From contig NZ_VUOE01000001.1 of NCBI RefSeq assembly GCF_008386635.1, positions 1,937,318 to 2,001,317 on the forward strand: a DNA stretch of 64,000 bases, written 5' to 3'. A program made the translations under genes and the position numbers. Below the pieces are notes generated by a model. That model saw only the letters and a program-made list of their open reading frames with translations, was not told the origin of the DNA and ran no database searches. This document shows positions 1 to 64,000 of this stretch, in pieces. Every line of letters begins with the position of its first letter. Within the stretch, counting starts at the first letter, position 1. Source of the stretch: Maribacter flavus. GTDB lineage: Bacteria > Bacteroidota > Bacteroidia > Flavobacteriales > Flavobacteriaceae.

Positions 1-1
1 G

Positions 2-1678
2 GATGTAAAAAAGACCTTGAATGAGAATAGCGCGGAGTTCAATCCACAAATTTTTCTATTTCCCATGGAGGATTGGCATCTTAGGGGCAGTTTTGAAAAT
101 GGAAAACAAGTAGGAGGCCGCATCAAATATGTTTGGCTTTTTGGCATTATTGGGGCATTTGTATTACTATTGGCCTGCATCAACTTTATGAACCTGAGTA
201 CCGCACGTTCTGAGAAAAGGGCCAAGGAGGTAGGTATTCGTAAATCCATCGGCTCTCAGAAGGGTCAGTTGGTCTATCAGTTTTTAAGTGAGTCTTTTTT
301 GGTGGTCCTTTTCGCATTTGTTTTGGCTTTGGTCATGGTACTTCTTTCATTGAACGGTTTTAATGAACTGTCTAGAAAGGAAATCTCCTTTCCTTGGGCC
401 AATGGCAAGTTTTGGCTGGTGTCTCTTGGGTTTATCTTGTTCACTTCCTTATTGGCGGGAAGTTATCCTGCGCTATATCTATCGTCCTTTAGACCTGTAG
501 ATGTTCTAAAGGGTTCATTTAAGGCCGGCAAGTACGCAGGTCTTCCTAGAAAGATATTGGTGGTATTACAATTTACGGTTTCCGTGGCTTTTATCATTGG
601 CACCGTTATCGTAATGCAGCAGATCAACTATGCAAAAAACCGACCGGTAGGCTATGATAAGGAAGGGCTTATCCAGATTCCAACGTTCAGTCAAGATTTT
701 GAGGGAAAATATGATTTAATGCGAAGCGAGTTTATAGGTTCTGGAGCAGTGGTAGAAATGTCCACTTCCAGTAGTCCCACAACGCAGATTTGGTCCAATA
801 GAAGTGGATTTACCTGGGAGGGAAAACCGGAAGGTTTTCAGGAAGATTTGGCCTGGACCGAGGTTTCACCGGAATATGCCAAGTCGCTCAACTTAAAAAT
901 AGTGGAGGGCAGGGATTTTTCAAGGGAGTATGCCACGGATTCCTTGGGCGTACTCATCAATGAAACCGCCAAAAAGTATTTGGGCATGCCAGACCCCGTA
1001 GGGAAACTTCTAAAGGACGATGACGAGGAAGACCCGGGGCCTCCCTTGAAAATTATCGGCGTAGTACAGGACATGATTACCCAATCTCCTTACGAACCCG
1101 TGAAACAAGGTATTTATGTATATGATCGGTTCAATAATGGGAGTTATTATAACCTTAGATTGAACCCTGACCAAAGTGCTGGACAGAATTTAGCAGTAGT
1201 AGAAAGGGTGTTCAAAGAGCACTTCCCTGATATCCCTTTTGAATATGAGTTTGTGGACAGTCAGTATGGAGAAAAGTTTGCTTCGGAAGAACGCATAGGA
1301 ACCCTGTCCGGGGTCTTCACGGCTTTGGCCATCTTGATCAGTTGTCTTGGACTTTTTGGACTTACATCCTTCGTTGCGGAGCAGCGTAAGAAGGAAATTG
1401 GTGTTCGGAAGGTATTGGGAGCTTCTATATTCAATGTATGGAACATGCTTTCCAAAGACTTTTTAAAATTGGTCATCATTTCTTGTTTTATCGCTGTCCC
1501 CATTGCCTATTTCATTATGAACGGATGGCTTCAGGAATATCCGTATCGGGTAGTTTTAAAGTGGTGGATTTTTGCCTTGGCTATGTTGGGAGCACTCGGT
1601 GTAACCTTACTTACTGTAAGTTTTCAGGCGATTAAAGCCGCCAAGGCCAACCCTGTAAAAAGTTTACGAACGGAGTAA
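2..1678 (+). CDS. MacB/FtsX-family ABC transporter permease (5' end outside window)
   Basis: This is the C-terminal two thirds of a duplicated MacB/FtsX permease. The frame is open to the left edge, so the true start lies upstream; a TTG at 17 is not a convincing start. Visible order: a membrane segment near residue 45 followed by the coupling-helix motif RAKEVGIRKSIGS, two further membrane segments, a periplasmic MacB_PCD-like domain (roughly 210-420), then a second FtsX module with RKKEIGVRKVLGA and three C-terminal helices ending NPVKSLRTE. Full family members are about 800 residues, so about 240 residues are missing. Such proteins act in the inner membrane with a LolD/MacB-type ATPase as mechanotransmission machines or exporters; substrate unknown. 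It is the first of three similar permeases in a row, which suggests tandem duplication. Family assignment is secure. Confidence 0.9.
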   Translation, partial: DVKKTLNENSAEFNPQIFLFPMEDWHLRGSFENGKQVGGRIKYVWLFGIIGAFVLLLACINFMNLSTARSEKRAKEVGIRKSIGSQKGQLVYQFLSESFLVVLFAFVLALVMVLLSLNGFNELSRKEISFPWANGKFWLVSLGFILFTSLLAGSYPALYLSSFRPVDVLKGSFKAGKYAGLPRKILVVLQFTVSVAFIIGTVIVMQQINYAKNRPVGYDKEGLIQIPTFSQDFEGKYDLMRSEFIGSGAVVEMSTSSSPTTQIWSNRSGFTWEGKPEGFQEDLAWTEVSPEYAKSLNLKIVEGRDFSREYATDSLGVLINETAKKYLGMPDPVGKLLKDDDEEDPGPPLKIIGVVQDMITQSPYEPVKQGIYVYDRFNNGSYYNLRLNPDQSAGQNLAVVERVFKEHFPDIPFEYEFVDSQYGEKFASEERIGTLSGVFTALAILISCLGLFGLTSFVAEQRKKEIGVRKVLGASIFNVWNMLSKDFLKLVIISCFIAVPIAYFIMNGWLQEYPYRVVLKWWIFALAMLGALGVTLLTVSFQAIKAAKANPVKSLRTE

Positions 1679-1935
1679 GCAACTCCAAACAACAAGTTTC
1701 ACGTAATTTCAAAACACACAGGAACACCCAAAATGTAACCAAAGCATAAATCCATAAATCTTTATCATACTAGTAAAAGGTTGTAAATATATTGTACATA
1801 TTTTGTCCAAATATTTTACAGTCTCTTGGTATTTATAAAACTTAAGTGTTTTAAAATCAGATGTTTATTGAATTGGCATGAAATTAGTTTTCCTAATCAC
1901 AACTAGGCTCATCATCTCATCAAGAAACGAATAGT

Positions 1936-4350
1936 ATGCTTAAAAACCACTTAAAAATCGCTTGGCGAAATATAAAAAAGGACAAACTCTTTACTATTAT
2001 CAAAATAGGCGGTTTTTCCATTGGGATAGCAGCATGCTTGTTAATAGCCCTTTTTATAAATAATGAATTGAGCTATGATGATCACTACCAAAAAAAGGAT
2101 AGAATATTTAGGGTGGTAATGCAGGGAACCATGGATGGAGAGGTTTTGAAAAGTGTTCATTTTCAAAGACTTTTTGCAGAAACTTTGGAATCGAACTATC
2201 CAGAAATTGAGAAAGCCGGTAAAATAAATACAAGCGAATTGTTCGGTGCGGGAAAAAGGGCACTAAGGATTCAAGGGTCTTCACAAAACATGTTGGATGA
2301 CGGTTTCGTTTTTGCCGATCAGCGGGCAGTAGAGATATTGGAATTGGACTTTTTGGAGGGTAATAGGGATGAGGTTTTTAAAAACCCTAGCAGTATAATA
2401 CTCACTGAAGAAAAGGCCCAAAGGTATTTCCCTAATGGCGATGCATTAGGAAAGACCTTGTTTTTGGATGATAACACGGACAAGCCCTACACCATAACGG
2501 GAATTGTAAAAAATAATCCCGCTATCAAATCCCATTTTGATTTTGATTTTTTACTCGTCATAGAAGACAAAAATACCAGTTGGACCACAACCAATTATTT
2601 TACCTATGTGCTAGTGGATGAAAACACCAATATCCCTGCCCTGGAAGAAAAAATGGGCGCCATTTTGGAGGATTATTTTATTCCAGCCCAAATGGAAAGG
2701 GGGATGGGCGAGGATTTTATGGAAGTATTGAAAACCCTGGAGTACAAACTACAACCCATTGGAGATATTCATTTGAAGTCGGATATAAAAATGGGGGACG
2801 GACTCAAACATGGTGATATACGTTTTGTTTGGTTATTTGCTGCTATTGCTGGTTTTGTTCTCTTGTTGGCAGTCATAAATTTCATTAATCTTTCCACGGC
2901 AAAATCGGCCAATAGGGCAAAGGAGGTTGGACTCAGAAAAACGGTTGGGGCATTTAAGGGTAATTTGATAAGCCAGTTTTTGACCGAATCCATAATCTAT
3001 AGTTTTATCTCATTTTTTATAGGGGTTTTGTTGGCCTGGCTTTTATTGCCCAACTTCAATTCCATAGCTGACAAAAGCATAGTAATGCCTTGGGCTTCGT
3101 GGTGGTTTTTACCTATTATCGTTGTTTCGACTTTGGTGATTGGCCTTTTTGCGGGTCTTTATCCAGCATTCTATTTATCCGCCTTTAAGCCTGTGAATGT
3201 CCTTAAGGGAAACCTCAGTATAGGAAGTAAAAGTGGTAGTCTACGAAGTGGTCTAGTCGTTTTTCAGTTTACGACCTCAGTAGTACTGATCATAGGAACT
3301 CTGATTATCTACAAACAAATGAACTTTATCCTGGATAAAAAACTAGGCTACGATAAAGAACAGGTATTGGTGGTGCAAGGGGCAAACCTATTGAACAATC
3401 GGGCTCAGGCATTTAAGGAAAGGTTATTGGGACTTTCAGAGGTGAAGGAAGTATCCATCAGTGATTATCTTCCGGTTGAGGGAACCAAGCGTAATGGAAA
3501 TAGTTTTAGGAAATCAGCATCGGGAACAGAGGAAAGGTCCGTTCCAGCACAGATCTGGAGGGTAGATTATGACTATATAAACACATTAGGCCTCCAAATG
3601 AAAAGTGGACGAGGATTTTCCAAGGAATTTGCCAATGATTCCTCGGCCATTGTTATCAATACCAGCATGGCCAAAAAGTTGGGATTGGATAATCCATTAG
3701 GAAGACAGATAAATAATGGCCAGGATTGGACCATCATTGGTGTTTTGGAGGATTTCCATTTTAAAAATTTAAAGGAGGATATAGAGCCTCTAACCTTGGT
3801 ATTGGGGAATGCACCCAGTATGGTTTCAGTGAAACTTGCCAATGGGGTAAGTGATGGTGCCATTGAGAAAATTAAAGGTATATGGAATGATTTTGTGCCC
3901 AATCAAACATTTGAATTTACATTTCTTGACCAGGAATATGCCCAAATGCACGACGATGTAAAACGGATGGGAAAAATATTCAACAGTTTTACAATGTTCG
4001 CCATTCTTGTGGCGTGCCTTGGATTGTTCGCTTTATCAGCATTTTTGGTGGAACAGCGAAAAAAAGAAATAAGTATACGGTTAGTACTTGGTGCGCCTTT
4101 TAAAAGTATCTATCAATTGCTGACCTTGGATTTTATGAAGTTGATTTTACTCTCCATCTTAATCGCCGTACCGGTAGGATGGTATATGATGAACAGATGG
4201 CTGGAAGATTTTGCCTATAAAATAAATATTGGGTGGGATATATTTTTAATGGCCGGCTTTATCGCTTTATTGGTGGCCTTGCTAACCATTAGCTATCAGT
4301 CCATAAGTGCCGCCTTGCTAAAACCTTTGAAAAATTTAAGGGCGGAATAA
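1936..4350 (+). CDS. MacB/FtsX-family ABC transporter permease
   Basis: Full-length permease of 804 residues with the flavobacterial double-FtsX layout: N-terminal membrane helix (about 21-41), periplasmic MacB_PCD-like domain (about 45-280), FtsX module with three helices carrying RAKEVGLRKTVGA, second periplasmic domain (about 440-680) and C-terminal FtsX module with RKKEISIRLVLGA. It starts MLKNHLKIAWRNIKKDK, the usual family beginning, so the ATG is well supported. It follows the first permease by 257 bases and precedes the third by 32. It probably works with a separate ATPase such as the one at 9587. No adaptor or TolC-like protein is adjacent, so export across the outer membrane is not implied. 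Substrate unknown. Confidence 0.92.
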   Translation: MLKNHLKIAWRNIKKDKLFTIIKIGGFSIGIAACLLIALFINNELSYDDHYQKKDRIFRVVMQGTMDGEVLKSVHFQRLFAETLESNYPEIEKAGKINTSELFGAGKRALRIQGSSQNMLDDGFVFADQRAVEILELDFLEGNRDEVFKNPSSIILTEEKAQRYFPNGDALGKTLFLDDNTDKPYTITGIVKNNPAIKSHFDFDFLLVIEDKNTSWTTTNYFTYVLVDENTNIPALEEKMGAILEDYFIPAQMERGMGEDFMEVLKTLEYKLQPIGDIHLKSDIKMGDGLKHGDIRFVWLFAAIAGFVLLLAVINFINLSTAKSANRAKEVGLRKTVGAFKGNLISQFLTESIIYSFISFFIGVLLAWLLLPNFNSIADKSIVMPWASWWFLPIIVVSTLVIGLFAGLYPAFYLSAFKPVNVLKGNLSIGSKSGSLRSGLVVFQFTTSVVLIIGTLIIYKQMNFILDKKLGYDKEQVLVVQGANLLNNRAQAFKERLLGLSEVKEVSISDYLPVEGTKRNGNSFRKSASGTEERSVPAQIWRVDYDYINTLGLQMKSGRGFSKEFANDSSAIVINTSMAKKLGLDNPLGRQINNGQDWTIIGVLEDFHFKNLKEDIEPLTLVLGNAPSMVSVKLANGVSDGAIEKIKGIWNDFVPNQTFEFTFLDQEYAQMHDDVKRMGKIFNSFTMFAILVACLGLFALSAFLVEQRKKEISIRLVLGAPFKSIYQLLTLDFMKLILLSILIAVPVGWYMMNRWLEDFAYKINIGWDIFLMAGFIALLVALLTISYQSISAALLKPLKNLRAE

Positions 4351-4382
4351 ATTTATTTAATCATTTATTGTAAAACAAAATC

Positions 4383-6791
4383 ATGCTGAAAAACTATTTA
4401 AAAATCGCTTGGAGAAATCTTTGGAAGGACAAAAGTTTTACTACCATTAATGTGGTAGGTTTAACCACCGCCTTTGGAGTGGCCATTTTATTGGCGACGG
4501 CAGGTTTTTATGAACTTTCCTATGAAAATTTTCATGAAAACAGGGAAAAAATTTATGGTGTTTATATAGTTCAGCAAACCGAGGATGGTTCAGAAGCAGG
4601 TATTAGCCAACCTACACCTTTTGCGGAAGCATTGAAAACCGAAGTTCCTGGAATAGCTAAGACAACTAGGCTTTTGGAAGATGTGTCTTTGATTATTAAT
4701 GGTGAAAAGGAACTTATGCTAAATGCAAATTGGGTGGATAAGGATTTTTTTACCATGTTTAGTTTTCCGCTTGAAAAAGGTGTCAACGGTAATATTCTTG
4801 AAAATTTGGGTGATGTAGTATTAACAAAAGAAGCCGCCAATAAACTGTTTGGAAGGACTGATGTAATCGGACAGAATATAAATGTTTTGATCAATGGCAA
4901 ACAAGAACCTTTCACTGTTGGGGCCATTGCCAAGGACTTGCCAAAGAACACGAATATGGGTTTTGAAATCGCTTTAAGATTTGAAAGAAATCCAGAATAT
5001 TTGGATACCAAAGAAACTTGGAATGAACAATATCATTCTGTTTACGTGGAACTTGAGGACAATGTTACGGCTGCACAATTTGAAGAAAACACAAACTCCT
5101 TTGTAAATCTTCATTATAAGGATGTAATCGAGAATGCTAAAAATTCAGGGGCTTCCCCAAATGAGGAAGGACTATATAGGCAAATTAAACTATTACCGTT
5201 AAGGGACAAACACTTTACTAGTTTCCGAAAAGGGTATGCGGAGGTAAGCAGAAGTGTGCCGTATCTTATCATGGGCGTCGCATTCCTAATTCTTTTCATT
5301 GCTTGTGTCAATTACGTAAATATGAGTCTTGCCAAGAGTTCCCAGCGTCTCAAGGAAATAGGGATGCGTAAGACTCTTGGGGCAAAAAGAAAACACTTAT
5401 TTTTTCAATTTTGGGGAGAAAGCTTTCTAATTTTTATGGCTTCGGCCATTATGGGCGTTTTACTCAGTTTGTTACTTTTCGATGATTTTAAAACCGCCTT
5501 TAGTACGCAAGCTTCTATAGATACCTTAACCACACCGCTCTTTTGGAGTCTGTCTTTTACGATTGTTCTACTGGTGACCCTTAGTGTTGGAGGATATCCG
5601 GCATTAGTACTTAGCAAATTGGGAACCATTCAATCCCTAAAGGGGAAATTGGAAAGTAACGGTAAAAATAGGTTACGGGATTTGTTGATGGTCGTGCAAT
5701 TTGGTATTGCGATTCTTTTGATTACAGGTACACTTGTGCTGAGGGGACAAATAGAGTATATGCGCAACAAAGATTTGGGGTATGATAAAGCTCATGTACT
5801 TTCCTTTCCTTTGAACGGAAAAAAGGAGAGTTATGCCCTGCTAAATTTGCTAAAGGATGAGCTAAGAGGCAATCCGGATATATTGGAGGTCTCAGGTGCT
5901 GATAACAATTTGGGCCGAGGCAAGGATGGTAGTCGATCATCGAGCGTTATCGGCTTTGATTACAAGGGTAAAATTATAAGGACAAACTTTTTAGTAGTGG
6001 ATCCTGATTATGTGCCCACCCTAGGACTTGAAATGGCATTAGGCAGAAACTTTAACGGGATAGGTGATAGTATAGGAATTCTTATCAATGAAAAAATGGC
6101 CGAACAACTGGGCGAAGAGAATATCCTATCAGCTTCCCTACCAATTGACAGTGATGAAACAAGCCCAATATTAGGTGTTATTAAGGATTATCATTTTGAG
6201 GATTTGGACAAAGCTATTGAACCTATCACATTTTATATGAGTAAGGATTTGCCGTTGACCTATGCCTATGTGAAAGTGGCTTCTTCAAATATGGCGAATA
6301 GTTTTGAGGCCGTAGAGAATGCTTATAAAAAACTGGAGCCCAATGCAGATTTTTTAGGTTCATTCCTGGATGAAAATGTAGATAGGACCTTTCGTAGTGA
6401 GAAGTCCATGGCTCTATTGATAACCAGTGGTGCCCTAATAGCCATAATATTAAGTTGTATTGGCCTTTTTGCCATGTCTATTCTGGTAGTTACCCAACGC
6501 ACGAAGGAAATAGGTATAAGAAAGGTGATAGGTGCGAGCGTGGCCAATATAACCTTTATTCTGACAAAGGATTTCTTAAAATTAGTTCTTTTTGCCTTTT
6601 TGATTGCTTCTCCAATCGCTTGGTGGTTTCTTAAAAAATGGCTGGAAAATTATGAATACAGGATTGATTTAAGCTGGGCGTTTTTTGCAGTTTCAGGTAT
6701 TCTGGCTGTGGCTATAGCTTTTTTAACTATTGGGACTAGAACGATCGGAGCTGCAATGGCAAACCCGGTAAAAAGTTTACGAACGGAATAG
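4383..6791 (+). CDS. MacB/FtsX-family ABC transporter permease
   Basis: Third permease of the array, 802 residues, same double-FtsX architecture as its neighbour: MLKNYLKIAWRNLWKDK start, periplasmic domain, FtsX module with RLKEIGMRKTLGA, second periplasmic domain, and C-terminal module with RTKEIGIRKVIGA ending NPVKSLRTE, the same ending as the permease at the left edge. It begins 32 bases after the preceding stop, so the two are probably co-transcribed. The periplasmic domains have diverged most between the paralogues, which fits different partners or substrates (inference). A small AT-rich hairpin follows the stop. Confidence 0.92.
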   Translation: MLKNYLKIAWRNLWKDKSFTTINVVGLTTAFGVAILLATAGFYELSYENFHENREKIYGVYIVQQTEDGSEAGISQPTPFAEALKTEVPGIAKTTRLLEDVSLIINGEKELMLNANWVDKDFFTMFSFPLEKGVNGNILENLGDVVLTKEAANKLFGRTDVIGQNINVLINGKQEPFTVGAIAKDLPKNTNMGFEIALRFERNPEYLDTKETWNEQYHSVYVELEDNVTAAQFEENTNSFVNLHYKDVIENAKNSGASPNEEGLYRQIKLLPLRDKHFTSFRKGYAEVSRSVPYLIMGVAFLILFIACVNYVNMSLAKSSQRLKEIGMRKTLGAKRKHLFFQFWGESFLIFMASAIMGVLLSLLLFDDFKTAFSTQASIDTLTTPLFWSLSFTIVLLVTLSVGGYPALVLSKLGTIQSLKGKLESNGKNRLRDLLMVVQFGIAILLITGTLVLRGQIEYMRNKDLGYDKAHVLSFPLNGKKESYALLNLLKDELRGNPDILEVSGADNNLGRGKDGSRSSSVIGFDYKGKIIRTNFLVVDPDYVPTLGLEMALGRNFNGIGDSIGILINEKMAEQLGEENILSASLPIDSDETSPILGVIKDYHFEDLDKAIEPITFYMSKDLPLTYAYVKVASSNMANSFEAVENAYKKLEPNADFLGSFLDENVDRTFRSEKSMALLITSGALIAIILSCIGLFAMSILVVTQRTKEIGIRKVIGASVANITFILTKDFLKLVLFAFLIASPIAWWFLKKWLENYEYRIDLSWAFFAVSGILAVAIAFLTIGTRTIGAAMANPVKSLRTE

Positions 6792-6799
6792 ATGGCAAC

Positions 6800-6817
6800 T
6801 CCTTATAAAGATAAGGA
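6800..6817 (+). terminator. Weak AT-rich hairpin after the permease array
   Basis: A perfect 7-bp stem (TCCTTAT / ATAAGGA) with loop AAAG lies 9 bases past the permease stop and is followed by TTTACAA rather than a clean T tract. It could be a weak terminator or an mRNA 3' end. The stem has little G+C, so this is tentative. Confidence 0.25.
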
Positions 6818-6961
6818 TTTACAAGCTAGGGATTATTTCGACGAGTTTTCTTTACCGTAGAGCCAATAAAAGTACAATAAAACCATAACTCACGTTTTTT
6901 AAATAGTTGTAAAAATCAGGGTATAGTACTTTGGTTTCCAAAATAAACTTGCTACCCAAAG

Positions 6962-6984
6962 GTAAGTTTGTAAAACCTACTTAC
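6962..6984 (+). promoter_or_regulatory. Candidate -7 box and inverted repeat before the hybrid kinase
   Basis: TAAGTTTG at 6963-6970 matches the Bacteroidota -7 consensus TAnnTTTG, 18 bases before the kinase ATG. No good -33 TTTG is seen at 19-21 bp. The box lies inside an inverted repeat, GTAAGT (6962-6967) and ACTTAC (6979-6984), which could be an operator or a short 5'-UTR hairpin. Seen by eye only. Confidence 0.35.
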
Positions 6985-6988
6985 GTTT

Positions 6989-9382
6989 ATGCTATCAAAA
7001 GAACAGTTATTTTCAACTAGGATCACTTTCCTTTTTCTTGTATTTGGTATAACCTTTTTAAACGCGCAAATACAGGTAAGTACAGATTTAAATGTAATAA
7101 CCTCATTGAAATCCAATGCTACAATGTATGTTGCCGGTGACGAAGTTCATAGCATTGATTACATTCTTAAAAATGAAGGTAATTTAAATTTTAGGCCGCT
7201 AAAGGATTTTAAAAACAATTATGGTTTTACAAAAGACCATCTATGGATAAAATTTGAAATAGAAAATGTTTCAAACGAAGATCTTTTTGCATACTTGCAA
7301 ACGGCAAGGCCAATAACTGATGTTGCTACATTTTATGAAATTGGCCACAATGAAGTTATATCCTTACAAAAAAGTGGGGATGTAATTCCATTTCAAGAAA
7401 AAAGTGTCCGGAATCGTAAGTCTGTTTTTAAGGTGTTCATTCCATCAAATAGTACATTATCAGGGATTATTCATCTTAAAAGCGATGGGGAAGTTGTAAT
7501 GCTTCCTTTAGACTTGATTCCGACGGATTATTTTTTGGAAACCACCTATAAGGAACAAATGTTCTACGGGCTTTTTTATGGTATTTTATTTATGGCATTT
7601 ATAGTATATCTGTTTTTCTATTTTGGACTCAAAGATGTTGCCTTTGCATATTACAGCCTTTATGTATTTTTCATCGCATTGATGCAGTTTTCCTTGGATG
7701 GTTTTTTTCACCAGTACATCACGCCAAATGGAGGTTGGCTTTCTAATTACGCCGTTTTACTGACCGCATTATTATCCTTGCTCTTTTTTGTGAAATATGG
7801 AAGCGAATTTTTGGGTGTAAAAAAACAGAACAAATGGCTTTACAATTCTTACCTAGGTATGTGTTTGGTAATTTTGATAGCTCTGGGAGCCTTAGTGGTA
7901 ATACCAGGATTTTTGTCAATTACCTACCCCATTGCAAATGCCATTGGTCTCGTTGTGTTGGTCCAGGCTCTAACTACATTGGTTTATTATAGAAAAAAAG
8001 AAATATCCGTAGACCCAAGTTTTGTGATGGGTATCTCATTTTTGGTATTCGGTTTCATCGTTTTTATTCTTAACAACTTCAATGCCGTTGAGAGTTCCTT
8101 TTTTACCGATAACGGGGCCAAATTCGGTATTGGTTTGGAAATCACTTTTTTATCAATATCCATGAGCAAAAGAATACGTACACTGCGTATGGAAAATGAG
8201 AAAAACCAATTATTGGCTTTGCAACGTGCTGAGGATATGAACGAAATTAAGTCCTCTTTTATATCCAACATTAGCCATGAACTTAGAACGCCATTAAACC
8301 TAATAATGGGTGTAGCCCATTCCCTAAAGGAGAAAAAACAGGAAAAGGAGATTGGTGAAAAATGTGAACTAATCCTGAATTCCTCCGAAAACCTATTGGG
8401 TCATATAGATGACATTCTGGATTTTACAGTTATTGAAAAAGGAAATCAAGAATTGAAGCAGTGCCCCTTTAATATATCAACGGCAATTCAAAAAGTACTG
8501 GACGAAAACCAGCTAAAAGCAAAACAAAAAGGTCTGGATTTCAATATCGATATCCCTTCCAATTTACCCGGAAGAATCATAGGGGACAGATTAAAATTGA
8601 TTAGGATAATAGATCATTTATTGGACAATTCCATTAAATTCACGTCTACTGGAAAAGTTACCTTTAATCTTAGATATAGAATAGAGGAAGAATCAAAATT
8701 CTATTTGAATCTTGAAGTTTCCGATTCTGGAACAGGAATTACCAAAGAGAAAATGAGCACTATTTTCGAAGCGTTCACCAAAAAGTCTTTTTTGGATAAA
8801 AGAGAGTTCAGTGGGTTAGGGTTGGGTTTATTTATTGTGAAGAATTATGTAGACTTACATAATGGCACGATAGATATAAAGAATAATGAAGGCGGAGGTA
8901 CCAAATTCAACGTCAATCTAGTATTGGGGTATGATGCGGAATTGAATACCACCCTAGTAGATAAGGACGAAGAAGAAGCATATGATTTGGACGGTGCCCG
9001 TATTCTATTGGTAGAGGATAATAAAATGAACCAACAGGTGATTAAATTAATGGCTAAAAAGTGGAAAAATACAACACTTAGCATCGCCAACAATGGTAAA
9101 GAAGGTCTCGATTTACTTTGCCGAGAGGATTTCGACATCGTTTTGATGGATCTTCAAATGCCCGTCATGGACGGTTTTGAGGCAATTGCCATGATAAGGG
9201 GAGGCAAGGTTTCATCTAAAGTTACAAATATTCCCATCGTTGTTTTAACGGCGGACAGTACCGATAAGACTAGAAAAGAAATTTTTAGACTAGGAGTCAA
9301 TGATTATGCTACAAAACCTATCAATTGCAAACTAGTCTATAGGAAAATTTCAAGGAGCTTAACTTTCAAAAAAGCAAGTTAG
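6989..9382 (+). CDS. 7TMR-DISM hybrid histidine kinase with C-terminal receiver
   Basis: Membrane sensor kinase of 797 residues. Order: signal peptide (about 1-27), extracytoplasmic 7TMR-DISMED2-like domain (about 45-170), seven membrane helices (about 185-390), a coiled coil, HisKA with phospho-acceptor His430 in SHELRTPLN, HATPase_c with N (LLDNSIKFT), G1 (DSGTGI) and G2 (GLGLGLF) boxes, and a receiver domain (about 665-790) with phospho-acceptor Asp721 in MDLQMPVMDG. There is no DNA-binding output domain and no separate response regulator or Hpt protein in the window, so the signal must leave through an unlinked partner or act on protein. It lies between the permease array and a MacB-type ATPase, which suggests it senses envelope state or the transported compound (inference). 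Confidence 0.93.
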   Translation: MLSKEQLFSTRITFLFLVFGITFLNAQIQVSTDLNVITSLKSNATMYVAGDEVHSIDYILKNEGNLNFRPLKDFKNNYGFTKDHLWIKFEIENVSNEDLFAYLQTARPITDVATFYEIGHNEVISLQKSGDVIPFQEKSVRNRKSVFKVFIPSNSTLSGIIHLKSDGEVVMLPLDLIPTDYFLETTYKEQMFYGLFYGILFMAFIVYLFFYFGLKDVAFAYYSLYVFFIALMQFSLDGFFHQYITPNGGWLSNYAVLLTALLSLLFFVKYGSEFLGVKKQNKWLYNSYLGMCLVILIALGALVVIPGFLSITYPIANAIGLVVLVQALTTLVYYRKKEISVDPSFVMGISFLVFGFIVFILNNFNAVESSFFTDNGAKFGIGLEITFLSISMSKRIRTLRMENEKNQLLALQRAEDMNEIKSSFISNISHELRTPLNLIMGVAHSLKEKKQEKEIGEKCELILNSSENLLGHIDDILDFTVIEKGNQELKQCPFNISTAIQKVLDENQLKAKQKGLDFNIDIPSNLPGRIIGDRLKLIRIIDHLLDNSIKFTSTGKVTFNLRYRIEEESKFYLNLEVSDSGTGITKEKMSTIFEAFTKKSFLDKREFSGLGLGLFIVKNYVDLHNGTIDIKNNEGGGTKFNVNLVLGYDAELNTTLVDKDEEEAYDLDGARILLVEDNKMNQQVIKLMAKKWKNTTLSIANNGKEGLDLLCREDFDIVLMDLQMPVMDGFEAIAMIRGGKVSSKVTNIPIVVLTADSTDKTRKEIFRLGVNDYATKPINCKLVYRKISRSLTFKKAS

Positions 9383-9431
9383 TAGGTTGGTGTTCACTTG
9401 GGCTTAAGTACATTGGGTAAAATCGATAAAT

Positions 9432-9468
9432 GTAAAATATTTTTACACTACCTGTAAAAAAATTTTAC
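9432..9468. promoter_or_regulatory. Tandem perfect palindromes GTAAAA-N3-TTTTAC
   Basis: Two perfect 6-3-6 inverted repeats, 9432-9446 (spacer TAT) and 9454-9468 (spacer AAA), share identical arms and start exactly 22 bp apart, about two helical turns, so dimers would bind the same face of the DNA. They lie in the 204-base gap between the kinase stop and the ATPase start, about 120 bases before the ATPase ATG. Most likely a tandem operator; the binding protein is unknown. AT-rich context raises the chance of coincidence for one site, but two identical arms in register are less likely by chance. Confidence 0.5.
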
Positions 9469-9586
9469 CATTTAAAATTTATTTTCTTTCTTATATAATT
9501 AAAAATCAAATAATTAAATTTTGGTACAATAGTGGTTAAGATTTTATTTTAATTAGGAATTTTGTAAAGTAAAATCAACTAAATAT

Positions 9587-10252
9587 ATGTTACTGCAACT
9601 AAAAAATATATTTAAGTGGGTCAATTCGGGCGGCCAACGAATTTTCCTTTTAAAGGACATTAATTTGGAAGTAGAGGAGGGTGAATTCATTTCCGTAATG
9701 GGCCCCTCGGGTTCTGGAAAGTCAACTTTATTGAACGTTATAGGAATGTTGGACACTTTTGACGAGGGCGAATATAATTTCTTGGATGAATCTGTGCACA
9801 CCCTAAAGGAAAAGCATCGTTCCAACCTGTATAAGGAATACATCGGTTTTGTTTTTCAATCCTATCATCTCTTAGATGATTTAACGGTACAGGAAAACTT
9901 GGAAATGCCCCTGTTGTATAAAAAATTCAAAGGTTCCGAAAGGAAGGCCATGGTGGCCGATATGTTGGACCGATTCAATATTGTGGGCAAAAAGGATTTG
10001 TTTCCGGCACAATTAAGTGGAGGGCAACAACAATTAGTGGGTGTTGCCAGGGCCTTGATAGCCAATCCAAAACTCATCTTGGCCGACGAACCTACTGGAA
10101 ACCTCAATTCACAACAGAGCGAGGAAATAATGCAGCTTTTCAAGAAACTGAATAAAGAGGAAGGTGTTACCATTATTCAAGTTACGCACTCAGAAAAAAA
10201 CGCTGCTTACGGTTCCCGGATTATCAATTTGTTGGACGGCAGGAAGGTTTAA
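9587..10252 (+). CDS. MacB/LolD-type ABC transporter ATPase
   Basis: ATP-binding subunit of 221 residues, the normal length for LolD/MacB ATPases. Walker A GPSGSGKSTL (about residue 41), Q-loop FVFQSYHLL, Walker B LILADEPTGNL and H-loop VTHS are all present. The ABC signature is LSGGQQQLVGVARAL, whereas the family norm is LSGGQQQRVAIARAL: the Arg after QQQ is Leu and the following Ala is Gly. It is probably the energiser for one or more of the three permeases upstream, from which the kinase gene separates it. Its stop overlaps the convergent amidase stop by 4 bases. Confidence 0.93.
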   Translation: MLLQLKNIFKWVNSGGQRIFLLKDINLEVEEGEFISVMGPSGSGKSTLLNVIGMLDTFDEGEYNFLDESVHTLKEKHRSNLYKEYIGFVFQSYHLLDDLTVQENLEMPLLYKKFKGSERKAMVADMLDRFNIVGKKDLFPAQLSGGQQQLVGVARALIANPKLILADEPTGNLNSQQSEEIMQLFKKLNKEEGVTIIQVTHSEKNAAYGSRIINLLDGRKV

Positions 10253-11922
10253 TCTATATACCCTTCCGGATGCATCTCATCAAACTCCGTTTGTTCTTGG
10301 AACGCTTTTGCCAATAAAAGAATACTCGCCTCGTCATACAGATTCCCAACCAAGGTGATGCTGGTCGGGTGTTTGTCTTTGTCCAAACCCGTTGGAATGG
10401 CAATAACGGGATGTCCCGTCAGATTCGTGATAACCAATTGTCTGTTTCCGAAGGAGGGGGAGATAATAACATCATAGTCCTTGATCAGTTTGTGCATTTT
10501 CTCGATCAGGACTTCTCGATGCCGATTGGCCTGAAGATACTCTACAGCGGGAATGAACCGGGCCTGGCGCAGGGAATTCGCTCGGGAGCGCTGGTCCTGT
10601 TCCACCATCTTGTCTACGTCGGATGAACGTACCAGGTTATCAAAAAAGGCCCCCGCTTCGGCCCGTAATATGATATCGAAACCACTATAGGGAACATCTT
10701 CCGGCAATTCCAGAGAATCCATTTGTACCCCCATCTTTTTAATAACCTCCAATGCCTTTACCATGTTGTCCTTGGATTTGGAGGTGTCCTTGTCGATGTC
10801 TTTTTTCAGATAGCCTACCTTAAGGGTAGTAACATCCTTGTTTTTGTCAAACCCAAAAGGATAGTCCGTGGTAGTGGGGTCCATGGCATCTTTTCCCGAA
10901 ATAATACTATAGACAATGGCACAATCCTCCGCATTTCTGGCCATAGGGCCAATTTTGTCCATGGACCAACTCAGGCTCATAACGCCATACCTGCTCACCC
11001 GGCCGTAGGTAGGGCGTAGCCCTGTAATGCCATTACGGGTACTGGGAGAAGTAATGCTTCCCAAAGTTTCGGTACCCAAGGCGAAAGGAACCAACCCCGC
11101 GGAAGTGGCGGACCCTGAACCTGCGGATGAACCGCTTGCGCCCTCTTTAATATCCCATGGATTTTTAGTTTTCCCACCAAACCATACATCACCACGCGCC
11201 AAGGAACCGGATACCAGTTTCGCAATCAATACGCCCCCGGCATCCTGAAGTTTTTCGACTACGGTGGCCGTCATATCGAACTCCTGCTCCTTATACGGTT
11301 CTGCTCCCCAAGTCGTTTTATATCCTTTTACAGAAATCAAGTCTTTTACGCCATAAGGAATACCGTGTAAAATTCCACGGTATTTTCCCGCTTGCAATTC
11401 GGCATCCATTTTTTCGGCCTGTTCCATGGCCATTTTTTCGGTAATGGTGATGGTGGATTGGAGTACTCCGTCGTATTTTTTGATTCGGTCCATAAAAAAC
11501 TGGGTCAATGCTACTGAGCTTATTTTTCCATACTTGATGAGCGATGCCAGTTGTGGTATGGTATAAAAGGCGAGTTGGGATTTATTGGCAGGTAGTTCAA
11601 CATCCGTAGGTATCTCCCAAATAGGGAAGGAGTCCTGCGGCCTTGGGACGAAATTCAAGGGCAGCGGATCAAATTTGATAGCAGGGAATACCGTATAATC
11701 CAATTCGTAGGCTCGTAGCGAGTCGAATCCTTCCCTATTGCGTTCCAAATACGGATAAAGTGTATCAAGCTGTTTTTTGGTAAAGGCAACGCCCACCAAG
11801 TTCTGAGCTCGCTTTACGTCCCTTTTGTTGAATTCGCGCTTCGTCCCTCCACAGGCATACATCAGGAAGACAAAAATGAAAAATACTAAAAGGAAGGGTT
11901 TTCTTTTGAGGGTGTGCCGCAT
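10249..11922 (-). CDS. Amidase-signature lipoprotein
   Basis: Amidase signature family (GatA-like fold), 557 residues with a lipoprotein signal (LMYACGG; Cys24). The first 100 residues after the signal are a linker or cap not found in GatA. The Ser-cisSer-Lys triad is readable: Lys in YGVKDLISVKG, cis-Ser in GASGSSAGSGSA, and nucleophile Ser in GTETLGSITSPS. As an envelope amidase it probably hydrolyses an amide such as a peptide amide, aryl-acylamide or cell-wall fragment, rather than acting in tRNA-Gln formation, since no GatB or GatC is present. It is a single gene, convergent with the ATPase gene and divergent from mrp. Confidence 0.9.
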   Translation of the reverse strand: MRHTLKRKPFLLVFFIFVFLMYACGGTKREFNKRDVKRAQNLVGVAFTKKQLDTLYPYLERNREGFDSLRAYELDYTVFPAIKFDPLPLNFVPRPQDSFPIWEIPTDVELPANKSQLAFYTIPQLASLIKYGKISSVALTQFFMDRIKKYDGVLQSTITITEKMAMEQAEKMDAELQAGKYRGILHGIPYGVKDLISVKGYKTTWGAEPYKEQEFDMTATVVEKLQDAGGVLIAKLVSGSLARGDVWFGGKTKNPWDIKEGASGSSAGSGSATSAGLVPFALGTETLGSITSPSTRNGITGLRPTYGRVSRYGVMSLSWSMDKIGPMARNAEDCAIVYSIISGKDAMDPTTTDYPFGFDKNKDVTTLKVGYLKKDIDKDTSKSKDNMVKALEVIKKMGVQMDSLELPEDVPYSGFDIILRAEAGAFFDNLVRSSDVDKMVEQDQRSRANSLRQARFIPAVEYLQANRHREVLIEKMHKLIKDYDVIISPSFGNRQLVITNLTGHPVIAIPTGLDKDKHPTSITLVGNLYDEASILLLAKAFQEQTEFDEMHPEGYID

Positions 11923-12093
11923 GGATAGTCAGTATTGGTTTTGGCCTAAAATACTACATTACACTGATTCGGTATTTATTATCGGTAGTTAAAATGTATT
12001 GTAGCCAAATTTGAATGGTTTAACCCATAAACTGTTCCTATCGTTTTATCTTCAATTTCAATGTAATAGCTTCCTTATCTCAAGCCTAAGGAT

Positions 12094-12101
12094 TATCTTT
12101 G
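12094..12101 (+). promoter_or_regulatory. Putative -7 box for the mrp operon
   Basis: TATCTTTG is a perfect match to TAnnTTTG, 22 bases before the mrp ATG. At 19-bp spacing the -33 position reads TTCC, only half matching TTTG. The box gives a leader of about 15 bases. Confidence 0.45.
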
Positions 12102-12123
12102 TTGTTTAGAATGAATTTACATA

Positions 12124-13266
12124 ATGATGATAGATAAGAAGGAGGTTTTAAAGGCTTTGGAATCCATTACCGTTCCGGGTGAGGGCCAGAATATGGTCGA
12201 GAGCGGGGCCGTGCGAAACATACAGATTTTTGGGGATGAGGTCGAGGTGGATATTACCATAAAAAACCCGAGTCTTCAGGCCAGGAAAAAAACGGAGGTG
12301 GAAATTCTCAAGGCAATCCATAGGGAGGTATACGAGAAAGCCAAGATAAAGGTGAACATCAAGGTAGATGCCCCTGCCACGCCTTCAAAAAAGAACGAAA
12401 TAAAAGGGAAGCCCATTCCGGGAATTCAAAATATCATAGCGGTGGCCTCCGGTAAAGGAGGCGTTGGCAAATCAACCGTAACCGCAAATTTGGCCGTGAC
12501 CTTGGCCAAAATGGGGTTCAAGGTAGGGCTGTTGGATGCGGATATTTACGGTCCGTCAATGCCCATCATGTTCGATGTGGCCCAGGAAAAACCTTTGGCG
12601 GTGAATGTGGACGGAAAATCCAAAATGAAGCCTGTTGAGAATTACGGGGTAAAATTATTGTCTATTGGATTCTTTACCCAGCCCAATCAGGCCGTAATTT
12701 GGCGTGGACCCATGGCTTCCAAGGCGCTGAACCAAATGATTTTCGATGCCTTTTGGGGTGAAATCGACTTTATGTTATTGGATTTGCCTCCTGGAACTGG
12801 AGACATCCATTTGAGCATCATGCAGGCCATGCCGGTAACAGGAGCTGTCGTGGTAAGTACGCCGCAAGAGGTGGCCCTTGCCGATGCACGAAAAGGGGTA
12901 GCTATGTTCCAACAGGATTCCATTAACGTACCGGTTTTAGGAATTGTTGAAAATATGGCCTATTTTACTCCTGCCGAACTTCCGGAGAACAAGTACTACA
13001 TCTTTGGAAAAGAAGGTGCCAAATATCTATCGGAAGATTTGAACGTTCCTTTTTTAGGAGAAATTCCGTTGGTCCAAAGCATAAGGGAGGCAGGCGATGT
13101 AGGGAGACCGGCAGCCTTACAGACCGCTACGCCTATTGAGGCCGCTTTTGAGGAACTCACAAAAAATGTAGTTCAACAAGTAGTGGAAAGGAATGAAAAT
13201 ATACCGCCCACGGAGGCGATTAAAATAACGACAATGGCAGGTTGTTCTGCCGTTAAAAAGAAGTAG
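12124..13266 (+). CDS. mrp: Mrp/NBP35-family Fe-S cluster carrier ATPase
   Basis: Protein of 380 residues. An N-terminal MIP18/DUF59 domain (about 1-85) precedes a ParA/MinD-type P-loop ATPase with deviant Walker A GKGGVGKST (about residue 116) and DLPPGTGD switch (about 220). Mrp/ApbC proteins carry or transfer [4Fe-4S] clusters to apoproteins in the cytoplasm. The CPxC cluster-ligand motif of enterobacterial ApbC is absent: the region reads ENMAYFTPAELPENKYY. A single Cys occurs near the C-terminus (AGCSAVKKK). The NifU-like gene follows after 2 bases, which supports a joint role in cluster assembly. Confidence 0.93.
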   Translation: MMIDKKEVLKALESITVPGEGQNMVESGAVRNIQIFGDEVEVDITIKNPSLQARKKTEVEILKAIHREVYEKAKIKVNIKVDAPATPSKKNEIKGKPIPGIQNIIAVASGKGGVGKSTVTANLAVTLAKMGFKVGLLDADIYGPSMPIMFDVAQEKPLAVNVDGKSKMKPVENYGVKLLSIGFFTQPNQAVIWRGPMASKALNQMIFDAFWGEIDFMLLDLPPGTGDIHLSIMQAMPVTGAVVVSTPQEVALADARKGVAMFQQDSINVPVLGIVENMAYFTPAELPENKYYIFGKEGAKYLSEDLNVPFLGEIPLVQSIREAGDVGRPAALQTATPIEAAFEELTKNVVQQVVERNENIPPTEAIKITTMAGCSAVKKK

Positions 13267-13268
13267 TT

Positions 13269-13517
13269 ATGACAACAATGACTTCGGACGACTTAAAGGA
13301 AAAAGTGGAAAAGGCACTGGAGGAAATCCGACCTTTTTTACAGAGTGATGGTGGGGATATTTCCTTGATTTCCATTGATAATGGAAATTCCGTCAAGGTA
13401 AAACTTCACGGCGCCTGTGTAGGCTGTAGTGTCAATCAGATGACCTTAAAAAGTGGTGTGGAAATGACCATAAAAAAGTATGCCCCCCAAATCGAGGAGG
13501 TTATCAATGTGGATTGA
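13269..13517 (+). CDS. NifU C-terminal-domain-like Fe-S scaffold protein
   Basis: Small protein of 82 residues made of one NifU_C/Nfu domain with the cluster-ligand motif GACVGCSVNQMTL (CxxC). Free-standing Nfu domains bind a [4Fe-4S] cluster across a dimer and pass it to target proteins. It starts 2 bases after the mrp stop, so the two are translationally linked. Length and motif are typical. Confidence 0.93.
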   Translation: MTTMTSDDLKEKVEKALEEIRPFLQSDGGDISLISIDNGNSVKVKLHGACVGCSVNQMTLKSGVEMTIKKYAPQIEEVINVD

Positions 13518-13584
13518 TAACTTGATAAAAGTCATAATTTTTAAGCTTTCCCGAAAGTAGTTTAGCTAGCTAATAGCGCTTTTC

Positions 13585-14643
13585 ATGATTAAAACAGATA
13601 TACTTATTATAGGGGCCGGTCCAACAGGCCTCTTTGCCGTTTTTGAGGCAGGATTATTACAATTAAAGTGTCACCTAATCGATGCATTGCCACAGGCAGG
13701 TGGACAATGTTCCGAAATTTATCCTAAAAAGCCCATCTATGATATTCCAGGTTTTCCGGAAGTTCTTGCTGGGGATTTGGTGGACAATCTTATGGAACAA
13801 ATCAGGCCTTTCCAACCCGGTTTTACCTTAGGCGAAAGGGCTGAAACCATTGAAAAATTGGAGGACGGTTCTTTTGTTGTTACCACCAATAAGGGAACCC
13901 AACATAATGCCCCAATCGTAGCCATTGCAGGCGGACTAGGTAGTTTTGAGCCAAGAAAACCGCTATTGGAGAACCTTGGGGATTACGAGGACAATGGGGT
14001 TTCCTATATTATCAAGGATCCAGAAGCTTTTCGAAACAAACGCGTTGTCATAGCAGGTGGCGGGGACTCCGCCCTGGATTGGAGTATTTTCTTGGCCGAT
14101 GTAGCTTCTGAAGTCACTTTGGTACATAGAAGGAACGAGTTTCGAGGCGCTTTGGATTCTGTGGAGAAAGTGCAGCATCTCAAGAACCAAGGAAACATAA
14201 ATTTGATAACACCAGGGGAAATCGTTGGTCTTAACGGGAACGGAAAACTGGAATCCGTGGTGATCCGAAAGACTTCAAATGCCGCGGAAGATATTACTTT
14301 AGATGTGGATAACTTCATTCCGCTTTTTGGATTGTCCCCTAAATTGGGACCCATTGCGGACTGGGGCTTGGAAATAGAAAAGAACGCCATTAAAGTAGAT
14401 ACGTTTGACTACCAGACCAATGTACCAGGAATTTATGCCATTGGAGACGTAAATACATACCCCGGTAAATTAAAACTGATTCTTTGTGGTTTTCATGAAG
14501 CCACTTTAATGTGCCAAAGTGCCTATCAAAGAATTTTCCCAGATAAAAAATACGTGATGAAATATACCACTGTGGGGGGTGTTAGTGGTTTTGATGGTTC
14601 CAAAAAAGAAGCTCCCAAGGCAGTAATAAAAGCGATTGATTGA
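13585..14643 (+). CDS. Ferredoxin--NADP(+) reductase, thioredoxin-reductase-like
   Basis: Flavoprotein of 352 residues with two Rossmann motifs: FAD-binding GAGPTGLFAVFEAG at about residue 9 and NADPH-binding AGGGDSALDW at about 152. A third FAD motif reads YAIGDV near 290. The redox CxxC of thioredoxin reductase is missing from the NADPH domain, which is the mark of the TrxR-like ferredoxin-NADP reductases (YumC type). A [2Fe-2S] ferredoxin gene lies 423 bases downstream and is the natural partner; the small four-helix-bundle gene lies between them. Confidence 0.92.
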   Translation: MIKTDILIIGAGPTGLFAVFEAGLLQLKCHLIDALPQAGGQCSEIYPKKPIYDIPGFPEVLAGDLVDNLMEQIRPFQPGFTLGERAETIEKLEDGSFVVTTNKGTQHNAPIVAIAGGLGSFEPRKPLLENLGDYEDNGVSYIIKDPEAFRNKRVVIAGGGDSALDWSIFLADVASEVTLVHRRNEFRGALDSVEKVQHLKNQGNINLITPGEIVGLNGNGKLESVVIRKTSNAAEDITLDVDNFIPLFGLSPKLGPIADWGLEIEKNAIKVDTFDYQTNVPGIYAIGDVNTYPGKLKLILCGFHEATLMCQSAYQRIFPDKKYVMKYTTVGGVSGFDGSKKEAPKAVIKAID

Positions 14644-14683
14644 TTTTAGGAAGGTAGTACTTAGGAAGCAGAGTTCAGTAATA

Positions 14684-15037
14684 ATGACCGTTCAAAAATA
14701 TGAGCATTTAGTGGTGTGGCAAAAATCACAAGATTTTGCAATTTCGAAATATAAATCCTTTTCAGGCTTAAAGGACTACTTCTATAAAGACCAGATATTC
14801 AAGGCTTCCGTTTCAATTTCCAAGAATAGAGGAGAGGGTTTTGACCGAAAAACCAATATTGATTTCATAAGATTTCTTTACATTGCCACAAGTTCTAAAA
14901 GTGAGGTTAGATCTAGGCTTTGGTTATCTCAAAGGTTGAACTTTTTAAATAGTAGCGAAACACAAAAGTTAATAGATAGTTCCAATGAAATTTCAAGGAG
15001 GATTTATGGATTAATCAACTCCATGAAAAATTATTAG
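14684..15037 (+). CDS. Four-helix-bundle (S23 / 23S rRNA intervening-sequence family) protein
   Basis: Protein of 117 residues counted from ATG 14684; the frame opens earlier at a TTG (14636) that overlaps the reductase, but the family begins MTVQKYEHLVVWQKSQDFA-like, so the ATG is preferred. Typical family features: N-terminal LVVWQKS, central ASVSISKNRGEGFDR and IRFLYIATSSKSEVRSRL. The family has no firmly known function; relatives include proteins encoded in rRNA intervening sequences and Avd of diversity-generating retroelements. Here it splits a reductase/ferredoxin pair and is followed by AACC heptamers, so it looks like a recent insertion (inference). No reverse transcriptase or template repeat is nearby. 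Confidence 0.88.
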   Translation: MTVQKYEHLVVWQKSQDFAISKYKSFSGLKDYFYKDQIFKASVSISKNRGEGFDRKTNIDFIRFLYIATSSKSEVRSRLWLSQRLNFLNSSETQKLIDSSNEISRRIYGLINSMKNY

Positions 15038-15039
15038 TT

Positions 15040-15060
15040 CTTAACCCTTAACCCCTAACC
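15040..15060 (+). repeat. Three AACC heptamers directly upstream of ferredoxin
   Basis: CTTAACC, CTTAACC, CCTAACC in exact 7-base register, ending 5 bases before the ferredoxin ATG. No Shine-Dalgarno sequence is visible between them and the start. The AACC-every-seven pattern matches the longer array at 15563. Confidence 0.7.
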
Positions 15061-15065
15061 CCTTT

Positions 15066-15395
15066 ATGGATATAAAAATCAAAATAATCGACCGTGATGG
15101 TGTCCTCCACGAAATAGACGCACCCACAGATATGAACATGAACCTGATGGAAGTGGTACGCTCTTATGAATTGGCTCCTGAAGGAACTATTGGAATCTGT
15201 GGCGGTATGGCCATGTGTGCATCATGCCAATGCTATGTAAAATCTGACCATGGATTACCGGAGAAAAGTGATGATGAGGAAGCGATGTTAGCGGAGGCGT
15301 TCAACGTACGCGAAAATAGTCGATTGGGTTGTCAATTGCATATTACGGAGGCTATGGACGGCTTGGAAGTGGAGCTTGCCCCTGAGGAACTCTAA
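15066..15395 (+). CDS. [2Fe-2S] ferredoxin, adrenodoxin type
   Basis: Ferredoxin of 109 residues. Cluster ligands follow the adrenodoxin/Isc-Fdx spacing C-x5-C-x2-C: Cys in GICGGMAMCASCQCYV, with the fourth in LGCQLHIT. It transfers single electrons in the cytoplasm, probably accepting them from the reductase at 13585, and could supply cytochrome P450s, Fe-S assembly or other oxygenases. The leader carries AACC heptamers in place of a ribosome binding site, and the 3' side carries hexamer repeats able to form a 22-bp RNA helix. Confidence 0.93.
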   Translation: MDIKIKIIDRDGVLHEIDAPTDMNMNLMEVVRSYELAPEGTIGICGGMAMCASCQCYVKSDHGLPEKSDDEEAMLAEAFNVRENSRLGCQLHITEAMDGLEVELAPEEL

Positions 15396-15399
15396 TAAA

Positions 15400-15470
15400 T
15401 TCAAATTCAAGAGTCAAGTTCAAATCAAGTTCAAGCCCAAGTACAAGAATCAATTACAAAGGCAAACAAG
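15400..15470 (+). repeat. NNCAAR hexamer array (left arm of predicted RNA helix)
   Basis: Imperfect six-base periodicity of CAAG/CAAA begins 4 bases after the ferredoxin stop. The segment 15426-15447 can pair with 15533-15554: 22 consecutive positions pair as RNA on the + strand, 17 Watson-Crick and 5 G-U, with an 85-base loop. On the minus strand the five wobbles become A-C mismatches, so the helix is specific to + strand RNA. Confidence 0.6.
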
Positions 15471-15483
15471 AATTTAATTTTGT

Positions 15484-15504
15484 ACTAGAAACTAGAAACT
15501 GAAA
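15484..15504 (+). repeat. Short heptamer repeat ACTAGAA / ACTAGAA / ACTGAAA
   Basis: Three heptamers in register, the last diverged, in the loop of the predicted helix. The last unit also starts a small hairpin, CTGAAA with TTTCAG. Confidence 0.5.
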
Positions 15505-15532
15505 GTTACTTTTCAGAATAATTTATACTGAA

Positions 15533-15554
15533 TTTGTATTTGGGTTTGAGTTTG
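15533..15554 (+). repeat. YTTGNN hexamers (right arm of predicted RNA helix)
   Basis: TTTGTA, TTTGGG, TTTGAG, TTTG in six-base register. This segment is the pairing partner of 15426-15447 and lies 8 bases before the AACC heptamer array. Confidence 0.6.
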
Positions 15555-15562
15555 TATTTTTT

Positions 15563-15638
15563 CAACCATCAACCATCAACCATCAACCATCAACCATCAA
15601 CCATCAACCATCAACCATCAACCATCAACCATCAACCA
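15563..15638. repeat. Tandem heptamer array (CAACCAT) x 10.9
   Basis: Ten perfect copies of the 7-base unit CAACCAT plus six bases of an eleventh, with no mismatches. It ends one base before the stop codon of the convergent ABC exporter gene, so it sits in the 3' region of both flanking transcripts. Perfect identity implies recent expansion or active slippage. Nothing about it resembles CRISPR: there are no spacers. Confidence 0.97.
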
Positions 15639-15639
15639 A

Positions 15640-17379
15640 CTATATCCTCGCCTGATAGGTAAACAGATTGTAATACCTACCTTCTTTAGCAATCAATTCC
15701 TCATGGGTGCCCAGCTCGGCAATACGACCGTTTTCTATGACCAATATCTGGTTCGCTTTTCGAATGGTGCTAAGACGATGGGCGATTACGAAAGTGGTTC
15801 GTCCTTTGGTAAGTTCGGCCAAGCTTTTTTGAATCAGGGATTCACTTTCGGTATCCAGATTAGAGGTGGCCTCGTCCAAGATCAATATTCTCGGGTTGGC
15901 CAAAATGGCCCGGGCAATGGCAATGCGCTGACGCTGACCACCGGATAGTTTTACGCCACGTTCCCCGATTATCGTATCCAATCCTTTTTCGAATCTATCT
16001 GTAAACTCGTTTACATAGGCCGCTTTGACCGCTTCTGTTAGTTCTTCTTCTGTGGCATTGGGCCGTGGGAAAAGTATATTTTCGCGTATGGTACCCTCGA
16101 AGAGAAAATCGTCCTGTAAGACCACCCCCAGAAATTGTCTAAAGCTGGTCAAATCGATTTTGGCCAAGTCCTGGCCATCAATGGTAATCATTCCAGAATC
16201 AGGATTCAAAAAGCTGGCCGCCAAACCTGCAATGGTCGATTTTCCGGAACCAGAACTTCCCACCAAAGCGATTACGTCCCCGGCCTTGGCCTCAAAACTG
16301 ATATTGTGCAATACGTCCTTATCCTCCTCATAGGCAAAAGACACATCTTCAAAGCGCATATCCCCTTTAATCTCGGTCAGTTCTAGGGTTCGTTGTTTGT
16401 CATCGGCTTCCGTCATTTCGTTCATGAGTTCTTCGGTACGGTCCAATCCTGCCAAGGCTTCGGTCAGCTGACTTCCAATATTGCTCATCTGTACAATAGG
16501 GGCTACCATGAGTGCCAGTAAAAAGGTAAACTCAAAATATTCGCCCGTGGTGAGTTCGCCCTGCATCATTTTGTACCCCCCATAACCCATCATAATCCCC
16601 GTTGTGGCCAAACCTAAAAGAAAGGTAGAGGAACTGGTCATTACTGCGGTAGCCGTTAGGCTTTTCTTCACGTTTTTATAAAGCCGCTCCACACCATCTT
16701 CAAAAACTTTGGCTTCCTGTGCTTCGGCGTTGAACCCCTTAATCACCCTGATTCCGCCAAGCGTTTCTGTCAATCGGCCTTTTACTTCCGCATTTATCTT
16801 GCCCCTGTCCCTAAAAACAGGGCGTATGATTTTAAAGGCTTTTAGAGCGATGACCGCAAAAAGAATCAAGGGAATAAAGGTCAACAGGGTCATGGTGGCA
16901 CTGATTCGTAACAAGAGGATCAATGACCCCACTGCGGTCAAAGTACCTCCTACCAATTGGACCAATCCTGTACCGATGAGGTTGCGAACCCCTTCCACAT
17001 CGCTCATAATTCTTGAAACCAATGAGCCAGACTTGGTATTGTCAAAGAACCGGATAGGCAAAGCCAATACCTTTTTTTGAACCTGCGCCCGCAATTCAGA
17101 AATCATGTATTGGGCCTGTATACTGAGAACTTTGGTGAGAAGAAACGACATTACTGCTTGGACCAAAAATGAAAGGATGACTACGGTTACGAGTAACTTT
17201 AAAAAGTCGTATTTTTTATTGGGTACTACGTCATCCAAAAAATAGCGCAAGGATATGGGAGCCACAAAACTGGCCGCTTTACTTATTACGATTAATAGCA
17301 ACCCGATCAAAACCAATTTTCTCCTAGGCCAAATGATGGTCTTAAATGCCTGTAGAATACTTACTTTTTTATCTGCCAT
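15640..17379 (-). CDS. MsbA-like ABC exporter (fused permease and ATPase)
   Basis: Type IV ABC half-transporter of 579 residues from the chosen ATG at 17379 (MADKKVSILQAF). An in-frame ATG at 17472 would add 31 residues of unlikely Cys/His-rich sequence. An ABC membrane domain of six helices (about 15-310) is followed by an ATPase with Walker A VGSSGSGKST, signature LSGGQRQRIAIARA, Walker B LILDEATSNLD and H-loop AHRLST. It should act as a homodimer in the inner membrane, flipping lipid or exporting a hydrophobic compound. It is downstream of the LolD/LolE-type exporter genes (108-base gap) and may share their transcript. Its stop abuts the CAACCAT repeat array. Confidence 0.92.
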   Translation of the reverse strand: MADKKVSILQAFKTIIWPRRKLVLIGLLLIVISKAASFVAPISLRYFLDDVVPNKKYDFLKLLVTVVILSFLVQAVMSFLLTKVLSIQAQYMISELRAQVQKKVLALPIRFFDNTKSGSLVSRIMSDVEGVRNLIGTGLVQLVGGTLTAVGSLILLLRISATMTLLTFIPLILFAVIALKAFKIIRPVFRDRGKINAEVKGRLTETLGGIRVIKGFNAEAQEAKVFEDGVERLYKNVKKSLTATAVMTSSSTFLLGLATTGIMMGYGGYKMMQGELTTGEYFEFTFLLALMVAPIVQMSNIGSQLTEALAGLDRTEELMNEMTEADDKQRTLELTEIKGDMRFEDVSFAYEEDKDVLHNISFEAKAGDVIALVGSSGSGKSTIAGLAASFLNPDSGMITIDGQDLAKIDLTSFRQFLGVVLQDDFLFEGTIRENILFPRPNATEEELTEAVKAAYVNEFTDRFEKGLDTIIGERGVKLSGGQRQRIAIARAILANPRILILDEATSNLDTESESLIQKSLAELTKGRTTFVIAHRLSTIRKANQILVIENGRIAELGTHEELIAKEGRYYNLFTYQARI

Positions 17380-17487
17380 AGTACAAAAATACCTTTTTAT
17401 GGGGATGTGTAATGAATGGAGTACGATAGAGGTAGTTTTTCTATCAATACACTTTGCTTGGAAAGGTTTCAACCTCTTCTGATATCG

Positions 17488-18171
17488 TCAACTTATAATC
17501 CGGCCATCCTCCATTTCTATGATTCGGTCCGTACGTTGAGCAAAATCATTGTCGTGAGTAACTATCAAGAGAGAAAGACCTTCTTCAATGGAAAGCCGTC
17601 TGAAAATATTAAATACATTTTCAGAATTATGGCTATCAAGATTACCTGTAGGTTCATCGCCCATAAGAATCGTTGGGTTGTTTATTAGTGCCCTAGCTAT
17701 GGCTACGCGCTGTTTTTCTCCACCCGATATTCGTGAAGCCTTTTGCTCTGCTAAATGGCCTATATGAAGCATTTCCAATTTCTCTCGTGCGTTTTGCTCT
17801 ATTTCTTTTTGGGATTTTTCTGCAAGTTTTTTAGCTGGCAACATCACGTTTTCAATAACACTAAATTCCGATAACAAATAATGAAATTGAAAAACAAAAC
17901 CAATATTCCTGTTGCGTATCCGTGATAGTTCCTCTTTGGAATTTCCGGTAATAAGCTGCTCATTTAAAAACAGTTCTCCGGTATATTCCGTGTCCATAGT
18001 AGAAAGAATATAGAGCAAGGTAGATTTTCCACAACCGGACTTCCCGACTATGGAAGCAAATTCACCTTCCTTAATTTTAAAGGAAATATCTTTAAGCACA
18101 TGAAAGTCCTTGGGCTTATAAAAATGTTTGTCAATGTTTCTTGTTTCCAGGACCAAACTCATCTTTTTCAA
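17488..18171 (-). CDS. LolD/MacB-type ABC transporter ATPase
   Basis: ATPase of 227 residues with Walker A VGKSGCGKST, Q-loop FVFQFHYLL, signature ISGGEKQRVAIARA, Walker B LMGDEPTGNLD and H-loop VTHD. Unlike the ATPase at 9587, its signature is standard. It lies 19 bases after the FtsX-type permease and belongs to the adaptor-permease-ATPase operon. It should energise that permease in the inner membrane. Confidence 0.93.
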   Translation of the reverse strand: MKKMSLVLETRNIDKHFYKPKDFHVLKDISFKIKEGEFASIVGKSGCGKSTLLYILSTMDTEYTGELFLNEQLITGNSKEELSRIRNRNIGFVFQFHYLLSEFSVIENVMLPAKKLAEKSQKEIEQNAREKLEMLHIGHLAEQKASRISGGEKQRVAIARALINNPTILMGDEPTGNLDSHNSENVFNIFRRLSIEEGLSLLIVTHDNDFAQRTDRIIEMEDGRIIS

Positions 18172-18190
18172 AATATTACTTTGTTTAACC

Positions 18191-19453
18191 TCATGTGCCC
18201 CTAATTATTTTGACCGGATCAATATTTTTCGCTTTGTTGGCGGGAAGATATCCAGCAATAAAAGTGGAGAGTAGGGCAAAAACGATACCTATTATGTAAT
18301 ATAAAGGACTATAATTTATAGGATAAGTTTTGATAGTTGGCAATGCCTCAGTTTCAAACGGTGTATTATCAATCAAAGCAGAAAGGCTAAATCCAACCAA
18401 GAGACCCAAAATGCCTCCCATGAATCCTATGATAACTGCTTGACTGATGAAGATAAGTGCTACGTCGTTTCCCGAAAACCCGGTGGCTTTTAAAATGGCA
18501 ATATCCTTCATTTTTTCATATATGAGCATGTTGAGAATGTTGTATATTCCAAAACCCGCTACAATCAATAAGGTTATGGAAACAGCATAGGTTATCAAGT
18601 TTCTTATATTGGAACCCGTTTCAAACTGAGCATTGGCTTCTTTGATATCTATGGCCTGGATGTCAAATTGTCTTTCCCACCTTTTTGCCATTGCGGGTGC
18701 CGCTTCTATATCAAACAATTTTATATGAATGTCCGTGATATAGTTTTCAGGTTGACCTAAAATTCGCTGGGCCGTTTTCAGGTTTACATAGCTCTGGGAA
18801 TTATCTATCTCTGCCAATCCACTTTGATAAATCCCTACGATTTTTAGCGGGAAAATGTCGCCAGACACCGTACTAACCTGTATACGGTCTCCTACGGTAA
18901 GAGTCATTTTGTCCGCCAACCCAGCTCCCAAAAGAATTCCGTTGGCATTGTTCCTAAGGGCTTCTGGGCTACCTTTTACTATGTAGTCTTTAATATTGGA
19001 GAGTCTGGCTTCCTCCATAATATCAGCGCCTATCAACATTCCTCCAAGTTCAATGGAACCTGATAGATAGAATATTTGTGTCTGTAGTTGAGGTGTGGCC
19101 CCTTTGACGGCATCATCGGTCTTTAAATACTGTAGAATAGGTAGCGCATTATGGATTTTTTTTTGGCTTTCCTTGGGTTTTATGGAGTTAATTACATTAA
19201 AGGTATTTTCAAAATCTGCGTATAAGGAAACTGGTTGCTTTTTGGAAGGTTCTATTTCGTTATACAATCTGATGTGGGGTGTCCGGTTTAGCGTGAGTCC
19301 ATCCAATAAGTTGTTCAAGCCGGTCATGAAGCCTGCCATGGTAATGTAGGCCCCTATCCCAAAAGTAACACCTAAGGCCGCTGTCACCGTACTTTTCATC
19401 TTGGTAAGTAGATGTGTTTTGGCTATTCCTATTATTACGCTCCAATTTATCAT
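18191..19453 (-). CDS. LolE/FtsX-type ABC transporter permease
   Basis: Permease of 420 residues with the four-helix LolC/E layout: one N-terminal membrane segment (about 24-46), a periplasmic MacB_PCD domain (about 50-280) and three C-terminal helices with the coupling segment KMKDIAILKATGFSG. The size is that of a LolE/MacB permease, half that of the double-FtsX permeases at the left end. Its start overlaps the adaptor stop by 4 bases (ATGA-type coupling). With the adaptor and ATPase it forms a MacAB-like tripartite exporter, probably for a small hydrophobic compound or lipopeptide. Confidence 0.92.
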   Translation of the reverse strand: MINWSVIIGIAKTHLLTKMKSTVTAALGVTFGIGAYITMAGFMTGLNNLLDGLTLNRTPHIRLYNEIEPSKKQPVSLYADFENTFNVINSIKPKESQKKIHNALPILQYLKTDDAVKGATPQLQTQIFYLSGSIELGGMLIGADIMEEARLSNIKDYIVKGSPEALRNNANGILLGAGLADKMTLTVGDRIQVSTVSGDIFPLKIVGIYQSGLAEIDNSQSYVNLKTAQRILGQPENYITDIHIKLFDIEAAPAMAKRWERQFDIQAIDIKEANAQFETGSNIRNLITYAVSITLLIVAGFGIYNILNMLIYEKMKDIAILKATGFSGNDVALIFISQAVIIGFMGGILGLLVGFSLSALIDNTPFETEALPTIKTYPINYSPLYYIIGIVFALLSTFIAGYLPANKAKNIDPVKIIRGT

Positions 19454-20562
19454 TCTACGGGTTTTAGGATAGCTGTATTTTCGTCTATACCCTCGAGGAT
19501 TTCGATTAGTTCAAGACTCTGAAGACCAATTTTTAAGGTTACTGGGCCATCCTCTGTTTGTACTTGATTTCCTTTGTTGAGGTAGGATTTGGGTATAGTC
19601 AATACTTCATTTTTTTGTGCAATGATGATATTGCCTTCCCCTGCCAATCCAGGATATAGGACTGCTGGAGGGTCAATAAAAGAAGCCTCAACCTTAAAGG
19701 TTTGGGAGCGTTGATCCTTCTTTGGATAAATTTTGTAAACATTAGCTTCAAAAACTTCGTTTTTGTATGAGTCCAAGATGACCAGTACTTTTTGTCCTCT
19801 GGAAAGTTTTACTATGTCTACCTCGTCTACCAACATTTCTATTATAAAAGTATCACTGCTACCTACCGTAGCAATGGGTTCCATCGTATTTACAATTTCC
19901 CCGGGTTCTTTAAACAAGGCGTACACTTTTCCGTTTATGTTGCTCTCTATTGTAAAATCTTGGGTATTGCTCTGCGCTGTAATGTAATTGTTACGTGCTT
20001 GTTGCCATTGTGTAGTAAGCTCATTTTTGGTTCGTTGGTAACGATTGATGGTTAAACGAAAGTTGTTCTGGGAGAGCTCATAGGCTAATTTTCTATTCTC
20101 ATACTGTGCTTTGGAACCAATTTGCTGCTCCCAAAGCCTTTTTTGCCTAAAATAGTTGACGGAGTCGTTTTCCAAGGATAATTTTGCTGACTTTATTTCG
20201 TCTTCCAAGGCCTTTAAAACGCCAGAACTACCCTGATAATTTTCTTCCGCCAATTGAAAGTTCAATCTTGCATTTTCCGCATTGAGTTCCGGTGCCGTGT
20301 TAACAATCTGAACTAAGGGAAATCCTTTAGGAACCAAGTCTCCTTCCTCTACCAAGTTTCTATGCAGAATTCCAGAAACGGATGCATACGCTTGGTATAA
20401 ACTGTCCGGTTGTACAGTTACGGAGGCATAGACTGATTCTGTCATGGCCATTTTTTTCGGGTAGATTTTTTCGATTTTTTCTCCACATGAAAACAACAAT
20501 AACATGGCGAACAATAGAATGCTTTTTTTTAAAAAGGGATATCTAAAATAGTTTGTAAACAT
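19450..20562 (-). CDS. HlyD/MacA-family periplasmic adaptor lipoprotein
   Basis: Adaptor of 370 residues with a lipoprotein signal (LLLFSCGEK; Cys26). Order: first half of a lipoyl domain (about 60-90), a long alpha-helical hairpin (about 95-205) rich in Glu, Gln and Asn, second lipoyl half (NINGKVYALFKEPGEIV) and a beta-barrel domain. It links the inner-membrane permease to an outer-membrane TolC-like channel, which is not encoded here. First gene of an adaptor-permease-ATPase operon. A -7 box (20605-20612) and an 18-bp palindrome (20633-20650) lie upstream. Confidence 0.92.
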   Translation of the reverse strand: MFTNYFRYPFLKKSILLFAMLLLFSCGEKIEKIYPKKMAMTESVYASVTVQPDSLYQAYASVSGILHRNLVEEGDLVPKGFPLVQIVNTAPELNAENARLNFQLAEENYQGSSGVLKALEDEIKSAKLSLENDSVNYFRQKRLWEQQIGSKAQYENRKLAYELSQNNFRLTINRYQRTKNELTTQWQQARNNYITAQSNTQDFTIESNINGKVYALFKEPGEIVNTMEPIATVGSSDTFIIEMLVDEVDIVKLSRGQKVLVILDSYKNEVFEANVYKIYPKKDQRSQTFKVEASFIDPPAVLYPGLAGEGNIIIAQKNEVLTIPKSYLNKGNQVQTEDGPVTLKIGLQSLELIEILEGIDENTAILKPVE

Positions 20563-20604
20563 AATAACCTATGATAATGGACATGTTAGTTCAAAATCTG
20601 TATC

Positions 20605-20612
20605 CAAACCTA
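20605..20612 (-). promoter_or_regulatory. Putative -7 box of the adaptor operon
   Basis: On the minus strand this reads TAGGTTTG, a perfect TAnnTTTG match, 43 bases before the adaptor ATG. The -33 region at 18-21 bp spacing reads only T-rich (ATTT) and overlaps the palindrome at 20633-20650. Confidence 0.5.
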
Positions 20613-20632
20613 CATTAATTCCTATTTCATAA

Positions 20633-20650
20633 ATATGACCATGGTCATAT
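20633..20650. promoter_or_regulatory. Perfect 18-bp palindrome between divergent promoters (operator)
   Basis: ATATGACCATGGTCATAT is identical to its reverse complement. It lies between the adaptor operon and the acylase gene, overlapping the -33 region of the former and just upstream of the -33 of the latter. A dimeric repressor or activator of TetR, MarR or similar type is likely. No regulator gene is adjacent. Confidence 0.75.
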
Positions 20651-20654
20651 ACTT

Positions 20655-20686
20655 TTTGAATAAGGGCATACAATTATGTATCTTCC
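20655..20686 (+). promoter_or_regulatory. Putative promoter of the acylase gene
   Basis: A perfect -33 TTTG (20655-20658), 20-bp spacer, and TATCTTCC (20679-20686), which matches four of six -7 consensus positions. The -33 begins 5 bp after the 18-bp palindrome, so a bound regulator would touch RNA polymerase. Confidence 0.4.
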
Positions 20687-20706
20687 AATTCGTAAATATT
20701 AAAAAT

Positions 20707-22887
20707 ATGAATAAAGTATTTTTTCTCGTTTTTGCATTTATACTATTTGCCTGTAAATCAAGTAAAGAAAAGAATTCAGAAGTTGAAAAATGGAAGGACC
20801 AGGCTTCCCAAATCGAAATCATTCGTGATGATTTTGGTGTGCCCCATATTTATGGCAAGACCGATGCAGATGCCGTTTTTGGATTGCTTTATGCCCAATG
20901 TGAGGACGATTTCAACCGTGTGGAACAGAATTATATTTGGGCAACCGGTAGGTTGGCCGAAGTTGATGGTGAGGATGCCATTTACAGCGATTTAAGGGCG
21001 AAACTTTTTATGACCGAAGAAGAGGCCAAGGCCAATTACGAAAAAAGTCCGGAGTGGTTGAAAAAATTGTGCGACGCCTTTGCCGATGGTATCAATTATT
21101 ACCTGTATACCCACCCCGAAGTGAAACCTAAATTATTGACCCGGTTCGAACCTTGGATGCCCATGTATTTTAGCGAGGGCAGTATCGGTGGGGATATCGA
21201 ACGCATTTCTACCAAAAAAATTGAATCCTTTTACGAGAGTTGGATGGAACTTCCCGTAATGGAGTTGTTGGAAATACAGAAGAAGGAAGAAATGGCGGAA
21301 CCACAAGGATCCAATGGAATAGCGATATCGGGATCATTAACGGAATCGGGCAACCCCATGTTATTGATCAATCCGCACACTTCCTTTTATTTTAGGGGAG
21401 AGGTTCACGTGGTCAGCGAAGAGGGACTGAATGCTTATGGTGCTGTTACCTGGGGACAGTTTTTTGTATATCAGGGCTTCAATGAAAAAACAGGTTGGAT
21501 GCACACATCTACCTATACCGATGTTATGGACGAATTCAAGGAGACCATTGTAAAGAACGACGGAAAATTGTACTACCAATATGGGGAGGAGCTGCGGCCG
21601 GTAGATTCCACATCGGTAACCTTAAAATATACATCGGATAGGGGGATCAAGGAACGTACCTTCCCCATGTACCGTACCCACCACGGACCTATCACGCATG
21701 CCGTTGATGGTCAATGGACGGCATCGGCGATGATGTGGGAACCGGTCAAGGCTTTGGAGCAGTCGTATATTCGCACTAAACAGGATGGGTATGATGGTTT
21801 TCGAAAGATGATGGACATTCGCACCAATTCCTCCAACAATACGGTCTATGCCGACGCCGAGGGAAATATCGCCTACTTCCACGGTAATTTTATTCCGAAG
21901 CGGGATGTCAGCTTTGATTATTCTGAACCTGTAGATGGGAGCAACCCCCAAACCGATTGGCAGGGACTTCATACCGTGGATGAAAATATTTTGGTATTGA
22001 ACCCGGAAAACGGATGGATACAGAATTGTAATTCAACCCCATATACCTCTGCTGCTGAATTTAGCCCAAAAAGAGAGGCGTATCCTTACTACATGTCCAA
22101 AGACCAGGAAAATTTTAGAGGGATTCATGCGATTGAATTATTGACTGATCGGAAAGGGTATACCATTGATAGCCTTATTCAATTGGCCCACGACCCTTAT
22201 TTACCTGCTTTCAAGGCTTTGATTCCGGGACTGGTAAAAGCCTATAATTCCCAAGATGATAAAAATCCAAAATTGCAGGAACCCATAGAAATTCTTGAAG
22301 AATGGGATTATAAGACCTCGAAAGAATCCGTTGCCATGACCTTGGCGCATTATTATGGCACCGCCATGGGGCAGCGGGCCAACTACCCTCAAGGTCTCAG
22401 CGATATGGAACGAATGATTTATTTTGGCGAACACACGGATGAGGGCTTACGCATTTTTGAGGAAGTTGTCGATCAATTGATTTCGGATTTCGGTACTTGG
22501 AAAATGCCTTGGGGCGAGGTCAATCGCTATCAACGTCTGAACGGGGACATTGTTCAGGTATTTAACGATAGCCTGCCAAGCGTGGGAGTTGGATTTGCCT
22601 CCGGTCGTTGGGGTGCTTTGGCGGCGTATGGGGCTAGATATACTACCCCAGATGCAAAAAATATATACGGTACAAGGGGCAATAGTTTTGCCGCAGTAGT
22701 GGAATTTGGTGACCAAGTGAAAGCCAAGACCATTTTGGCGGGGGGACAAAGTGGCGACCCGGCTTCACCGCATTTTGATGACCAAACGGAACGCTACATC
22801 AATATTGATTGGAAAGATGTCGCTTATTATAGGGAAGATGTTTTGAATAGGGCTACGAAAACCTATCGGCCTGGAGAAAGAAGGTAA
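20707..22887 (+). CDS. Penicillin acylase-family (Ntn hydrolase) lipoprotein
   Basis: Protein of 726 residues from ATG 20707, which gives a clean lipoprotein signal (FILFACKSS). An in-frame ATG at 20635 would add 24 residues ahead of the signal and lies inside the operator region. Penicillin G acylase/AHL acylase superfamily (S45): alpha-chain with EIIRDDFGVPHIYGKTDADA, a linker, and the autocatalytic nucleophile Ser202 in PQGSNGIAISG, which becomes the N-terminus of the beta-chain. It hydrolyses amide side chains such as beta-lactams, acyl-homoserine lactones or other N-acyl compounds. Divergent from an efflux operon across a shared operator, so possibly part of the same response to an acylated compound (inference). 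Confidence 0.92.
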   Translation: MNKVFFLVFAFILFACKSSKEKNSEVEKWKDQASQIEIIRDDFGVPHIYGKTDADAVFGLLYAQCEDDFNRVEQNYIWATGRLAEVDGEDAIYSDLRAKLFMTEEEAKANYEKSPEWLKKLCDAFADGINYYLYTHPEVKPKLLTRFEPWMPMYFSEGSIGGDIERISTKKIESFYESWMELPVMELLEIQKKEEMAEPQGSNGIAISGSLTESGNPMLLINPHTSFYFRGEVHVVSEEGLNAYGAVTWGQFFVYQGFNEKTGWMHTSTYTDVMDEFKETIVKNDGKLYYQYGEELRPVDSTSVTLKYTSDRGIKERTFPMYRTHHGPITHAVDGQWTASAMMWEPVKALEQSYIRTKQDGYDGFRKMMDIRTNSSNNTVYADAEGNIAYFHGNFIPKRDVSFDYSEPVDGSNPQTDWQGLHTVDENILVLNPENGWIQNCNSTPYTSAAEFSPKREAYPYYMSKDQENFRGIHAIELLTDRKGYTIDSLIQLAHDPYLPAFKALIPGLVKAYNSQDDKNPKLQEPIEILEEWDYKTSKESVAMTLAHYYGTAMGQRANYPQGLSDMERMIYFGEHTDEGLRIFEEVVDQLISDFGTWKMPWGEVNRYQRLNGDIVQVFNDSLPSVGVGFASGRWGALAAYGARYTTPDAKNIYGTRGNSFAAVVEFGDQVKAKTILAGGQSGDPASPHFDDQTERYINIDWKDVAYYREDVLNRATKTYRPGERR

Positions 22888-22920
22888 TCTCTTTTGATAA
22901 CAAATTAGTCGGTCCATTTG

Positions 22921-22957
22921 TTTTTGAGCTTGAACTTGACACTTGAACTTGTATTTA
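22921..22957. repeat. Second CAAG/CTTG hexamer array between convergent genes
   Basis: CTTGAA and CTTGAC hexamers fill the space just before the aguA stop. The minus-strand reading shares GTCAAGTTCAA with the array at 15400. It is shorter, has no partner arm, and shows that the hexamer family is dispersed and favours convergent intergenic regions. Confidence 0.6.
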
Positions 22958-23992
22958 TTACCTCGGAATTTGTTGGCTCAAACAGTGCAACGTTCCAAAG
23001 CCCCATATCAAATCGATACAATTGATGCCGATAATTTCCCGATCCGGGAAACAATCGGATAGTATATTGAGTGCCAAACGGTCATAGGAATCATTAAATG
23101 TTGGGACCAATACGGCACCGTTTATGATTAAAAAGTTCGCATAACTGGCAGGAAGTTCCAAACCTTCAAATAGGATGGTTTTTGGCATGGGCAATTCCAC
23201 TACCTTCAAAGGGGAACCATCTTCCAAAACTGCTTTTTGGAGCCTTTTCATATTTTCTTGTAGCGGTTTGTAATTTTTGTTTTTAGGGTCGATTTCCACT
23301 ACTGTCACGACTGTATCGGCATTAACAAATCGGCATAAATCATCTACATGGCCGTGGGTATCGTCCCCTTGGACTCCATCGCCCAACCAAATGGTATTTG
23401 TAACGCCAAAGTACTCCTCGAATATGGCTTCGTAATCGGCTTTGGTGAATCCTACATTACGGACCTGAATGGAGGGGTGCAATAGGCATTCTTCGGTCGT
23501 AATCAACGTACCTTTTCCATTGACTTCCAGGGCACCACCTTCCAAAATCACTTTTTTACCTTTATAGGTGACTTGGGTCATAGGAACATTCAAATGTTTG
23601 GCCACTAAAGAAGGGACGTGTTTGTCCAATTGCCAATTATTGTATTTGGCCCAGCCATTGAAGTTGAAATTCAGTGCTTCCCATTGCGTTCCATTTTTGA
23701 CCATAATGGGTCCGGAATCGCGCATCCAGCTGCGATTGGTTTTATGTACAATAAAAGATACTTTGGAAAGGTCAACATGGGCCATTTCGAGCATTTCAGT
23801 TACGTTTTTGCGATGCGCTTCAGATGCGACCACCAAAAAAACGGTTTCAAAGGCCGCTACTTTTATTATGTACTCTACAAAGGCCCATTTAATGGCCCCA
23901 AATTTACCCGGCCAGTCCTTCCCATTATGTGGGAAACAAAGCAAGACACCTTTCTGTTGTTCCCATTCTGCGGGAAATCTTCTTTTGCCCAT
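22958..23992 (-). CDS. aguA: Agmatine deiminase
   Basis: Protein of 344 residues of the peptidyl-arginine-deiminase-like/agmatine deiminase family (guanidino-group-modifying fold). Visible catalytic motifs: the Asp region MRDSGP, LEGGALEVNGKG, the His of DDTHGHVDD, and catalytic Cys337 in GTLHCLSQQIP. It converts agmatine to N-carbamoylputrescine plus ammonia. It lies 5 bases after the N-carbamoylputrescine amidase, so both steps of the route from agmatine to putrescine are co-encoded. Cytoplasmic. Confidence 0.95.
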   Translation of the reverse strand: MGKRRFPAEWEQQKGVLLCFPHNGKDWPGKFGAIKWAFVEYIIKVAAFETVFLVVASEAHRKNVTEMLEMAHVDLSKVSFIVHKTNRSWMRDSGPIMVKNGTQWEALNFNFNGWAKYNNWQLDKHVPSLVAKHLNVPMTQVTYKGKKVILEGGALEVNGKGTLITTEECLLHPSIQVRNVGFTKADYEAIFEEYFGVTNTIWLGDGVQGDDTHGHVDDLCRFVNADTVVTVVEIDPKNKNYKPLQENMKRLQKAVLEDGSPLKVVELPMPKTILFEGLELPASYANFLIINGAVLVPTFNDSYDRLALNILSDCFPDREIIGINCIDLIWGFGTLHCLSQQIPR

Positions 23993-23997
23993 ATAGC

Positions 23998-24882
23998 TTA
24001 ATCCAAGGCTCTTTTGGTTAGTTCCCCAAAGGCATCGATTCGCCTATCCCTAAAAAAGGGCCAGTTTTGGCGAACATTCTCTTGAAGGGCCAAATCCACT
24101 TCGGCCATCAGTATTTCTTCCTTGTCATGGGAGGCCAAGGCCAATATTTCGCCTTGTGGTCCACAGATAAATGATTTTCCCCAGAATTCGATGCCATCCG
24201 TATCCGGGATATATTTTTCAAGACCTATCCGGTTGGCCGCAGCTACAAAGATGCCATTGGCGACCGCGTGTCCCTTCATCACGTTCATCCATGCCCCGTA
24301 TTGGTTTTCCCCGTATTGGGCTTTTTCAGCAGGATGCCAGCCAATTGCAGTGGGGTAAAACAATACTTCGGCACCTTTTAAGGCGGTCAATCGGGCCGCT
24401 TCCGGATACCATTGGTCCCAACAGATCAATGTTCCTATATTTCCCTTTTTTGTACCGATAGATTGAAAGCCCAAATCCCCAGGGGTGAAGTAAAATTTCT
24501 CGTAGAAATGGGGGTCGTCCGGAATATGCATTTTGCGGTACAGGCCTGCTTGGCTTCCATCGGTATCAATGATGTAGGCACTGTTGTGATAGATGCCGGA
24601 CATTCTTTTTTCAAAAAAAGGAACGATGATCACTACACCCAAATCCTTGGCCAAGGCACTGAAAGCTGTAAAGGAAACATCGCCCAAAGGTTCGGCTATG
24701 GAAAAATTTACCACATCCTCGCTCTGGCAAAAGTAGTGACTGCTATACAGTTCTGGGAGACAGATAACTTCGGCCCCTTGGTGTGCGGCCTTTTTGATCC
24801 ACTCCATACATTTTTTCCGATTTTCATCGGCGGTATTATTCAAATTGAGCTGTATAACGGCGACTTTGTAATTCTTTGACAT
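23998..24882 (-). CDS. aguB: N-carbamoylputrescine amidase
   Basis: Nitrilase-superfamily amidase of 294 residues with the Glu-Lys-Cys triad: Glu44 in CLPELYSS, Lys in YRKMHIPDDP and Cys in LICWDQWYPE. The WDQWYPEAAR context and operon pairing with agmatine deiminase identify it as N-carbamoylputrescine amidase, which releases putrescine, CO2 and ammonia. First gene of the aguB-aguA pair. Putrescine feeds polyamine synthesis or catabolism. Confidence 0.95.
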   Translation of the reverse strand: MSKNYKVAVIQLNLNNTADENRKKCMEWIKKAAHQGAEVICLPELYSSHYFCQSEDVVNFSIAEPLGDVSFTAFSALAKDLGVVIIVPFFEKRMSGIYHNSAYIIDTDGSQAGLYRKMHIPDDPHFYEKFYFTPGDLGFQSIGTKKGNIGTLICWDQWYPEAARLTALKGAEVLFYPTAIGWHPAEKAQYGENQYGAWMNVMKGHAVANGIFVAAANRIGLEKYIPDTDGIEFWGKSFICGPQGEILALASHDKEEILMAEVDLALQENVRQNWPFFRDRRIDAFGELTKRALD

Positions 24883-24984
24883 CTAAAAATGATTGTTTTG
24901 AAAATTAAAGATATTAAATAGAAGATGAATGCCCCAGATTAAAGGAGCAATTAAACCTAATTTATAAATTTCCAGAGGTACGGG

Positions 24985-25632
24985 TTATTCTTTGGTAACG
25001 ATTAGTGTGGCTTTTGAGCCCGTGGATAACAACCACTTGTTGGAATATAGGAGCTGTCCTTTTTCATCGTATACATCCACTTGGGCCGTATTTGGTGCGG
25101 AAGAACCGTGGTTCAATGCCTCAAAGTCTATTTTGTTGAACCCTGACTGTAGGTCTACGTTGACCCCTTTAAAGGCTCCTGTCAACAAAAGGTTGTATTC
25201 GACCACTACATCATTGACATAGATCTTGACCCGATCACCATCCACATATTCGTGGTCCCTACAAACGATGCCTATGAATTTTCCATTACTCTTGATATCA
25301 CCAAGATATTGGTCCGGGAAGAATTGGCCCGACCCGTTCATGCGCTCGCCTGGGCCAATGCGCGGATCTATCTTAAGTCCCGTTCCTGCTTGTACGAGTT
25401 CTTCGTCCGGAAGCATTTTCACTGGATTTTTAGTGGTCATATCCAGTTTGGGCTGTTCCTTTATGACCGATGGAATGTTCAGAACACTGCCGGAATTAGT
25501 GGTACCCGAATTATCGATAGGGTTGACCGATTCAATCTTCAAGGGTTTCTGCGTAGGTAGGTCCGTTTGGGCCTGAATCCACCCAAAAGACAAAAGGCAA
25601 AGGAAACTAGTAAATGAATTACGTCCGTTCAT
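24985..25632 (-). CDS. Secreted protein of unknown function
   Basis: Protein of 215 residues from ATG 25632 (signal peptide MNGRNSFTSFLCLLSFGWIQAQ region, cleavage after AQA-type site). GGA lies 7 bases upstream of this ATG; an in-frame ATG at 25644 is the alternative, and the longer frame to 26004 merely overlaps the dipeptidase. A low-complexity Asn/Pro/Lys segment (about 25-75) precedes a beta-rich domain with DRVKIYVNDVVVEYN, GFNKIDFEALNHG and QVDVYDEKG, resembling a small immunoglobulin-like fold. I do not recognise a characterised family. It is last in the D-amino-acid operon, after a 91-base gap with two hairpins. Confidence 0.75.
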   Translation of the reverse strand: MNGRNSFTSFLCLLSFGWIQAQTDLPTQKPLKIESVNPIDNSGTTNSGSVLNIPSVIKEQPKLDMTTKNPVKMLPDEELVQAGTGLKIDPRIGPGERMNGSGQFFPDQYLGDIKSNGKFIGIVCRDHEYVDGDRVKIYVNDVVVEYNLLLTGAFKGVNVDLQSGFNKIDFEALNHGSSAPNTAQVDVYDEKGQLLYSNKWLLSTGSKATLIVTKE

Positions 25633-25667
25633 TAGGATATCCATAATCGGAATAAAGATAGCAAATA

Positions 25668-25697
25668 CCCTGCCACAGGGACTTAACGGGGTGTTAA
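25668..25697 (-). terminator. Two tandem hairpins after the dipeptidase gene
   Basis: Perfect 5-bp stems: TTAAC/GTTAA (25683-25697, 5-base loop) and CCCTG/CAGGG (25668-25680, 3-base loop), 27-56 bases beyond the dipeptidase stop on the minus strand. The following bases are only moderately T-rich. Could reduce expression of the last gene or mark an mRNA end. Confidence 0.3.
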
Positions 25698-25723
25698 ATT
25701 CGATTATCGTAACCCTTGCCTTC

Positions 25724-26791
25724 TTAATCCGGTAAATGTTCCTGTAGGAAGCGAACGAAATTTCCGTGCATGATATTTTCGATGTCCGTTTTTGCATAGC
25801 CTCTTTTTTCCAACATACCCGGAATTTTTTGTAGATCGGCAATGGTATCGATATCTTTTGGTGACTGTTCCAAACCAAAACCACCGTCCAAATCGGTCCC
25901 GATTCCAACGTGTTCCGAGTTTCCGGCCAACTGGCAAACATGGTCAATGTTCTGAATGGTATGTTCCAAAGACACTCCGGTACTTTCTGGAGTTGACTTC
26001 CCACGAACCCAGTTGGGTACCATCATCCAAGCGTCCAATGCCATACCTATTACAGCCTTTCGGGTAATGAGTTCCTTGATCTGTTCGTCCGAAAACTGAC
26101 GGTTATGATCCACAAATTTCCGGCAATTGTTATGACTGGCCCAAACCGGGCCTTCATATACGGCCATGGTCTCCCAAAAGCTTTGGTCGCACAGATGGGT
26201 CGCGTCCAGAATCAGGTTGAGCTTTTGGATTTCCTTTAGCAGTTCTTTTCCTTTGATGCCGATTCCCCCAACGGAATCCGTTCCATACGCATAGGTTCCT
26301 GGGCCGTAATGCGCAGGCCCAATGGCGCGCAGGCCCTCTTCAAAAGCGGTGTGGAGATACTCCATGGTAACAATGGAATCCGCACCTTCCAAACTCAAAA
26401 TATAACCAATGGGCGAATTTGATTTATCTTGGTTCCATCGCTTGAAATGGTTCGTGAATTGGGTTTTTGACCGAATCTGAATCAGGTGTCCCTCTTTTTC
26501 CATCGCCCTGTACCAAGCCAATTGCCCTTGGGTCTGTGCCCAAGCTTGGTGTGGGGATTTCCATCCCAGTAAATTATTGCCAGGCTTTACATAACGGGCA
26601 ATCTGTGTCGCCACACAGATACCTATGTTTCCCTTTCGCATTGCCTCAAAGGAAACCGTGTTCTTCCCCCGATCGGGCTTGTCCGTCATGCCTTTTTCAC
26701 TGGCCCTGATGGCGGCAACGGACCATGTAAGATCTCGGTTCCACTCCATGGCGTTCATGGAAAGGTCTAAATGGGCATCCAGGATAAACAT
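25724..26791 (-). CDS. Membrane dipeptidase (peptidase M19, renal dipeptidase family)
   Basis: Protein of 355 residues. Dinuclear zinc motifs of M19 are readable: HxD in LDAHLDLS, bridging Glu in LSLEGADS, His in ILDATHLCD and ASHNNC, and Asp in GTDLDGG. No signal peptide is present, so it is probably cytoplasmic. M19 enzymes hydrolyse dipeptides and tolerate D-amino acids at the C-terminal position. It starts one base after the PLP enzyme stop, so the products may be handed on: dipeptide hydrolysis frees a D-amino acid, which the PLP enzyme degrades (inference). Confidence 0.92.
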   Translation of the reverse strand: MFILDAHLDLSMNAMEWNRDLTWSVAAIRASEKGMTDKPDRGKNTVSFEAMRKGNIGICVATQIARYVKPGNNLLGWKSPHQAWAQTQGQLAWYRAMEKEGHLIQIRSKTQFTNHFKRWNQDKSNSPIGYILSLEGADSIVTMEYLHTAFEEGLRAIGPAHYGPGTYAYGTDSVGGIGIKGKELLKEIQKLNLILDATHLCDQSFWETMAVYEGPVWASHNNCRKFVDHNRQFSDEQIKELITRKAVIGMALDAWMMVPNWVRGKSTPESTGVSLEHTIQNIDHVCQLAGNSEHVGIGTDLDGGFGLEQSPKDIDTIADLQKIPGMLEKRGYAKTDIENIMHGNFVRFLQEHLPD

Positions 26792-26792
26792 G

Positions 26793-27905
26793 CTAAATGG
26801 TAATTTTTTGGTTACGGGCGGCTACCTTCCATGCATCGGTAATGTGACCCTTGTCCACTACCAGAAGTTCGTCGTATTTGGCCACCGTGGGGCAAATATG
26901 TTTGGGTATCGCATAATGCTCCGAGCCTATTTCCATTACTTTCAGGTCATCATATTCCACGACCAAGTGCTCTTCAGATTGGCCAATTTGTCTTTCATGT
27001 CCCAAACTTAGAAACTCCACCCTTGGAAAGGGCATTTCCGGGGCAATGGATTTATGGCCCAGATCAAAACATAGGATGCCCGCTTTGGGCTTGCTAATGA
27101 TCCTAGTGAACAATACGGCCGCGGGAAGAAAATTCATTTCGGGGAAAAGATTGCCGTAACCTGCATCCCATAAGAGCGTTGTACCCGGACTGGCTATGAC
27201 GTTTTCCCTTTTACAATGAATGGGGAAAGTTGGTGATCCCCCGGCGATGATAATGGGGTTTGGAAGCTTGGCCTCCAAAATTCTTTCTTTCAATTCCAAG
27301 ACCGAATCGAAGGCTTTTTCGCAATCCTGTTTTCTGGTATCAAAATCGGGATTTCTCAGATGACCATCGTATACGTGTAAGCCGAGAATTTTCAAATGGG
27401 GATTTACGGATACATATTCATATAATTGAAAGGCCTTTTCATCTGGGGCAATGCCCGTTCGGTTCATGCCCACGTTCAAATCGATATACAGACCGATTTT
27501 TTCATCGTTCTCTTTCCCCGATGTTGCCAATGTATCGGCAATGGCAGACGTATCCGTCAGTGCCGAAAACTTGGTATTGGGGAAGGTTTTCATCAAGGTG
27601 ATAAATCGGGCTATATTGGCACCCACGGGCTGCATGGCCAAAAGTACTTCGGGAGCACCGCAATTTCCCAGCAGTTCGGCTTCGGCGATGGTAGCGCATT
27701 TGAATTTTGTGATGCCACGTTCCAGTTGCATCTGAACGATTTCCGCACATTTATGGGTCTTGATATGGGGGCACAACTTCTTCGCATCCCCCGTCATACG
27801 TATCATCTCCTCAATGTTATGGATGATCCTCTCCTTATAGACCAATAAGGAGGGGGAAATGACGTTTGCACTATCCTTCAGCCGATACCATGTTTCTTCT
27901 CCCAT
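26793..27905 (-). CDS. Fold-type III PLP enzyme, D-serine dehydratase / D-threonine aldolase family
   Basis: Protein of 370 residues with an alanine-racemase-like N-terminal barrel: Schiff-base Lys49 in PHIKTHK, and PGTTLLWDAGYGN in the phosphate region. The C-terminal metal site reads IPKHICPT, with His336-x-Cys338. In eukaryotic D-serine dehydratase (Dsd1p type) and D-threo-3-hydroxyaspartate dehydratase the zinc ligands are His-x-Cys, whereas D-threonine aldolase uses His-x-Asp; this favours a dehydratase acting on D-serine or a hydroxy-D-amino acid. A RidA protein in the same operon supports that, because dehydratases release reactive enamines. Specificity is inferred. Confidence 0.87.
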   Translation of the reverse strand: MGEETWYRLKDSANVISPSLLVYKERIIHNIEEMIRMTGDAKKLCPHIKTHKCAEIVQMQLERGITKFKCATIAEAELLGNCGAPEVLLAMQPVGANIARFITLMKTFPNTKFSALTDTSAIADTLATSGKENDEKIGLYIDLNVGMNRTGIAPDEKAFQLYEYVSVNPHLKILGLHVYDGHLRNPDFDTRKQDCEKAFDSVLELKERILEAKLPNPIIIAGGSPTFPIHCKRENVIASPGTTLLWDAGYGNLFPEMNFLPAAVLFTRIISKPKAGILCFDLGHKSIAPEMPFPRVEFLSLGHERQIGQSEEHLVVEYDDLKVMEIGSEHYAIPKHICPTVAKYDELLVVDKGHITDAWKVAARNQKITI

Positions 27906-27988
27906 AATTTTTAGTTTTTAAATCCGATATTTAAATACGGATGTGCATATGTTCATTCGTATTAAAACAACAAATTCCTTAAAAGGGT

Positions 27989-28450
27989 TTATTTGTGAAG
28001 TTCGAACATTGCCTCGATTTCCACGGCGATACCTCCCGGAAGCATCATGCCCACGGCACTTCGTACGCCTACGCCATTTTCGGCACCAAATACATCGGAC
28101 ATTAATTCACTAAAACCGTTAATGACCAAGGGATGGTCCTGGAAATCTGGGGTACAGTTCACCATTCCCAGTGTTTTTACCAAGCGTTTGATCCGGTCTA
28201 CCTCCCCAAAATGGGTAATGATGGTGGATAACATGGTCAGGCCAACGTGTCTTGCACCCAGCTTTCCTCCGGCCAAATCAAGGTCATGGCCCACCCTTCC
28301 TTTGTAGAGCGACCCATCTTTTAAAACCGGTCCTTGACCGGAAACATATAAAAAATTATCGACCACCAATATAGGTCGGTATAGACCGGCCGGTGGGGGA
28401 GCAGGAGGAAGTTCCAGACCTAATTCCTGTATTTTTTTGGAGATACTCAT
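27989..28450 (-). CDS. RidA-family enamine/imine deaminase
   Basis: Protein of 153 residues from ATG 28450 (MSISKKIQELGLELP); the longer frame overlaps the transporter and is rejected. YjgF/YER057c/RidA fold with the substrate-carboxylate Arg in GVRSAVGM, equivalent to Arg105 of RidA, and EIEAMFEL at the C-terminus. RidA hydrolyses 2-aminoacrylate and related enamines formed by PLP dehydratases. Eleven bases after the transporter stop and 83 bases before the PLP dehydratase-like gene, an arrangement that suggests detoxification of its product. Confidence 0.92.
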   Translation of the reverse strand: MSISKKIQELGLELPPAPPPAGLYRPILVVDNFLYVSGQGPVLKDGSLYKGRVGHDLDLAGGKLGARHVGLTMLSTIITHFGEVDRIKRLVKTLGMVNCTPDFQDHPLVINGFSELMSDVFGAENGVGVRSAVGMMLPGGIAVEIEAMFELHK

Positions 28451-28461
28451 TATACTATAAT

Positions 28462-29778
28462 TTATATAAACTGATTCAAGATCAAAACACCTATAAGACC
28501 CATGACACCTACGGTCGTTTCCATCAAAGTCCATGATTTAATGGTATCCTTTATGGAAAGATTAAAGTACTCTTTAAATAACCAAAATCCGCTGTCATTT
28601 ACATGCGAAAGCATAAGACTGCCAGATCCAATGGCCAACACCATAAGTTCCGCGCTGGTGCCCGTACCTTCGATCAGCGGCAGAACAATACCTGCAGCGG
28701 TCAACCCTGCGACCGTGGCCGATCCTACACAAACCCTTATGATCGTTGCGATCAACCATGCCAATATTAGCGGTGAAATGGAAGATCCGCTTAGGGCATT
28801 TCCAATATATTCGCTTACCCCACTATCTACCAATACCTGTTTTAAGGCACCTGCCCCGGCAATGATCAATAAAACCATGGTAATACCCTTTACGGCCTCA
28901 CCAACGGTATCCATTACTTCCTTCATTGATTTTCCACGGGCCAAACCTAACGTGTAGATTGCTACCAATACCGAAAGAAGCATGGCCATCACTGGGTCCC
29001 CGCAAAAAACTAAAATAGAAGTTAGGAAGGAATCGGCAGGAAGAAAAAGTGCGGCCAGGGCCGCAATCGCCATAAGGATTACCGGAAGTAGGGCCGTAAA
29101 AATACTGATTCCGGTTCCTGGCATTTCATCATCCGTAAGTATGGTGGGGTTCATCAATTCTTTTAAAGGGGAGGCCTTGATATTTTTCATTGTTCTGGAC
29201 AAGAACGGTCCCGCTACCACTATAGCCGGAATGGCCACGATGATACCATACAGGAGCGTTTTGCTGATGTCCGCATTAAAAGTCGCCGCTATGGCCGTAG
29301 GGGCGGGATGCGGGGGAAGGTAGCCATGGGTAACGGAAAGGGAAGCAAGCATGGGAAGGCCCACATAAAGTAGTGGTAAACCTGTGGCTGCGGCAATCGT
29401 AAATACCAGGGGCACCAAAATCACAAAACCAACGGAATAGAACATGGGAATGCCCACAATAAAACCTGTGAGCACTACGGCCCATTGAATGTTCTTTTTC
29501 CCGAATTTATCCACCAACTTTGTGGTTATTCGTTGTGCGGCCCCACTTTCCGCAACCAGCTTGCCCAACATGGCGCCAAGCCCTAATATGAGAACGAGGA
29601 AGCCCAGTATGTTTCCAATACCTTTTTGAATGGAACTAACAACAGCAATGGGTTCCATTCCTTCGGTAATTCCCACAAAAAGGGAAACCAAAATAAAGGA
29701 GATAAAACCGTTGAGTTTGAATTTTGCGACCAAAAGGAACAAAAGAAGGATTCCAAGGACTACGATGACAAGAGGCAT
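28462..29778 (-). CDS. GntP-family gluconate / D-serine-type permease
   Basis: Polytopic permease of 438 residues with about 12 membrane segments and GntP-family motifs: LVAESGAAQRI, HGYLPPHPAPTA, and VNDSGFWLFKEYF near the C-terminus. GntP members import gluconate, fructuronate or, for DsdX, D-serine in symport with protons. First gene of the operon containing RidA, the PLP enzyme and M19 dipeptidase, so D-serine or a related hydroxy-amino acid is the likelier substrate here. No gluconate kinase or dehydratase is near. Confidence 0.92.
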   Translation of the reverse strand: MPLVIVVLGILLLFLLVAKFKLNGFISFILVSLFVGITEGMEPIAVVSSIQKGIGNILGFLVLILGLGAMLGKLVAESGAAQRITTKLVDKFGKKNIQWAVVLTGFIVGIPMFYSVGFVILVPLVFTIAAATGLPLLYVGLPMLASLSVTHGYLPPHPAPTAIAATFNADISKTLLYGIIVAIPAIVVAGPFLSRTMKNIKASPLKELMNPTILTDDEMPGTGISIFTALLPVILMAIAALAALFLPADSFLTSILVFCGDPVMAMLLSVLVAIYTLGLARGKSMKEVMDTVGEAVKGITMVLLIIAGAGALKQVLVDSGVSEYIGNALSGSSISPLILAWLIATIIRVCVGSATVAGLTAAGIVLPLIEGTGTSAELMVLAIGSGSLMLSHVNDSGFWLFKEYFNLSIKDTIKSWTLMETTVGVMGLIGVLILNQFI

Positions 29779-29961
29779 GGGTTGTTATTGGATTGGTTTG
29801 TAAACCCGAATATAAGATAATTTTTTAGGAGGAAGGTACGGCTCCCATGCCGATTCCATTTTCTTTGAAAAGTAGAAATGTACTGACCTATCCACAATTT
29901 TTAAGGTTTGTAAAATGCAATTGCTCCTTTTTTAATACTTTTAAGAAAAGACCCTATCCTG

Positions 29962-31218
29962 ATGAACAAAAGAGATTTTATAAAGCAACTGGGTGGTGCG
30001 GCGCTCCTTTCCCCATTTTTGGCACTTCCCCATTATTCTTTGAAGCAATCCCAAAGCCCCTATCCCCAAAATGAGGATGCTTTTTGGGAACGTATTCGGG
30101 AGGATTATAACTTGAAACCGGATTACATCAATCTGGAAAACGGCTACTATAATTTCATTCCAAAACCTACCATGGAAAAGTATATGCGGCACATCCAAAT
30201 GGTGAACTATGAGGCTTCCTATTATATGCGTACGGTACAGTGGGAAAATAAGGATAAGGTTAGGGACCGCTTGGCACAATTGGTAGGAGCCTCTCCAGAG
30301 GAACTGATCATCACTAGAAATACAACCGAGTCCTTGGATATGATCATTGGGGGTTATCCATGGGAAAAGAATGACGAGACCATCTTTGCACAACAGGATT
30401 ATGGGGCCATGAAAGACCAGTTTGGTTTGGTGGCAAAAAGGTTTGGTGTTGTCAATAAGGTTGTTTCCCTTCCCAATCATCCGGCCTCCGATGAAGAAAT
30501 TGTCTCACTTTACGAATCCCAGATTACACCTAAGACCAGATTACTAATGGTATGCCATATGGTAAACATTACGGGGCAAATCCTTCCTGTTAAGAAAATA
30601 TGTGACATGGCCCATAGCCATGGGGTTGAGGTCATGGTGGACGGGGCTCATTGTGTTGGTCATATCGATGTGAATATCGCGGAACTTGGGTGTGATTATT
30701 ATGGCAGTAGTCTCCATAAGTGGTTGAGTGTACCCTTGGGTAGTGGCATGCTGTTCGTCGCAAAACCACATATCGCCAAGATTTGGCCCCTTTTCGCGGA
30801 CCATACGGATGACGTGCCCGAAATCAGAAGACTTAACCATACGGGCACTTTGCCCGTTCATACCGATTTGGCCATAGACGATGCTATCGATTATTTGGAA
30901 AATATCGGACTACAAAGAAAGGAAGACCGACTCCGTTATTTACAACGGTATTGGAGCGATGCAGTCCGAAACGTGGAACACATTGTGGTAAATACCCCTG
31001 TAGATCTCCATCGAAGCTGTGGTATTGCCAATGTTGGTATAGTACACATGAAACCGGCTGACTTGGCCAAAAGCTTGTTGGAAGAATTCAGCATATTTAC
31101 CGTGGCGATTGATTATGCCAATGTCCAAGGCTGCAGGATTACCCCAAATATTTATACGACTACCAAGGAACTCGATGCTTTCGTTGTTGCACTGAAGACA
31201 TTAGCAAACAGAGTTTAG
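29962..31218 (+). CDS. Aminotransferase class-V-fold PLP enzyme, secreted (isopenicillin-N-epimerase-like)
   Basis: Protein of 418 residues. The N-terminus MNKRDFIKQLGGAALLSPF looks like a Tat-type signal, though with Lys-Arg rather than Arg-Arg, suggesting export of a folded cofactor enzyme. Fold-type I motifs: TRNTTESLD, MVDGAHCVGH, and PLP Lys in SSLHKWLSVPLG. Closest family by eye is the isopenicillin N epimerase / cysteine-desulfurase-like group. Substrate unknown. Divergent from the GntP operon, so an amino-acid-related role is possible, and convergent with the acyltransferase with a one-base gap. Confidence 0.9.
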   Translation: MNKRDFIKQLGGAALLSPFLALPHYSLKQSQSPYPQNEDAFWERIREDYNLKPDYINLENGYYNFIPKPTMEKYMRHIQMVNYEASYYMRTVQWENKDKVRDRLAQLVGASPEELIITRNTTESLDMIIGGYPWEKNDETIFAQQDYGAMKDQFGLVAKRFGVVNKVVSLPNHPASDEEIVSLYESQITPKTRLLMVCHMVNITGQILPVKKICDMAHSHGVEVMVDGAHCVGHIDVNIAELGCDYYGSSLHKWLSVPLGSGMLFVAKPHIAKIWPLFADHTDDVPEIRRLNHTGTLPVHTDLAIDDAIDYLENIGLQRKEDRLRYLQRYWSDAVRNVEHIVVNTPVDLHRSCGIANVGIVHMKPADLAKSLLEEFSIFTVAIDYANVQGCRITPNIYTTTKELDAFVVALKTLANRV

Positions 31219-31219
31219 G

Positions 31220-32350
31220 TTATTTTGGTCGTTTCTTTTTTAAACCAAAGAAAGGCTGTAATAACGGGATTTTTAGAATTAAGAGATGATATATCAACCA
31301 GCTAAATCCAAAAGTTCCCAAAACAAGAAGTGATGCCTTAGGAAATAGCCCCCAAGAAAGGTCCATTAAGAAGTAGGCCAAAACAACTGTGACTGTTTGA
31401 TGTAGTATGTAAAAGGGATACACGGCCCTATTGGCATAGGAAAGAGCATTGCTTTTATGGTTTAAATATTTTGCCGCATACCCAAATAGCACCAAGATCC
31501 ATGACCATATATTCACTACTTTAAGCAATGCTTCTGTAAAATGTACCACATACCCGTCTTCCAGAAATACCCAAATGAAAACTTGACTCATAAAGGTGAA
31601 AACACCTATTAAAAGTGCCTTGGATTTTAATTCCTCCACAACTTTCCAAAATATATCTCCGGTAGAAATTAGAAGAAAGCCGTAAAAAAACAAGACCAAA
31701 CTAAAGCTAAAGTTGAACCAGTCGTCTATCAATCCATGGGTTATGTCAAAAAAAGGTTCCATAAATGCTTCCAATAGGTAGAGCGGCACAACAAACCAAT
31801 AAATACCAAAAGGCTTGCCAATGATTTTTTTGATCCAATCGCTAAAACGGTTTTGGTTATTTCTTAGGTAAACGAAAAAAGGCCCCAAAAGGAGGGAGAA
31901 AACTAGCAAATAAGGAAGGAACCACAAGTGGTGCCAACTTATATTGCCTTCCGGATAAACACCCTTAAAGGCGATTGAGGTAAAATAGTCTAGATAAGAT
32001 CCTGAAAATTGGTGTTTGGCCAATCGTTCTATATAAACTTGAGGCGGTACAATGAAGATCATCCCGAATATAAGAGGAATCCCCAATCTTCTAATTCGTT
32101 CCCAACAGAACTGGCCAAGATTTCTTTTTGAAAAGGCATAGTAGGTACCCATGCCGGATATAACAAATAATATAGGTAGTCGCCATTGGTTTAAAAATAG
32201 CATGGGCCACTTTAACCAATCGTAAATTACGTTGTTTTTGATATGCCATCCCCAAGGAACAAAAAACATTCCTACATGATAAAAAATAAGCAATGCAAAT
32301 ACGATAACCCGTAACCAGTCCAAATCGTATCTCCTAATTGTGGTCTCCAT
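31220..32350 (-). CDS. Acyltransferase 3-family membrane protein
   Basis: Integral membrane protein of 376 residues with about ten helices. The N-terminus carries YDLDWLRVIVFALLIFYH, typical of Acyl_transf_3 proteins, followed by the conserved HLWFLPYLL and YPFYILHQTVT motifs. The family transfers acyl groups to extracytoplasmic carbohydrates. Glucan or polysaccharide modification is likely but the acceptor is unknown. Third gene after the metallophosphoesterase and AraC genes, with a 73-base gap. Confidence 0.92.
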   Translation of the reverse strand: METTIRRYDLDWLRVIVFALLIFYHVGMFFVPWGWHIKNNVIYDWLKWPMLFLNQWRLPILFVISGMGTYYAFSKRNLGQFCWERIRRLGIPLIFGMIFIVPPQVYIERLAKHQFSGSYLDYFTSIAFKGVYPEGNISWHHLWFLPYLLVFSLLLGPFFVYLRNNQNRFSDWIKKIIGKPFGIYWFVVPLYLLEAFMEPFFDITHGLIDDWFNFSFSLVLFFYGFLLISTGDIFWKVVEELKSKALLIGVFTFMSQVFIWVFLEDGYVVHFTEALLKVVNIWSWILVLFGYAAKYLNHKSNALSYANRAVYPFYILHQTVTVVLAYFLMDLSWGLFPKASLLVLGTFGFSWLIYHLLILKIPLLQPFFGLKKKRPK

Positions 32351-32423
32351 GATTTACTTTTTCGGCAAATATCGACCTGACCTTAAAATGGACAAATTTT
32401 TAGGGTACGCTTACTGTCCTGAA

Positions 32424-33596
32424 TTACAATTTTGGAGAAAAAGACCTTATATATGCGGATGGTGAAGTGCCTGTGTGCTTTTTAAATGCAGAATAAAACG
32501 CGGATTTCGACTTAAAACCCGCCATTGCTCCTATGGCCTCTATGGTCAAATTAGAAAAGCCGGGGTCTATCAATTTCCCTTGGGAGAAGGCTATTCTTTT
32601 CTGATTTATAAAATCGTTGAAATTGGAATGTTTACCTTGATTTATAATTTTTGATATATGGTTTGGATGAACTTTTAGAATAGTGGCCAAATCGTTTAGT
32701 GAAGCATCTTGGAGAAGAAAATAATTGTTTTCATCTACATAGGATTCAATACTAACAAGATTTAGGTTTGATTTAGATTGGCCAATGGTTTCATACTTGT
32801 CCGCAACCCAGGATTTTTCAAAAAACCGGGATTCCGAGACCAAGACATAGGTTGTTAAAAATGCAAGGCAGCTGTTGAAAATACCCAAGTAATGATCTCC
32901 TCCATCGTCATCAAATGAATAGAAGATTGAAAATATGAGTACCAGTAATATGAACAGAACTATAACCGTATTTCGTGTGAAAATATATTTACTGGATTTG
33001 TTCTTTACCCCAATTTCTTTTAATCTGGATTTTTCTTCCCATACCATTTTTAAGGACAATATTGTATAAAAAAGAAATGTAGCAAGTATCAGCCAATCAA
33101 AAATATCTTTTATGTAATGATAGCTGTAGTCAAAGGATTCTGGTATTTTGGCACTGGGAAACTTCGAATAATAGGCACCAATATAGGCATTGTATTTCAC
33201 CGATATTGGAGCCAAATAGAATGGAATCTGCGACAAAAAATATCCAATTGGTATCATAAAGTGCAACCAATGTTTTTTGAAAGTAACATTCTCTCGTTTC
33301 AAAAAGCAGTAAATGGCCAGATAAAGTGTTGGTCCTATAGTTAAAACCAATGCTTCTGTGGAATCGTTTAGAAACAGCACATATTTAATTTGACCTGTGT
33401 AGCAAACATAAACATCCAAAAAAATAAGGGCGGTAGCCAATATGGAAAACCCCAACCATTTAAGGCCAACATTGTTGCTGGAATTAAGAAGGAGTACAAT
33501 TGACAGGAAGGAGCTTTGGACTACCCCCAAAAACATTATGGTTGAAATAAGATTATGACGTATTGGAATGTATTCGATAAGCCTGTCAAGTTCCAC
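32424..33596 (-). CDS. Membrane-bound AraC-family transcriptional regulator
   Basis: Regulator of 390 residues with a membrane N-terminus of about seven helices (12-250) and a C-terminal AraC/HTH_18 domain (about 285-385: LNDLATILKVHPNHISKII, and EAIGAMAGFKSKSAFYSAF). The long aromatic membrane half suggests it senses a membrane or extracytoplasmic signal and binds DNA from the membrane. It starts 2 bases after the metallophosphoesterase stop and is followed by an acyltransferase, its most likely target (inference). Confidence 0.9.
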   Translation of the reverse strand: MELDRLIEYIPIRHNLISTIMFLGVVQSSFLSIVLLLNSSNNVGLKWLGFSILATALIFLDVYVCYTGQIKYVLFLNDSTEALVLTIGPTLYLAIYCFLKRENVTFKKHWLHFMIPIGYFLSQIPFYLAPISVKYNAYIGAYYSKFPSAKIPESFDYSYHYIKDIFDWLILATFLFYTILSLKMVWEEKSRLKEIGVKNKSSKYIFTRNTVIVLFILLVLIFSIFYSFDDDGGDHYLGIFNSCLAFLTTYVLVSESRFFEKSWVADKYETIGQSKSNLNLVSIESYVDENNYFLLQDASLNDLATILKVHPNHISKIINQGKHSNFNDFINQKRIAFSQGKLIDPGFSNLTIEAIGAMAGFKSKSAFYSAFKKHTGTSPSAYIRSFSPKL

Positions 33597-33598
33597 AA

Positions 33599-34498
33599 TT
33601 ACTTTTTTTTCATATAGTCCACTAACTTTTGAGGTCCTTCAAGCAATAATCTTACAACTTTTAGTGTTCCATCCAAAGTAGTATCGATTTGCCATTTTAT
33701 AAGCGAAATTTGACCATTTTCGATTTCAATGCCCGTTATGCTCCTTGGATGTACACAACTACCATCATTGAAAAAGGGAATATCTCCGGGTTCCGGAAAC
33801 CTAGGTCTATGAGTATGGCCTACAATGGTAATGAGTAGGTTGTTCTGTAATATCCATCGTTTGATCCGGCGCTCCAGCTTTATCAGTTCCTTAAAGTTCT
33901 TTGCCGGGCTGGTGGGATCCGCTATACCCCAAACCTGCAAGGGTTTCCAAAGAATGCGCACCAAAAACCTACCCCATCGCCAAAAGGTATAGTTCCACCA
34001 ATCTGCCTGGTGCCCGTGGGTAAGAAACAATTCCTGTTGGGTCTTGGTATGTTTCAATACGATGGCCTCGTTGTAGGTTATACCTTCAAACAACTCCTTA
34101 TCGGTATTGTCAATTGGCTCAAAATAACTGGAGAGATACTTGTCTACATAAGCCTTATCCTTATAGACCATATCATGGTTTCCCCATATCATATGTAGCC
34201 TCTTTTCCAAATGAAATTTTTTCAAGAGTTTATAGACATTCTTGTGGGCCTCAAAGATTGATTCAAAATGAAGGTTTTCCCAAAGTTCGTCACCATCACC
34301 CAACTCGCAATAATCGAAACCTTCATTGTAATAGTGGTTTAGGGCGTGGAAATAAATGTTCCTGTTATTGGCAAAATCATCGGCGAAACTATTGTCTCCC
34401 CGGTGACAATCACTAAAAAGGATAAACTTAGAGGTATCATCAAACGAAATATATTTTGCGTTTGAATACGCTCTTGAAAGTCTATTTGAGGAGGACAT
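33599..34498 (-). CDS. Calcineurin-like metallophosphoesterase
   Basis: Protein of 299 residues with the full metal-binding set: SDCHRGD, LGDGDELWE, WGNHD, LTHGHQADWW and VGHTHRPRFP. No signal peptide; a short hydrophobic stretch (RWGRFLVRILWKPL) could associate with the membrane surface, as in the LpxH-like UDP-2,3-diacylglucosamine pyrophosphatases, which have a similar layout. Substrate not determinable. First gene of a three-gene unit with the AraC regulator and acyltransferase. Confidence 0.9.
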   Translation of the reverse strand: MSSSNRLSRAYSNAKYISFDDTSKFILFSDCHRGDNSFADDFANNRNIYFHALNHYYNEGFDYCELGDGDELWENLHFESIFEAHKNVYKLLKKFHLEKRLHMIWGNHDMVYKDKAYVDKYLSSYFEPIDNTDKELFEGITYNEAIVLKHTKTQQELFLTHGHQADWWNYTFWRWGRFLVRILWKPLQVWGIADPTSPAKNFKELIKLERRIKRWILQNNLLITIVGHTHRPRFPEPGDIPFFNDGSCVHPRSITGIEIENGQISLIKWQIDTTLDGTLKVVRLLLEGPQKLVDYMKKK

Positions 34499-34576
34499 CT
34501 ACAAAGTTTTTATAAATATCCGAAAAACCGTAAAATCGCAATGTAAAACTTTAACAAAAAACAGGTGTATGTTTTG

Positions 34577-34584
34577 TAATTTTG
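34577..34584 (+). promoter_or_regulatory. Putative -7 box for the GAF protein gene
   Basis: TAATTTTG is a perfect TAnnTTTG match ending 8 bases before ATG 34592. If used, the transcript would be nearly leaderless, or translation would start at the in-frame ATG 34610, which has GGGAG 12 bases upstream. Confidence 0.4.
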
Positions 34585-34591
34585 AGAGAGT

Positions 34592-36979
34592 ATGGGAGAC
34601 CAACGCAATATGGGATGTGATGACAAATTAAGACCCTTGGTTTATCAAATAAGTTTTGATAAACTTTTAAGGGAGTATGAAAGTATGCTTGATGGCGATG
34701 ACCCTGTATTGGCGGCAAGGGCCAAGCAAGTTCTTGATGCCCAAAAGCCCTATCCAATGTTGCGGGACGGTTTTTCCGATCTTGAATTGATAAAAGAGCA
34801 CCGGGAGGTCATTTCCTTAATCCTACAGGATAGTTTTTCGCCTATCTTGGGCGAGAACGAAATTAAGGTAGCATCCATTCCTTATTTCGATTTCTTTTTC
34901 AATCCCTCCAAACGTTTTCAAAAAATCGTCAAACAGGCTGGTCCAACGTATAAACCAAAAATAAGGAACCAGGAAATTGGGGTGGATTACATCATGGGTT
35001 GTATCGTTATTCTCAAGTTCCATTATGGGGTTGAACTTGATTTTAGCAGGCCCTATTTTTATGATATACCGGATTCGAATGGGGTAATGCACCATTACCG
35101 CATCATGTACAATGCGGACTTCATGGAAATTCTTCCTACGGATAAATCCAAAGAACTGTCTGAAGAAGATATCAATGAGCTTATGGAAAGCCCGGATAAC
35201 CTTAGCCTTTGGCAGGATAAGATTCCGCCCGATAGTTTTGTTGCCAAGGGCTTTATTATTGCCAATATGTTCGATGTAACTTCGGAGCATTCCATTTCTG
35301 AAATAAAATCCAGCTTAATCGCGAGCGACAAGCGGTCCAGCGACAATTTTATGGAAAACCTACAGGAAACCTTTCGGTCATTCTTTAGGTTGCCCGATAT
35401 AAAGGTTGGTTTTGTGGTCTATAATGCAAAAAAGGACCAATTTGAACCAGTATACGGGAAAAATATGACAAGCTTTATCCTCAACGGAAAGGATTCGAAG
35501 CCTTGCCATGATGCCCTCTGTAATTATTCCTATAAGAAGCTAATTCAAGAAAATAGTTATTTTGCCATTTCCGATGTAGAAAAATATAACAAGACATCGA
35601 ATGAAAGTGATCCATACCACGTGCTGGAAGGACAAGAGATTAAAAGTGCCATATTGGAGCCAATAGCCTTTGAAGGCGAGCTTTTGGGTGTTTTGGAAGT
35701 AGTTTCCAATCGAAAAAACGAATTGAACGGAGTCAATGCACGAAAGCTGGATGATGTAATGCCCTTCATAGTTTCTGCAGTGGTGCGGTCCAAGGTAGAG
35801 GAAGAAAATCTAATTGATGCCATTATCCAAAATGAGTGTACCTCTGTGCATTCTTCCGTCTATTGGAGATTTCAGGAAGAGGCAAAATACTTTATAAAAG
35901 ATCAGTTGGAGAGTAGATCTCCGTCCTTCAAGGAAATCGTTTTTAAGGATGTTTATCCGCTATATGGTCAAATCGATATTAAGGATTCGTCCAAAGCCCG
36001 TAATAAGGCCATTCAAAGGGATTTGATGATTCAATTGTCCCAAATCAATGGCATCTTGGAGGAGGTATTGGCAAAAAATAGACTGCCCATTTACGAGGAA
36101 CTCGTTTTTAGGGTAAAAAACCATTTGGACAGTATCAAGGAAATGCTCTATACCAATAGCGAGCAGGCCATTTTTGATTTTGTAAAAGATGAAATCGACC
36201 CTGTTTTCGATCATCTAAAAAAGACGGACGCTAAAATCGCCCAACAAATAGAGGCCTATGAGGCCAAGATCGATATGGGAACGGGTTCCTATTATGATCA
36301 TAGAAAGAACTATGATGAAAGTGTGACCATGATTAATAAGAAGTTGGTCTCTGTCCTTGATAAAAAACAAGAAAACGCACAGGGTATGTTCCCGCATTAT
36401 TTTGAACGCTACAAAACGGACGGAGTGGAACACAACATGTACATTGGGGAGAGTATTAGCGAAAATGGAGGTTTTAATTCACTTTATTTAAGCAATCTTA
36501 GGTTGTGGCAGTTACAGGTCATGTGCGAGATGGAAAATGTTCATTATAAACTTAAACCTGAGTTGCCAATTCCCTTGGATGCCACGTCCCTGATTTTGGT
36601 TTACAGTTCCTCATTGTCCATTCGGTTTCGAATGGATGAGAAAAAATTTGATGTGGATGGAACGTATAATGCCCGTTATGAAGTCATTAAAAAGCGTATC
36701 GATAAGGCATATATCAAAGGAACCAACGAGCGACTTACCCAGACTGGCAAAATTGCAATCGTCTATTCCCAGAAAAAGGACGAGCTTGAATATTTGAGAT
36801 ATATCAAATTTTTAAAATCCAAAAAATACTTTACAGACAAGATAGAAATCGTTGAGTTGGAAGGACTGCAAGGAGTTTCCGGTCTAAAGGCCATTAGGGC
36901 AGAAATTTTATACAAGACCGATCAAGAATCGCAGGAATCCTATACCTACGAAGATCTAATGGCTACTTTAAAAGACTAA
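34592..36979 (+). CDS. GAF-domain protein of unknown function
   Basis: Cytoplasmic protein of 795 residues; start at 34592 or 34610. An N-terminal domain (about 1-240) of unknown type is followed by a GAF-like domain (about 250-415; KVGFVVYNAKKDQF, LEPIAFEGELLGVLEVVSNR) and a long mostly helical region (about 420-600). The last 190 residues have an alpha/beta character. No HTH, GGDEF, EAL, kinase or HD signature is visible, so its output is unknown. GAF domains bind cyclic nucleotides, haem, bilins or small metabolites. Its stop overlaps by 12 bases that of the convergent HD-PycTM gene. Similar large GAF proteins are widespread in Flavobacteriia (from memory). Confidence 0.85.
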   Translation: MGDQRNMGCDDKLRPLVYQISFDKLLREYESMLDGDDPVLAARAKQVLDAQKPYPMLRDGFSDLELIKEHREVISLILQDSFSPILGENEIKVASIPYFDFFFNPSKRFQKIVKQAGPTYKPKIRNQEIGVDYIMGCIVILKFHYGVELDFSRPYFYDIPDSNGVMHHYRIMYNADFMEILPTDKSKELSEEDINELMESPDNLSLWQDKIPPDSFVAKGFIIANMFDVTSEHSISEIKSSLIASDKRSSDNFMENLQETFRSFFRLPDIKVGFVVYNAKKDQFEPVYGKNMTSFILNGKDSKPCHDALCNYSYKKLIQENSYFAISDVEKYNKTSNESDPYHVLEGQEIKSAILEPIAFEGELLGVLEVVSNRKNELNGVNARKLDDVMPFIVSAVVRSKVEEENLIDAIIQNECTSVHSSVYWRFQEEAKYFIKDQLESRSPSFKEIVFKDVYPLYGQIDIKDSSKARNKAIQRDLMIQLSQINGILEEVLAKNRLPIYEELVFRVKNHLDSIKEMLYTNSEQAIFDFVKDEIDPVFDHLKKTDAKIAQQIEAYEAKIDMGTGSYYDHRKNYDESVTMINKKLVSVLDKKQENAQGMFPHYFERYKTDGVEHNMYIGESISENGGFNSLYLSNLRLWQLQVMCEMENVHYKLKPELPIPLDATSLILVYSSSLSIRFRMDEKKFDVDGTYNARYEVIKKRIDKAYIKGTNERLTQTGKIAIVYSQKKDELEYLRYIKFLKSKKYFTDKIEIVELEGLQGVSGLKAIRAEILYKTDQESQESYTYEDLMATLKD

Positions 36980-38188
36980 TGCTTGGGATACCAGTTCCTG
37001 TAGCTGTCTCTCCGGGCCAAAAAATTTAAAGGACAATGCAAATGCTATAACCGAAATAATCATTCCGATCATAAAGGTTGTATACGTCCAACGTAACAAG
37101 TTGTATTTTTTGTTCAAGACAACACCCAAAAAATAGAGATCTTTGGTCAGTGACGAATAGATATAGTCCTTGTCCTTTACCAATTCATTGATGGCCCATT
37201 CATAATCGGGTAGGTCCATTTTGTGGAAATTTCCAAAAAACAAAAGGTTCACCTTTCTTTTTGCAACATCTTCTTTAGTGAATTCCCCACTAGTAACATT
37301 TGGCCTAGTGGCCAATACGGCCAAAATCATGGATATGACACTGAATAGGACAAAGATTGCGGTTGGGTAAATGAGATAATCGTTAGAAGGATTATCCAAT
37401 TTGGGGATAAGGTTTGATAAAGCCAATGAGATGATTATGGCGTTGACCGAAAGTAGGATGTTCGCCTTTGTATCCGCTATATCACTCAAAGTAAGGTGGT
37501 TCCTGAGCGTTACACGGAATAAAGTTTGTATGCCCCTATCCGGACTTTCACCCTTGAATTTTGCCTTTAACTTCTCTTTTTTTGCGATTTTCTTGATGGA
37601 TTTTTTCTCTTTTATGAGCTTCTTTAAATTGTCATCCTTTTTCTCTTGCCAGATTTCCTTGGCATAATCCGTATAATAGCGATGTTGATTGCCCAACATT
37701 ATTATATTGACATCCACCCAATCTTTGTAAGCATAGTCGGCTATGTTCAATAGTTTAAGCTCTTCGCGTAATAGTTCCGATGTTTCCAAATAGCTTGTTT
37801 GCGCAAAGTGCGAAGCGTCTGCGTCCCTGATGATCTCTTCTTCAATGGAATTGGGCACTGAATCTTTCTCCGTCGCCATAATTAATCGGTTTACTTTGGA
37901 GATCAGGTCAGGGTCATAACCTTGGTCCTCAAGGAATTTTGTCGCAATGATGCAGCTATTTTTTTCGTGATCTTTAGTCCCCACCGTATATCCAGTATCA
38001 TGGAACCATGCAGCAATTTCCAATACTTCTTTTTCCTTATCCGATATCGCACATGCTTTAGATAATTCTTTAGTACTTTTAACAACACGTTGCGTATGCC
38101 TTAGATTGTGGTACAGATAGTTTGAATCCAACTCCTTTGTCAGCAAGGTTACAACGTGATTTTTGGTATTCTGAAGAATATCCGCCAT
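36968..38188 (-). CDS. HD-domain protein fused to PycTM-like (DUF5706) membrane domain
   Basis: Protein of 406 residues. An HD phosphohydrolase domain (about 1-200) shows metal ligands His31 (NLRHTQRVV), His63-Asp64 (AAWFHDTG) and Asp122/124 (RDADASHFAQ). A Lys-rich linker leads to a PycTM-like domain (about 225-395) with the diagnostic LSDIADTKANILLSVN on its first membrane helix, a second helix (about 270-295) and a third near the C-terminus (about 365-390). PycTM is the membrane-damaging effector of Pycsar anti-phage systems, normally joined to a nucleotide-binding domain. No pyrimidine cyclase is nearby, and HD-PycTM fusions recur in flavobacteria, so this may be a housekeeping relative that cleaves a nucleotide signal. 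Confidence 0.9.
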   Translation of the reverse strand: MADILQNTKNHVVTLLTKELDSNYLYHNLRHTQRVVKSTKELSKACAISDKEKEVLEIAAWFHDTGYTVGTKDHEKNSCIIATKFLEDQGYDPDLISKVNRLIMATEKDSVPNSIEEEIIRDADASHFAQTSYLETSELLREELKLLNIADYAYKDWVDVNIIMLGNQHRYYTDYAKEIWQEKKDDNLKKLIKEKKSIKKIAKKEKLKAKFKGESPDRGIQTLFRVTLRNHLTLSDIADTKANILLSVNAIIISLALSNLIPKLDNPSNDYLIYPTAIFVLFSVISMILAVLATRPNVTSGEFTKEDVAKRKVNLLFFGNFHKMDLPDYEWAINELVKDKDYIYSSLTKDLYFLGVVLNKKYNLLRWTYTTFMIGMIISVIAFALSFKFFGPERQLQELVSQALVF

Positions 38189-38244
38189 GAGGAAATATTT
38201 TTAGGAATTCCAAATTACAAAAAATAGAACATAGGGACGTCTTC

Positions 38245-41200
38245 ATGAATAAATATGGTACCGCTCTTTTATTGCTTTTTTTGATTACGGGTTGTGCTAC
38301 CTATAGGACAAAATATGCGGACATTCGGGATGCAGAGGATATTCAAATCCACAAGGAAGTTGAACATACCTTTTATCTCATTGGCGATGCGGGCCTTTCT
38401 CCTTTGGGGGGTATGAATCCGGCTTTAAATATCTTCAAAAATAAACTGGATCAAGCGGATGAAAATAGTACGGCCATTTTTTTGGGCGATAACATTTATC
38501 CGGCAGGATTGCCGGACCCCAAGGATTCTACCGTAGCTTATTTAACCGCTAAGAGCCATTTGGATGCACAATTGAGAACGCTTACCAATTTTAAGGGAAG
38601 AAAGCTTTTTATACCGGGCAATCACGATTGGTACACGGAAGGCCTCATTGGATTGGAACGGGAAGAGGATTATATCAAGGAACAACTGAATGATAAAGAT
38701 GCCTTTTTGCCAAAAAATGGTTGTCCCATTGAAGTAATAGAGGTAAACGATGCACTGGCCATCATTGTTTTGGACACGGAATGGTACCTCACCAACTGGA
38801 ACAGGAGGCCGGGTATCAACGATAAATGTGAAATAAAAAGCCGGGAAAAATTTCTTTTGGAGCTTGAAGATGCCATAAAGGATTACAGGGATAGAACTAC
38901 CTTGATTGCCATGCACCATCCAATGACTAGTTATGGTCCTCACGGTGGTCAATACTCCTTCAAAAAACACTTTTATCCAAAGGACCAACCCGTTCCTTTG
39001 CCAGGTTTGGGAACCTTTATAAATATTTTGAGGCGGACATCCGGGGCTTCCACAGAGGATATGGGAAACAAACGATATTTAGATCTTGTAAAAAGGGTAA
39101 CGACCTTGGCGCAATACTCGGATAGGGTCATTTTTGCCTCTGGCCACGAACATACATTACAGTATATCGTTGAAAACAGTACGCCTCAGATTGTAAGTGG
39201 TTCCGGAGCTAAAAAGGGAGAAACAAGGTTATTGAATGGATCCAGGTTTTCCACCGGTAGAATGGGTTACGCTACCTTGGAAGTCTATACCGATGGTTCT
39301 TCTAGGGTTCGATATTACGGTGTTGATAGTGAAGGGAAAGAGGAATTCCTTTTTACTTCCGCAGTATTGCCACCAAATGTAACTAAATTGGATACTATAT
39401 TTCCTAGAATTCCCAACAAGGAACTAAAAGCATCCGTTTACACCAAAGAGGAAATCGATAAATCCGGTTTTTTCAAGGCGATTTGGGGAGAACGCTATCG
39501 TAGCTATTATGGTAGGGAAGTGACCGCTCCCGTGGTCTACATAGATACTTTGTTCGGGGGACTTACGCCCGTTAAAAAGGGAGGAGGGCATCAGTCTAAA
39601 TCCTTGCGTTTAAGACATGCTTCCGGAAAGGAATACGTGATGCGGGCACTTAGAAAACTTCCCGAACTGTATTTGCAATCCATGGCTTTTCAAGATCAGT
39701 ACCTTATGGACGATTTAAAGGAAACCTATACAAAGGAACTGTTGGAGGACTTTTATACAGGTTCACATCCCTACGCCCCGTTCACGGTTGGTAAACTTTC
39801 CGATGCCGTTGGAATCCTTCATACCAATCCGGTACTCTATTATATTCCAAAACAGGAAGCACTGGGTGAGTTCAATGATGTTTTTGGAAACGAACTGTAT
39901 ATGATCGAGGAACATGCTGGAGATGGTCACGGGGATTTGGAGAGTTTTGGGTATTCCAATGAGTTAAAGAGTACGGATTCCATGTTGGAGGACCTTCGGG
40001 ATGACGAGAAGTATGAAGTGGACACTGATGCCTACATCAGGGCCAGATTGTTCGATATGGTCATAGGGGATTGGGACCGTCATGTGGACCAATGGCGATG
40101 GGCGGAGTTTAAGGAGGATGAAAAGGTTGTCTATAGACCGGTTCCCAGGGATCGTGATCAGGCCTATTCCCAAATGGGTGATGGCATTTTTATGGGTCTT
40201 GCCACCCGTATCATCCCCGGACTCAGGTTAATGGAAGGTTTCCATGAGGAAATTAGAAACGTCAAAGGATTCAATTCCTCTCCAAAAACGTATGTACTGG
40301 ATCTCGCCTTATTATCCGAAAGTACCTTGGAAGATTGGAGGAATCAGGCCAAATTTTTACGGCAAAGGATTGATGAGAGGGTTATTGACGAAGCGTTTAC
40401 CATGTTTCCAAAGGAGGTGCAGGATGCAGGTGTTCAAGAAATCAAAAGAATTCTGCTGTCAAGGGTTGAAGGTATTGAAAATACCGCTATCGAATATTTT
40501 AAAGTCTTGAACAAATTTGCCACGGTAGTGGGTACTGACAAGGATGATTGGTTCGTGATTACCCGATTGGATGACCAAAGAACCCAGGTGAGTGCCTACA
40601 GGATTATTGACGGGGAAAAGAAAAAGCAGTTTTTTGGCAAAGTCTTTTATACTACCAACACAAATGAAATTTGGGTGTATGGCTTGGATGATGATGATGT
40701 TTTTGAGGTAAAGAATCCAGACAATTACGGTGGTATTAAAGTCAGGATCATTGGCGGACAGAACAATGATATTTATAGGATTGGGAACGGTAGGGGAGTA
40801 GCTGTCTATGACTACAAAAGTAAAAAGAACACCTTTGAAGAGGTGACAAAAACCAAGGTCAAACTAACGGACGATTATCCGGTGAACACCTATAACCCCT
40901 TAAATATTAGAAGTAGCAATAACCAAGTGATCCCAACGGTAGGCTTCAATCCAGATGATGGTGTCAAAATAGGGTTTATGGATACCTACACCTACAATGG
41001 TTTCAGGCAAAATCCCTTTACCCAACAGCATTCCTTAAGTGCTTCCTATTATTTTGCCACAAGTGGCGTAGAACTACGGTACAAGGGGGAGTTTGCCAAT
41101 GTATTCGAGAGTTGGAACTTGTCGCTGGATACACGATTTACCACCCCTAATTTTGCCATAAACTTTTTTGGATTTGGGAATGAAAGCGAAAATTTGGACG

Positions 41201-41955
41201 ATGACCTGGGCTTGGATTATAACAGGGTACGTATCCAAAATTTTGAGTTTGCCCCATCATTGGTATGGAGAAGCCCTTTGGGTGCCAAATTCGACCTGGG
41301 AGTTTCCTATGAAGCCATTGAAGTAGAGGAAACTTCAGATCGTTTCATCAATACGTTTTACCAACAGAACGGACAGGAGACTGGCAATAGTTTTGTAGGC
41401 GTCCAAGGAACCTATTCCTATGAAAACCATGACAACCGGAGCTTTCCTACCATGGGCATGGCGACCTCCATTGCCTTGGGCTTTAAGGAGAACATTGGTG
41501 TGGTCAATAGGAATTTTGGATATTTGATTCCGAGTATCTCCTTCGACTATAAATTGGTACCTAGTGGCCGACTCGTTTTGGCGACCAAGTGGAAAGGGCA
41601 CATAAATATGGGGAATGGTTATGAGTTCTATCAGGCTGCCAGTATAGGGGGAACCGATGGATTGCGGGGCTATCGAAACCAACGTTTTACCGGGAAAGCT
41701 TCCTATTACCAAAATACCGACGTGAGGTTTAGTCTCCGTAAAATGCGTACCCGTATTTTGCCAACGGCATTGGGGCTCTTCGGAGGATTTGACTATGGTA
41801 GGGTATGGTCGCCCGGAATTTCCTCAAACACTTGGCATACTTCCTATGGTGGTGGGTTTTTTATGAATAGTGCGGATATTTTGACTCTGAACCTTGCCCT
41901 GTTCCATAGTGAGGACGGACCTCGTTTTACCTTTGGTCTCGGCTTTGGATTTTGA
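38245..41955 (+). CDS. Outer-membrane fusion: metallophosphoesterase, kinase-like middle, Omp85 barrel
   Basis: Lipoprotein (LITGCATY; Cys17) of 1236 residues. Residues about 45-340 are a calcineurin-like phosphoesterase: LIGDAGLSP, FLGDNIYP, PGNHDWYTEG, MHHPMTSYG and SGHEHTLQ. The C-terminal 300 residues form a bacterial surface antigen (BamA/Omp85-like) barrel with alternating aromatic strands and terminal FGLGFGF. The middle (about 435-800) resembles an atypical kinase by eye: GKEYVMRAL as a possible ATP-Lys strand, LYMIEEHAGDG as a possible hinge, GDWDRHVDQWRW (Asp611) as catalytic loop and PRDRDQAY (Asp636, Asp638) as metal site, reminiscent of HipA/FAM20C. That reading is inference. The 29-base 3' overlap with the convergent propeller gene is notable. 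Confidence 0.88.
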   Translation: MNKYGTALLLLFLITGCATYRTKYADIRDAEDIQIHKEVEHTFYLIGDAGLSPLGGMNPALNIFKNKLDQADENSTAIFLGDNIYPAGLPDPKDSTVAYLTAKSHLDAQLRTLTNFKGRKLFIPGNHDWYTEGLIGLEREEDYIKEQLNDKDAFLPKNGCPIEVIEVNDALAIIVLDTEWYLTNWNRRPGINDKCEIKSREKFLLELEDAIKDYRDRTTLIAMHHPMTSYGPHGGQYSFKKHFYPKDQPVPLPGLGTFINILRRTSGASTEDMGNKRYLDLVKRVTTLAQYSDRVIFASGHEHTLQYIVENSTPQIVSGSGAKKGETRLLNGSRFSTGRMGYATLEVYTDGSSRVRYYGVDSEGKEEFLFTSAVLPPNVTKLDTIFPRIPNKELKASVYTKEEIDKSGFFKAIWGERYRSYYGREVTAPVVYIDTLFGGLTPVKKGGGHQSKSLRLRHASGKEYVMRALRKLPELYLQSMAFQDQYLMDDLKETYTKELLEDFYTGSHPYAPFTVGKLSDAVGILHTNPVLYYIPKQEALGEFNDVFGNELYMIEEHAGDGHGDLESFGYSNELKSTDSMLEDLRDDEKYEVDTDAYIRARLFDMVIGDWDRHVDQWRWAEFKEDEKVVYRPVPRDRDQAYSQMGDGIFMGLATRIIPGLRLMEGFHEEIRNVKGFNSSPKTYVLDLALLSESTLEDWRNQAKFLRQRIDERVIDEAFTMFPKEVQDAGVQEIKRILLSRVEGIENTAIEYFKVLNKFATVVGTDKDDWFVITRLDDQRTQVSAYRIIDGEKKKQFFGKVFYTTNTNEIWVYGLDDDDVFEVKNPDNYGGIKVRIIGGQNNDIYRIGNGRGVAVYDYKSKKNTFEEVTKTKVKLTDDYPVNTYNPLNIRSSNNQVIPTVGFNPDDGVKIGFMDTYTYNGFRQNPFTQQHSLSASYYFATSGVELRYKGEFANVFESWNLSLDTRFTTPNFAINFFGFGNESENLDDDLGLDYNRVRIQNFEFAPSLVWRSPLGAKFDLGVSYEAIEVEETSDRFINTFYQQNGQETGNSFVGVQGTYSYENHDNRSFPTMGMATSIALGFKENIGVVNRNFGYLIPSISFDYKLVPSGRLVLATKWKGHINMGNGYEFYQAASIGGTDGLRGYRNQRFTGKASYYQNTDVRFSLRKMRTRILPTALGLFGGFDYGRVWSPGISSNTWHTSYGGGFFMNSADILTLNLALFHSEDGPRFTFGLGFGF

Positions 41956-42808
41956 CCTTGCTTAAGTCCAGGGAGTATAGATTATTGCCAGTACCATGAG
42001 AGCGTTCATCGGACAATAAAATCAAATCTTCATTTAAGAAACAGATAGATTCTAATTGCGTCCTAATGCCCAAATCTATTTCCTCAATTTTTCCGTTAGA
42101 GAAATTATCCCAGGTAAAATCCGTAAAAATGAACAGCTTTCCGTAGCTGAGTGCGATTATCTTCTTGCCGCTTGGTGAAATAGCTATGCCCGTAATTTGG
42201 CAGGTCTTCCAATCCTTACACACATTGATTTCCCCAACTAAAGTGGCCTCGTATACCCCCTTTTGATCCGGGACACTATAGATGTAAGCACTACCGGTAA
42301 AGGGATTGGCCCTGTTTTTGGTTACGATGAACAGTTTGTTGTTATGATGGAAGATAGCTTCGGCATCAAAATAACGGCCCGATTTCTTAGGGGGGAACTC
42401 TTTTTGGTTGGGGTAGCTTAGTTCAATTTTCTCGGCATCGATTTTATCGCCAGGTTCTATTTCCGGATTGGGAACCTTGTAAATTTTTAGGTTTTTCCTG
42501 CTGTTGTCGTTATTGCCTATATCGGCGATATATACATTTCCCAACGTATCTTTGGTAAGATCTTCCCAGTCATCGTTGTCCCCGTTTTTCATCTTCAAGG
42601 TCTTTAGGATATTTCCCTTAAAATCGACCTTATATAACTCATCCTTATTCCCTCCATCTTCAATAATCCAAACCGTGGAATCCTTTAGGCTAACCATTCC
42701 TGAGTTTTCCTTGAGGCTGCTAGGCAAATCTGTAACGACCTTTAATTGACCGTAATTTGTACAGGAAAAGAAGGTGAGGGATAGTAATAAAAGAAACGTT
42801 CTAATCAT
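41927..42808 (-). CDS. Beta-propeller-like lipoprotein of unknown function
   Basis: Protein of 293 residues with a lipoprotein signal (LTFFSCTNYG; Cys16). Repeated blade-like segments: VWIIEDGGNKDELYKVD, DLTKDTLGNVYIADIGNN, NKLFIVTKNRA, ISPSGKKIIALSYGKLFIFTD and LNEDLILLSDERSHG. This fits a six-bladed propeller of the SdiA-regulated/phytase-esterase-like type. Asp and Glu residues at blade edges suggest metal or phosphate binding, but no catalytic set is identifiable. Its 3' end overlaps the convergent phosphoesterase-barrel gene by 29 bases. Confidence 0.8.
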   Translation of the reverse strand: MIRTFLLLLSLTFFSCTNYGQLKVVTDLPSSLKENSGMVSLKDSTVWIIEDGGNKDELYKVDFKGNILKTLKMKNGDNDDWEDLTKDTLGNVYIADIGNNDNSRKNLKIYKVPNPEIEPGDKIDAEKIELSYPNQKEFPPKKSGRYFDAEAIFHHNNKLFIVTKNRANPFTGSAYIYSVPDQKGVYEATLVGEINVCKDWKTCQITGIAISPSGKKIIALSYGKLFIFTDFTWDNFSNGKIEEIDLGIRTQLESICFLNEDLILLSDERSHGTGNNLYSLDLSKVKIQSRDQR

Positions 42809-42907
42809 AGGGTAACATCTTGATACGAACGTATGAATTTACGAATCTAAAATTTATTGGCATCGCCAAAGGGGTCTGTACTTCGAGAATTTCCCTTTGT
42901 TACTTTT

Positions 42908-44299
42908 TTATTCGTGATTCGTTGCGACCGCGTTGTCGTTTTTCATTTTTATCTTGTCAATAAGCAAGGAACCTAATTTTCTTCCTTGGCCCACGCCTAC
43001 TTCTACAGCGGCCCGGTAATGGATACCCCCGTACATTCTGCTGATTGCAGCCTCGTCCGCAGCTTGGTTGAAAGAAGTAAAACTTCTAACGGGAAGACCA
43101 TAAGGAAGCTCCGTATCGTCATCAAAGCTAAAATCGTCCCCAAAGATATCCGTTAAGGCAGTGGCGGCCGCACCTGAAACAACGCTATGTCCGCTTGTAT
43201 ATTCCGGGAAGGGAGGGGTTTGAAGTATGGGAACCCAGTTTTCGTCAATATGTTGATTTATCAAAGTTTCCGGGCGGATAAGATTACTCCGGTACTTTTC
43301 GTCCCAGCAGCTGATAAAACCATCTGCGATGGCCATAGAAGTTTTGGTATATGCATAAAGTGATTTTTGAAAATCGCTATCTGTTTTTCTGCAGGCAATT
43401 TTAGTAATTCCGATCCAATGGGCCCCTGGGGTAATTTTCTTGGTCGCAAACATCAAATGTCCGCGGGTTACGGATACATACGGATTACAGTCCCAAAATT
43501 TGGCTATGGCCACTTCTTCGGACGTATCGCCAATGGCGGTAATCCGGTTACTGGTTTCGTAGACCTCTAGAAGCTCCTTATAGAATTGGGAGTTCTTGTC
43601 CATGGAGAAGGCCGGAGGCGGTACCGGTTTGAACTGCGCTGCGGAATCCAGGAAAAAGGGACGTATTTTGTTCCAATGGGGTTCAATACCGTCCATATAG
43701 GCAGGTGGGGTGGGTTGCCACCTTGCAGGGTCGTCCGTATCCACCGTAAATTTGGGCATGGTGCGGGTCTGCGGGTAGTTATCCTTGTTCATCCATGCCT
43801 TAATATGCTCCGCAACTTTTTCCCCATAGGCTTTTGAGGCTTCAAATTCCGTCTTGTTGGTGGTTTCCCATTTGTTGAAAAGGCTATCCTGTAAAACGTT
43901 GAATTTGTCCTCTGAAAATATCAGTTGTTTGCTGATGTTCATGTGGGCAATAAGTGCCGCCAAATTGGGATTCACATTTTGTAAGGAGTCCAGCTTTGGT
44001 ATCGGGGTCAATTCATTTACCTGTCCGGCCAAGGAATTATACTCCGGATTTACTTGTGCAATGATTTCGTAGGCCGCAATATTGGGGTAGGCGAATATTC
44101 TACTGGCCACAGGTGGGGAAAAAATGTCGTGTATCATTATCTCTACCACCTTATCAATGGACGTATGCAGGTCTTCTGCCGTTACCTTGATCGGTTCAGT
44201 GCTAGGCTGCTTTTCCGGGGAACAGGAAAAAAAGACCGCTAAAAGCAATACTGCCAAAACTTTCTTGAACATCTTTAATTTCATTTTATTTTTCATCAT
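42908..44299 (-). CDS. Vanadium-dependent haloperoxidase / PAP2-family lipoprotein
   Basis: Protein of 463 residues from ATG 44299 (44296 possible; 44302 is TTG). Lipoprotein signal AVFFSCSPE. Vanadate/phosphate-site motifs of the PAP2/haloperoxidase superfamily: TSGHSVVSGAA with the His of SGH, and ISRMYGGIHYRAAVEVG carrying Arg and the second His. The upstream Lys/Arg motif is probably in TKKITPGAHW. Active enzymes either oxidise halides with H2O2 or dephosphorylate lipids; sequence alone does not decide. It follows the VCBS gene block after a 340-base gap and has its own promoter candidate. Confidence 0.88.
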   Translation of the reverse strand: MMKNKMKLKMFKKVLAVLLLAVFFSCSPEKQPSTEPIKVTAEDLHTSIDKVVEIMIHDIFSPPVASRIFAYPNIAAYEIIAQVNPEYNSLAGQVNELTPIPKLDSLQNVNPNLAALIAHMNISKQLIFSEDKFNVLQDSLFNKWETTNKTEFEASKAYGEKVAEHIKAWMNKDNYPQTRTMPKFTVDTDDPARWQPTPPAYMDGIEPHWNKIRPFFLDSAAQFKPVPPPAFSMDKNSQFYKELLEVYETSNRITAIGDTSEEVAIAKFWDCNPYVSVTRGHLMFATKKITPGAHWIGITKIACRKTDSDFQKSLYAYTKTSMAIADGFISCWDEKYRSNLIRPETLINQHIDENWVPILQTPPFPEYTSGHSVVSGAAATALTDIFGDDFSFDDDTELPYGLPVRSFTSFNQAADEAAISRMYGGIHYRAAVEVGVGQGRKLGSLLIDKIKMKNDNAVATNHE

Positions 44300-44302
44300 C
44301 AA

Positions 44303-44642
44303 TTTGCCCTCGATTTAGCAACAAAATTACATTATTTTGACTGCCAATCAATTCTTTAGGGTTAAAAATGAGACTCAAAGGTCTACATTAAACTTTCCTT
44401 AAACCTTTTTAGTTTTTTATATGTAAAATGTTCTAATCCAATTTGTGACTAAGAGTAAAACTTTGACATTGGGCTTCATTCTTATTAAAAATGGTCCTAT
44501 TAGTTCTAACGAGTCTTATCGATGAATTTAGTCCCGATCAGTGGTAAATGGGCTACCTGAATTATAAAAATAAAAGATACGCGCATTACAGAAAGAATAT
44601 TGTGTTATGGGAGTTGCTGGGCAAATCCTAACAATCCAAGTA
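44303..44642. other. 340-base intergenic gap between VCBS gene 3 and the haloperoxidase
   Basis: No credible coding frame was found on either strand. It contains the putative haloperoxidase promoter at 44322-44352 and otherwise AT-rich unstructured sequence. I see no terminator hairpin after the VCBS stop, so read-through into the haloperoxidase gene is possible. Confidence 0.6.
44322..44352 (-). promoter_or_regulatory. Putative promoter of the haloperoxidase gene
   Basis: On the minus strand, ATTG (-33, three of four), a 19-bp spacer and TAATTTTG (-7, perfect) precede ATG 44299 by 22 bases. It suggests the haloperoxidase can be transcribed independently of the VCBS genes. Confidence 0.5.
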
Positions 44643-47600
44643 TCAATTTCCTTTAAGGATATAGGAACGATCGTTATTTGTCAAAATCAGAAGTTTGTTT
44701 TGGGAAATTGGGGCTATTTTTCTCGAATCTGAACCTTTCGGAAGTTCCAGGGATCTTTTATGGATTAAGTTCCTATTGGAATCCATTTGAAGAATCCCCC
44801 CGGGGTTTTCAATGTTTTGGCCCAATTCGTTTGTATGCCCCTTGAAATTTCCAACGTAGTATATACTCCCATCTTCCGATATAAAGAAGTCCTGAATACT
44901 ACTCATTTGTGCAGGCATTGGTAATGGAACTGCTTTGATATTTTCTCCTGGGTTTAGATAGACCATGGAACGAAGTTCCTGTATCCGTTTGGTCTCCATA
45001 ATTTCTTCCTCCTTTTTACCCGTCAAATCCTCGATACCTTCAATTTTTGAAAACTTGGTATAGCTCAAAAACTTCTTCTTTAAATAGGGTAGTTGTTCCG
45101 TGAGCTTATCCTTAGAGGCAAAAGGCACATATTTTCCAAAAAAGTCATAAAAAATAATAGGATCTGGCTGCTGGTTTTCATCAAAATCATCAATGTATAA
45201 TTTCATGGGACGCTCTATACTGGCCTTTATCTTAAAATTTAAACCGGCATTCCCCACCAATAGGTCCGGTTGGCCATTGTTGTCCAAATCCGTTACCGAT
45301 ACGGTATTCCACATTCCGTTTGTGTTTTCCAGGCCCATTTTCTGGGTCTCGTTCAATAACTGGGAACCGCCTTGGTTTATGAGAACCGTAACGGGCATCC
45401 AATCACCTACGATTACTAGGTCCAATAGACCATCGGCATTCAAGTCCGCCCATTCACTGTCCGTCACCATACCTATTCTTTCCTGTTGTAAAACCACGAA
45501 CTTTCCGGTACCATCATTTTTTAAAATATAACTAACGGGAGACAATCCATAACCACCGGGAACGGAACGATTGCCAATGAAAAGATCTTCATAGCCGTCT
45601 CCATCAAAATCCGCGGCAGAAACACTACCTCCATTGGTTTTAATCAAAGGGATGTTGAGGCGTTCAAATGTACCCTTTCCATCGTTCACATAGATACGGT
45701 CTTCCAAATTGGGATTTCCTTCCACCAGTTCATTGCCCCCACTCATTACATAAAGGTCCAGATCACCATCATTTTCAATATCGAATGCGACGGCATCAAC
45801 ATCTTCATAAATGACATCCTTTCTAAGGCTGGTATTTTTATCTTCGGAAAAAGTACCATCGTTATTTCCAAAGTAAAGGGATGGGGATTGATATTTGGCA
45901 CCGCCAATAAAAAGGTCCTCCAAACCATCGCCATTAAAGTCTGCTTTGACCAAGGCAGGGCCTTCGGTGGACAATTTTTCTGGAATAAGACGCTCCCTCT
46001 CGTAGTCAAGATAATTGTTCTCTAAATGGACAAAATTGAAAAATTCATAATCGGTGGCTTCTTCCAGTTCCTTTTTTGGTGTATCAGGTAAATTCGATTT
46101 TCTTCTGATCACATGCTCCATATTGATGCCCAATCCTGTTTCTGATTGTATTTTTCCATCCAACCAATGTATTTGAATGGAATCTATAGCAGTATTGGTT
46201 CCCAAACCAAAATGTAGTTTATGTGTAGAAGAAGACTGAAACCCCTTTACGGTCATAAGTTCTTTTACGTAGCGATCCTCACCAGAAAACACCAGTACCT
46301 TTGAACCATATGGACTCATATATTCTTGATTTCCCTTTAATTTGACCGAAACGTAATTATTGTCCTCATTACGTTTACTTGTGTTCTCAAGTAGACTTGC
46401 CTTTTGATTTATATTATTTACAACAAGGTCAAGATCACCATCATTGTCCAAATCAGAATACGCTGCTCCATTTGAATAGGAGGCATTTAACCCTGAAGTT
46501 TCTGAGAGACGTTCGAAAGTCAGATTTCCGGTATTCCTAAAAATAACATTGGGAATATTTACAGTAGGGATTTGGGCAATGAGCTTGGATTCAATTTCAT
46601 TTTGTTCTTCTTGTTGGTATTTTGAAAAATCGATATTGCTTAGATAATTTATGTAATCCAAGTCATTAGGCCTTTTGTAGATGCCGTTTGTTATAAAAAT
46701 GTCGTTATGGCCGTCATTGTCAAAATCCTGTATCAATGGGGACCAGCTCCAATCCGTGGCATGTGTATTCGTCAAAAGGGTAACATCGGCAAAATAGCCG
46801 CGTCCCGTGTTTAGTTGAAATGTATTTCTGGCATATTGATCTTCAAATCCGAAACCTTTTTTGATTAGGCTGACTTTATCTGAGTCTTCACCGCCAGATC
46901 TCATAAAAATTTGAGCTTCAAAGGGCATCATATCCAGCGAAAACACATCGGGGAGTAAATCGTTGTTTACATCAGCAATATCCACACCCATGGTAAAACG
47001 TGACGTATGGTTGAAATATTCGCTTACCGATTCCCTAAACGTTTTATCTCCTTGGTTTATATAGAGATAATCATTTTCGTGGAAGTCATTGCCCACATAG
47101 ACATCCAACAGTCCATCATTGTTGATATCGGAAACACTTATTGCCAATCCATACCCGAGTGCACTGCTGTATATACCACTGTTATCGGTAACATCCAAGA
47201 AAAGAGGTTTTCCCTCATCTAGCTTGTTTTCATAAAATCGATCTCCGGACAAGGAGTCTTTCTCTTGTCTTAATGAAATATTTCCATAGCTCCTTGTCGT
47301 ATGTACGGAATGGTTTAAGAGATACATATCCTGATCCCCATCATTGTCGTAATCAAAGAAAGCAGCTTGGGTAGAAAACCCGGAAAAATTTAATCCATAC
47401 TCTTTTGCGACTTCTTTAAAAGTAGCATCTCCATTGTTTAGATAAAGTACATTTTGGGATTTAAGACTCTTGTAATTTCCTACCCTGCAGACATAGATAT
47501 CCAAGAAGCCATCATTGTTTACATCGGTCATCGTAGCCCCGGTTGACCAACTAGTATCCATTAGTAAACCAGCTTCCCCAGAAATATCCTTGAATTTTAA

Positions 47601-47903
47601 ACCTCCTAAATTTAAATAGAGTCGGTCTGGTTTTTGGTTGGCCGTTAGGTAGACGTCTTCCAATCCGTCGTTGTTTATATCCCCTATCGCCACGCCACCA
47701 CCATTGTAGTAATATAAATATTCGATGATGTTTAGATCTCCCGTATCCTCAAGGTCATTGGAAAAATCGATTCCGCTGCTATCCGAAGGAACATCCCTGA
47801 AGTAAATAGGAGCCTTTTCCAAAGTAGCCTTATCTTCTGGTACTTTGTTACACGCTAAGAATAGGAATGTAGCTGTTACTAGTAGGAGATTAGCTTTCAT
47901 CAA
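44643..47903 (-). CDS. VCBS/FG-GAP repeat lipoprotein with ASPIC/UnbV domain (third copy)
   Basis: Lipoprotein (FLFLACNKV; Cys18) of 1086 residues. Many FG-GAP/VCBS blades carry calcium-type DxNxDG or DxDxDG loops, such as DINNDGLEDVY, DFDNDGHNDIF and DFNGDGLEDLF, in two propellers (about 60-460 and 640-900). An ASPIC/UnbV domain sits between them (about 510-600; KGFQSSSTHKLHFGLG). Surface-exposed location is likely. Its start overlaps the stop of the second copy by 4 bases. It differs from the other two in lacking the long basic linker after the first blade. Function of this family in Bacteroidota is not established. Confidence 0.9.
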   Translation of the reverse strand: MMKANLLLVTATFLFLACNKVPEDKATLEKAPIYFRDVPSDSSGIDFSNDLEDTGDLNIIEYLYYYNGGGVAIGDINNDGLEDVYLTANQKPDRLYLNLGGLKFKDISGEAGLLMDTSWSTGATMTDVNNDGFLDIYVCRVGNYKSLKSQNVLYLNNGDATFKEVAKEYGLNFSGFSTQAAFFDYDNDGDQDMYLLNHSVHTTRSYGNISLRQEKDSLSGDRFYENKLDEGKPLFLDVTDNSGIYSSALGYGLAISVSDINNDGLLDVYVGNDFHENDYLYINQGDKTFRESVSEYFNHTSRFTMGVDIADVNNDLLPDVFSLDMMPFEAQIFMRSGGEDSDKVSLIKKGFGFEDQYARNTFQLNTGRGYFADVTLLTNTHATDWSWSPLIQDFDNDGHNDIFITNGIYKRPNDLDYINYLSNIDFSKYQQEEQNEIESKLIAQIPTVNIPNVIFRNTGNLTFERLSETSGLNASYSNGAAYSDLDNDGDLDLVVNNINQKASLLENTSKRNEDNNYVSVKLKGNQEYMSPYGSKVLVFSGEDRYVKELMTVKGFQSSSTHKLHFGLGTNTAIDSIQIHWLDGKIQSETGLGINMEHVIRRKSNLPDTPKKELEEATDYEFFNFVHLENNYLDYERERLIPEKLSTEGPALVKADFNGDGLEDLFIGGAKYQSPSLYFGNNDGTFSEDKNTSLRKDVIYEDVDAVAFDIENDGDLDLYVMSGGNELVEGNPNLEDRIYVNDGKGTFERLNIPLIKTNGGSVSAADFDGDGYEDLFIGNRSVPGGYGLSPVSYILKNDGTGKFVVLQQERIGMVTDSEWADLNADGLLDLVIVGDWMPVTVLINQGGSQLLNETQKMGLENTNGMWNTVSVTDLDNNGQPDLLVGNAGLNFKIKASIERPMKLYIDDFDENQQPDPIIFYDFFGKYVPFASKDKLTEQLPYLKKKFLSYTKFSKIEGIEDLTGKKEEEIMETKRIQELRSMVYLNPGENIKAVPLPMPAQMSSIQDFFISEDGSIYYVGNFKGHTNELGQNIENPGGILQMDSNRNLIHKRSLELPKGSDSRKIAPISQNKLLILTNNDRSYILKGN

Positions 47904-50900
47904 TTGAATTTAAATATTGCTAGGGAGTCTCGATTTCTACTTACGAATAACTTTTGGTCGATGATGCCCATGTCCCTAATTTCACCTTTAACTTTGAAGC
48001 CCTTTCCGCTTTTTATTGTTTCAAATTTAAGTCCTCCCTTGTTTTCCATGTATACACCATAGGAAGCATCATATCGTCCCACCTCTGGTTTTACATTGTA
48101 TAGATTGCCTCCCAACACGATGTCCTGGTCGCCATCTCCATCAAAATCGTTCGTGGCAATTGCATAGGTAGTTGAAAATTGGGCAGCGATGGGGAGTGGC
48201 AAAACCTCGAAAGTCAAGTTACCGTTATTTACAAGTATAACGGATTCAAGGGTGTTGGCTTCCAATGTTCTTGCTTCTTTCAAGGCCTCCTCCGAAAAAA
48301 TAGCTGACACAGATGCATCTTTAAAGGACTCATAATCCGGATATTTTTTTGTAATAGCCTTAATTTGTTCGATCAAATCATGTCTAAGTGCATAGGGGTA
48401 ATCCTGTCCATCCTCTCTTCTAAATGTGAGTATGGGGTCAATGAACCCGTTTCCGTCAAAATCGGCAGCGTATAAGCGTATGGGCCGGTCTTTACTGGCT
48501 TTAAACCGACTGTTCAATCCGTGGTTTCCAACAATGAAATCAACATCGCCGTCACCGTCCAAATCACTTGGTAAAATGGTGTTCCACCAGCCTTTTAAAT
48601 CCAATAACGGATTATCAGCCTTTCTGACAAATTTTCCTGTTTCGTTGATATATATTTCGATTCCCATAAATTCACCAACAATGATCAAATCTTCATCCCC
48701 GTCATCATCCAGATCTTGGAAGAGGGCCGAGGTAATCATACCCATGCCCTGAAAATCTGTTCCGGCAGTCATCGTGATATCGGTAAAATTGCCGGTTCCG
48801 TCATTCTCCAACAAAAAGCCCGAACCGGCCATGCCATATTTTAAGGGGATCATACGTTCCCCCACAAATATATCCAAGTCACCATCTTGGTCTATATCAG
48901 AAACATCGATAGTGGAAGAACTATGAAAGGTGTTGCTAACAGGAAGCTTTTGATCGGATAATTTAAAATTCCCTTTACCATCGTTTATATAGAGACGGTC
49001 CAAGAATTCAGCTGAATACTGTGAATATTCGATACCACCACTGCACACGTACAGATCCATGTCGTTATCCCCATCGGCATCGAAAAATATGCTTTCCATG
49101 TCCTCTGAATTTTTGCTTTGGTCAAAGTCGGAGGTCTTTTTTTGAACAAAGCCATTATCGGTGTTGATAAAAAGACTTGGCGGGTTGCCTTTTGATCCAC
49201 CTATGAATAGGTCTATCCTTCCATCACCATTGACATCGCCCAAAGCCATTTTAGGACCTTCGGTACTTACCATGTGATTAAGAAGACGATCCCTGTCAAA
49301 GTCAACGAAGCGGTTTTCTTTATGGACAAAGTCCAATAAACCTTCAACTTTTTGGAACAGAGGAGTTTCCAAATTGGATTTGTCCAATGCCTGTACTTCC
49401 GCTTCTTTTTCATATAAAATAATGGTCCGGTTTACGTTGATGTCATTCAGCTGGGTAATTTTCCCTGAGGGCCAAGTGATTTTTACCGAAACGTTTTGAT
49501 TGTTGGGCAATCCGATATTCGGCCGAATGTCCATGCTGGATTGAAATCCCCGTACGGGCTGATTTTCCACCGAGATATTGTACGGTAGCACCTCAATTTT
49601 GGAACCAACGGCATAGGTGTTTTTGCCTTCGCCCCGTAAATCAAACTTGAGGTAATTCGATTTTTTGGAATCCATGGTAGTATTCTCATAGACAAAAGAT
49701 TCCATGTTAAGGTTATTTACTACCAGGTCCAAGTCTCCGTCATTATCCAAATCCCCATAGGCAGCCCCGTTTGAAAAACTCTCCACAAGCAAACCGGATT
49801 CCTCGTATTTTTTGAATTCCAAATTACCAAGGTTTTTATAGGCATGGTTTTCAACTTTGTTCGAAGGAATTAGGTCAATGAGTTTGGCATAGTTCACCGA
49901 ATCTGTCGTAATCATGGATTTGAGAATTTCGGTATTGGAAATGTAAGTTAGATAATCTTGGTCCGTTAAATCCTGATACACTCCGTTGGCGATAAAAAGG
50001 TCTTTAAGGCCATCATGGTCCATGTCGAATATCAAGGCGCCCCAACTCCAATCCGATGCTTCCACGCCACTTAACCTGCCTATTTCGCTAAATGTATTGT
50101 CCGCATTGTTTAGCTGGAACGTATTCCTTGTAAACTGATGGTAATATCCATTATTAAGGTTTAACTGGTATTTGTTCCAATCTTCAAAAGTGGTTACCGT
50201 CTTTAATCGTTCATATTCCGATGGAAGCATTTCCGTAACGAAGATATCGTTATAGCCGTCATTATTGATATCCGCCATATCCGCTCCCATGGAAGCGACG
50301 CTTGTGGCGGTAATTTGATTTTCCAGAGATTCCGTAAAAGTGCCATCCTGATTGTTGATATATAGATAATCACGCTCGAAAAAATCATTGGAAACATAAA
50401 TGTCCTCCCAGCCATCGTTGTCCACATCGCCAACGGTAACCCCCAGTCCAAAACCTATGACACTTCCATAAATCCCAGCCTTTTCGCTAATATCCACAAA
50501 GGTACCATCTACATTTTCCATGAGTTTGTCACCACCAAGGATATCGCGTTTGTTACGTTCGTTCTTTTTTAGATCAAAACCACCGATTGCCTTATATGAA
50601 TTATTAAGTATGTAGACATCCAAATCCCCGTCCTTGTCAAAATCAAAAAAAGAAGCGTGCGTAGAAAAGCCTTTGTCGTCCAGATTATAGTCGGCCGCCA
50701 TTTCTTTAAAGGTACCGTCCTGTTGATTGATAAAAAGTTCGTTCTGCTTGTTCTCGCCATTTAAGTCGCCGGAATTACAAACGTAGATGTCCAGAAAGCC
50801 ATCTGCATTGATATCTACCATGCTTACTCCGGTTGACCATGGTCTTGTGCCTCCCACCTGGGCCTTTTCCGTAATATCCTCGAATTGAAAATTGCCTTTG

Positions 50901-51229
50901 TTGAGATAGAGTCTATTCTCTTTTTGATTGGCAATGAAGTAAATATCGGGTAGACTATCGTTGTTTATATCGCCAATGGCAACGCCTCCACCATTGTAAT
51001 AGTTACGATATCTGTAGACATTAAACTCTTTGTCATATGTTAAATCGTTTACGAAATCAATGCCAGTAGTTTTGGCCGAACGTAATTTGAAAACTGTTCC
51101 TTTTTCATCATTGGCGGGCTCACTGGTTTTGTCTTTGCAGGAGGACAGGAGCAAAGTCAAAAAAGCAAATGCGCCTACTCTTAAAAGCATCTTATCAAAC
51201 GTCGTTTTATTTTTTTTCTTCAAGCACAT
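47900..51229 (-). CDS. VCBS/FG-GAP repeat lipoprotein with ASPIC/UnbV domain (second copy)
   Basis: Protein of 1109 residues. Lipoprotein signal LTLLLSSCKDK; the start is 51229 or the in-frame ATG 51190, which gives a shorter signal. Blades with DINNDSLPDIYF, DFDKDGDLDVYIL, DMDHDGLKDLF, DLDNDGDLDLVV and DLDGDGDVDFIVG loops form two propellers around an ASPIC/UnbV domain with RGFQSSMDIRPNIGL. It is closer to the copy at 51781 than to the third: both share a YNGGGVA first blade and a FSTHASFFDFDKDGD / LSVHSAFFDYDKDGD segment. It overlaps the upstream small lipoprotein gene by 23 bases, so the block is translationally linked. Confidence 0.9.
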   Translation of the reverse strand: MCLKKKNKTTFDKMLLRVGAFAFLTLLLSSCKDKTSEPANDEKGTVFKLRSAKTTGIDFVNDLTYDKEFNVYRYRNYYNGGGVAIGDINNDSLPDIYFIANQKENRLYLNKGNFQFEDITEKAQVGGTRPWSTGVSMVDINADGFLDIYVCNSGDLNGENKQNELFINQQDGTFKEMAADYNLDDKGFSTHASFFDFDKDGDLDVYILNNSYKAIGGFDLKKNERNKRDILGGDKLMENVDGTFVDISEKAGIYGSVIGFGLGVTVGDVDNDGWEDIYVSNDFFERDYLYINNQDGTFTESLENQITATSVASMGADMADINNDGYNDIFVTEMLPSEYERLKTVTTFEDWNKYQLNLNNGYYHQFTRNTFQLNNADNTFSEIGRLSGVEASDWSWGALIFDMDHDGLKDLFIANGVYQDLTDQDYLTYISNTEILKSMITTDSVNYAKLIDLIPSNKVENHAYKNLGNLEFKKYEESGLLVESFSNGAAYGDLDNDGDLDLVVNNLNMESFVYENTTMDSKKSNYLKFDLRGEGKNTYAVGSKIEVLPYNISVENQPVRGFQSSMDIRPNIGLPNNQNVSVKITWPSGKITQLNDINVNRTIILYEKEAEVQALDKSNLETPLFQKVEGLLDFVHKENRFVDFDRDRLLNHMVSTEGPKMALGDVNGDGRIDLFIGGSKGNPPSLFINTDNGFVQKKTSDFDQSKNSEDMESIFFDADGDNDMDLYVCSGGIEYSQYSAEFLDRLYINDGKGNFKLSDQKLPVSNTFHSSSTIDVSDIDQDGDLDIFVGERMIPLKYGMAGSGFLLENDGTGNFTDITMTAGTDFQGMGMITSALFQDLDDDGDEDLIIVGEFMGIEIYINETGKFVRKADNPLLDLKGWWNTILPSDLDGDGDVDFIVGNHGLNSRFKASKDRPIRLYAADFDGNGFIDPILTFRREDGQDYPYALRHDLIEQIKAITKKYPDYESFKDASVSAIFSEEALKEARTLEANTLESVILVNNGNLTFEVLPLPIAAQFSTTYAIATNDFDGDGDQDIVLGGNLYNVKPEVGRYDASYGVYMENKGGLKFETIKSGKGFKVKGEIRDMGIIDQKLFVSRNRDSLAIFKFN

Positions 51230-51821
51230 ACCTTAGGTCGTCTATTTTTGCCTTTACAATGCGCTCGTCATCTAAGGGCCTTATCACTATTCTGCGGTTT
51301 CCGTCAATCTTTACGAGTAGATGGGTACTATCCTTCTCTAAAGGAACCTTAATGAAATCATTTCCAGGATACCACTTTTTTAAGGTATCCATAACTACTG
51401 GAACCAATTTATTTGCTTGCAACTCTTTGTTCCAAATGGACCATGCGGTATAGAAAAACTGAAGATCCATTCCTGTCATAATCTTTTCATTATTGAAATT
51501 TCCTGCAAAGAGAAGGGTAATTTCTGATTCCATGGGTGCCTCCGGCCTCAAAGGTAATTTATATTTTACGGACTCATTCTGGGGGCCATTGGAGACCAAA
51601 CCTTGCTGGTTCAGTTTCCAACAAGCACTAAAAAATTCCATTCTATGTTGACCGAATTTCAAATTAAAAAGTAGAGAGTCGTGAATGATGCCGGTGGCCA
51701 TCTCACGCTTTATAAGTTTCGAATAATCTGAACCACTGGAACAGTTTAAGATTAATAATAACAAAAAGGGGATGCCAATTCTATTGATTATTCTTGAATT
51801 CATAAAAAAGAACTTCTTCAT
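51207..51821 (-). CDS. Small lipoprotein of unknown function within the VCBS block
   Basis: Protein of 204 residues if started at ATG 51821 (GGAA 8 bases upstream); ATG 51803 is an alternative. Lipoprotein signal LLLLILNCSSG. The mature part is alpha/beta with HRMEFFSACWKLN, FFYTAWSIWNKELQ and HLLVKIDGNRRIVIRPLDD. I do not recognise a family. The gene overlaps both neighbouring VCBS genes (41 and 23 bases), which argues for tight co-expression and possibly a stoichiometric partner of the VCBS proteins. Confidence 0.8.
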   Translation of the reverse strand: MKKFFFMNSRIINRIGIPFLLLLILNCSSGSDYSKLIKREMATGIIHDSLLFNLKFGQHRMEFFSACWKLNQQGLVSNGPQNESVKYKLPLRPEAPMESEITLLFAGNFNNEKIMTGMDLQFFYTAWSIWNKELQANKLVPVVMDTLKKWYPGNDFIKVPLEKDSTHLLVKIDGNRRIVIRPLDDERIVKAKIDDLRYVLEEKK

Positions 51822-54800
51822 TATTATTTCCAATCGTTAGTATTTTTTTTCCTTTTAAAGTAACCCATTCCAAAGCCCGTATTTGCCCTTCTATAAATAG
51901 AGGATTCACGTTAGCTTCAGAATTTTGAGAAATAATCGGTCCAAAGATAGCCCATCCTTTTGAAGCATCATACCTCCCGAATTGAGGTTTTACCATGTAT
52001 TGATTTCCACCAAGAAATAAATCTTGGTATCCATCGTCATTAATATCCTCCATGGAGATTGCATATACTGGGGCATACTGTATTTCATCTGGAAGTACCT
52101 TTGCTTTGAAGCTTCCGCTTTCGTTAATAAATAGCGTACTTTCAATGATATCAAGTTCAGCGATATAGCATTTTGCAAGTTGCTCCTGGAAAAAGATCAT
52201 GGTCATATCGGCTTTGGCATAATCCTTATAGTATAAGAATTTCTTTTTCAAGGAAGGTATTTGGGAAACCAATTCATCTTTATCCGCTATTGGGTAATAT
52301 TTACCGTTCCGTTCTTTACAAATCAATTGTTCTTGAAAACCATTCCCATCAAAATCGGCAATGAATATCTTCATATTCTTCTCGTAAAAAGCATTGCGGC
52401 CAATATTCCCAATAATGAGGTCTAAATCCCCATCTTCATCAATATCTTTTAACTCGATGGCCTTCCAGAGACCCGAACTCCCCGAGAATCCAAAAGCAGT
52501 ACTTTGATCTTCAAAAATTCCCCCTTTGTTGATGAAAACCTTTATAGGCATCCATTCGCCAACGACTAGGAGGTCATCCCATCCATCGCCGTTGACATCT
52601 CCCCATTGGGCATCGGTAATCATCCCCAAATTTTTAAAAAGCGGGTTTTCCTTTGTGGCGAAATTCCCTTTTCCATCATTTTCTAGAATATATCCCGATC
52701 CCGGAAGACCATACAAATTGGTTTTGTAGCGTTCACCAACAAATAGGTCAATATCTCCATCCTTGTCAAAATCCGACGTCGTTACGACCGAAGAACTAAA
52801 TGTAGAACTAAAATTGGGCGAGCTTTGGGATTTTATAAAACTATTGCCATCATTGATGTAATAGGCATCATTAAGTTCAATGGAATATGGTGAAAATGCC
52901 TTTCCTCCGTGACAGACATATAAATCCAGGTCCCCATCCCCATCCCCATCAAAAAAAACGGCATCGGTATCTTCGGAGCCTGCATCCTTTAGAAATGGTT
53001 TAGCATGTTCAGTATACCCATTATCATTGGAAATGAACAACTTACCAGCTTGGTTTTTTGCTCCTCCAACAAAGAAGTCGGGTTTACCATCCGCATTTAT
53101 GTCCGCTGTGGTCAGGGCCGGACCTTCATTACTACTCATATGGGGCAATAACCTTTCGTTGTCAAAATCAATATAACGGTTCTCCGTATGCTTAAAATGA
53201 AATAATGGATTGATTCTACCAAGGGGAGAGGCATACTTTTCCATACTAGGTAGGGACTCCAATCGAGAGGTTTTTTTATTGGGTTGGTCGATTCTATATT
53301 TTTGGTTTGTTCTTAAATCGGTTTGTGTACTAACGGTACCGTTTGGCCATGTAATTATCAAGGAATCGATTTTTGTGCGATTTCCAACTCCAAAATGGAG
53401 GCCATAGGGCACACTACTTTGAAAACCCCTTGATACGAAGTTCTCTCCGTACCCTATGACTTTGCCATTGGACTTAATCATGGCCTTGGCACCGATAGCC
53501 CTTAATTCTTTGTCAAAAAATTCTAATTGTATGCTTCGTTGATTAAGTGTATCGGTTGTATTTTCATAGAGGAAGGAAGGCATATTTACGTTATTCACTA
53601 CCAAATCTAAATCTCCATCATTGTCCAAATCTCCATAAGCACTTCCGTTACTAAAACTGGGAGTGTCCAAACCCCAAGTTTCTACAGTGTTTTCAAAATT
53701 AAAGTTTCCTTTATTTCTAAAAACGGAATTTGCGACTGCTTGTGAAGGCATGGCATCTATAAGTGTTGTGATGACATTTTTTTCTTTTTGGGCAATTCTA
53801 TTTCTAATTTTTTCCTCATTGGCATCAAAGGCCAAATAGTCACGGTCCAATAGATCCTTGTAAATTCCATTACTTACAAATATGTCCTTGAATCCGTCAT
53901 TGTCCATATCAAAAATGAGGGCACCCCAACTCCATTCCGTTCCGGATACATTGGCCTGTCTACTTACTTCTAAAAAGGATCCGTTACCAAGATTCTTTTG
54001 TAGTGCATTCCTAGCAAATTGGTTAAAATAGCCCTGTTTTTCTGCAAGCTGTTGCTTGTCCCAGGATTCGAACAGGGTTTTGGTTTTTTTACGTTCTTCC
54101 GTGGCGGGCAGCATTTCTGTAACGATAAGGTCTGTCAACATGTCGTTGTCCAAATCCGCTAGATCCGCCCCCATGGACCCCATGGATATCGATTCAAAGT
54201 ATTCTTCTAGATTTTCGGTAAAACCGCCTTTAGTATCGTTGATATATAAATAGTCTCTTTCAAAAAAATCATTTGAAATGAAAATATCCGTCCAATTATC
54301 GTTGTTGAAATCGCCTAATGTTATTCCAAGTCCAAAACCAATTTTGCTGGAGTATATTCCAACCTCATGGGTTATATCAATAAATTTGCCATCATCGTTC
54401 CTAAGAAATTTATTGCCATTTTTATCGGGTATCATTCGTAAGTCCTTTTTCAAATCGAAGCCGCCTATGGAACGAAGCGAGTTGTTCAGGATATACACAT
54501 CCAAATCCCCATCCTTGTCATAATCAAAAAAGGCGGAATGCACCGATAGTCCTTCAATATCCAGACCGTATTCTTTGGAAGATTCCGTAAAGGTAAGGTC
54601 ACCGTTGTTTATGAAGAGTTCATTGTGGCGATTGGAACCCTCTGGTTTTCCAGCTTTACATACATATAGGTCCAAAAGGCCATCCTTATTTATGTCTGCA
54701 AAGGTAGCTCCTGTGGACCACACGTTAGGGCAAGCTACTCCTGCGTTGATTGTAATATCTTCAAATTGCCAATTTCCTTTATTCAGAAACAATTTGTTAT

Positions 54801-55074
54801 CTACCATGTTGCCCGTAAAATATATATCGATAAGGCCGTCATTATTTACATCGCCCAAGGCTACACCTCCGCCATTATAGAAGTTTCTGTAGAGGTAGGG
54901 GTTAAATTGCTCATCGTACACTAAATTATTTTCAAAATGAATACCCGTAGTGCTGTCACGCAAATTAAATAGAGGAATAAATGGGTTAGCTTCTTCCTTT
55001 TTACAGCTAAAAAGTGATAGTGTTAGAAAAGCGAAAATAAAATTCCAAAAGAATAGGGAACGAATAACTTTCAT
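51781..55074 (-). CDS. VCBS/FG-GAP repeat lipoprotein with ASPIC/UnbV domain (first copy)
   Basis: Lipoprotein (SLFSCKKEE; Cys24) of 1097 residues. Two FG-GAP/VCBS propellers with DVNNDGLIDIYF, DINKDGLLDLYV, DMDNDGFKDIF, DGDGDGDLDLYV and DIDEDGDLDLIIG calcium-type loops flank an ASPIC/UnbV domain (SRGFQSSVPYGLHFGVG). First gene after SusD, but a terminator and a new -7 box lie between, so it probably starts a separate transcript. The start is followed by a basic n-region and a strong hydrophobic core, typical of an outer-surface lipoprotein. Confidence 0.9.
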   Translation of the reverse strand: MKVIRSLFFWNFIFAFLTLSLFSCKKEEANPFIPLFNLRDSTTGIHFENNLVYDEQFNPYLYRNFYNGGGVALGDVNNDGLIDIYFTGNMVDNKLFLNKGNWQFEDITINAGVACPNVWSTGATFADINKDGLLDLYVCKAGKPEGSNRHNELFINNGDLTFTESSKEYGLDIEGLSVHSAFFDYDKDGDLDVYILNNSLRSIGGFDLKKDLRMIPDKNGNKFLRNDDGKFIDITHEVGIYSSKIGFGLGITLGDFNNDNWTDIFISNDFFERDYLYINDTKGGFTENLEEYFESISMGSMGADLADLDNDMLTDLIVTEMLPATEERKKTKTLFESWDKQQLAEKQGYFNQFARNALQKNLGNGSFLEVSRQANVSGTEWSWGALIFDMDNDGFKDIFVSNGIYKDLLDRDYLAFDANEEKIRNRIAQKEKNVITTLIDAMPSQAVANSVFRNKGNFNFENTVETWGLDTPSFSNGSAYGDLDNDGDLDLVVNNVNMPSFLYENTTDTLNQRSIQLEFFDKELRAIGAKAMIKSNGKVIGYGENFVSRGFQSSVPYGLHFGVGNRTKIDSLIITWPNGTVSTQTDLRTNQKYRIDQPNKKTSRLESLPSMEKYASPLGRINPLFHFKHTENRYIDFDNERLLPHMSSNEGPALTTADINADGKPDFFVGGAKNQAGKLFISNDNGYTEHAKPFLKDAGSEDTDAVFFDGDGDGDLDLYVCHGGKAFSPYSIELNDAYYINDGNSFIKSQSSPNFSSTFSSSVVTTSDFDKDGDIDLFVGERYKTNLYGLPGSGYILENDGKGNFATKENPLFKNLGMITDAQWGDVNGDGWDDLLVVGEWMPIKVFINKGGIFEDQSTAFGFSGSSGLWKAIELKDIDEDGDLDLIIGNIGRNAFYEKNMKIFIADFDGNGFQEQLICKERNGKYYPIADKDELVSQIPSLKKKFLYYKDYAKADMTMIFFQEQLAKCYIAELDIIESTLFINESGSFKAKVLPDEIQYAPVYAISMEDINDDGYQDLFLGGNQYMVKPQFGRYDASKGWAIFGPIISQNSEANVNPLFIEGQIRALEWVTLKGKKILTIGNNNEEVLFYEFKNNQ

Positions 55075-55113
55075 GGGTATTGATAACCTGTCTTGGGTAG
55101 CAAGAATTTATTA

Positions 55114-55121
55114 CAAAGGTA
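55114..55121 (-). promoter_or_regulatory. Putative -7 box of the VCBS gene block
   Basis: Minus-strand TACCTTTG is a perfect TAnnTTTG match, about 40 bases before the first VCBS ATG. The -33 position falls in the T tract of the susD terminator, so terminator and promoter overlap. Confidence 0.5.
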
Positions 55122-55130
55122 TATATCTTA

Positions 55131-55165
55131 GTAAAAAAAGGGCTGTTCTTACGAACAACCCTTTC
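55131..55165 (-). terminator. Rho-independent terminator after susD
   Basis: A 12-position stem with loop GTAA on the minus strand (arms 55153-55164 and 55137-55148), 11 Watson-Crick pairs plus one G-U, followed by seven T residues. It lies 23 bases past the susD stop. The clearest terminator in the window; it should strongly reduce transcription from susCD into the VCBS genes. Confidence 0.85.
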
Positions 55166-55187
55166 AAAATTATAATTACTAAATCTC

Positions 55188-56780
55188 TTAATATCCAGGA
55201 TTCTGTGTTAAAGTTCCATTTGATGCATTGATTTGAGCAATTGGGATAGGCATCAAAGACCTAAAGGCATCCGTGTTGGTTTTTTCCCACCATACATCGT
55301 CAAAGGTTCCAAAACGAATTTGGTCTGTTCTTCTGCTTGATTCCTGGAACATCTCACGACCTCTTTCCGCTAAGAATCCGGCCGCATCAATAGAAGTTAA
55401 TGGTGCTACACCAGCTCTAGTTCTGATTGCATTTACATCAGGTAAGGAAAGACTCCAATCACCTGCTGCCCTCGCACGGGCTTCCCCACGCATTAAGTAA
55501 ACATCGCCCAATCTTATAATTGGATAGTCGTTGTTCATATCCTGTCTTCCCAAAACTTCAAAACTAAATTTCTTCATACGGGCACCTGATTGTCTTAATG
55601 AATTAGGTTCCAACTCGTTGATTTCAGGAGTATAAACCACTTGAAGATCGTCATCATCCGATGCGAAATCAATCAGTGCATTTCCGGAGAAGTCCGTTTG
55701 TGGACCCACCAAGAAATTAGCTTCTTTACGTGCATCCCCATCTTCATAACTGTTGTAGAATTCTTCCAAAACCTGGAATCCATTCCATGGAGCAGCGTCC
55801 AAGCCATAAGTTAACTGGCTGGGTCCGTGTAAAGTCATTTGATTGAAGTTCATTCCGCCAAGACCAACACTACTATATTCAATGGACCAGATGATTTCTG
55901 GATTATTCTCATTATTGGGTGCGAATACGGTGGCATATCCTTCTAGAGTCTCTGGGTCAGAGTCAACTTCTGGTCTTTTTGCCAAGTTTGGTGCTACGCA
56001 GCCCTCATCACAAAGAATGTATGGACTGTTGTCAATGATATAGGACGCCGCCCAATCCGCTTCTTGATATCTCGCCGTACCCGTATACACTTCTGCATTC
56101 AGGTACAATTTTGCCAAGAGGCCTAATGCAGCATATTGGTTAATACGGTAGTTATTAACTTCAGTGCCTAAAGGGCTACTAGATAAGTCCAAAGAAGCTG
56201 TAACTGATGAAATACCTAAAGCTGCCAATAACTCATCTTCCACAAATTGGAAGACCTCGGCACGACTGGCTTGTGGTGGATCTTCACCAGGTGAAGTTAC
56301 AATTTTAACTCTTCCAAAAGTATCCAACAATCTGTAGTAGAAATACGCACGTAGTGCTCTTGCCTGGGCTGTTTGGTTAGCATCTAGATTTCCTCCTGAA
56401 AGAGCTGTATTTACCTCACCGATACCACCATAAGCATGGTTCCAGGTTTCCCCGATTCGTTCGTGAGCAGCATCCCATGTATGTCGGTGTAGTTGTATCC
56501 ATATACCACCGTCAAACCAGTCACCTCCTTTTTGGCCAACGGCCATTTCATCGGATGTAACACTTTGGGTGGCAAACCAGCCTGTGTTACCAGCTGAACC
56601 GTCTCTTAGTCTTGAATAGGAACTTAAAAGTGGCCCGGTGCTGCCACCACTGCCTCCGGTTGTTACACCTTCAATGGAAAATTCTTCAGTCAAGGAGTCT
56701 TCTAACTCATCATCTAAATCGGTACAAGAGAATGCAATCAATGCAACACTTGCCAATGTTATTTTAATAAATCGTTTCAT
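55188..56780 (-). CDS. SusD/RagB-family outer-membrane nutrient-binding lipoprotein
   Basis: Protein of 530 residues from ATG 56780 (MKRFIKITLASVALIAFSC; lipid-modified Cys19); the frame begins 8 residues earlier, near the SusC stop. SusD hallmarks: N-terminal TPR-like helices with ARALRAYFYYRLLDTFG, and the C-terminal GEARARA and RGREMFQESSRR motifs. A Gly/Ser-rich linker (TTGGSGGSTG) follows the signal. It caps the SusC channel at the cell surface and binds the glycan. Ten bases downstream of susC, and followed by a strong terminator. Confidence 0.94.
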   Translation of the reverse strand: MKRFIKITLASVALIAFSCTDLDDELEDSLTEEFSIEGVTTGGSGGSTGPLLSSYSRLRDGSAGNTGWFATQSVTSDEMAVGQKGGDWFDGGIWIQLHRHTWDAAHERIGETWNHAYGGIGEVNTALSGGNLDANQTAQARALRAYFYYRLLDTFGRVKIVTSPGEDPPQASRAEVFQFVEDELLAALGISSVTASLDLSSSPLGTEVNNYRINQYAALGLLAKLYLNAEVYTGTARYQEADWAASYIIDNSPYILCDEGCVAPNLAKRPEVDSDPETLEGYATVFAPNNENNPEIIWSIEYSSVGLGGMNFNQMTLHGPSQLTYGLDAAPWNGFQVLEEFYNSYEDGDARKEANFLVGPQTDFSGNALIDFASDDDDLQVVYTPEINELEPNSLRQSGARMKKFSFEVLGRQDMNNDYPIIRLGDVYLMRGEARARAAGDWSLSLPDVNAIRTRAGVAPLTSIDAAGFLAERGREMFQESSRRTDQIRFGTFDDVWWEKTNTDAFRSLMPIPIAQINASNGTLTQNPGY

Positions 56781-56790
56781 AGTATTTTTT

Positions 56791-59778
56791 TTAGAAATTA
56801 ACATTCAATCCAAGAGTTATGGTTGTTTGTGTAAAATAAGCTTCTCTTCTTTCAATACCAGGAACCAATGGATTAGCTGGTCCGGATCTTAAATCACCAA
56901 GACTACCACCATCTGCCAAATTTGGATCCGGGTTAATACCGTCATATCCAGTTATTGTGAATAGGTTTTGACCAGCTAAAGAAAGCCTTAAACCTTTGAT
57001 ATAGCTATCTGGGTTCATATCAAAGTTATATCCTACTGACATGTTATCCAAGCGAAGGAAGTCTGCCTTCTCAACATAATAGTCACTAAATTGGGCTGTT
57101 CTTATGTTCGGGTTTGCATTGTCTGTATTTACAAAGTTATAGGAGGCTTGAGAACCAATTATGGGTTCATAGAAGGCCCTAAAACTATTTACCAAGCTAT
57201 GTCCTACAACAGCTCTGAAGAATACATTGGCATCCCAATTTCCGAATTTTACTTGGTTTGTCCAACCCAATTCAAAATCTGGAAGACCTGTACCCAATAC
57301 TCTAAAGTCGGCATCTTCATCCAATGCACTACCTTGTCCGGTCACCAAATTTCCATCACCGTTGATATCACTTAAAATAGGTGTTCCAGAGGCATCCAAT
57401 TCTCCGGACCAAACAGGTCCCCAAATTTGTCCAACTTCCTCACCTTCTTTTACACGTACGACAAAGGTGTTGTTTTGACCTGGTGCACCCAAATTACCCA
57501 AAACTTGGTCACCTTGTGGGTTCTCTTCCAAAATTGTTTTGTTATGAGTAAAGATAAGCCCAGTATTGTATTTTAGGTTTTCCTTTGCTATCAAATCATA
57601 GTTTACAGAAAATTCAACACCGTTAACACCTAGTGTTCCTGCATTTTCCCAACGTTGGCTAAAACCATTGAATTCAGAGGATTCAACGTTAGCTAGGATA
57701 ATGAAGTCCCTGATATCTCTTGTAAAGAAATCAAGTGTTGCGCCTAGACGATCGGTTGCAAACTCAAAACCAAGGTTGATTTCCGATTTTTCTTCCCATT
57801 TTAGGTCTGGGTTGGCAGCACGACCTCCAGCTTGTGTTGTGGCAGCCCCACTTTGACCGTCGGCACCGTTCTGAACGTTAAATATCTGCTGATCCAATCC
57901 TACTTGTGGTGGGTTAGCTCCGGTAACACCCCAACCGAGTCGTGCTTTTAAAAGATTAACGTTGCTTAGGTTCAAGTACTTGTTCAAATCCGCACCTACG
58001 GCGACCGCAGGAAAGATACCCCATTGGTTTTCGGTACCAAAGCGGCTAGAACCTTCACGGCTCAAGGCAGCGTTTAAGTAAATGGCATCATCAAAAGTGG
58101 CGTTTACACGACCAAACATTCTAATAATACGGTCATCGTCCTGTCTGGAACTACTAGCCTGTACGCGACCACCTTCCAATAAATCCTGGGCATCTTGGAT
58201 TCTGTTGCTAAAGTCAAAATCAACTCCGGCAGGGAAATCACCCAATGAGAAAAAGTTGAAATTTTGATCGGTTTCCTGGAAGGAATACCCACCGGTAACC
58301 GTTAAATTTAATAAGTCGCTAACTTTATTAGTATAAGTAGCATAGGTTTCGAACAAAGTGAAATTACGTTGAAAATTTGAGAAGTTCGCGAGACCTCTAC
58401 GTGTTGGACTTAAAGCATTACCTCTCCAAAGATTCGTTGTTGGATAGTACTGATTCGCATCCAGTTTTTCGTCTTCTTTGGCATAATTCACATTGATAGA
58501 AAGTGCATCGGAAATTTTGTAATCCAAATTGATGTTGTAATTCAAAGTAGTATTGTCCCTGTCATTCCTGTTCTGATTGGCTATGGCCACTGGGTTAAAA
58601 CTGTCAAAGAGCCCCAAGGTTTCAAAGTAACCACCAAATTGTGCCGAGTTAAAGGCAAAAGGTGCGTCATCCCCAAAAATAGGTGCGGTAGGGTTGTAAC
58701 TGGTAGCATAACGTAAGGCTTCATTAAATCCTACTTGTGAATCCCTAGTCGTAAAGGCGGTATTTACGGTTACTTTTAGTTTGTCATCAAACAATCTTCC
58801 CGTAAAATTAGTACGGAAATTGGTTTGCTGAAAACCGGAGTTTACCAAAATTCCATCTGTGTCCCTAAAGTTTGCAGCAACACGGTAGGTCATGTTTTCA
58901 CTACCTCCAGATGCGGATACGTTGTGTACTTGGGCAACACCTGTTTGGGTAACTTCATCCCTCCAATCAGTGTCACTTCCCAAATCATTACCCCCAGCCG
59001 CTAGAAACTCTTCACGGTTCATGATGCTAATCTGATTGGCAATGGTAGAGACTCCCAATTGTCCATTATAGGATACTTGTAGTGGTTGACCACTTTTTCC
59101 GCTTTTCGTAGTAATTACGATAACCCCTGAAGAAGCACGGGAGCCATAAATTGCAGCTGCAGAACCATCTTTCAAAACAGTTATATTTTGAATATCAGCA
59201 GGATCAACACTATCCAAAGATCCACCTAAGATACCATCAATTACCACTAAGGGCTCTTGGTTACCACCAACTGTTGACAATCCACGCAAACGAATTGTAG
59301 GGGCTTGGTTAGGGTTTCCCCCTGGATTGGCCACTGTAAGACCAGCAACCTTTCCTTGTAAAAGTTGTGCAGGAGCTTGAACCACACCTTGGTTAAAATC
59401 TTCTACATTAACACTGGTAACCGCCGTAGTAATTTCTTTTTTGGCCTGGCTACCATATCCAACAACTACAACTTCCTCTAAAGCCTGAGCATCTTCTTGT
59501 AAAGTGACATTAATGGTACTTTGACCATTTACAGCAATCTCGGTCGATTTGTAGCCGATGTAACTAATAACCAAGACAGCATCGTTCCCAACGGAAAGGG
59601 AGTAATTACCATCAAAATCTGTCTGGGTTCCATTTGTGGTACCTTTTTCAACAACGCTGGCTCCGGGTAGCGGGCCGCTTGCGTCAGAAACGGTACCGGA
59701 AACCTCCTGAGCCTGAGCTATACCAAAAGTCAAAAAGGCTCCCAGTACAACTAAGCTTTTTAGTAGCGTAATCTTCAT
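56791..59778 (-). CDS. SusC/RagA-family TonB-dependent outer-membrane transporter
   Basis: Protein of 995 residues with a signal peptide (TFGIAQAQ), an N-terminal carboxypeptidase-regulatory-like domain (about 24-100; GTVSDASGPLPGASV), the SusC TonB-box-like VVVGYGSQ, a plug domain (PTIRLRGLSTVGGN) and a 22-strand barrel ending in an aromatic residue (LGLNVNF). It imports oligosaccharides with SusD using TonB energy. LacI, beta-phosphoglucomutase and GH65 genes diverge from it, which points to a maltose- or other alpha-glucan oligosaccharide. A LacI-type operator is 93 bases upstream of its start. Confidence 0.94.
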   Translation of the reverse strand: MKITLLKSLVVLGAFLTFGIAQAQEVSGTVSDASGPLPGASVVEKGTTNGTQTDFDGNYSLSVGNDAVLVISYIGYKSTEIAVNGQSTINVTLQEDAQALEEVVVVGYGSQAKKEITTAVTSVNVEDFNQGVVQAPAQLLQGKVAGLTVANPGGNPNQAPTIRLRGLSTVGGNQEPLVVIDGILGGSLDSVDPADIQNITVLKDGSAAAIYGSRASSGVIVITTKSGKSGQPLQVSYNGQLGVSTIANQISIMNREEFLAAGGNDLGSDTDWRDEVTQTGVAQVHNVSASGGSENMTYRVAANFRDTDGILVNSGFQQTNFRTNFTGRLFDDKLKVTVNTAFTTRDSQVGFNEALRYATSYNPTAPIFGDDAPFAFNSAQFGGYFETLGLFDSFNPVAIANQNRNDRDNTTLNYNINLDYKISDALSINVNYAKEDEKLDANQYYPTTNLWRGNALSPTRRGLANFSNFQRNFTLFETYATYTNKVSDLLNLTVTGGYSFQETDQNFNFFSLGDFPAGVDFDFSNRIQDAQDLLEGGRVQASSSRQDDDRIIRMFGRVNATFDDAIYLNAALSREGSSRFGTENQWGIFPAVAVGADLNKYLNLSNVNLLKARLGWGVTGANPPQVGLDQQIFNVQNGADGQSGAATTQAGGRAANPDLKWEEKSEINLGFEFATDRLGATLDFFTRDIRDFIILANVESSEFNGFSQRWENAGTLGVNGVEFSVNYDLIAKENLKYNTGLIFTHNKTILEENPQGDQVLGNLGAPGQNNTFVVRVKEGEEVGQIWGPVWSGELDASGTPILSDINGDGNLVTGQGSALDEDADFRVLGTGLPDFELGWTNQVKFGNWDANVFFRAVVGHSLVNSFRAFYEPIIGSQASYNFVNTDNANPNIRTAQFSDYYVEKADFLRLDNMSVGYNFDMNPDSYIKGLRLSLAGQNLFTITGYDGINPDPNLADGGSLGDLRSGPANPLVPGIERREAYFTQTTITLGLNVNF

Positions 59779-59817
59779 AAAATGTTAATTTAAGTTGAGT
59801 TAATTAAATTCAATCGT

Positions 59818-59850
59818 TAAAAATATGTAAAAACAGCAATGCACAACAAT
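59818..59850 (-). promoter_or_regulatory. Putative susC promoter
   Basis: On the minus strand, ATTG (-33, 59847-59850), a 21-bp spacer and TATTTTTA (-7, 59818-59825, five of six). It would give a leader of about 35-40 bases. The LacI-type operator lies 20 bp upstream of the -33. Confidence 0.4.
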
Positions 59851-59870
59851 GAAAGTCCTAGGGTATATCA

Positions 59871-59886
59871 ACGAAAACGGTTTCGT
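59871..59886. promoter_or_regulatory. LacI-family operator upstream of susC
   Basis: ACGAAAACGGTTTCGT has perfect six-base arms ACGAAA/TTTCGT around ACGG, with the central CG typical of LacI-family operators. It lies in the susC-lacI divergent region. The position upstream of the -33 of susC fits activation better than simple occlusion (inference). Confidence 0.75.
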
Positions 59887-60132
59887 GTTAATAACTTTTA
59901 TAAATTATGGATTCTTAATTATACAAGTTATTAATTTATCTTTTCGTAATAAGTAAGGGCTTATTAATGTAATACTGCAATTTTTGTCAAATATATAAAT
60001 TATATTTTTCTTTAAATTTTGTTAAGCCCTTATTAACATTATCTAATCTTCAATTTTATTGTTCACGTTCATTTAAGGTTTGAAATTTTGTGTAAATTCC
60101 CGAAAAATTGAGGTTAGAACTTCACGTACACA

Positions 60133-61149
60133 TTGAAAAAAAGGGTTACTTTAAAACAAATTGCAAAGGAATTGGACGTTTCAGTGTCTACTGTTTCCAA
60201 GGCCTTGAAAAACAGCGAAGAGATTAGTAGGGATACAAAGGACAAGATTCAAGCGTTCGCCAAGCTTTACAATTATCGACCAAATAATATTGCCTTAAGT
60301 CTTAAGAACAAAAAGACCAAGAATATAGGAGTTATCATACCTGATATTGTCCATCATTTTTTTACTACTGTTTTTAGGGGAATTGAACACTACGCGGGCG
60401 AAAGGGGTTATAATGTCATGATTTGTGTTTCGGATGAATCCTTTGAAAAGGAGATTTTGAACATGGAATTGTTGGCCAATGGTAGTATCGATGGCTTTAT
60501 AATGTCCTTATCCGCGGAAACTCAGGAAAAGAATGACTACACCCATCTTAAGGAAGTATTGGGTCAAGGTATTCCTTTGGTCCTTTTTGATAGGGTTACA
60601 GAAGATATCGAATGCGATAAAGTCATTTTGAACGATGAGCAGATAGCTTATGACGCGGTACAGGGCATGATCCGTTCTGGAAAAAGGAAAATTGCGTTGG
60701 TAACCACGGAGGGTTATTTTAATGTAAGTTTCGATCGGGCAAGGGGTTATAAACGGGCCCTGGAGATGAACGGATTGGATGTGGACAAGGCCTTGGTCTT
60801 GACCTTGCCTTATAAAAGTGAGGACGATACGGTAATTTGGGACTTTTTCGAAAGCAACGATATCGATGCCGTACTCTGCGTAAACGAAATTTTTGCGATC
60901 AAATGCATGGACGTGGTTCAAAGGCAGGGAAAGAAAGTGCCGGAGGATATTTCTTTCATTGGGTTTACTAACGGAATTTTGTCCAGATATTCAACGCCCA
61001 AATTGACGACTGTGGCCCAACATGGAGAGCTCATGGGCGAAACTGCTGCCAGATTGTTGATAGACCGTATAGAAAACGATTTGGAAGGAAACCATAAAAC
61101 AGAAGTGATTTCCGCTACTATCATCCATAGGGAATCCACAATCAATTAG
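60133..61149 (+). CDS. LacI-family transcriptional regulator
   Basis: Regulator of 338 residues beginning at a TTG codon (60133). The N-terminal HTH reads VTLKQIAKELDVSVSTVSKALKN with hinge YNYRPNNIALSLK, followed by a periplasmic-binding-protein-like sensor domain (NIGVIIPDIVHHFF, LFDRVTEDIECD, FTNGILSRYSTPKLTTVAQ). It should control the adjacent susC operon and probably pgmB/GH65 in response to a sugar or sugar phosphate. The operator at 59871 is the expected site; none of the same form is seen upstream of pgmB. Confidence 0.94.
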   Translation: MKKRVTLKQIAKELDVSVSTVSKALKNSEEISRDTKDKIQAFAKLYNYRPNNIALSLKNKKTKNIGVIIPDIVHHFFTTVFRGIEHYAGERGYNVMICVSDESFEKEILNMELLANGSIDGFIMSLSAETQEKNDYTHLKEVLGQGIPLVLFDRVTEDIECDKVILNDEQIAYDAVQGMIRSGKRKIALVTTEGYFNVSFDRARGYKRALEMNGLDVDKALVLTLPYKSEDDTVIWDFFESNDIDAVLCVNEIFAIKCMDVVQRQGKKVPEDISFIGFTNGILSRYSTPKLTTVAQHGELMGETAARLLIDRIENDLEGNHKTEVISATIIHRESTIN

Positions 61150-61353
61150 TTACTTTTGCCGGTATGAAAACCTCTTCGAGGGATAGGGTAAGGCAACCTT
61201 TATTTCAAAATTAAGAGGGAAATTTTTAAATCTTGGATAGTTGACCTTAAATATAAATCTGTGAGACCCTTAGCGAGAGACTTGTTATGGTAAGTAAAAT
61301 ACCACTACAATAGAAAATGTTTTAATTAAAGCTATTAATCTAATTTTAAGCGC

Positions 61354-62004
61354 ATGAAAAAAGGATTTATTTTTGATTTGGATGGCGTTATCGTGGATAC
61401 GGCTAAGTACCATTACCTAGCATGGAAAAAACTGGCCAATGAATTAGGTTTTGAATTTACATTGGAACAGAATGAACTTTTTAAAGGGGTAAGCCGAAAG
61501 CGCTGCCTAGAGATTCTTCTGGAAATAGGCAACATCCAGGCCAGTCAAGAACAGTTCGATCGTTGGATGATCGAAAAGAACGAGGACTATTTGGAATATA
61601 TAGCAAAGATGGACGCATCGGAGATTTTACCAGATGTGCCGCGTGTCCTGGAATTTCTAAAAAATAAGAAAGTTCCAATCGCTTTGGGATCTGCAAGTAA
61701 AAACGCAAAGCCGATATTGGAAAAGGTGGGGTTGCTTCCCTATTTTGAGAGTATTGTTGATGGCAATAATGTAACCAAGGCGAAACCAGATCCGGAAGTA
61801 TTCCTGATCGCCGCCACAAATCTTCAAGTAGCCCCCCAGGATTGTGTTGTTTTTGAGGATGCAGTGGCCGGAATACAAGCAGCCAACAATGCCCAAATGA
61901 CAAGTATAGGTATTGGGGATGCGAATACCTTGACCGAAGCGAACTATAATTTCAACGATTTCACCGAAATGACCGACGATTTTTTGAACGGCTTGCTAGC
62001 ATAA
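61354..62004 (+). CDS. pgmB: Beta-phosphoglucomutase
   Basis: HAD-family protein of 216 residues. Catalytic Asp8 and Asp10 in FDLDGVIVDTAKYHYLAW, conserved GSASKN (motif II), Lys in KAKPDPEVF and FEDAVAGIQAA. The TAKYHYLAW cap segment is typical of beta-phosphoglucomutase rather than other phosphatases. It interconverts beta-glucose-1-phosphate and glucose-6-phosphate. The GH65 phosphorylase starts 53 bases downstream and produces that substrate, so the two enzymes are a pathway pair. Confidence 0.93.
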   Translation: MKKGFIFDLDGVIVDTAKYHYLAWKKLANELGFEFTLEQNELFKGVSRKRCLEILLEIGNIQASQEQFDRWMIEKNEDYLEYIAKMDASEILPDVPRVLEFLKNKKVPIALGSASKNAKPILEKVGLLPYFESIVDGNNVTKAKPDPEVFLIAATNLQVAPQDCVVFEDAVAGIQAANNAQMTSIGIGDANTLTEANYNFNDFTEMTDDFLNGLLA

Positions 62005-62057
62005 ATCGGCTGTATCGGCTAACTAAAAATGAAACAAAAATTTTATCCCAATAAATA

Positions 62058-64000
62058 ATGAATCAGGATTACATACAAGCTAACGAGTGGTCCGTTATAG
62101 AGGAAGGCTTTGATGCGGAAAGGGTAAAATCCTCCGAAAGTCTCTTCAGTATAGGAAATGGGGCCATGGGCCAACGTGCCAATTTTGAGGAAACTTATTC
62201 CGGGGGAACGTTCCAGGGCAGTTATATCGCAGGTGTCTACTACCCGGATAAAACCCGAGTGGGCTGGTGGAAAAATGGCTATCCGGAATATTTCGCCAAG
62301 GTTTTGAACGCGCCCAATTGGATTGGTATACAGGTGCTGGTAAATGGGACCGAACTCGATTTGGCTACCTGTAAGAAAGTATCGGGTTTTAGGCGCGAAC
62401 TTAATATGAAGGAAGGTTGGTACAAAAGGAGCTACGATGCGGTTTTAGCAAACGACGCCCAAGTTGAGGTCCTTGTTACCAGATTCCTTAGTTTGGCATT
62501 GGACGAGGTAGGGGCCATTTCATTTGAGATATCCTTGAAAAATACGGACGGAGAGATAACTTTCATTCCGTATCTGGATAGTGGTATCACCAATGAGGAT
62601 AGCAATTGGGACGATAAATTCTGGAACACTACCAACGTATCCTCATCGGGCAACAGGGCCTTTATTGAAGCCCATACCCTAAAAACGAATTTCAAGACCA
62701 GTACTTTCATGCAGGCCAGTTTGGATTACAAAGGTGTTTCGATTCCCGGAAGTTTGGATACGTCCACGGATACCTTTGTATCCTTACAATTTTCGCAGAA
62801 AGCCGAAAAGGGGGAGAAACTGACCCTTACAAAATTTGGGGGATACACCGTTTCCAGAAACCATCCCGAGGATGCACTGGTAGATGCTGCCAACGAGGTA
62901 TTGGACGTGGCTTCGTCGCTTGGCTTTGAAAACTTGCTTAAAAAGCAAAAAGAGGCTTGGGCAGGTATATGGGAAATGAGCGATATTACCATCCAAGGCG
63001 ATGTGAAAGCGCAACAGGGCATCCGGTTCAATATCTTTCAATTGAACCAAACCTATTTAGGGACGGATTCCAGGCTGAACATAGGTCCAAAAGGATTTAC
63101 AGGAGAAAAATATGGGGGTAGTACGTATTGGGATACCGAAGCCTACTGTATTCCCTTTTACATGGCCACTAAGGACGAAATGGTTGCCCGTAAATTATTG
63201 AAATATAGGTACAACCATTTGGAAAAGGCCATTGAGAATGCGGAAAAACTTGGGTTTACCAATGGGGCTGCCCTATATCCCATGGTGACCATGAACGGTG
63301 AGGAGTGCCATAACGAATGGGAAATAACGTTCGAGGAAATCCACCGGAACGGTGCCATCGCATTCGCCATTTACAATTATTATCGATATACAGGGGACTA
63401 CTCCTATATTCCGGAGATGGGCTTGGAAGTGCTCATTGGTATTGCCCGTTTTTGGCATCAACGGGCGAATTTTTCCACCTTCAGGAACAAATATGTCATT
63501 TTGGGGGTAACCGGTCCCAACGAATATGAAAATAACGTCAATAACAATTGGTACACCAATTACTTGGCCCAGTGGTGTATCCATTTTACCCTGGAACAAT
63601 TGACCAAGGTTAAGGAAGGCTATCCGGAGGATTACAAAAGGATAATGGGCAAGACCAAACTTACGCCTACCGAATGCGATGCCTGGAAAAAAGTGGCGGA
63701 TTCCATGTATTTGCCGTATTCGGAGGAATATGGCGTCTACCTGCAACAGGATGGATTCTTGGACAAGGATTTGGTGAAGGTGAGCGATTTGGAAAAAACG
63801 GAACGACCCATTAACCAAAAATGGAGCTGGGACCGTATTCTACGATCGCCGTATATAAAACAGGCCGATGTGCTACAAGGCTTCTACTTTTTTGAAGATC
63901 ATTTTACAACGGATGAACTGGAGAAGCATTTTGATTTTTACGAACCGTTCACCGTGCACGAATCTTCCTTGTCGCCTTGTGTGCATAGTATCCAGGCGGC
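62058..64000 (+). CDS. GH65 maltose-phosphorylase-type enzyme (3' end outside window)
   Basis: The frame is open from ATG 62058 to the right edge (647 codons), so the C-terminus is missing; full GH65 proteins are about 750-770 residues. Visible order: N-terminal beta-sandwich (about 1-270; FSIGNGAMGQRANFEE), linker, and (alpha/alpha)6 catalytic barrel with GGSTYWDTEAYCIPFYM, NGEECHNEWEITFEEIHRN and the catalytic acid Glu in VTGPNEYENNVNNNW, the maltose phosphorylase signature. It phosphorolyses maltose with inversion to glucose and beta-glucose-1-phosphate. The preceding pgmB supports this; trehalose or kojibiose specificity is not excluded. Confidence 0.93.
   Translation, partial: MNQDYIQANEWSVIEEGFDAERVKSSESLFSIGNGAMGQRANFEETYSGGTFQGSYIAGVYYPDKTRVGWWKNGYPEYFAKVLNAPNWIGIQVLVNGTELDLATCKKVSGFRRELNMKEGWYKRSYDAVLANDAQVEVLVTRFLSLALDEVGAISFEISLKNTDGEITFIPYLDSGITNEDSNWDDKFWNTTNVSSSGNRAFIEAHTLKTNFKTSTFMQASLDYKGVSIPGSLDTSTDTFVSLQFSQKAEKGEKLTLTKFGGYTVSRNHPEDALVDAANEVLDVASSLGFENLLKKQKEAWAGIWEMSDITIQGDVKAQQGIRFNIFQLNQTYLGTDSRLNIGPKGFTGEKYGGSTYWDTEAYCIPFYMATKDEMVARKLLKYRYNHLEKAIENAEKLGFTNGAALYPMVTMNGEECHNEWEITFEEIHRNGAIAFAIYNYYRYTGDYSYIPEMGLEVLIGIARFWHQRANFSTFRNKYVILGVTGPNEYENNVNNNWYTNYLAQWCIHFTLEQLTKVKEGYPEDYKRIMGKTKLTPTECDAWKKVADSMYLPYSEEYGVYLQQDGFLDKDLVKVSDLEKTERPINQKWSWDRILRSPYIKQADVLQGFYFFEDHFTTDELEKHFDFYEPFTVHESSLSPCVHSIQA

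Follow-up and report, generated by a model that had tools for sequence, protein, structure and literature searches.

A conserved SusC/SusD cassette with three FG-GAP/ASPIC lipoproteins and a small lipoprotein in Maribacter flavus: a candidate importer of small alpha-glucosides

In a stretch of 64,000 nucleotides from the genome of Maribacter flavus (the window), a SusC/SusD pair is followed by three very large FG-GAP/VCBS lipoproteins containing an ASPIC domain, named VA, VB and VC after their positions A, B and C, and by a small lipoprotein, SML, encoded between VA and VB. This cassette is real and is conserved over several classes of bacteria. The reading we prefer, which we regard as evenly poised between right and wrong, is that it serves LacI-controlled import of small alpha-glucosides across the outer membrane, with the three V proteins and SML in place of SusE/F-like binding proteins. 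Three ASPIC/UnbV-VCBS proteins and a new lipoprotein family would then be linked with a single regulator, operator-like site and sugar class, as an import system that can be tested; homologues of a characterised iodoperoxidase are placed beside it. In the open-licence literature, no assigned role was found for ASPIC/UnbV-VCBS proteins of marine Bacteroidota. The features of the locus are the following:

41927..42808, minus strand: P8, downstream accessory gene present in some loci only (4 of the best 80 of at least 589 loci, and most sister loci)
42908..44302, minus strand: lipoprotein resembling vanadium haloperoxidases and homologous to the Zobellia vanadium iodoperoxidase (PDB entries 4cit/4usz, 757.7 bits, 71% identity)
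44643..47903, minus strand: VC, FG-GAP/VCBS and ASPIC double-propeller lipoprotein at position C, 1086 amino acids from a TTG (PF13517 in 8 stretches, PF07593; position clade)
47900..51229, minus strand: VB, the same at position B, 1109 amino acids (PF13517 in 10 stretches, PF07593; AlphaFold model, CRTAC1 match)
51207..51821, minus strand: SML, small lipoprotein, 204 amino acids from an ATG, without family match (Cys31 invariant; AlphaFold pLDDT 90)
51781..55074, minus strand: VA, FG-GAP/VCBS and ASPIC double-propeller lipoprotein at position A, 1097 amino acids (PF13517 in 9 stretches, PF07593; position clade)
55188..56804, minus strand: SusD-type lipoprotein (PF07980 and PF14322; PDB entries 3jys and 3ck7)
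56791..59778, minus strand: SusC-type TonB-dependent outer membrane transporter, 995 amino acids (TIGR04056, 639.2 bits, cut-off 368.25), with an ortholog in the cassettes of relatives
59871..59886, no strand assigned: LacI-type operator-like site, reading ACGAAACCGTTTTCGT on the SusC strand, some 107 bases upstream of SusC, with one mismatch to ACGAAAACGTTTTCGT
60133..61149, plus strand: divergent LacI-family regulator (PF00356, PF13377)
61354..62004, plus strand: beta-phosphoglucomutase (TIGR01990, 230 bits, cut-off 189.4)
62058..63998, plus strand: GH65 enzyme running off the window (PF03632, 394.2 bits; PF03636, 214.5 bits), continued in L058, where a GH13 gene comes next

According to the open reading frames called in the window, all cassette genes are on the minus strand and tightly packed, in the order SusC-SusD-VA-SML-VB-VC, and they are presumably co-transcribed. 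The true start of SusD is probably an ATG located 8 codons into the reading frame 55188..56804, while SML, if started at an upstream TTG, would occupy 51207-51833 and contain 208 amino acids. A gap of 340 bases separates VC from the peroxidase gene downstream of it. The overlaps of 41, 23 and 4 bases reported in the first-pass annotation are present as reading-frame geometry, each of them decided by the choice of start codon. The 41-base overlap of VA and SML assumes the SML ATG; that of 23 bases between SML and VB assumes the first VB ATG, with an internal ATG (preceding a cleaner signal peptide) giving a gap of 16 bases instead; the 4-base overlap of VB and VC needs the TTG start of VC and shrinks to 1 base with the next ATG. 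When the window and its relatives are compared using the starts of the longest reading frames, VA and SML overlap in 23 of 24 cases, SML and VB in 10 of 24 (all 24 lying within 30 bases of each other) and VB and VC in 10 of 22. Tight packing is the trait that is kept, rather than exact overlap.

Conservation was analysed at three levels. Among 199 genomes of the same family, SML is present in 24, M. flavus included, once per genome, and the order SusC-SusD-VA-SML-VB-VC is kept in the 23 relatives with the exception of L038, where VB is not followed by VC, and of L040 and L041, where contig ends cut the cassette; in L046, SusC is split over two frames. Scanning named genomes with the VB alignment yielded at least 589 candidate loci, the best 80 of which were considered. 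In 71 of these best 80 of at least 589, SML is flanked by V genes on both sides, and 53 of the 71 are complete with SusC and SusD. Three of the same best 80 have a V gene on one side of SML only (L114, L118 and L128, the last with SML and VB on opposite strands), six are without an SML call (L102, L104, L108, L112, L130 and L131, of which L112 is a contig of 3.3 kb) and L123, L124 and L126 contain one extra reading frame between SML and VB. The taxa represented in the best 80 of at least 589 loci range from Flavobacteriia to Cytophagales, Saprospiraceae and Bacteroidales, and include Maribacter, Algibacter, Winogradskyella, Roseivirga, Fulvivirga, Algoriphagus and Phaeodactylibacter as well as Saprospiraceae and Bacteroidales assemblies; nearest to the window among them is Maribacter sp. 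4G9, with 91% identity in VB. Of 395 genomes sampled across the phylum, 27 contain SML. Within a distance of 1.5 kb, SML is flanked by V genes on both sides in 22 of these, on a single side in four and on neither in one (L197). The first-pass annotation had proposed that SusCD, the three V proteins and SML form one unit, had suggested a search for the conserved neighbourhood across genomes as a check and had named absent synteny as counter-evidence. That search reveals the same order in the relatives and the V-SML-V arrangement throughout most of the loci considered, which supports one conserved unit with SusCD, and SML is usually accompanied by V genes, as it had proposed.

The peroxidase gene matches ZgVIPO1 (PDB entries 4cit and 4usz) over residues 12-462, nearly its full length, as expected of a vanadium iodoperoxidase, and the TSGHSV and ISRMYGGIHYRAA segments of ZgVIPO1 are identical in the alignment. 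Judging from this homology, it probably encodes an enzyme of the vanadium-peroxidase type, its activity being a prediction. In 19 of 24 genomes, at most 7 kb separate it from the cassette, and it is present in 39 of the best 80 of at least 589 loci, while homologues with an E-value of 1e-100 or better occur in 175 of 397 genomes of the family. These two last counts indicate that the peroxidase is an accessory rather than part of the core. Its position also varies: L123 and L126 have it between SML and VB, L093 has it upstream. Twenty further peroxidase contexts were taken from stronger matches outside the genomes known to contain SML, with the upstream side covered for 18 of them. Five are SML cassettes with the peroxidase a few genes downstream (G758, G753, G607, G602 and G724). 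Thirteen belong to a sister type (Type II), in which the peroxidase comes directly after two or three V genes and SML was not detected; in the remaining contexts, L222 and L226, no V genes are present within 20 kb around the peroxidase. Flanks are similar in sister locus and cassette, and both have the operator-like site, the peroxidase, and V genes belonging to the same two lineages; the SusCD of the sister locus is more distant, its two or three V genes are arranged in another order and no SML was detected in it. GH65 and beta-phosphoglucomutase flank seven of the 13 sister loci and four of the five SML cassettes among the 20 contexts, and in the sister locus SusD is often separated from the V genes by XylB/XylA-type genes and a symporter. 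In the sister locus G001, presumably from Zobellia, the peroxidase is 98% identical to ZgVIPO1, so a close relative of ZgVIPO1 is encoded behind V genes.

As the first-pass annotation had it, the three large lipoproteins are 1086 to 1109 residues long and contain an ASPIC domain. Each has a single UnbV_ASPIC domain by Pfam, together with nine (VA), ten (VB) or eight (VC) FG-GAP_3 stretches above cut-off; VA, VB and VC thus all contain PF07593 plus FG-GAP above cut-off, the combination that defines the CRTAC1/ASPIC-UnbV family. The AlphaFold model of VB is mostly beta-structure, with a mean pLDDT of 76, a pTM of 0.74 and 125 of 1109 residues below 50, and, taken together with the Pfam positions, may be read as two propeller halves around an ASPIC part at about residues 520-610. 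Its best match in the PDB is murine CRTAC1 (PDB entry 9etn), found by Foldseek with an E-value of 3.4e-23 over 649 columns; for this model of moderate confidence the TM-score is 0.71 normalised by the target length and 0.36 by the query length. With moderate confidence, VB can be predicted to have a CRTAC1-like fold. A sequence profile also retrieves CRTAC1 from the PDB (4e-20), followed by integrin alpha-6 (1e-4). The FG-GAP repeats and the ASPIC domain are common to CRTAC1 and the V proteins; the latter differ in having twice the length, a further half that resembles a propeller and a lipoprotein signal, and in occurring as three kinds in one operon. In alignments of 24 sequences each, 225 of the 1097 residues of VA and 285 of the 1109 residues of VB are invariant, many of the invariant V residues being Asp, Asn and Gly of calcium-type loops. 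ASPIC/UnbV-VCBS proteins are present in all 24 cassette genomes, in several copies each, and V-type paralogues elsewhere in the M. flavus genome likewise follow SusCD-like pairs.

In a tree of 264 V proteins, the largest clade of position A contains 62 of 81 members and no foreign ones (support 1.0), that of position B 83 of 88 with two foreign (support 0.67) and that of position C 70 of 74 with three foreign (support 1.0); the 19 outliers of position A come from lower-ranked loci. The V proteins thus appear to group by position, a grouping well supported for A and C and weakly for B. In a second tree, of 177 proteins and midpoint-rooted, the A proteins (42 of 42, support 0.93), the B proteins (42 of 42, support only 0.49) and the second-from-end V protein of the sister type form one lineage. 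The C proteins, 34 of 37 of which are in one clade (support 0.89), are joined by the remaining V genes of the sister type, so that the sister type likewise pairs V genes of the AB lineage with V genes of the C lineage. Of the control proteins in this tree, 18 of 21 are outside both lineages, while three join the C lineage.

SML was described in the first-pass annotation as a lipoprotein of 204 residues and unknown family, and it indeed has no matches in Pfam, NCBIfam or PHROG. A profile search against the PDB gave a best E-value of 0.083. The AlphaFold model is confident, but it has no fold match in the PDB at an E-value of 0.001. Resemblance to DUF4309 (YjgB), the best Foldseek match, was considered and rejected, the E-value of 5.5e-3 and TM-score of 0.39 being too weak. 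Cys31 is invariant in 24 sequences. By these sequence searches, SML is a putative new lipoprotein family.

For comparison of the flanking genes, up to three reading frames were taken on either side of each cassette or control locus. The control set consists of 23 ASPIC loci, three from M. flavus itself and 20 hand-picked from nine relatives; the Pfam scan covered all 99 case reading frames and 114 of the 118 control ones, four long ones being left out. By similarity to the LacI protein of the window, LacI genes flank 17 of 24 cassettes and one of 23 control loci (p 2e-6). By Pfam, they make up 17 of 99 case and 4 of 114 control reading frames (p 4e-4 if the four correspond to four loci), the control count depending on the method used. 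In 17 of 23 cassettes, the window included, the 350 bases upstream of SusC contain a site CGAAAACGTTTTCG with up to three mismatches, and none of the 17 has more than two; the same search is positive for three of the 16 SusC genes serving as controls (p 0.001 against the cassettes) and for 0.3% of mononucleotide shuffles. Within the 64 kb of the window, no site other than 59871-59886 matches with up to three mismatches. Dinucleotide shuffles of the window contain 0.46 matches on average, with at least one in 36 of 100, so the weight of the site rests on its place and its conservation. With up to three mismatches, it was also found in 26 of 51 named-genome loci tested, drawn from the best 80 of at least 589, and in several Cytophagales a related form, TTGCAAACGTTTGCG, can be recognised by eye. 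The exact word of the window, ACGAAACCGTTTTCGT, is located before SusC in six of 11 sister loci tested. The site is of the general LacI-family form, and judging from its sequence and placement, the LacI protein presumably binds it. The first-pass annotation had overlooked LacI and the site it probably recognises, as well as the divergent beta-phosphoglucomutase-GH65(-GH13) genes and the iodoperoxidase homologue.

The recognised flanking genes mostly concern small sugars: GH65 phosphorylase, beta-phosphoglucomutase, GH97, GH37 trehalase, sugar transporters and kinases. The GH65 enzyme of the window appears to be of the maltose-phosphorylase type, and the GH13 gene beyond the window (L058:731-2500) has, by eye, a start without signal peptide. 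At least one of beta-phosphoglucomutase, GH65, GH97, GH37 and GH13 is present in the flanks of 11 of 24 cassettes and of none of the 23 controls (p 2e-4), and an MFS transporter weakly matching a sucrose-symporter model (103 bits, cut-off 511) in eight of 24 and none of 23; several of the flank models derive from case loci, which biases this comparison towards them. Singly, in the same 24 cassettes and 23 controls, GH65 and beta-phosphoglucomutase reach only p 0.02, no enrichment of GH97, XylA, XylB-type, GH13 or PfkB genes is significant, and SSS transporters are found in five cassettes and four controls. In the less biased Pfam tally, GH65 occurs in six and GH97 in four case reading frames, neither being among the top 25 control families (a list reaching down to families with three reading frames); control reading frames include sulfatase (five), GH43 (four), GH10 (three) and GH31 (three), the last a family with alpha-glucosidases. 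MFS_1 is present in six control and 12 case reading frames and SSF in four and five, respectively. Counting sucrose-like MFS and PfkB kinase genes, an alpha-glucoside-type gene is found in 11 of 23 family loci within the available stretch and in 20 of the best 80 of at least 589 loci, many stretches ending near the cassette. Further afield, the flanks contain GH37 trehalase, an FGGY kinase with MIP and GlpD, DUF1080 and PSD1/PSCyt, and what we take, by eye, to be GH127-like genes and a Gfo/Idh-like gene beside DUF1080. Since the flanks change among distant loci, the sugar probably varies, and may vary widely. XylA and XylB-type genes are found near several loci.

No known depolymerase was found in the operon by Pfam. 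The first-pass annotation had suggested that the lipoproteins capture or process a polymer; with mostly small-sugar genes in the flanks and a GH13 enzyme lacking an apparent signal peptide, this claim is not supported, and a polymer-specific role was rejected on account of those flanks.

The tandem SusC (TIGR04056 above cut-off) and SusD (PF07980, PF14322) are those of SusCD-type utilisation loci, and the carbohydrate enzymes and regulator of such loci are present as the divergent LacI, beta-phosphoglucomutase and GH65 genes with GH13 next. The best NCBIfam model for SusD is starch-binding SusD (NF033071), whose cut-off of 725 bits is not reached (123.9 bits), and phmmer matches in the PDB are 3jys (9.6e-21) and SusD itself, 3ck7 (2.3e-17), the alignment not including the N-terminal part. 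The starch utilisation system (Sus) of Bacteroides, which includes SusR, SusF and SusG, has the tandem SusC/SusD in common with the window, where SusD is nearest to the starch-binding model, albeit below cut-off; however, the window operon is without SusE and without a recognised surface amylase, and has LacI where Sus has SusR. The SusE domain (PF14292) is absent from the genome of M. flavus; it is found in five of the 24 cassette genomes, always elsewhere and never at the cassette.

Other counterparts are the reduced or open-SusD alpha-glucan utilisation loci (PULs), which, in the passages concerned of PMC6298971 and PMC11093988, have SusCD without SusE and one GH65 and one GH13 nearby, as here; the window locus, with these few enzymes and no SusE, agrees in both respects with the open-SusD type as outlined there. 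Passages of PMC6298971 place such reduced PULs in all Maribacter isolates studied, describe trehalose PULs and report SusCD proteins expressed in blooms that are related to those of trehalose PULs. Open-SusD PULs, for example that of Muricauda sp. MAR_2010_75, are distinguished in a passage of PMC11093988 by a SusD without a 17-residue loop and two ligand residues. The passages of both papers on these PULs make no mention of V proteins, SML or peroxidase; the words VCBS, FG-GAP and haloperoxidase are absent from their main texts, and the relevant passages of PMC9296495, PMC8490876 and PMC5613140 contain no statement on V genes. Of the system called undescribed in the first-pass annotation, the SusCD-GH65-GH13 half therefore matches, going by these passages, a published PUL type, and the novelty stands for the rest; the V-SML arrangement looks like a variant of a known nutrient-import system.

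In the preferred import reading, SusC would be the TonB-driven channel with SusD as its lid, and three calcium-loop double-propeller lipoproteins, CRTAC1-like and from two old lineages, would join them with SML as a heteromeric set. This set would bind or position the sugar for uptake, replacing SusE/SusF and the surface amylase, a replacement suggested by the lack of SusE in M. flavus and its location away from the cassette in the five cassette genomes that have it. The imported sugar might be maltose or maltodextrin here and trehalose, sucrose or similar in relatives; GH65, beta-phosphoglucomutase and GH13 would degrade it inside the cell, and the vanadium peroxidase would be a frequent accessory. 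A surface complex of V proteins, SML and SusCD, as first proposed, is plausible; we infer surface exposure, complex formation and sugar binding of the V proteins, as well as the identity of the sugar. Counted against import of alpha-glucosides are the GH31, MFS_1 and SSF reading frames also present in control flanks, and the SusCD of Muricauda sp. MAR_2010_75, which according to passages of PMC11093988 is abundant on xylan as well as on glycogen and extract, with GH13 and GH65 not so to the same degree. Further points against it are the limited share of loci with an alpha-glucoside-type gene, some flanks having GH127-like, DUF1080 or PSD1/PSCyt genes instead, the flank enrichments that lack significance singly, and the general LacI-family form of the site together with its presence in no more than 26 of the 51 named-genome loci. 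The XylA/XylB-type neighbours would match this xylan response, as far as those passages go. A far-reaching extension, in which SusCD with a heteromeric ring or tower of CRTAC1-like double propellers from the two old lineages and SML is a phylum-wide machine importing small diffusible osmolyte-type glucosides, coupled through the iodoperoxidase to surface halide chemistry, we consider unlikely; if true, it would assign a function to bacterial ASPIC/UnbV proteins.

Other roles for the V proteins have to be weighed against these. They could be surface enzymes that have gone unrecognised (lyases, hydrolases or oxidoreductases, for example) and act on the sugar ahead of its import, and the very many invariant residues of VA and VB, in an operon where Pfam recognises no surface enzyme, would agree with this; but many of these residues belong to calcium-type loops, and both sequence and fold lead to CRTAC1 as the nearest solved structure, with weaker matches to integrin alpha chains and other propellers, and not to sugar enzymes. 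Catalysis is judged improbable. The same integrin- and CRTAC1-like propellers with calcium-type loop repeats could instead form a calcium-dependent adhesin or structural scaffold anchoring the cell to glycan surfaces, with SusCD sharing only the regulation. The V genes are located right behind SusD in nearly every locus, however, and V-type paralogues elsewhere in M. flavus also follow SusCD-like pairs; adhesion is judged just as doubtful as catalysis.

Slightly less probable still is a surface halide/peroxide module, in which sugar uptake leads to H2O2 and the iodoperoxidase and calcium-binding V proteins oxidise iodide at the surface. The proximity of the peroxidase to most cassettes and the V genes directly before it in the 13 sister loci, including the one encoding the near-identical ZgVIPO1 relative, speak for it, as does, by analogy only, the requirement of Arenibacter C-21 iodine uptake for glucose, oxygen and calcium (PMC5064120). 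Against it, the peroxidase is present in only part of the best loci and in varying places, it is far commoner in the family than SML, no H2O2-forming oxidase was identified in the cassette, and C-21 remains an analogy. Compatible with the import reading, and a stronger candidate than any of these though still on the unlikely side, is that SML helps to assemble SusC and the V proteins, or couples them in the periplasm, rather than being a part of the surface. In a rough count, in which the wrong Cys was taken in some sequences, SML has few acidic residues after the Cys and so may face the periplasm; its best fold match, the YjgB one, is too weak to argue for such a role.

Beyond the peroxidase, P8 is without a Pfam match above cut-off, and among the best 80 of at least 589 loci it is found in L059, L061, L067 and L086. 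At 38245-41955 there is what we take, by eye, to be a metallophosphoesterase-like gene.

In the cassette, the SusC and SusD genes are followed by those for three FG-GAP/VCBS and ASPIC double-propeller lipoproteins (V genes; VA, VB and VC by position), with the small lipoprotein (SML) gene located between VA and VB. At loci L123 and L126, the gene of the vanadium haloperoxidase-like lipoprotein (peroxidase) is placed between SML and VB. L134 (Catalimonadaceae bacterium JC749) contains an apparent tandem duplication of SML and VB, which could instead be an assembly effect. In L091, L109, L122 and L138, VB is separated from VC by a gene of about 650–690 amino acids of unrecognised kind; L091 and L109 additionally contain a second SusC-like gene.

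V-type genes are also present without an adjoining SusC or SusD call, at L149, L154 and L156. In the tree, these cluster with the V gene that comes last in the sister loci, the related type with more distant SusCD pairs. The SML of L197 (genome G233) is the only one in the phylum sample without a V gene at 1.5 kb or less.

The Maribacter flavus genome contains four additional ASPIC genes outside the cassette, at sites L055, L056 and L057, preceded by SusCD-like pairs more distant than that of the cassette. Two of the four, one of them half-length, are located at L057, separated by a peroxidase-like gene. Within the window, three successive open reading frames of like size (797–804 amino acids) occupy positions 1936–9382 of the plus strand.

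The cassettes of L107, L108, L111 and L121 lie next to genes for a MIP channel and an FGGY kinase, the latter classed by NCBIfam as a glycerol kinase in L111. Three of these loci also have a GlpD-like gene, and L107 additionally a GH37-cluster gene; such flanks possibly reflect glucosylglycerol use. Downstream of the cassettes in L052, L070, L075, L080 and L095 are Gfo/Idh-like genes, named by eye, and genes of the DUF1080 (3-keto-disaccharide hydrolase) family, an assignment for which Pfam was run on L052 only. GH127-like genes, likewise named by eye, adjoin the cassettes of L115, L120, L123, L124 and L126.
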